Virus record (IMG/VR): IMGVR_UViG_3300033571_028777
Coordinates: 1 to 20,543 of that record
Reading direction: 5' to 3' (one strand)
From: a virus
DNA: 20,543 nt
A program made the translations under genes and the position numbers. Below, one piece after another: positions 1-20,543 of this stretch (position 1 is the stretch's first letter; every line of letters begins with the position of its first letter). The notes under the pieces are model-generated. The model was not told the DNA's origin, did not search any database, and saw nothing but the letters and a program-made list of their open reading frames with translations.

Positions 1-50
1 ACCTGGGGATTCTTGAAATACGTCAGGATCATGACTCTGAAGAACTGCAT
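1..50 (-). CDS. Start of a hypothetical protein, cut by the window edge
   Basis: Only the first 16 codons are visible, reading MQFFRVMILTYFKNPQ. The ATG follows a good AAGGAG site with a spacer of about 8 bases, and that site overlaps the TAA stop of the upstream gene. This is the same pattern as the other minus-strand genes. No function can be assigned from this fragment. Confidence 0.6.
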   Translation of the reverse strand, partial: MQFFRVMILTYFKNPQ

Positions 51-61
51 GTTTTGTCTCC

Positions 62-406
62 TTACTTCGTTTGTGCGAGCCTAACAACTTCTGCCAACCT
101 GATCTTGATTGTCTCCTTTGCGGTCAAAGCCGCCTGCTCTTCGGTGGTCATCCAATCATCGGTATCTCCCCGATACTCGATCTTGAATGCGCACTCCATT
201 CGATTCCCAGACTGCTCGGGATCCTTGCTGACGCAGTTCAGCCACTCATCCAAAGCAGCGTGAAAGAACTCACGCGTCTTCGGATCCACTCCCATCGACT
301 TCTTCAGATCGAAGAAGATCCTGTCTCCAACGGGAACAGGGGCCGGATACCCCTGCACCATCCCCGTGAAGAAACTCGTGTACAACAACCTGAACTCGTC
401 ACTCAT
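62..406 (-). CDS. Hypothetical phage protein, 114 aa
   Basis: The ATG is preceded by AAGGAG about 8 bases upstream. The protein is acidic and soluble, with no signal peptide or membrane segment. Visible features are an aromatic N-terminus (FRLLYTSFF), a central DPKTREFFHAALDEWL helix-like stretch and a C-terminal charged helix rich in Ala, Glu and Lys. I do not recognise a family. It is the last complete gene of the minus-strand series, and the next one starts 11 bases after its stop. Coding is well supported by the ribosome binding site and compact packing; function is unknown. Confidence 0.75.
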   Translation of the reverse strand: MSDEFRLLYTSFFTGMVQGYPAPVPVGDRIFFDLKKSMGVDPKTREFFHAALDEWLNCVSKDPEQSGNRMECAFKIEYRGDTDDWMTTEEQAALTAKETIKIRLAEVVRLAQTK

Positions 407-424
407 AACACACTCCTTACAATG

Positions 425-447
425 AAAGCCGCATCATTGCGGACTTT
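425..447 (-). promoter_or_regulatory. Leader hairpin carrying the AAAGTCCGCA element
   Basis: In the minus-strand RNA, AAAG-U-CCGCA pairs with UGCGG-CUUU across an AUGA loop: nine base pairs with one bulged base. The 5' arm is the ten-base element AAAGTCCGCA found at five other places in the left half. The hairpin sits about 18 bases upstream of the start codon at 406. A second GC-rich hairpin (CCCCCG/CGGGGG, 473-491) lies further upstream in the same gap. Possible roles are mRNA stabilisation, processing or translational control. Confidence 0.5.
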
Positions 448-507
448 GGAGGCGAACGGCCTACCTAGACCTCCCCCGGTCGCATCGGGGGATTTGAGGA
501 TGGTCGT

Positions 508-1032
508 TTAGCCGTGAATGTGATCACGGAGATTATTTACTGATGTCACGTCCAGGTTCAAGATCTGCCGACACTCTTGCCCATTGATGATGGACTCAAG
601 AACCTCAATCATGGTCTTCCTTGCAGCCTTAAGGTCGTGGATGTAACAGCCGTTGTAAGACACGGAGTCATGGATGTTCTGCAGCCAAATCAAGACCATC
701 ATGTCCTTACGCTCAACCCCTGCAGCGTCCAAGATTTTGTCCATCAGCGCACGTGCCGCAAAGAGCTTGTGCTCAATCATATGGATCTTCCCGAGACTGA
801 ATCCGGCGTGCCAAAAGGTTCGGAACTCCATTCCGGTGACACGCTCAGCGCGGTCGATCTCCTCTACGCCGCTATCGCTGAGCAGGCAGCCAACGGCGCA
901 CCGCCCAACCTCATCGCCGCTCGAATCGCACATCTTGTACAGACATGCTCCATTCTGATTGATACCAGGCAGTCCGCCGTCGGAGTAGAACCCGTGGACA
1001 CGCTTGACGATGCTCATTGCTTCCTGATTCAT
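508..1032 (-). CDS. Hypothetical phage protein, 174 aa, with GRCAVGCLL motif
   Basis: The ATG follows AAAGGA at good spacing; an alternative start five codons in (MSIVKRV) is also possible. The N-terminal half contains CLYKMCDSSG and GRCAVGCLLSDSG. This resembles a motif I recall from small uncharacterised phage proteins (CAVGCLIPDE-like), but that is memory, not a search result. The protein has eight or so cysteines and a mixed alpha/beta look, with no membrane segment. Its 5' end overlaps the end of the gene at 911-1171. Function unknown. Confidence 0.8.
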   Translation of the reverse strand: MNQEAMSIVKRVHGFYSDGGLPGINQNGACLYKMCDSSGDEVGRCAVGCLLSDSGVEEIDRAERVTGMEFRTFWHAGFSLGKIHMIEHKLFAARALMDKILDAAGVERKDMMVLIWLQNIHDSVSYNGCYIHDLKAARKTMIEVLESIINGQECRQILNLDVTSVNNLRDHIHG

Positions 1033-1171
1033 CTGAGATCCTTTCTACAAGGAAAGTGAGAGAGTTGATCACATCAGCCACCATGGCGGTGTGATTGTTG
1101 ATATTCCCCGCCGAGATGTGCATAGAGAACAGATGAGCCAACTGCTCGCTCTTCTGCTTTAGTGGATTCAC
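911..1171 (-). CDS. Possible small gene, 86 aa, overlapping the next gene
   Basis: It begins with GTG at 1171, and the GTGA overlaps the TGA stop of the upstream gene, the coupling style used elsewhere in this region. The N-terminal 45 residues look protein-like (two helices, LAHLFSMHISAG and VADVINSLTFLVERI). The last 40 residues are Arg-rich and lie over the start of the downstream gene in another frame, so the true protein may be degenerate at its C-terminus. No family is recognised. Confidence is moderate because of the 122-base overlap. Confidence 0.5.
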   Translation of the reverse strand: MNPLKQKSEQLAHLFSMHISAGNINNHTAMVADVINSLTFLVERISDESGSNEHRQACPRVLLRRRTAWYQSEWSMSVQDVRFERR

Positions 1172-1389
1172 GGCTCGAACCCCGGAGTGCGGTCGTACTG
1201 CCGCCAGATGATCTTGTCTGGGTCCAGGACCGCACAGACCTCTTCGAGCTTTTGGAAGTACCGCTTGGCATTACGCCAAACTTCGCCGTCGTCGGTGTAC
1301 TCGTACCACCAGTCGGCGATCTGAAGGAACTTCTTGTACTCATCGACGCTCCAGCTGCTCGCCGGCTTGGCAAACATCTCTTCTGTCAT
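1168..1389 (-). CDS. Hypothetical protein, 73 aa, Trp/Tyr-rich
   Basis: The ATG at 1389 follows AAAGGAAGAG and overlaps the TGA of the upstream gene (ATGA), so translation is probably coupled. The product is small and soluble, rich in aromatic residues (SSWSVDEYKKFLQIADWWYEY), and ends in RTPGFEP. It has no signal peptide. It belongs to a coupled three-gene set from 1622 down to 911. I do not recognise the family. Confidence 0.7.
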   Translation of the reverse strand: MTEEMFAKPASSWSVDEYKKFLQIADWWYEYTDDGEVWRNAKRYFQKLEEVCAVLDPDKIIWRQYDRTPGFEP

Positions 1390-1622
1390 GACTCTTCCTT
1401 TCTGTTGCGCATCTCAATGATGCTGATTACACGTGCCACCTTGACGCGTCCAGAGGTCGCAACCTTGGACACGTCCCGATTGAACTTCGCCGCCCACTGT
1501 TCGCACGCCTCCCGAGTCCTTCCGGGAAAGATGTGCGAGGGTCCGTTTCCAGGATTCGAGATCTCAACGACCCAATCCGCGGAGAGTGATCTAACAACTC
1601 GATCAGTGTTAACACGAACCAT
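1386..1622 (-). CDS. Hypothetical protein, 78 aa, paralogue of the 1668-1847 product
   Basis: The ATG follows TAGGAAG at normal spacing. The protein shares an arrangement with the product of the next gene upstream: a W-(V/I)-V-x-I beta strand followed by a Pro-Gly turn, then an EQWAAKFN helix (QRWCDEFN in the partner) and a VARVI strand. This looks like a tandem duplication of a small alpha/beta protein. Its stop overlaps the next start. No known family is recognised. Confidence 0.7.
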   Translation of the reverse strand: MVRVNTDRVVRSLSADWVVEISNPGNGPSHIFPGRTREACEQWAAKFNRDVSKVATSGRVKVARVISIIEMRNRKEES

Positions 1623-1637
1623 TGGTTCTTCCTAACT

Positions 1638-1669
1638 GTGGCTTAGCCACAAAGAGAGCCTCTCGGCTC
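1638..1669 (-). promoter_or_regulatory. Two adjacent leader hairpins
   Basis: In the minus-strand RNA, GAGCC-GAGA-GGCUC (1656-1669) has a GNRA-type loop and GUGGC-UAA-GCCAC (1638-1650) has a three-base loop. The first overlaps the stop codon of the upstream gene and the second lies just before the AGGAAG site of the next. The UAA-loop hairpin has a counterpart at 3752-3764 with the arms exchanged. There is no U-run, so a simple terminator is unlikely. Confidence 0.5.
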
Positions 1670-1847
1670 AGTTATCCTGACACTCCTTCTTCTCGGACCG
1701 GTGGATCACACGAGCCACCTCAGGTCCCCCGCCATTGAACTCGTCACACCACCTCTGCATGTCGATCTTGGTGGTTGCGGGCTTGATGAAACGAGGCCCG
1801 AACTCGCATCCAGGCCTGTCGATTTGAACGATCCAACAATCTTCCAT
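1668..1847 (-). CDS. Hypothetical protein, 59 aa, paralogue of the 1386-1622 product
   Basis: I chose the ATG at 1847 because it has GGAG eight bases upstream and gives an N-terminus (MEDCWIVQIDRPG) that aligns with the paralogue. The longer reading frame from 1895 would overlap the upstream gene and has no matching site. The protein has the WIVQI strand, an MQRWCDEFN helix and a VARVI strand near the end. Function unknown; the tandem pair suggests local duplication. Confidence 0.7.
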   Translation of the reverse strand: MEDCWIVQIDRPGCEFGPRFIKPATTKIDMQRWCDEFNGGGPEVARVIHRSEKKECQDN

Positions 1848-1860
1848 GGTTGTACTCCAA

Positions 1861-2253
1861 TCAGACTCGCTCGCCCTTGCTTCTCTTGTAGGCATACTCA
1901 GCCGACAAGGGGGCTTGAGAAGGATCCTTTAGCCAATTCTCTGCGAGCAGAAGCGTGAACCTGTGAAACTCACTGTCTCCGTGCACAGCGCAGATAACCG
2001 AAATCCACTCGACAATCACTGACTGATCGCGATCCCACTCTGCCCTGTTCTTCCAAGCAGGATCCGTGATCTCTCTTGTCAGCCTACCGCAGATGTAGTA
2101 TCTAGCGCCCATCCTGTCGATGAGGTAGCGCTGATGCTTGAGAACCTGCATGATCTGCCACGAGGCAGACTGCTCTGGGTTCTGCCATCCCTCAACCTTG
2201 ACAGCCAACTCAAGGTACTTGATGGCATCCTCTGACGTTTCAATCTTCGGCAT
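1861..2253 (-). CDS. Hypothetical protein, 130 aa
   Basis: The ATG follows TAGGAG eight bases upstream. The sequence is mainly helical (EDAIKYLELAVKVEGW, SASWQIMQVLKHQRYLI, SVIVEWISVICAVHG) with a basic C-terminus. It has neither signal peptide nor transmembrane segment. It is separated from its upstream neighbour by a strong hairpin. I do not recognise the family. Confidence 0.75.
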   Translation of the reverse strand: MPKIETSEDAIKYLELAVKVEGWQNPEQSASWQIMQVLKHQRYLIDRMGARYYICGRLTREITDPAWKNRAEWDRDQSVIVEWISVICAVHGDSEFHRFTLLLAENWLKDPSQAPLSAEYAYKRSKGERV

Positions 2254-2277
2254 GTCATTACTCCTACGTTAAAGCTA

Positions 2278-2302
2278 GTGGGGGGAGAACGCCTCCCCCC
2301 AC
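2278..2302 (-). promoter_or_regulatory. Ten-base-pair GC hairpin in the leader
   Basis: GTGGGGGGAG and CTCCCCCCAC form a perfect ten-pair stem with a five-base loop, about 25 bases before the start codon at 2253. No U-run follows on either strand. A copy of the ten-base element (minus-strand AAAGTCCACA) lies on the far side at 2318-2327, just after the upstream gene's stop. Probable mRNA-stabilising or regulatory structure. Confidence 0.5.
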
Positions 2303-2332
2303 CAGCCTTAGTTGCGATGTGGACTTTGAGGC

Positions 2333-2773
2333 TTAGCCGACGTGGCCAGACGCACGGAGAGCGCGCGTGTTGCGCTCCACCGCAGCCGACTTCTTGTCCG
2401 CAGTGAAGACTTCGACAACCACGTCGTCTCGGTAGATGTTGCCGGGACCGGTCGTGCCGCGGCCGATCGCAGCCAACTCCAGCGCCCGCTTGAGCTGCGC
2501 CTCGATGACCTCTGCCGCTGCCCTCTTGGCGCGCTCGGCAGCCGCCTTCAGGCGATCGACATCATTGTCGTCCATCAGAATGCCGGCGACATCGGCAGCG
2601 AAAGTCGTCATGACCCTGCTGGGCTGCGACTTGCTCCTGCGGAAACCCACCACGATGTCTGCGAGGGCAGCGGCCTGCTGCTTCGTCGCGTTCTTCGACT
2701 TGGGGGCCGCCTGGGTGGCGCCGAGGCTGACGGTGGCGGTGGCGGTCTCGACGGTCACATTGTTGTTGCTCAT
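2333..2773 (-). CDS. Ala/Lys-rich hypothetical protein, 146 aa
   Basis: The ATG follows AAGGAG at seven bases. The N-terminus is low-complexity Thr/Ala (VTVETATATVSLG), followed by a long helical middle rich in Ala, Arg and Glu (KAAAERAKRAAAEVIEAQL) that could form a coiled coil, and a short beta C-terminus (DDVVVEVFTADKK). No membrane segment. A small hairpin (CCGAG/CTCGG, 2785-2799) directly abuts its Shine-Dalgarno sequence, suggesting translational control. Family unknown; possibly a nucleoid-like or structural accessory protein, but that is speculation. Confidence 0.75.
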   Translation of the reverse strand: MSNNNVTVETATATVSLGATQAAPKSKNATKQQAAALADIVVGFRRSKSQPSRVMTTFAADVAGILMDDNDVDRLKAAAERAKRAAAEVIEAQLKRALELAAIGRGTTGPGNIYRDDVVVEVFTADKKSAAVERNTRALRASGHVG

Positions 2774-2875
2774 GGCAACTCCTTCCGAGGGTTTCTCGGA
2801 TTTGGAACCCTATCAACAGATAACCCGCCCATCGAAATTGTGGGCAGCCAGCTCCTGTTGCATCGGGAATAGAAA

Positions 2876-2895
2876 CGCCGCCCTTTCGGGCGGCG
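2876..2895 (-). terminator. Hairpin, possible minus-strand terminator
   Basis: CGCCGCCC and GGGCGGCG form a perfect eight-pair stem closed by a GAAA loop in the minus-strand RNA, followed by UUUCUAUU. It lies 7 bases after the stop of the gene at 2903-3295. The U-run is interrupted, so termination may be partial. Confidence 0.55.
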
Positions 2896-2902
2896 CCTCC
2901 TT

Positions 2903-3295
2903 TTAGATCTCGGGGTACTTCTTCGGCGTCTTCTCGGTCATGTTGGCACACGCCTTCACGATGAGGATGAGATCCTCCCGATCAACGTGGCCGATGACCT
3001 GATCGAAGTGTCGCGGCTCCAAGAAGCCGGGGATACAGAGCGCCGTCTCGTTCTCGTCCCACGCCATGACTTCGCATGACGTGAAGCCTTGATCGCAGTA
3101 GTTCTGACCGCCCCACTGCACACTGAGGCTGACGTCATTGCTGAACGTCAGATGAACGCCCTTGATCCGACGCTTCATCATACGCCACTCGTTTCGGTCA
3201 ATATCACCACGAGTGGGAACGAACTTCTTGACCCTGACTCCAGCAAGATTGAGAACCCGCTGGATCTGATTAAGCCTGAACCACTTCTTCTTCAC
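2903..3295 (-). CDS. Hypothetical protein, 130 aa
   Basis: The start is GTG at 3295, overlapping the upstream TGA as GTGA and preceded by an excellent AAGGAGGTGA site. The N-terminus is basic (MKKKWFRLNQIQRVLNLAG, then KRRIKG), the rest beta-rich with acidic patches (VSLSVQWGGQNYCDQG, DENETALC). The charge pattern could fit a nucleic-acid-associated protein, but no motif confirms this. It is coupled to the gene at 3292-3738. Confidence 0.75.
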   Translation of the reverse strand: MKKKWFRLNQIQRVLNLAGVRVKKFVPTRGDIDRNEWRMMKRRIKGVHLTFSNDVSLSVQWGGQNYCDQGFTSCEVMAWDENETALCIPGFLEPRHFDQVIGHVDREDLILIVKACANMTEKTPKKYPEI

Positions 3296-3738
3296 TTGGT
3301 CACCTCCTTGAGATGCTCGTCCATTGCCTCAGCCATGGATGCGCAGCACTCGCTGATTGCTCGTTGCGTGTGAACTTCCATCCAACGATGGCGCAGATGG
3401 CGAACGGCACCTGCGATGAGAGACAGCTCCAAGTACATCTCGTAGTCAGTGTCCTTGAACTTGTCCCTGCAGGCGTCGATACGCTCGACGATCCGCCCGA
3501 TCCGCTCCTTCTTCAGAGCGTCCTCGGCCGCGGCGAGAGCAGCGCGATGCTTCTCCCACTCGTCGCGCATTGCCCAAACGAGTTCGAAGGCCTGCTTGCG
3601 CCACTTGTCATCCTCTCCGCCCTCGATGCGATTGACGCACATGTTGAGCATGCTGAAGCCTGCGTCAACAGTCCGACCTCCACCGATCATGCCGAGGTTG
3701 TACTCATGGCTCTCGTGCGTGTTCCAATCAGCAGTCAT
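3292..3738 (-). CDS. Helical hypothetical protein, 148 aa
   Basis: I start it at the ATG at 3738, which has AAGGAG at correct spacing; the longer frame from 3756 would begin inside the ribosome binding site. The protein has a Gly-rich N-terminal part (YNLGMIGGG) and then long amphipathic helices (WRKQAFELVWAMRDEWEKHR, KKERIGRIVERIDACR) likely to pack as a helical bundle. It is coupled to the downstream gene by a GTGA overlap. No family recognised. Confidence 0.75.
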   Translation of the reverse strand: MTADWNTHESHEYNLGMIGGGRTVDAGFSMLNMCVNRIEGGEDDKWRKQAFELVWAMRDEWEKHRAALAAAEDALKKERIGRIVERIDACRDKFKDTDYEMYLELSLIAGAVRHLRHRWMEVHTQRAISECCASMAEAMDEHLKEVTK

Positions 3739-3773
3739 TACACACTCCTTCGCCACTTAGTGGCATGGAAACA

Positions 3774-3804
3774 GGGGCGGGCCGCCAACGCGACGACCCG
3801 CCCC
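3774..3804 (-). repeat. GC-rich hairpin repeat, copy 1
   Basis: GGGGCGGG and CCCGCCCC form an eight-pair stem around a CCAACGCGACG core. Nearly the same 31-base element occurs at 4094-4124 and 5168-5198, always between minus-strand genes. A second small hairpin (GCCAC-TTA-GTGGC) lies next to it at 3752-3764. No U-run follows, so it is not a standard terminator. Confidence 0.7.
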
Positions 3805-3810
3805 ACTCGA

Positions 3811-4062
3811 TCAGTTTGCAGCAGGCGTGATCTGCCAAATCATGAACGAGGTGATCGCCACGTTGACGCAACCCTCGGGTTCGCCCGTGATCTTGCGGTC
3901 ATTCGCCCATTGGACGGCCATCTCCGCACCCTCGCGGATGAACCCCTCGTCGTGATGTGCAGCGAAGAACGTGCACTGGAAGGCTCCCTGCCCGTGGACG
4001 TACTCGTCCTTGCGATCGCGCCCGACCCAGGCGCACATTCCGGTCACGATGAACTTCCTCAT
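3811..4062 (-). CDS. Hypothetical protein, 83 aa
   Basis: The start at 4062 is chosen because AAGGAG lies nine bases upstream and the protein then begins MRKFIVTGMCAWVGRD; the longer frame upstream crosses the hairpin repeat and is low-complexity. The short alpha/beta protein has FQCTFFAAHHDEGFIREGAE and a C-terminal strand (CVNVAITSFMIWQI). No signal peptide. It lies between two copies of the GC hairpin repeat. Unknown function. Confidence 0.7.
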   Translation of the reverse strand: MRKFIVTGMCAWVGRDRKDEYVHGQGAFQCTFFAAHHDEGFIREGAEMAVQWANDRKITGEPEGCVNVAITSFMIWQITPAAN

Positions 4063-4093
4063 TTGCTGACTCCTTCTGCGCATAGCGCGATGA

Positions 4094-4124
4094 GGGGCGG
4101 GTCGCCAACGCGACGACCCGCCCC
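4094..4124 (-). repeat. GC-rich hairpin repeat, copy 2
   Basis: The best copy: GGGGCGGGTCG and CGACCCGCCCC form an eleven-pair perfect stem around CCAACGCGA. The ten-base element (minus-strand AAAGTCCACA, 4128-4137) lies directly beside it, just after the stop of the gene at 4143-4487. Confidence 0.75.
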
Positions 4125-4142
4125 ATGTGTGGACTTTGCGGT

Positions 4143-4487
4143 TTAGCAGTTCTCCAGGGCCTCGTCCATGGCCTTGCGGCCCTCTTCGTTGATCGCCACT
4201 GAGATGACGATCAGCGTGCCATCTTCCCCCTCCTCGCCGAGCGAGGGCCACAGATCGAAATCCGCGTGCTCATCGCTCGGCTGCTTGCCGTCCTGGCACT
4301 TGAGACCCGAGATCGTCATGGTCACGAGATCCTCGCCCATCGCCCAAAGGCGACGGGTGACGTCTCCGCGATCCGTACTCTGCGGGCGGTACATCATCGG
4401 CGTGTGGTACACCAGATGGTGTACCCCTCCTTCCTCGGTCGTCAGGCGGTGCGAGAGGGTCTTCATGTCCGCGATGGTTGCCTTCAT
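4143..4487 (-). CDS. Hypothetical protein, 114 aa, behind a pseudoknot leader
   Basis: The ATG follows AGGAG by eight bases. The product looks like a small alpha/beta protein with strands at VHHLVYHTPMMY, DLVTMTISGLKC and GTLIVISVAIN, and an acidic middle (SDEHADFDLWPSLGEEGED). No membrane segment or known motif. The Shine-Dalgarno site is immediately adjacent to a stem of a predicted pseudoknot (4501-4542), so its translation is probably regulated by RNA folding. Family unknown. Confidence 0.8.
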   Translation of the reverse strand: MKATIADMKTLSHRLTTEEGGVHHLVYHTPMMYRPQSTDRGDVTRRLWAMGEDLVTMTISGLKCQDGKQPSDEHADFDLWPSLGEEGEDGTLIVISVAINEEGRKAMDEALENC

Positions 4488-4500
4488 GTTGGCAACTCCT

Positions 4501-4542
4501 ACCGATAGTGCGAAACTAGCCTGTTATCGGTGTGCAGGCTAG
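4501..4542 (-). promoter_or_regulatory. H-type pseudoknot touching the ribosome binding site
   Basis: Two perfect stems interleave in the minus-strand RNA. Stem 1 pairs CUAGCCUG (4542-4535) with CAGGCUAG (4523-4516). Its loop contains ACCGAUA (4531-4525), which pairs with UAUCGGU (4507-4501). The connecting loops are 3, 1 and 8 bases, a normal geometry for an H-type pseudoknot. The last base of stem 2 is followed without a gap by AGGAG. Known parallels in form are the T4 gene 32 leader and small pseudoknot riboswitches; no ligand or protein is identified here. Confidence 0.65.
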
Positions 4543-4552
4543 GGTTTGGAAG

Positions 4553-4582
4553 CGCTGCGCAGCCGTTTCCGGCTGCACAGCG
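4553..4582 (-). promoter_or_regulatory. Thirteen-base-pair hairpin with GAAA loop
   Basis: CGCUGUGCAGCCG and CGGCUGCGCAGCG pair over 13 positions in the minus-strand RNA, with a GAAA tetraloop and one G-U pair. In the plus strand that G-U position would be a C-A mismatch, so the structure favours the minus-strand transcript. It lies just after the upstream gene's stop and before the pseudoknot. Confidence 0.65.
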
Positions 4583-4589
4583 GTAGTGG

Positions 4590-5141
4590 TTAGAACACAT
4601 CCCTCTCAAGGTCGAGCCTGACCTGCTCAGCGTGAGCATCCGTGGGATCGGGCAGCAAATTCCCCCACATGTACTCAAGCGGAATCGACCACCCCTGCCA
4701 ACGGCATTCGTAGCCGTAGCAGAAGTTCACCAGCTCAACCTTGTACTGGTAGTCCCACAAGCGAGCTGTGCGGGCATTGCTGACAGCGGACTTCTCGATC
4801 AGCATCGGCCTGAATCCGTCCTTCTCAAACGGGTCGGGATACCACACCTCGGTGTTCCAGTACTGCTTGCCCGTCAGGCGGAACATCGGGTACAGCAGCC
4901 GAGCGACGATCAGCACGCCGCGAATTCTGCCGCGCGGCCCCCACTTCTCCCACACGAACCTGCGGCTCTCGACCTCGTAGGCCCTGCGAACCATGAGCAG
5001 GAACATCCGAATCCTGCTCCCCTCGTACACAACCGCCAACCCGCTCCGCCGCAGATCCTTGATGATCCCTGCGAACAGGTACACAGTCAGGAAACCACTC
5101 GTGCATGCGACGATGAACATGAAAAGCTCCCAAGAACTCAT
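4590..5141 (-). CDS. Membrane-anchored hypothetical protein, 183 aa
   Basis: Start chosen at the ATG at 5141 (MSSWELF), with AAGAAGGG a few bases upstream; the longer frame from 5165 has no site. Residues 4-26 (ELFMFIVACTSGFLTVYLFAGII) form one clear N-terminal transmembrane helix, followed by a positively charged stretch (KDLRRSG), consistent with an inner-membrane anchor and a cytoplasmic domain. The rest is rich in Arg, Trp and Tyr. It could act at the host membrane, but there is no recognisable domain. Confidence 0.75.
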   Translation of the reverse strand: MSSWELFMFIVACTSGFLTVYLFAGIIKDLRRSGLAVVYEGSRIRMFLLMVRRAYEVESRRFVWEKWGPRGRIRGVLIVARLLYPMFRLTGKQYWNTEVWYPDPFEKDGFRPMLIEKSAVSNARTARLWDYQYKVELVNFCYGYECRWQGWSIPLEYMWGNLLPDPTDAHAEQVRLDLERDVF

Positions 5142-5167
5142 TTGACCCTTCTTTCTAGAAAGCACAA

Positions 5168-5198
5168 AGGGCGAGCCACCAACGCGATGGCCCGCCCC
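5168..5198 (-). repeat. GC-rich hairpin repeat, copy 3
   Basis: GGGCG-a-GCC pairs with GGC-c-CGCCC around CCAACGCGAT. This copy has one internal mismatch but keeps the same core as copies at 3774 and 4094. It sits in the leader of the gene at 4590-5141, and a degenerate form of the ten-base element (minus-strand AAACTCCGCA) lies between it and the upstream gene's stop. Confidence 0.65.
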
Positions 5199-5223
5199 TT
5201 GCGGTTGCGGAGTTTACTGCCGA

Positions 5224-5472
5224 TCAGAGAACCTTGAACACGGGATTGCGGTAAGCCGCGTCCCCCGGCTTCGTGTCCCTGTTCCAAAGGTTGACCTCGC
5301 GCCACAGGCTGTGGTAGGCGCTCCTGAGGGCGCTGAGCCTGCGCTTGCGAGCCTTGCCCTTGCCGAGCGGCGCGTGAACCGTGTTACCGACACCCACCGC
5401 CATCTCCTCGTTGATCGCAACGAGCACGCTCCAACCGTCGATGCGGTTGGTGATCTTGACTTGAGCTGTCAC
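5224..5472 (-). CDS. Basic hypothetical protein, 82 aa
   Basis: Start is GTG at 5472, overlapping the TGA of the upstream lysis-type gene as GTGA, with GAGGAGG in front. The N-terminal part is beta-like (VKITNRIDGWSVLVAINEEM) and the middle is strongly basic (GKGKARKRRLSALRSAY), suggesting nucleic acid contact or simply a basic tail. Translational coupling ties it to the gene at 5469-5891. Not recognised. Confidence 0.7.
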   Translation of the reverse strand: MTAQVKITNRIDGWSVLVAINEEMAVGVGNTVHAPLGKGKARKRRLSALRSAYHSLWREVNLWNRDTKPGDAAYRNPVFKVL

Positions 5473-5891
5473 TTACGCCTCCTCTTCTGCGGCTTCTTGC
5501 CGCCGTTGTCCATGATCTCTTGGACCGATCGCCAGTATGGCAGAGTCGAGTCCTTCACATGACCCTTGGGTCCGCCGTTGTGCTTGCGAGCGGCTTCCTC
5601 GTCGTTCTTGGGCTTGTAACGGCCCATGTACGCCTTAAACACGCGGATGCTGACCTCGCGGTCATAGCAGTCCTCGTGCTTCAGGTCGCGCAGGCTCGGG
5701 TCAGCCTCCTGTGCATCCTTGAAGTAGCCCGGCCTGATCTGAAGGCAGCCGATGGCGTTCTCCTTCTTGTTGAACGCCTTGTCGTTGCCGTCCGACTCCT
5801 GCTCAATCAGGCTCTTGATGAGCAGTTCGCTCTGAGCCTGAACGGGCGCGCCGCAGAGCAGCGCAGCGATGATGATGGTGATTAGCCTCAC
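5469..5891 (-). CDS. Secreted lytic transglycosylase / lysozyme-like protein, 140 aa
   Basis: The start chosen is GTG at 5891, with AGGAGG seven bases upstream; it gives a clean signal peptide (MRLITIIIAALLCGAPVQA, predicted cut before Gln20). The mature part has the layout of a goose-lysozyme/SLT fold: IEQESDGND with the likely catalytic Glu at residue 32, then AIGCLQIRPGYF, the counterpart of the family's GxxQ motif, and a YWRSV helix near the end. The C-terminus is a basic tail (KKPQKRRRK). It probably cleaves peptidoglycan in the periplasm during lysis or superinfection control. Family assignment is by motif only; substrate and role are inferred. It is coupled at both ends to neighbours by GTGA overlaps. 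Confidence 0.75.
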   Translation of the reverse strand: MRLITIIIAALLCGAPVQAQSELLIKSLIEQESDGNDKAFNKKENAIGCLQIRPGYFKDAQEADPSLRDLKHEDCYDREVSIRVFKAYMGRYKPKNDEEAARKHNGGPKGHVKDSTLPYWRSVQEIMDNGGKKPQKRRRK

Positions 5892-11740: not shown

Positions 11741-12531
11741 GTAGAATTAAAAATATCATAGCCAAGTTTATCGCTGCTGTTCAAGCTACGCCGCCTGATG
11801 CTCCAAGACCTGGATCAATACCGCTTCCGCCTACAGGCAGACCAAGGCAGCCGCCAACAGGTCCTACAAATACGCCTGCGCAGCCCCCTAATCCGCCAAC
11901 GCCAAGGCCATCGCCTCACAGGCCGCAATTCACTATGTGTCCAGACGAAATCATGGGGGAATGGCCGCCGAGGGTTCCTAATGGAAATACTAGCACCGCT
12001 AACCAATGCAAGAAGATAGAGACTCATTTTGCTCAACTGAGAAAGCACCTCAAGGAATGCGCAAGCAAGTGCAATTCTGATAATGGTTTAAATTACGATT
12101 GGACGACTTGTCTTAACAATAAGTGGAACGAATGGCTGATAGACCAACCAACTTCGTCTATAGCCCCTGTTGACATGACTGGAGTAATGGCCGCCGTTCC
12201 TTTTGAGATGCCTGAAAGCCCAATTCCTCAAGACGAGACCCCGTTTCCTCTAAGGCCAAACCTTTCCGGAACACAACTCAGAAACTGCAAGATTCACAGA
12301 AACAGGTGCGCTTGCAATGTGAGAAGAAAAAAACTTGAGCATATGCTAAAGCTTGCAGAGCTTGCAGAAAAATACTATTGGATGTGTCCGCCATACAATA
12401 AGGACGACGCAAAGACAAGATTCAAGAATGTTTGCGAGGCGCTTAAGATGGAAAAGCCCGCATCAGATACTTGCTCGCCAAACGCAGACTTTGGAGACGA
12501 TTGCAGAAAGTACTGCAGAAACTGTGTATAA
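11737..12531 (+). CDS. Cys-rich, Pro-rich protein 4 with N-terminal tag, 264 aa
   Basis: The ATG at 11737 overlaps the previous stop as ATGA and has GGAG at good spacing. The tag MSRIKNIIAKFIAAVQ lacks the x-E site of its neighbours and runs into a long Pro/Thr/Arg-rich linker (about residues 20-62). After this come 14 cysteines in the same order and spacing as protein 3: ECASKC, NCKIHRNRCACN, DTC and DDCRKYCRNC. The shared frame C-x3-E-x2-G-x-WP precedes them in both. The linker would suit a flexible, extended virion protein. Function unknown. Confidence 0.8.
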   Translation: MSRIKNIIAKFIAAVQATPPDAPRPGSIPLPPTGRPRQPPTGPTNTPAQPPNPPTPRPSPHRPQFTMCPDEIMGEWPPRVPNGNTSTANQCKKIETHFAQLRKHLKECASKCNSDNGLNYDWTTCLNNKWNEWLIDQPTSSIAPVDMTGVMAAVPFEMPESPIPQDETPFPLRPNLSGTQLRNCKIHRNRCACNVRRKKLEHMLKLAELAEKYYWMCPPYNKDDAKTRFKNVCEALKMEKPASDTCSPNADFGDDCRKYCRNCV

Positions 12532-12543
12532 AAAGATACTCAT

Positions 12544-13266
12544 ATGAAAAAACTAAATAATATACTATCTAAATTAAATTCCGCTTTTGCTGTTGAAAGA
12601 GATGTTACAGAAGCCCCGATGATGCAGGAGACAATACCCCCGCTTCCTTGGAGTGTAGATCAAAACCTCACAGAGATGTGCTGCGGCCTATCTGAGTGGG
12701 ATTTGATTGAGGCTACAATATGTGGCGAAGCCGCTGGATGCGAAGAGGATGCTAGACAGCGAGTCTGGGGTGTAATTGTCAATAGAGCAATGCCTGGAAC
12801 TCCAGCTGGAGAATCGCCCGATGTTTACAACAGAGGTGTTTGCAATCTAGACGGTTACGCAAGAGTCATAGGGCGTAAAAAGCAGTTCTCATGCTGGAAT
12901 GCAAATCACCCTTGTGGCGGAGGAGACCCTTTCGCTAGTTGCGAAGCATTAAAGGAAAGAGTCCGATGCTTGAAAAAACTCTGCGGAAATAGACCGGTGA
13001 ATCCTGGACAATATACAGGAACATCTGGACTTGATGCTCTTAAGAGGCTAGGCTTCACTGCAGAAGAAGCAGTAAAGGTTAAGCATTACATGACTCTAGC
13101 CGCTTTCCTTGGCTGGCCATATATTTGCGATGAAGCCAAGAATGCTGTAAGAAATGCTTCTCGCGGTAAGAAGTCTTGGGTTGGTTGTGTTACTGTAACA
13201 TGCGCTGGCAAGACCCATAAGATCTGCTCAGACGGCTGCCACGTGTTTATAAGCAATGTAGCATAA
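12544..13266 (+). CDS. SleB-type cell wall hydrolase with N-terminal tag, 240 aa
   Basis: After the tag (MKKLNNILSKLNSAFAVE) the protein shows the SleB / Hydrolase_2 pattern: EATICGEAAGC with the likely catalytic Glu, then a helix ARQRVWGVIVNRAM, DVYNRGVCNLDGYARVI, and KKQFSCWNANHP, the family's QFSCWN block. The C-terminal region has further Cys pairs (GCVTVTCAGK, HKICSDGC), about 15 cysteines in all. Known family members cut peptidoglycan glycan strands. Sharing the tag with four neighbours suggests it is carried in the virion to open the cell wall during entry rather than acting as the holin-linked endolysin; that is inference. The ribosome binding site is weak. It is the last gene of the operon. 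Confidence 0.8.
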   Translation: MKKLNNILSKLNSAFAVERDVTEAPMMQETIPPLPWSVDQNLTEMCCGLSEWDLIEATICGEAAGCEEDARQRVWGVIVNRAMPGTPAGESPDVYNRGVCNLDGYARVIGRKKQFSCWNANHPCGGGDPFASCEALKERVRCLKKLCGNRPVNPGQYTGTSGLDALKRLGFTAEEAVKVKHYMTLAAFLGWPYICDEAKNAVRNASRGKKSWVGCVTVTCAGKTHKICSDGCHVFISNVA

Positions 13267-13278
13267 TGCAAAAAACAA

Positions 13279-13881
13279 TTAAACGCTAGGAACAGAGATA
13301 ATTGAAGTATTACGCCCCATGCGGTCACCCGTGTGGGGCTGTTTTTGAGTTATTACTAAAACAGGACCGTTGTCGGCTGTTTCAAAGCTGTAGTATACAG
13401 TGTTCACGTTTGAGGCAGATGTCCAAAGGGCTATGCTTGGAGTGTAAGATGCCGCCACTCTATATGTATATAGAATTGCGTTTGTGCAATCTACTATCAC
13501 TCTTGAATTAACGGTATGCGCTAAGTTGGTGGTCGTGGTAATTGAGTCGTTAGATAATATGTCTCCACCAGCAGTTGTCCACAAAAAACCACTGGCGTAA
13601 TTAGTCCAATTTATGAATCTATAGTCTATAGCCCCCGCCAACAAAGCGCTGCTAATTGGATAATTTACATTTGAGCCGCTTAGCGTCTTTACATTCAACA
13701 GTATGTGAGCAGACACAATTGTGCTTGGGTCTATTGAGCTTGGAACAGAAAATTGAGCAACAACTTTATTTGTTGTTGACACTGTCGAGATAGATAAATC
13801 TCCAGTCCTATAGTTGGTACTTGGACTTGCCGAGGATATGTATGTATCGAGTGTTGCTACGACAGTGTTTTCAATTATCAA
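13279..13881 (-). CDS. DNRLRE-like beta-sandwich protein, 200 aa
   Basis: The start appears to be TTG at 13881, overlapping the TGA of the gene before it. The sequence follows the DNRLRE / CBM96-like pattern: TLDTYISSASPSTNY, a VVAQFSVPSSI strand, IVSAHILLNVKTLSG, NWTNYASGFLWTTAGGD, VIVDCTNAI, and a final GPVLVITQ strand. It is rich in Ser, Thr and Asn and has one Cys. Known members are carbohydrate-binding or adhesive modules in secreted and phage structural proteins, so a head decoration, fibre or tail accessory protein is likely. The last ~22 residues are encoded across the terminator of the opposing operon and may not be functional. Confidence 0.7.
   Translation of the reverse strand: MIIENTVVATLDTYISSASPSTNYRTGDLSISTVSTTNKVVAQFSVPSSIDPSTIVSAHILLNVKTLSGSNVNYPISSALLAGAIDYRFINWTNYASGFLWTTAGGDILSNDSITTTTNLAHTVNSRVIVDCTNAILYTYRVAASYTPSIALWTSASNVNTVYYSFETADNGPVLVITQKQPHTGDRMGRNTSIISVPSV
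13314..13346 (+). terminator. Rho-independent terminator, plus strand
   Basis: GCCCCAUGCGG pairs with CCGUGUGGGGC (eleven pairs including two G-U) around a UCAC loop, followed by CUGUUUUU. It ends the five-gene Cys-rich operon, 47 bases past its last stop. It overlaps the 3' end of the minus-strand gene at 13279-13881. Confidence 0.85.
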
Positions 13882-14075
13882 AGCTGTACCTGCCCTCTAA
13901 GCTCAACCCTGCCTCTGCCTGAAAGCTTTACAAGACCTAAACGTCTGCGCATTTCTCTAACAGACTTCAGGCTTTTCTTAAGATGTGACGCAATATCTAC
14001 ATCCTTCATGTTGGCCGCATTAGTAGTTAGAAAGTGTTTTTCAATCTCAGACCATCGTTTTTTTGAAGTATTCAT
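13878..14075 (-). CDS. Small helix-turn-helix protein, 65 aa
   Basis: The ATG has GGAG at eight bases. The body RWSEIEKHFLTTNAANMKDVDIA, then SHLKKSLKSVREMRRRLGL, is a Myb/SANT-like or GcrA-like DNA-binding fold: an acidic first helix, a turn, and a basic third helix starting at KSLKSVREMRRR. The C-terminus is a basic Gly/Arg tail. It probably binds DNA, perhaps controlling the divergent late genes that begin at 14119. It is coupled to the downstream DNRLRE-like gene by a 4-base overlap. The exact family is uncertain. Confidence 0.7.
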   Translation of the reverse strand: MNTSKKRWSEIEKHFLTTNAANMKDVDIASHLKKSLKSVREMRRRLGLVKLSGRGRVELRGQVQL

Positions 14076-14107
14076 GGGTTAACTCCGCAAAAATATACAC
14101 GATACAC

Positions 14108-14113
14108 TATAAT
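14108..14113 (+). promoter_or_regulatory. -10-like box placed for a leaderless transcript
   Basis: TATAAT ends five bases before the GTG at 14119, so transcription from a normal -10 box would begin at or beside the start codon. I see no -35 hexamer at the right distance, and no ribosome binding site precedes the GTG. A phage-specific sigma that needs only a -10-like element, as at T4 late promoters, is one possibility. Confidence 0.45.
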
Positions 14114-14118
14114 ACATT

Positions 14119-14706
14119 GTGGCAAAAAGTCTAGATCCTATTAAATCTTTTCTGAAAAAGATTAACAAGAGAGGTAAGGAAAAAATTTCCTACGAAGACG
14201 TTGTCGCTATCATTGAAATGATTGCAAAAATGCATAGGGGTAAGAAATTTGGATTCATGACTGAGGAAGACATAGAATCACAAGTAAGGTTGATATGCAT
14301 ACAGCAGCTCAGATTCTTTGATGCCAAAAAAGAAGCAGACGTAACTCACCATAAATCTTTGGAAAGATGGTTAAATAAAATAGTAAAGAATAGGCTTAAA
14401 AACTTCTACAGGGATCACTGTCTTTCGGTTAACGAAAAGCATTCATCTGCAAGACAAAGCTTGAGCAGATCTGCTTGTTCTTTAGACGACCAAACACATG
14501 TAGCCGACCAAAATTCAATACAAAGATCAACCATACAGGAAGACATAGAGCATGCAGAGCTGCAAATATTTATAGAGCAAAGACTTGACGAGTCCTACAT
14601 GGAAATATACAAGGCTTGTATAAACGATGAGGCCGTAACGCCATACTACAAGAACAAGTTGATGGGTAGGATAAATGAAATCCTGAAGGAGTGGAACAGT
14701 GAATAA
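14119..14706 (+). CDS. Putative phage sigma-like factor, 195 aa
   Basis: The middle of the protein (about residues 50-100) resembles sigma-70 region 2: EEDIESQVRLICIQQLRFFD, then LERWLNKIVKNRLKNFYRD, with the layout of T4 gp55 (an FDxxK segment, a gap, and a basic helix ending in an Arg/Lys-rich motif). No region 4 is visible. A Ser-rich linker (SARQSLSRSACS) follows, then an acidic helix. As a late sigma it would direct RNA polymerase to the structural genes; the adjoining packaging genes support this. It starts with GTG and lacks a Shine-Dalgarno site, with a -10-like box just upstream. Family assignment is moderate. Confidence 0.55.
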   Translation: MAKSLDPIKSFLKKINKRGKEKISYEDVVAIIEMIAKMHRGKKFGFMTEEDIESQVRLICIQQLRFFDAKKEADVTHHKSLERWLNKIVKNRLKNFYRDHCLSVNEKHSSARQSLSRSACSLDDQTHVADQNSIQRSTIQEDIEHAELQIFIEQRLDESYMEIYKACINDEAVTPYYKNKLMGRINEILKEWNSE

Positions 14707-15526
14707 AAAGCTGTCTTCTGTAGATCTGCAGTTTATAAAGGAAAACCTTGAGAAATTGTCGCTGGCTGAGATAGCTAGAAGACTAGACTGCTCTGTAAAG
14801 ACCATAGAAAGATACAAGAAGAAACTATCAGCTCCAGATGCAGTAATTGAAGGAGGCAAGGTCGAATACCAAGCCGAAAAAGACTTGTCGTTTTGGTCTA
14901 ATGACCTTATGAACTCTGCTCGTGGCCGTAGAATAAAAAGCATACTGACTAAAGACGAATGGGAATCTTTCTGCGAGGACTGGGCTGGATATCATATTCA
15001 GCTTGATGATTTAAACCACACCGAGGAAAACAACATAGAGCAGATAATAATGCTCAAGCTTAGAATAGATAAAAACCAATCAGACTATTCCGGCGCTGTT
15101 AGGCTTCGTGATGACTTGATGAAGGAAAATGCTATCAGAGACCTGAAGGATCTAGACTTGACAGATCCACAGCAGGCTGCTGTTTACGAAAAAGTATTTG
15201 CTGCTAGCCTAAGATTGACAGATTTAAACAAGGAATACAAAGAGCTGCTGGAAAAGAGCACAAAAATAAGTGAAAGCCTTAATATTACAAGAAAGCAGCG
15301 CGAGGAAAAGGGTAAAATAGGTGCCGACACATTCTTCGCTCTATGCAAGAAATTCGACTCAAAGAAGACAAGAAATCAGGAAGGAAGAATGGCTGATCTT
15401 ATGCGTATGTCAATGACGAATAAGCAAAATGAGCTTAGGAACGGCGTAGAGTTTATGGACGGAGAAATAGCTCCACAATTACTGGATGCTGAAACATTAA
15501 GATTAATGGACAAAACAAATGAATAA
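14699..15526 (+). CDS. Putative small terminase subunit, 275 aa
   Basis: Start is GTG at 14699, behind AAGGAG, overlapping the previous gene by eight bases. The N-terminus is a helix-turn-helix (LSLAEIARRLDCSVKTIERYKKKL, residues ~19-42), as in many small terminases, which recognise the packaging start. The rest is long and helical with coiled-coil features (NNIEQIIMLKLRIDKNQ, LRLTDLNKEYKELLEKS). Position two genes before the nuclease cluster and large terminase supports the role. An alternative is another DNA-binding structural protein; there is no signature that proves the small terminase. Confidence 0.6.
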   Translation: MNKKLSSVDLQFIKENLEKLSLAEIARRLDCSVKTIERYKKKLSAPDAVIEGGKVEYQAEKDLSFWSNDLMNSARGRRIKSILTKDEWESFCEDWAGYHIQLDDLNHTEENNIEQIIMLKLRIDKNQSDYSGAVRLRDDLMKENAIRDLKDLDLTDPQQAAVYEKVFAASLRLTDLNKEYKELLEKSTKISESLNITRKQREEKGKIGADTFFALCKKFDSKKTRNQEGRMADLMRMSMTNKQNELRNGVEFMDGEIAPQLLDAETLRLMDKTNE

Positions 15527-16499
15527 AACCGCAATAATCACGGGAACGTATGGGCAGGACGGTTCATACTTGGCTGAGCACCTGCTAGAAATTGGATACA
15601 AGGTATACGGTGTATCTAGAAGAACTTCTTCTCGAACTAATGAGTTCCTTTACAGCGCGTCTATTAATCCAAACTTCACTTTGGTTAATCTAGACATAAC
15701 AGATCCGTCTGGGATCACAGAAATGATTTCTGACATCAAGCCAAACGAGTATTATAATCTAGCCGCAATGTCTCATGTAGGGCAAAGCTTCAAGGAGCCT
15801 ATCAGCACTCTGAAGACAGATGGAGAGGCTGTGACAATAGCTCTAGACGCTATAATGAAGTACAGTCCAAACACAAGATTCTATCAAGCCTCTACTTCTG
15901 AGCTTTTTGGGAATTCGCCAGGGCCTCAAAGTGAATCGACTACTTTTGCGCCAAGAAGTCCTTATGCTGCAGCGAAACTCTACGCTCACAAAATGGTAGG
16001 CCTATATAGAGAGGCTTATGGTATGCACGCTTCCTGTGGAATACTTTTCAATCATGAAAGCCCGAGAAGAGGCTTAGATTTTGTCACAAGGAAAATAACT
16101 AGAGGCATCGCAATGTTCATGCTGACAGGGGAAAAGTTTACAATAGGAAATCTTGACGCTCAGAGAGATTGGGGTCACGCCAAGGAGTATGTTCAGGTAA
16201 TGCACAAGATGCTTCAGCAGGAAGTGCCTGACGACTATGTAATAGGCACGGGCGAAACTGCATCAATCAAAGACGCTATAGATTATGTATGCGAATTGGC
16301 TGATATAAAGGAAGAGCCTTACGTACAAGACCCTAAATTAATAAGACCAGCCGAAGTAAATAGGCTAATAGCTGATCCTTCAAAGGCTCACAAGAAACTC
16401 GGATGGAAAGCGAAGATAAGATGGAAAGATCTTTTGGCCGAGATGCTAGACAGCGATGTCCAAGCTTTGGGTCGCAATAGTGTATTAGATATGCTGTGA
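15519..16499 (+). CDS. gmd: GDP-mannose 4,6-dehydratase, 326 aa
   Basis: This enzyme converts GDP-mannose to GDP-4-keto-6-deoxymannose, a precursor of GDP-fucose, GDP-rhamnose and related sugars. All key parts are visible: the nucleotide-binding TGTYGQDGSYLAE (residues 8-20), STSELFG with catalytic Thr126 and Glu128, the SDR pair Tyr149-Lys153 in SPYAAAK, NHESPRRG at 178-185, and NLDAQRDWGHAKEYV at 211-225. The N-terminal glycine loop reads GTYGQDG rather than the usual GITGQDG. At 326 aa it is shorter than the E. coli enzyme (about 373) but within the range of short forms. It overlaps both neighbours and lies inside a packaging module, an unusual place for a sugar enzyme. It may feed glycosylation of virions or alter the host surface; that is inference. 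Confidence 0.93.
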   Translation: MNKTAIITGTYGQDGSYLAEHLLEIGYKVYGVSRRTSSRTNEFLYSASINPNFTLVNLDITDPSGITEMISDIKPNEYYNLAAMSHVGQSFKEPISTLKTDGEAVTIALDAIMKYSPNTRFYQASTSELFGNSPGPQSESTTFAPRSPYAAAKLYAHKMVGLYREAYGMHASCGILFNHESPRRGLDFVTRKITRGIAMFMLTGEKFTIGNLDAQRDWGHAKEYVQVMHKMLQQEVPDDYVIGTGETASIKDAIDYVCELADIKEEPYVQDPKLIRPAEVNRLIADPSKAHKKLGWKAKIRWKDLLAEMLDSDVQALGRNSVLDML

Positions 16500-16879
16500 G
16501 ACGTAAAAAATACAGAAACCCAAGGGATTATGAGGCATATAGAGAGTTTCGACGTTCAGTTCTAAAAAGAGATAGCTATAAATGCCAATATCCAGGTTGC
16601 CAAGTAAGACAGCAGTTAGAAGTGCATCATATTAAAAAATATGCTGATCACCATAGATTAAGAACAGAGATATTCAACGGTATAACGCTTTGCAAAAAGC
16701 ACCACTTTTCAGTGACGGGAAGAGAAGAGCAGTACGAATCGGTTTTTTATAGAACCGTCATAGCAAATGCAAATGAACCAGATTGGGAAAAACTAGATGC
16801 CCCGAAAAGGATACGCAGACGCAAGAAAGCAAGCGCAAAAAACTTTAAAAGAAACTCTGTACGCAAACGTTATCGTTGA
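16496..16879 (+). CDS. HNH endonuclease, 127 aa
   Basis: Starts with GTG at 16496, overlapping the previous TGA. The HNH core has CQYPGC (Cys30 and Cys35), VHHIKKY with His44-His45, NGITLCKKHH with Asn61, Cys66 and His69-70: a complete zinc-stabilised beta-beta-alpha-metal site. The C-terminus is a highly basic tail. HNH proteins next to the large terminase are common in long-tailed phages and can be required for packaging-linked DNA cutting. Alternatively it is a homing nuclease. Its last 83 bases are shared in another frame with the ERCC4-like gene. Confidence 0.88.
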   Translation: MRRKKYRNPRDYEAYREFRRSVLKRDSYKCQYPGCQVRQQLEVHHIKKYADHHRLRTEIFNGITLCKKHHFSVTGREEQYESVFYRTVIANANEPDWEKLDAPKRIRRRKKASAKNFKRNSVRKRYR

Positions 16880-17351
16880 TACAAGAGAAAAAAAGCCTTG
16901 GGATTTCGTTGATGGCATGCCTTCTGGTTTTTATGTCAAAGAAGTTAAAAACATTGCTCTTCCATGCGGAGACTATTCTTTGGAAGGTTTTGAAGATAAG
17001 AATGGTATAATAATAGAGAGAAAGAATAGTATCGAAGAAGTTATAGGAAACTTCGGAAAAAATTGGGATCGCTTTACAAAAGAATTAGATAAGCTTGCTG
17101 AATATAAGCGATCCTATATAATAGTTGAAGACGATCTAAAGGATTCTTTTGCTAGATACGCAGCTAGAAACCCTCTGAAGGGCAGGTATTTCACCCTTTC
17201 TCCAGACTTCATAATGAAGCGAGTGTGTGAAATAGATTACAAATGGAATATAAAAACCTTGTTTCTATCGAATAAATACTTTGCAAAAAAATACATGTGC
17301 AACATGTTCAAGCAACTAATAGAAGAAAAAAATGCAACTAAATTGGACTGA
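16797..17351 (+). CDS. ERCC4-type nuclease, 184 aa
   Basis: The sequence shows the ERCC4/XPF nuclease signature: VIVDTREKKPW (DTRE at residues 28-31), CGDYSLEG (GDY 58-60) and IIIERK (74-76), then a helix leading to SYIIVEDD. In the classical GDx(n)ERKxxxD motif the last acidic residue is Asp; here ERKNSIE has Glu. The family cuts branched or flap DNA, and phage members occur as repair, recombination or packaging-related nucleases. The start ATG lies inside the HNH gene, so the two are translated from overlapping frames; the 83-base overlap is long but both domains are intact. It also overlaps the large terminase start by 20 bases. Confidence 0.85.
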   Translation: MPRKGYADARKQAQKTLKETLYANVIVDTREKKPWDFVDGMPSGFYVKEVKNIALPCGDYSLEGFEDKNGIIIERKNSIEEVIGNFGKNWDRFTKELDKLAEYKRSYIIVEDDLKDSFARYAARNPLKGRYFTLSPDFIMKRVCEIDYKWNIKTLFLSNKYFAKKYMCNMFKQLIEEKNATKLD

Positions 17352-19353
17352 AGATCACATAAAGGAGTATCTCAATTACGCCTATCTTGAGATAGGCGAT
17401 GCTTTTAATATAGAAACTCAAAACCCATTTGAGGTTGATCTTCAAAAAGATGGAATAGCAGAGGATTTGGTAAAGGTCTTCAAGAATATTGATTACATGC
17501 CATTCACTGTAAAGACACTTTTGAACATGAATCTGTTTCCATATCAAATGGCAATACTCAACACTCTTTGGACAAAAAGACTTCCTATGTTGATAGCCAC
17601 CAGAGGAGGGTCTAAGACCACCATGCTTGGCTGCTATGCCATAACAAAAGCTCTTTTGGATCAAGGCAGCAAAATAGTCATAGCAGGCGCTGGTTTAAGA
17701 CAGTCTGGTTTAGTGTTTGAATCAATGGAAAACATTTGGAAAAACTCGCCCATTCTGCAAGACATATGCGGTGCCAACAACGGCCCTAGGCGTGGAGTGT
17801 TAGGTTTCCATTGGGATATAGGTGACAGCAAGATAATGGGTATTCCGATAGGAACTGGAGAAAAGATCAGAGGTCTTAGAGCGAATACCATTATTGTAGA
17901 CGAGTTTGGTTCCGTTAATCCTGATATATTTGAAACAGTAATTAGAGGGTTCGCTTCTGTTCAAAGCAATAATACATTTGAAAAAGTAAAGCAGCAATAT
18001 CAAATAGACGCGCTAAAAGCGATAGGCATGGATAACTCAAGCATAGAAGATTTTTTAGGCGATACTAAGAGCGAAGGAAATCAGATAATATTAGCAGGAA
18101 CAGCCACGTATCAGTTCAATCACTTCTTCAAATACTACCAAGATTACTGCAATTTGATATATGAACAATATAGAAACGGGATGGCTAATCTATCTGAATA
18201 TGCTGTGATAAGACTCCCTTGGGATTATTTGCCAAACGGCCTAATGGACAAGACTATATTGGAGCAAGGTAAGGCGACTATGGATACCGCTATATTCAAA
18301 ATGGAATATGGCTGCGTCTTTGCAAAAGACTCCGATGGTTTTTATCCAGCTTCGGCCATACACAAGGCTACCTGCCCTATAAAAACTCAAAATGGAGAGC
18401 TTAAATTTTATGCCGAAGAGTACGGCGAAAAAAATTGTAGATATGTCATGGGCGTCGATCCAGCCTCTGAAAGAGATAACTTTGCCATCTCAGTAGTGAA
18501 AATAACCGATGAATACAGAGGGTTGGTATTTTGTTGGAGCACGAATAGAAAAAGATTCGAATCTCAGAAGAAGAAGAAACCTCATCTATTCACTGGAATC
18601 GAAGATTACAATACCTTCATCATAAGAAAAATACATGAGATATGTTCTAGGTTCAATATATCTAGAATACATCTAGATTCTGGTGGAGGCGGCCGTTCTG
18701 TAGTTGAAGGTCTGAAAGACCCCTCAAAACTAAAGGACAACGAGTATTGCATCTTTGACATGAACGATGAAGAAGTATCCGATAGAAAGGGCGCGCACAT
18801 TGTAAACGTAATAGAATTCTCTTCAAGAGAATGGTATGAGAGCGCGCACTTCAATCTTCTAAAAGATATAACTACAATGTCTCAGATATTTCCTGCGTAC
18901 GATGCGGTAGGCGTAGAACAGGCTAGAATGTCTGCTGCTGAAGACGAATTGGACGATATGTCTTTAGAAAATATACAATACGAAATAGAAGAATGTAAAT
19001 ACCAAACCACCTTAATACAAGAGCAAACGACCGCAAAGGGAAATAAAACTTGGGATCTTCCTAGGATAAAGGGCGTTGTGACAGAAGGAATCAAAACAAG
19101 ACTTAGAAAGGACCATTTTACAAGTCTGCTCTTGGCAAATGATGCAGCTAGATCCTTATTAAATACTGTAGAAACTCCGCAAAAACACACATTCGGCGGT
19201 TTCTCATCAAAAGAAGCTTTGTCGCAAAGGGGTGAATCTTCACAGATGTATCAAGGAAAAGGTCTTAAGAGAATGAAAAATGCTCAAAACATAAATAATA
19301 GATCGAACTTTGTAAGAAGAGCCGATGGACCGGGCGGCTCAATAGCGTACTGA
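17332..19353 (+). CDS. Large terminase subunit, 673 aa
   Basis: This is the packaging motor ATPase and genome-cutting nuclease. The Walker A is ATRGGSKTT (residues 89-97, the terminase form of the P-loop), the Walker B IIVDEF (Asp190-Glu191), and the coupling motif ILAGTATY (about 253-260). The C-terminal RNase H-like nuclease domain has VMGVDPASE with Asp376, RIHLDS with Asp449, and a final RKDHFTSLLLANDAA with Asp594 or Asp604 as the third acidic residue. The start overlaps the ERCC4-like gene. Length is typical. It sits directly upstream of the portal gene, the usual order. Confidence in function is very high. Confidence 0.96.
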   Translation: MQLNWTEDHIKEYLNYAYLEIGDAFNIETQNPFEVDLQKDGIAEDLVKVFKNIDYMPFTVKTLLNMNLFPYQMAILNTLWTKRLPMLIATRGGSKTTMLGCYAITKALLDQGSKIVIAGAGLRQSGLVFESMENIWKNSPILQDICGANNGPRRGVLGFHWDIGDSKIMGIPIGTGEKIRGLRANTIIVDEFGSVNPDIFETVIRGFASVQSNNTFEKVKQQYQIDALKAIGMDNSSIEDFLGDTKSEGNQIILAGTATYQFNHFFKYYQDYCNLIYEQYRNGMANLSEYAVIRLPWDYLPNGLMDKTILEQGKATMDTAIFKMEYGCVFAKDSDGFYPASAIHKATCPIKTQNGELKFYAEEYGEKNCRYVMGVDPASERDNFAISVVKITDEYRGLVFCWSTNRKRFESQKKKKPHLFTGIEDYNTFIIRKIHEICSRFNISRIHLDSGGGGRSVVEGLKDPSKLKDNEYCIFDMNDEEVSDRKGAHIVNVIEFSSREWYESAHFNLLKDITTMSQIFPAYDAVGVEQARMSAAEDELDDMSLENIQYEIEECKYQTTLIQEQTTAKGNKTWDLPRIKGVVTEGIKTRLRKDHFTSLLLANDAARSLLNTVETPQKHTFGGFSSKEALSQRGESSQMYQGKGLKRMKNAQNINNRSNFVRRADGPGGSIAY

Positions 19354-19389
19354 AATTGTGTATTTTAATTGAATTGCAATCGGATTAAC

Positions 19390-20543
19390 ATGGAAGACAA
19401 AAATAATTTTTATACCTCGACAAATAAGTCTAAAAAAGACGGTCTAGAAGATCACAATAAAGCCATGGCGGGTTTAAGTCCTGAAAAAATGGCTTTTGGC
19501 GGATTTTACTCTAACGTAGAAGACGGCATCTCTGTAAGACCACCATTTAATAGAAAAACTTGGGAAAGATTTAGACCAAACGAGAGAATACCAACAAAAG
19601 ATGAAGAGGTAATGACCGCCTGCAGAGAGGCCTACGAGAGTGTTGGCTTGATAAGATCTGTAGTTGATCTGATGACTGAGATAGCCGTGGAGGGGTTAGA
19701 AATAGTTAGCGACAACGAGGGTGTAGACAATTTCTTCAAGCAATGGTCTCTTAAAGTTAATCTAAAGGAAAGAGCCGAAAGATTTGCTAACTATTTTGTT
19801 GTTGAAGGAAACGTAGTGGTCGGTAGAAGATTCGAAGGCATAGATATGCCGACTGTGAGAAGAATGAGAAGAGACTCGGCAAATGCAGCCAAGCGTTCTC
19901 AAATACCTTTAGACTATGTTTTATACGATCCACAGACTATAGAGCTTATAGGCGGTGAAGCCGCTATATTTTCGGGTTCAAAACGATGGGCTATAAAGCT
20001 TACGTCAAAACACATATCTCAATTCAAAGAACTAGCAAAGAAAAACGGCGATTCTGTTTTAAGTGATCTTGCCCCTGAAATCAAGAAATCAATAATGTCG
20101 TCCAAACCCGGCGTTGATCTAGTCATACCTCTAGATGAAGATTCTGTTTACGTAGGGCATTACAAAAAGAAAGACAGCGCCGTTTGGGCAAAGAGTTTTA
20201 TTTACAGTATTCTTCATGACGTGATTTATAATGAAAAATTAAGATTGGCAAAAATCAGCGCTTTGGATAGCTGGTATAACTCTGTTAGACTTTGGAGACT
20301 CGGAGATCATAAAGAAGAAATTCTTCCTGATATAGGATCGATAGTAAGACTTTCAAACGTTCTAGAAAACCATAGCGGAGGAACTCTAGATATAATTTGG
20401 GATTCAATGTTGCAGTATGATCAATACTTTCCTCCCATCGAAAAACTAGAAAACTTCACAGAAAATTACGAGTCAATGCTTTTAGGTCTGGGTGTTCATA
20501 AGAGTCTTATCGGAGGAACTTCTGGATCTAGCGGTTCCAACGA
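19390..20543 (+). CDS. Portal protein, N-terminal 384 residues, cut by the window edge
   Basis: Starts at the ATG at 19390, 36 bases after the terminase stop, with only a weak ribosome binding site. The chain opens with a polar lead (MEDKNNFYTSTNKSKKDG), then a region typical of portals: ACREAYESVGLIRSVVDLMT, DNFFKQW, ANYFVVEGNVVVGRR, DYVLYDPQTIEL and VIPLDEDSVYVGHY. Further on come WAKSFIYSILHDVIY and a Gly/Ser-rich segment (LIGGTSGSSGSN) at the edge. The portal is the ring through which DNA enters the head. Placement immediately after the large terminase supports the call. The 3' end lies outside the window. Confidence 0.85.
   Translation, partial: MEDKNNFYTSTNKSKKDGLEDHNKAMAGLSPEKMAFGGFYSNVEDGISVRPPFNRKTWERFRPNERIPTKDEEVMTACREAYESVGLIRSVVDLMTEIAVEGLEIVSDNEGVDNFFKQWSLKVNLKERAERFANYFVVEGNVVVGRRFEGIDMPTVRRMRRDSANAAKRSQIPLDYVLYDPQTIELIGGEAAIFSGSKRWAIKLTSKHISQFKELAKKNGDSVLSDLAPEIKKSIMSSKPGVDLVIPLDEDSVYVGHYKKKDSAVWAKSFIYSILHDVIYNEKLRLAKISALDSWYNSVRLWRLGDHKEEILPDIGSIVRLSNVLENHSGGTLDIIWDSMLQYDQYFPPIEKLENFTENYESMLLGLGVHKSLIGGTSGSSGSN

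Follow-up and report, generated by a model that had tools for sequence, protein, structure and literature searches.

By sequence comparison, the leader of a small gene on the minus strand of the IMG/VR virus record IMGVR_UViG_3300033571_028777 (positions 1 to 20,543, the whole stretch analyzed and hereafter the window) is a conserved folded RNA that ends at the ribosome site in the window and near it at a related locus, L043. We estimate a probability of about 0.5 that this leader RNA, which is absent from Rfam, controls translation of the next cistron. One argument for this reading is the position of the element, which fills the intergenic gap from the stop codon of the preceding gene (4592-4590) to the start codon at 4487, and which in both cases with a pseudoknot ends at or near the ribosome site and ATG. 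The preliminary description had reported the pseudoknot alone; its fold proved real and conserved but incomplete, as the pseudoknot makes up one half of an element that also includes, upstream, the box ACCACTA, a 13-bp GAAA hairpin (P1) and the motif CTTCCAA.

The pseudoknot occupies positions 4542-4501 and reads, 5' to 3' on the minus strand, CTAGCCTG CAC ACCGATA A CAGGCTAG TTTCGCAC TATCGGT. The two interleaved stems of eight and seven pairs and the loops of 3, 1 and 8 nucleotides that had been claimed were all recovered as read on this strand. Stem S1 joins CTAGCCTG (4535-4542) to CAGGCTAG (4516-4523) by 8 pairs and stem S2 joins ACCGATA (4525-4531) to TATCGGT (4501-4507) by 7 pairs, all of them Watson-Crick and without mismatch; loop 1 is CAC (4532-4534), loop 2 a single A (4524) and loop 3 TTTCGCAC (4508-4515). 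A 3-nt loop across a 7-bp stem together with an 8-nt loop across an 8-bp stem is a geometry that suits a coaxially stacked H-type fold. The end of S2 at 4501 directly abuts the Shine-Dalgarno sequence AGGAG (4500-4496) and lies 13 bases from the ATG at 4487, with only AGGAGTTGCCAAC between S2 and the ATG.

Scanning the window for H-type pseudoknots (two perfect stems, each of at least 6 pairs and 13 in all) identified this structure as the only one at these thresholds, besides its own mirror on the opposite strand. Chance complementarity was weighed against shuffled sequences. Dinucleotide-shuffling the whole window 100 times and scanning both strands produced a total of 8 pseudoknots with at least 15 pairs, and such a pseudoknot anywhere in 20 kb would thus be rare, not extraordinary. 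When the 65 bases before the start codon were shuffled, however, none of 20,000 shuffles contained an S1 of at least 8 and an S2 of at least 6 pairs, and such a pseudoknot arose in only 2 of 20,000 when the L043 leader was shuffled. These counts argue that the pseudoknot is not due to chance in either leader and, together with the compensatory changes in P1 and S1 described below, reduce chance to a negligible explanation.

The upstream half of the element begins with the conserved, single-stranded 5' box ACCACTA (4590-4584), found in all three copies of the element, the first A of which is the final base of the upstream gene's stop codon. A single base separates this box from P1 (4582-4553), a perfect hairpin with a GAAA tetraloop that measures exactly 13 bp in 3/3 copies. 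P1 is followed by the linker CTTCCAAACC (4552-4543), within which comparison of the copies revealed CTTCMAA to be conserved. Beyond the pseudoknot, the start codon was predicted to lie in the loop of a 6-bp hairpin, GTTGCC(AACATGAA)GGCAAC (4496-4477). Nested folding of the leader together with the first codons gave z = -5.03, and none of 200 shuffles scored as low. The minimum-energy nested fold pairs CTACC (4586-4582) with GGTAG and is incompatible with S2; the energy of this duplex was unremarkable, being matched by 1251 of 5000 shuffled 3' strands. We also considered a closing helix between ACCACTA and the Shine-Dalgarno sequence as an on/off switch and did not adopt it: the helix proved weak for the window, with 1251 to 3859 of 5000 3'-strand shuffles equally good, and moderate in L043 (150 to 581 of 5000, varying with the stretch chosen). 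A scan of 3700-5300 identified no sigma-70-like promoter and no terminator-like hairpin. P1 is therefore not an ordinary terminator, and its reading as an intrinsic terminator, a G+C-rich hairpin followed by a T run, was rejected, as P1 is followed by CTTCCAAACC and by no T run.

Two related records carry the element. G001 (IMGVR_UViG_3300032282_003797) has a leader that is letter-for-letter identical to that of the window across the whole gap, and therefore provides no information on covariation. The proteins that flank the leader and its gene are only 67% and 50% identical between G001 and the window; since the leader is identical while its neighbors have diverged to this extent, leader and gene were probably exchanged as one unit. 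G001 has the only homologue of the gene that was found, and the loss of both stems in homologous leaders, which had been named as an outcome that would speak against the fold, was not seen there. A second candidate pseudoknot in the window, AATGA/TCATT ahead of the gene at 406, was rejected because its second stem was, by eye, broken in G001.

The other record, G004 (IMGVR_UViG_3300010354_000686; terminase 83% identical), was found by a pseudoknot scan of eight terminase-sharing contigs. Its locus L043 reads GCAACAGG AAT ACCGAT A CCTGTTGC TACAGCAAC ATCGGT at 11112-11152, with the same ACCGAT in the 5' strand of S2, the same single A as loop 2 and a loop 3 counterpart of 9 nt, TACAGCAAC. Upstream of this pseudoknot lie ACCACTA, a GAAA hairpin that again has 13 bp but different letters, and CTTCCAA; downstream come a small hairpin, GGAG and an ATG at 11177. 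The direct contact between S2 and the Shine-Dalgarno sequence noted earlier holds for the window but is not a general feature: in L043 the ribosome site lies 14 bases past S2, and a 14-base hairpin fills the space. The reading frame from 11177 is truncated, running into the contig end after 12 codons. A second L043 copy at 10293 consists of the boxes and the P1 hairpin, but here a nested fold replaces the pseudoknot and no gene starts close by, which indicates that the P1 hairpin module is not always a leader. The independent examples therefore number only two for the pseudoknot and three for the P1 hairpin.

Covariation was analyzed separately for each helix. All 13 pairs of P1 were standard in 3/3 copies, and at 12 of the 13 one copy or more had both bases changed, a value reached in 0/500 shuffles; shifting the register of P1 abolished the signal. 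Between the window and L043 alone, both sides differed in 10/13 P1 pairs with pairing kept. For S1, the same comparison showed 8/8 pairs kept and 5/8 altered on both sides, and the observed value was reached by 14 of 500 shuffles, a control that is weak with two sequences. The 6 pairs common to S2 of the window and S2 of L043 were all unchanged and gave no covariation. Compensatory changes, the check proposed in the preliminary description, were thus found in P1 and in S1 but not in S2, for which the evidence is solely the improbability of the pseudoknot in the leader shuffles. The letters ACCGAT/ATCGGT of S2 may themselves be the feature that is recognized.

To define the distribution of the element we used pattern, model and similarity searches. 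The hairpin-plus-boxes pattern matched 101 stretches in viral contigs and at least 118 in species genomes. Among the 229 pattern matches listed (273 sequences, duplicate loci included), 12 rows had 13/13 pairs and represented 3 distinct sites, with the window and G001 counted as one; all other matches listed had at most 9/13 pairs. A model of P1, run over 33 sources and 505,054 bases, likewise returned the 3 distinct training sites at 49 bits and everything else at no more than 29.8 bits. The S2 pattern identified five stretches, namely G001, G004, L285, L286 and L287. The last three, whose surroundings showed no P1 hairpin, were for that reason judged to be chance matches; on its opposite strand L286 has a pseudoknot of 7+7 pairs, one of them G-U. 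The loop pattern CAC..A..TTTCGCAC..AGGAG matched, besides G001, one unrelated contig (L005) that lacks the stems and was set aside. No element combining P1 and a pseudoknot was identified at 7 loci in 6 more distant records with a G+C-rich island, of which parts were covered. Using blastn with word size 11, the element matched nothing in named phages, and its one plasmid match, of 37 bases, was insignificant (E = 0.3). No Rfam 15 family reached its gathering score in the window, L043 or L035, and 4380-4700 had no match to any family up to E = 10; the earlier statement that the structure fits no known consensus is borne out by this Rfam check. No description of the leader element was found in the literature outside subscription papers, which does not prove its absence. 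The element seems limited to a small uncultivated phage group; alternatively, copies elsewhere are too diverged for these patterns.

The gene behind the leader (4487-4143, minus strand) encodes a protein of 114 amino acids with no family match in Pfam or PHROGs and a poor fold prediction (mean pLDDT 38.8). Its one relative in viral contigs is that of G001, 98% identical; no homologue was detected by tblastn in named phages, and the gene was absent from 25 of 26 terminase-sharing records, G001 being the exception.

How such an element could act on translation can be outlined from its parts. A stacked helix at the ribosome site would set the efficiency of initiation on the next cistron. Most likely, a phage or host protein would recognize ACCACTA, CTTCMAA and ACCGAT together with the fixed 13-bp spacing and, once bound, would stabilize or open the element, as in other pseudoknot operators. 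The length of P1 is exactly 13 bp in all three copies while its letters are nearly free except for GAAA, which suggests that distance is what matters in this hairpin, for example for docking of the tetraloop or for spanning two protein contacts. The stacked helix of the window would end immediately upstream of the Shine-Dalgarno sequence, which would stay accessible but close by. Burial of the Shine-Dalgarno sequence in the pseudoknot helix does not explain both cases, because the L043 helix ends 14 bases before GGAG. More tentatively, the 13-bp GAAA hairpin, the boxes and the pseudoknot may form one compact domain, a new class of phage leader RNA, through which a phage protein or a metabolite would gate translation of the next cistron, with the hairpin module reused in a large non-coding RNA of these phages.

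Alternatively, the element could be static, serving to protect, process or insulate the mRNA of the downstream cistron without any switching. Strong hairpins of differing sequence do occur shortly before the Shine-Dalgarno sequences of several other genes in this arm of the window (for example at 5147, 4062, 3741, 2773, 2253 and 1622, among 19 positions folded), and the element is intergenic in a same-strand row of genes with no promoter or terminator match. A plain hairpin would suffice for such a role, however, whereas the unpaired boxes, the exact 13 bp and the elaborate pseudoknot suggest specific recognition. We regard a passive stabilizing or insulating structure as rather unlikely and prefer a protein operator that would control translation.

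The T4 gene 32 leader had been put forward as a phage parallel. The leaders of gene 32 in T4, T2 and RB69 are similar in that an H-type pseudoknot stands in a phage mRNA leader, 5' of the ribosome site of one cistron. According to PMC3014915 and PMC535899, about 67 nt separate the gene 32 pseudoknot, of about 28 nt, from the start codon further downstream; the intervening stretch is rich in UUAAA, less structured and includes the ribosome site. The gene product, gp32, is a single-strand binding protein. In contrast, the pseudoknot of the window has 42 nt, abuts the Shine-Dalgarno sequence, has a 13-bp GAAA hairpin upstream and precedes a gene whose product has no family match. The parallel holds for the H-type pseudoknot in the leader, which in the window is read from the letters only, but not for the UUAAA/UAAA-rich stretch, which is missing between S2 and ATG; for this reason the window is not a member of the gene 32 operators. 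The E. coli rpsO leader has a pseudoknot at the translation start that is used by its protein, S15, for autogenous control (PMC3014915); no S15-like protein was recognized in the window. Outside gene 32 of the T4 group, hardly any pseudoknots are known to control translation in DNA phages (PMC3014915). The leader pseudoknot described here has comparative support and is short enough for synthesis, and it draws attention to a G+C-rich arm, in an uncultivated phage group, which seems unusually rich in structured RNA.

SAM-II, SAM-V and preQ1 riboswitches are relatives of the SAM/SAH pseudoknot riboswitches. A small-molecule riboswitch with a pseudoknot aptamer beside the ribosome site would resemble the SAM/SAH and similar classes, which control translation and in which, according to PMC7367207, an H-type pseudoknot lies beside or across the Shine-Dalgarno sequence; in the SAM/SAH riboswitch this sequence is part of a 5-bp pseudoknot helix (PMC7367207). 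AGGAG in the window, however, lies just outside a 7-bp S2, and no Rfam covariance model matched. As not even a match up to E = 10 was obtained, S1 and S2 are long and perfect without a ligand, and the 114-aa protein has no metabolic family match, we consider a riboswitch decidedly improbable.

The element could also belong, as one domain, to a phage RNA that is larger or acts in trans, its position before a gene being secondary. P1 modules are present at both ends of a stretch of about 770 bases without a convincing gene in L043, and weaker P1-like hairpins occur inside a large conserved non-coding region of the window. That region is about 2.9 kb away from the element, however, and the element of the window and of G001 lies by itself in the gap between two genes and ends exactly at the ribosome site, which makes this explanation unlikely as well.

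The L043 stretch itself (10242-11060; roughly 770-800 bases) adjoins a matching gene row in G004 and contains none of the motifs of the large RNA of the window. The large region of the window spans 7455-8584 on the minus strand, about 1.1 kb without a convincing gene, and has counterparts in L035 (14400-15535, minus) and L041 (9484-10574, plus). Its conservation is strong in G001, and it is also conserved, in diverged form, in G003. RNAalifold analysis of three sequences of this region yielded 338 pairs, 67 of which had at least one compensatory double change, and by this model it looks like a large structured RNA. The gene downstream differs between the window and G001, although conservation extends to near its ribosome site. 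In Rfam, no family reached gathering score for this region, and blastn against named phages gave no match. The region recalls GOLLD and ROOL yet reaches neither model in Rfam, provided that both are included in that library. GOLLD and ROOL are described as large ornate phage RNAs in PMC12286853.

Several further features of the window were recorded. G+C content is about 0.53-0.65 in positions 1-9300, with small genes on the minus strand, versus about 0.36-0.50 in 9300-20543. An assembly error at this junction is unlikely, because G001 has both arms and related records have a similar G+C-rich island of several kb. The heptamer AAAGTCC (as AAAGTCCRCA) recurs in leaders at 7479, 6659, 4137, 2327 and 447 on the minus strand, a short distance before genes of the G+C-rich arm, with matching places in G001. 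Similar intergenic G+C-rich hairpins of the GGGGCGGGTCGTCGCGTTGGCGACCCGCCCC type were identified at 4093-4125, 3776-3805 and 5170-5200; behind each come a small hairpin and a Shine-Dalgarno sequence. The leader of the gene at 2773 (2900-2774, minus) has another 13-bp GAAA hairpin as well as TTCCAAA and a hairpin that directly adjoins AAGGAG, and its start codon lies in a further hairpin, GTTGC(CATGA)GCAAC; it is like the leader of the 114-aa gene in parts. At 5961-5941 (minus) a Shine-Dalgarno-like AGGAG is paired with CTCCT in a short hairpin (CTCCTAGAAAGGAG) directly before the ATG of a merely short reading frame. In the other arm, positions 15519-16499 encode a GDP-mannose 4,6-dehydratase-like protein (PF16363, E = 1.5e-104), about 0.8 kb upstream of a terminase-like gene.
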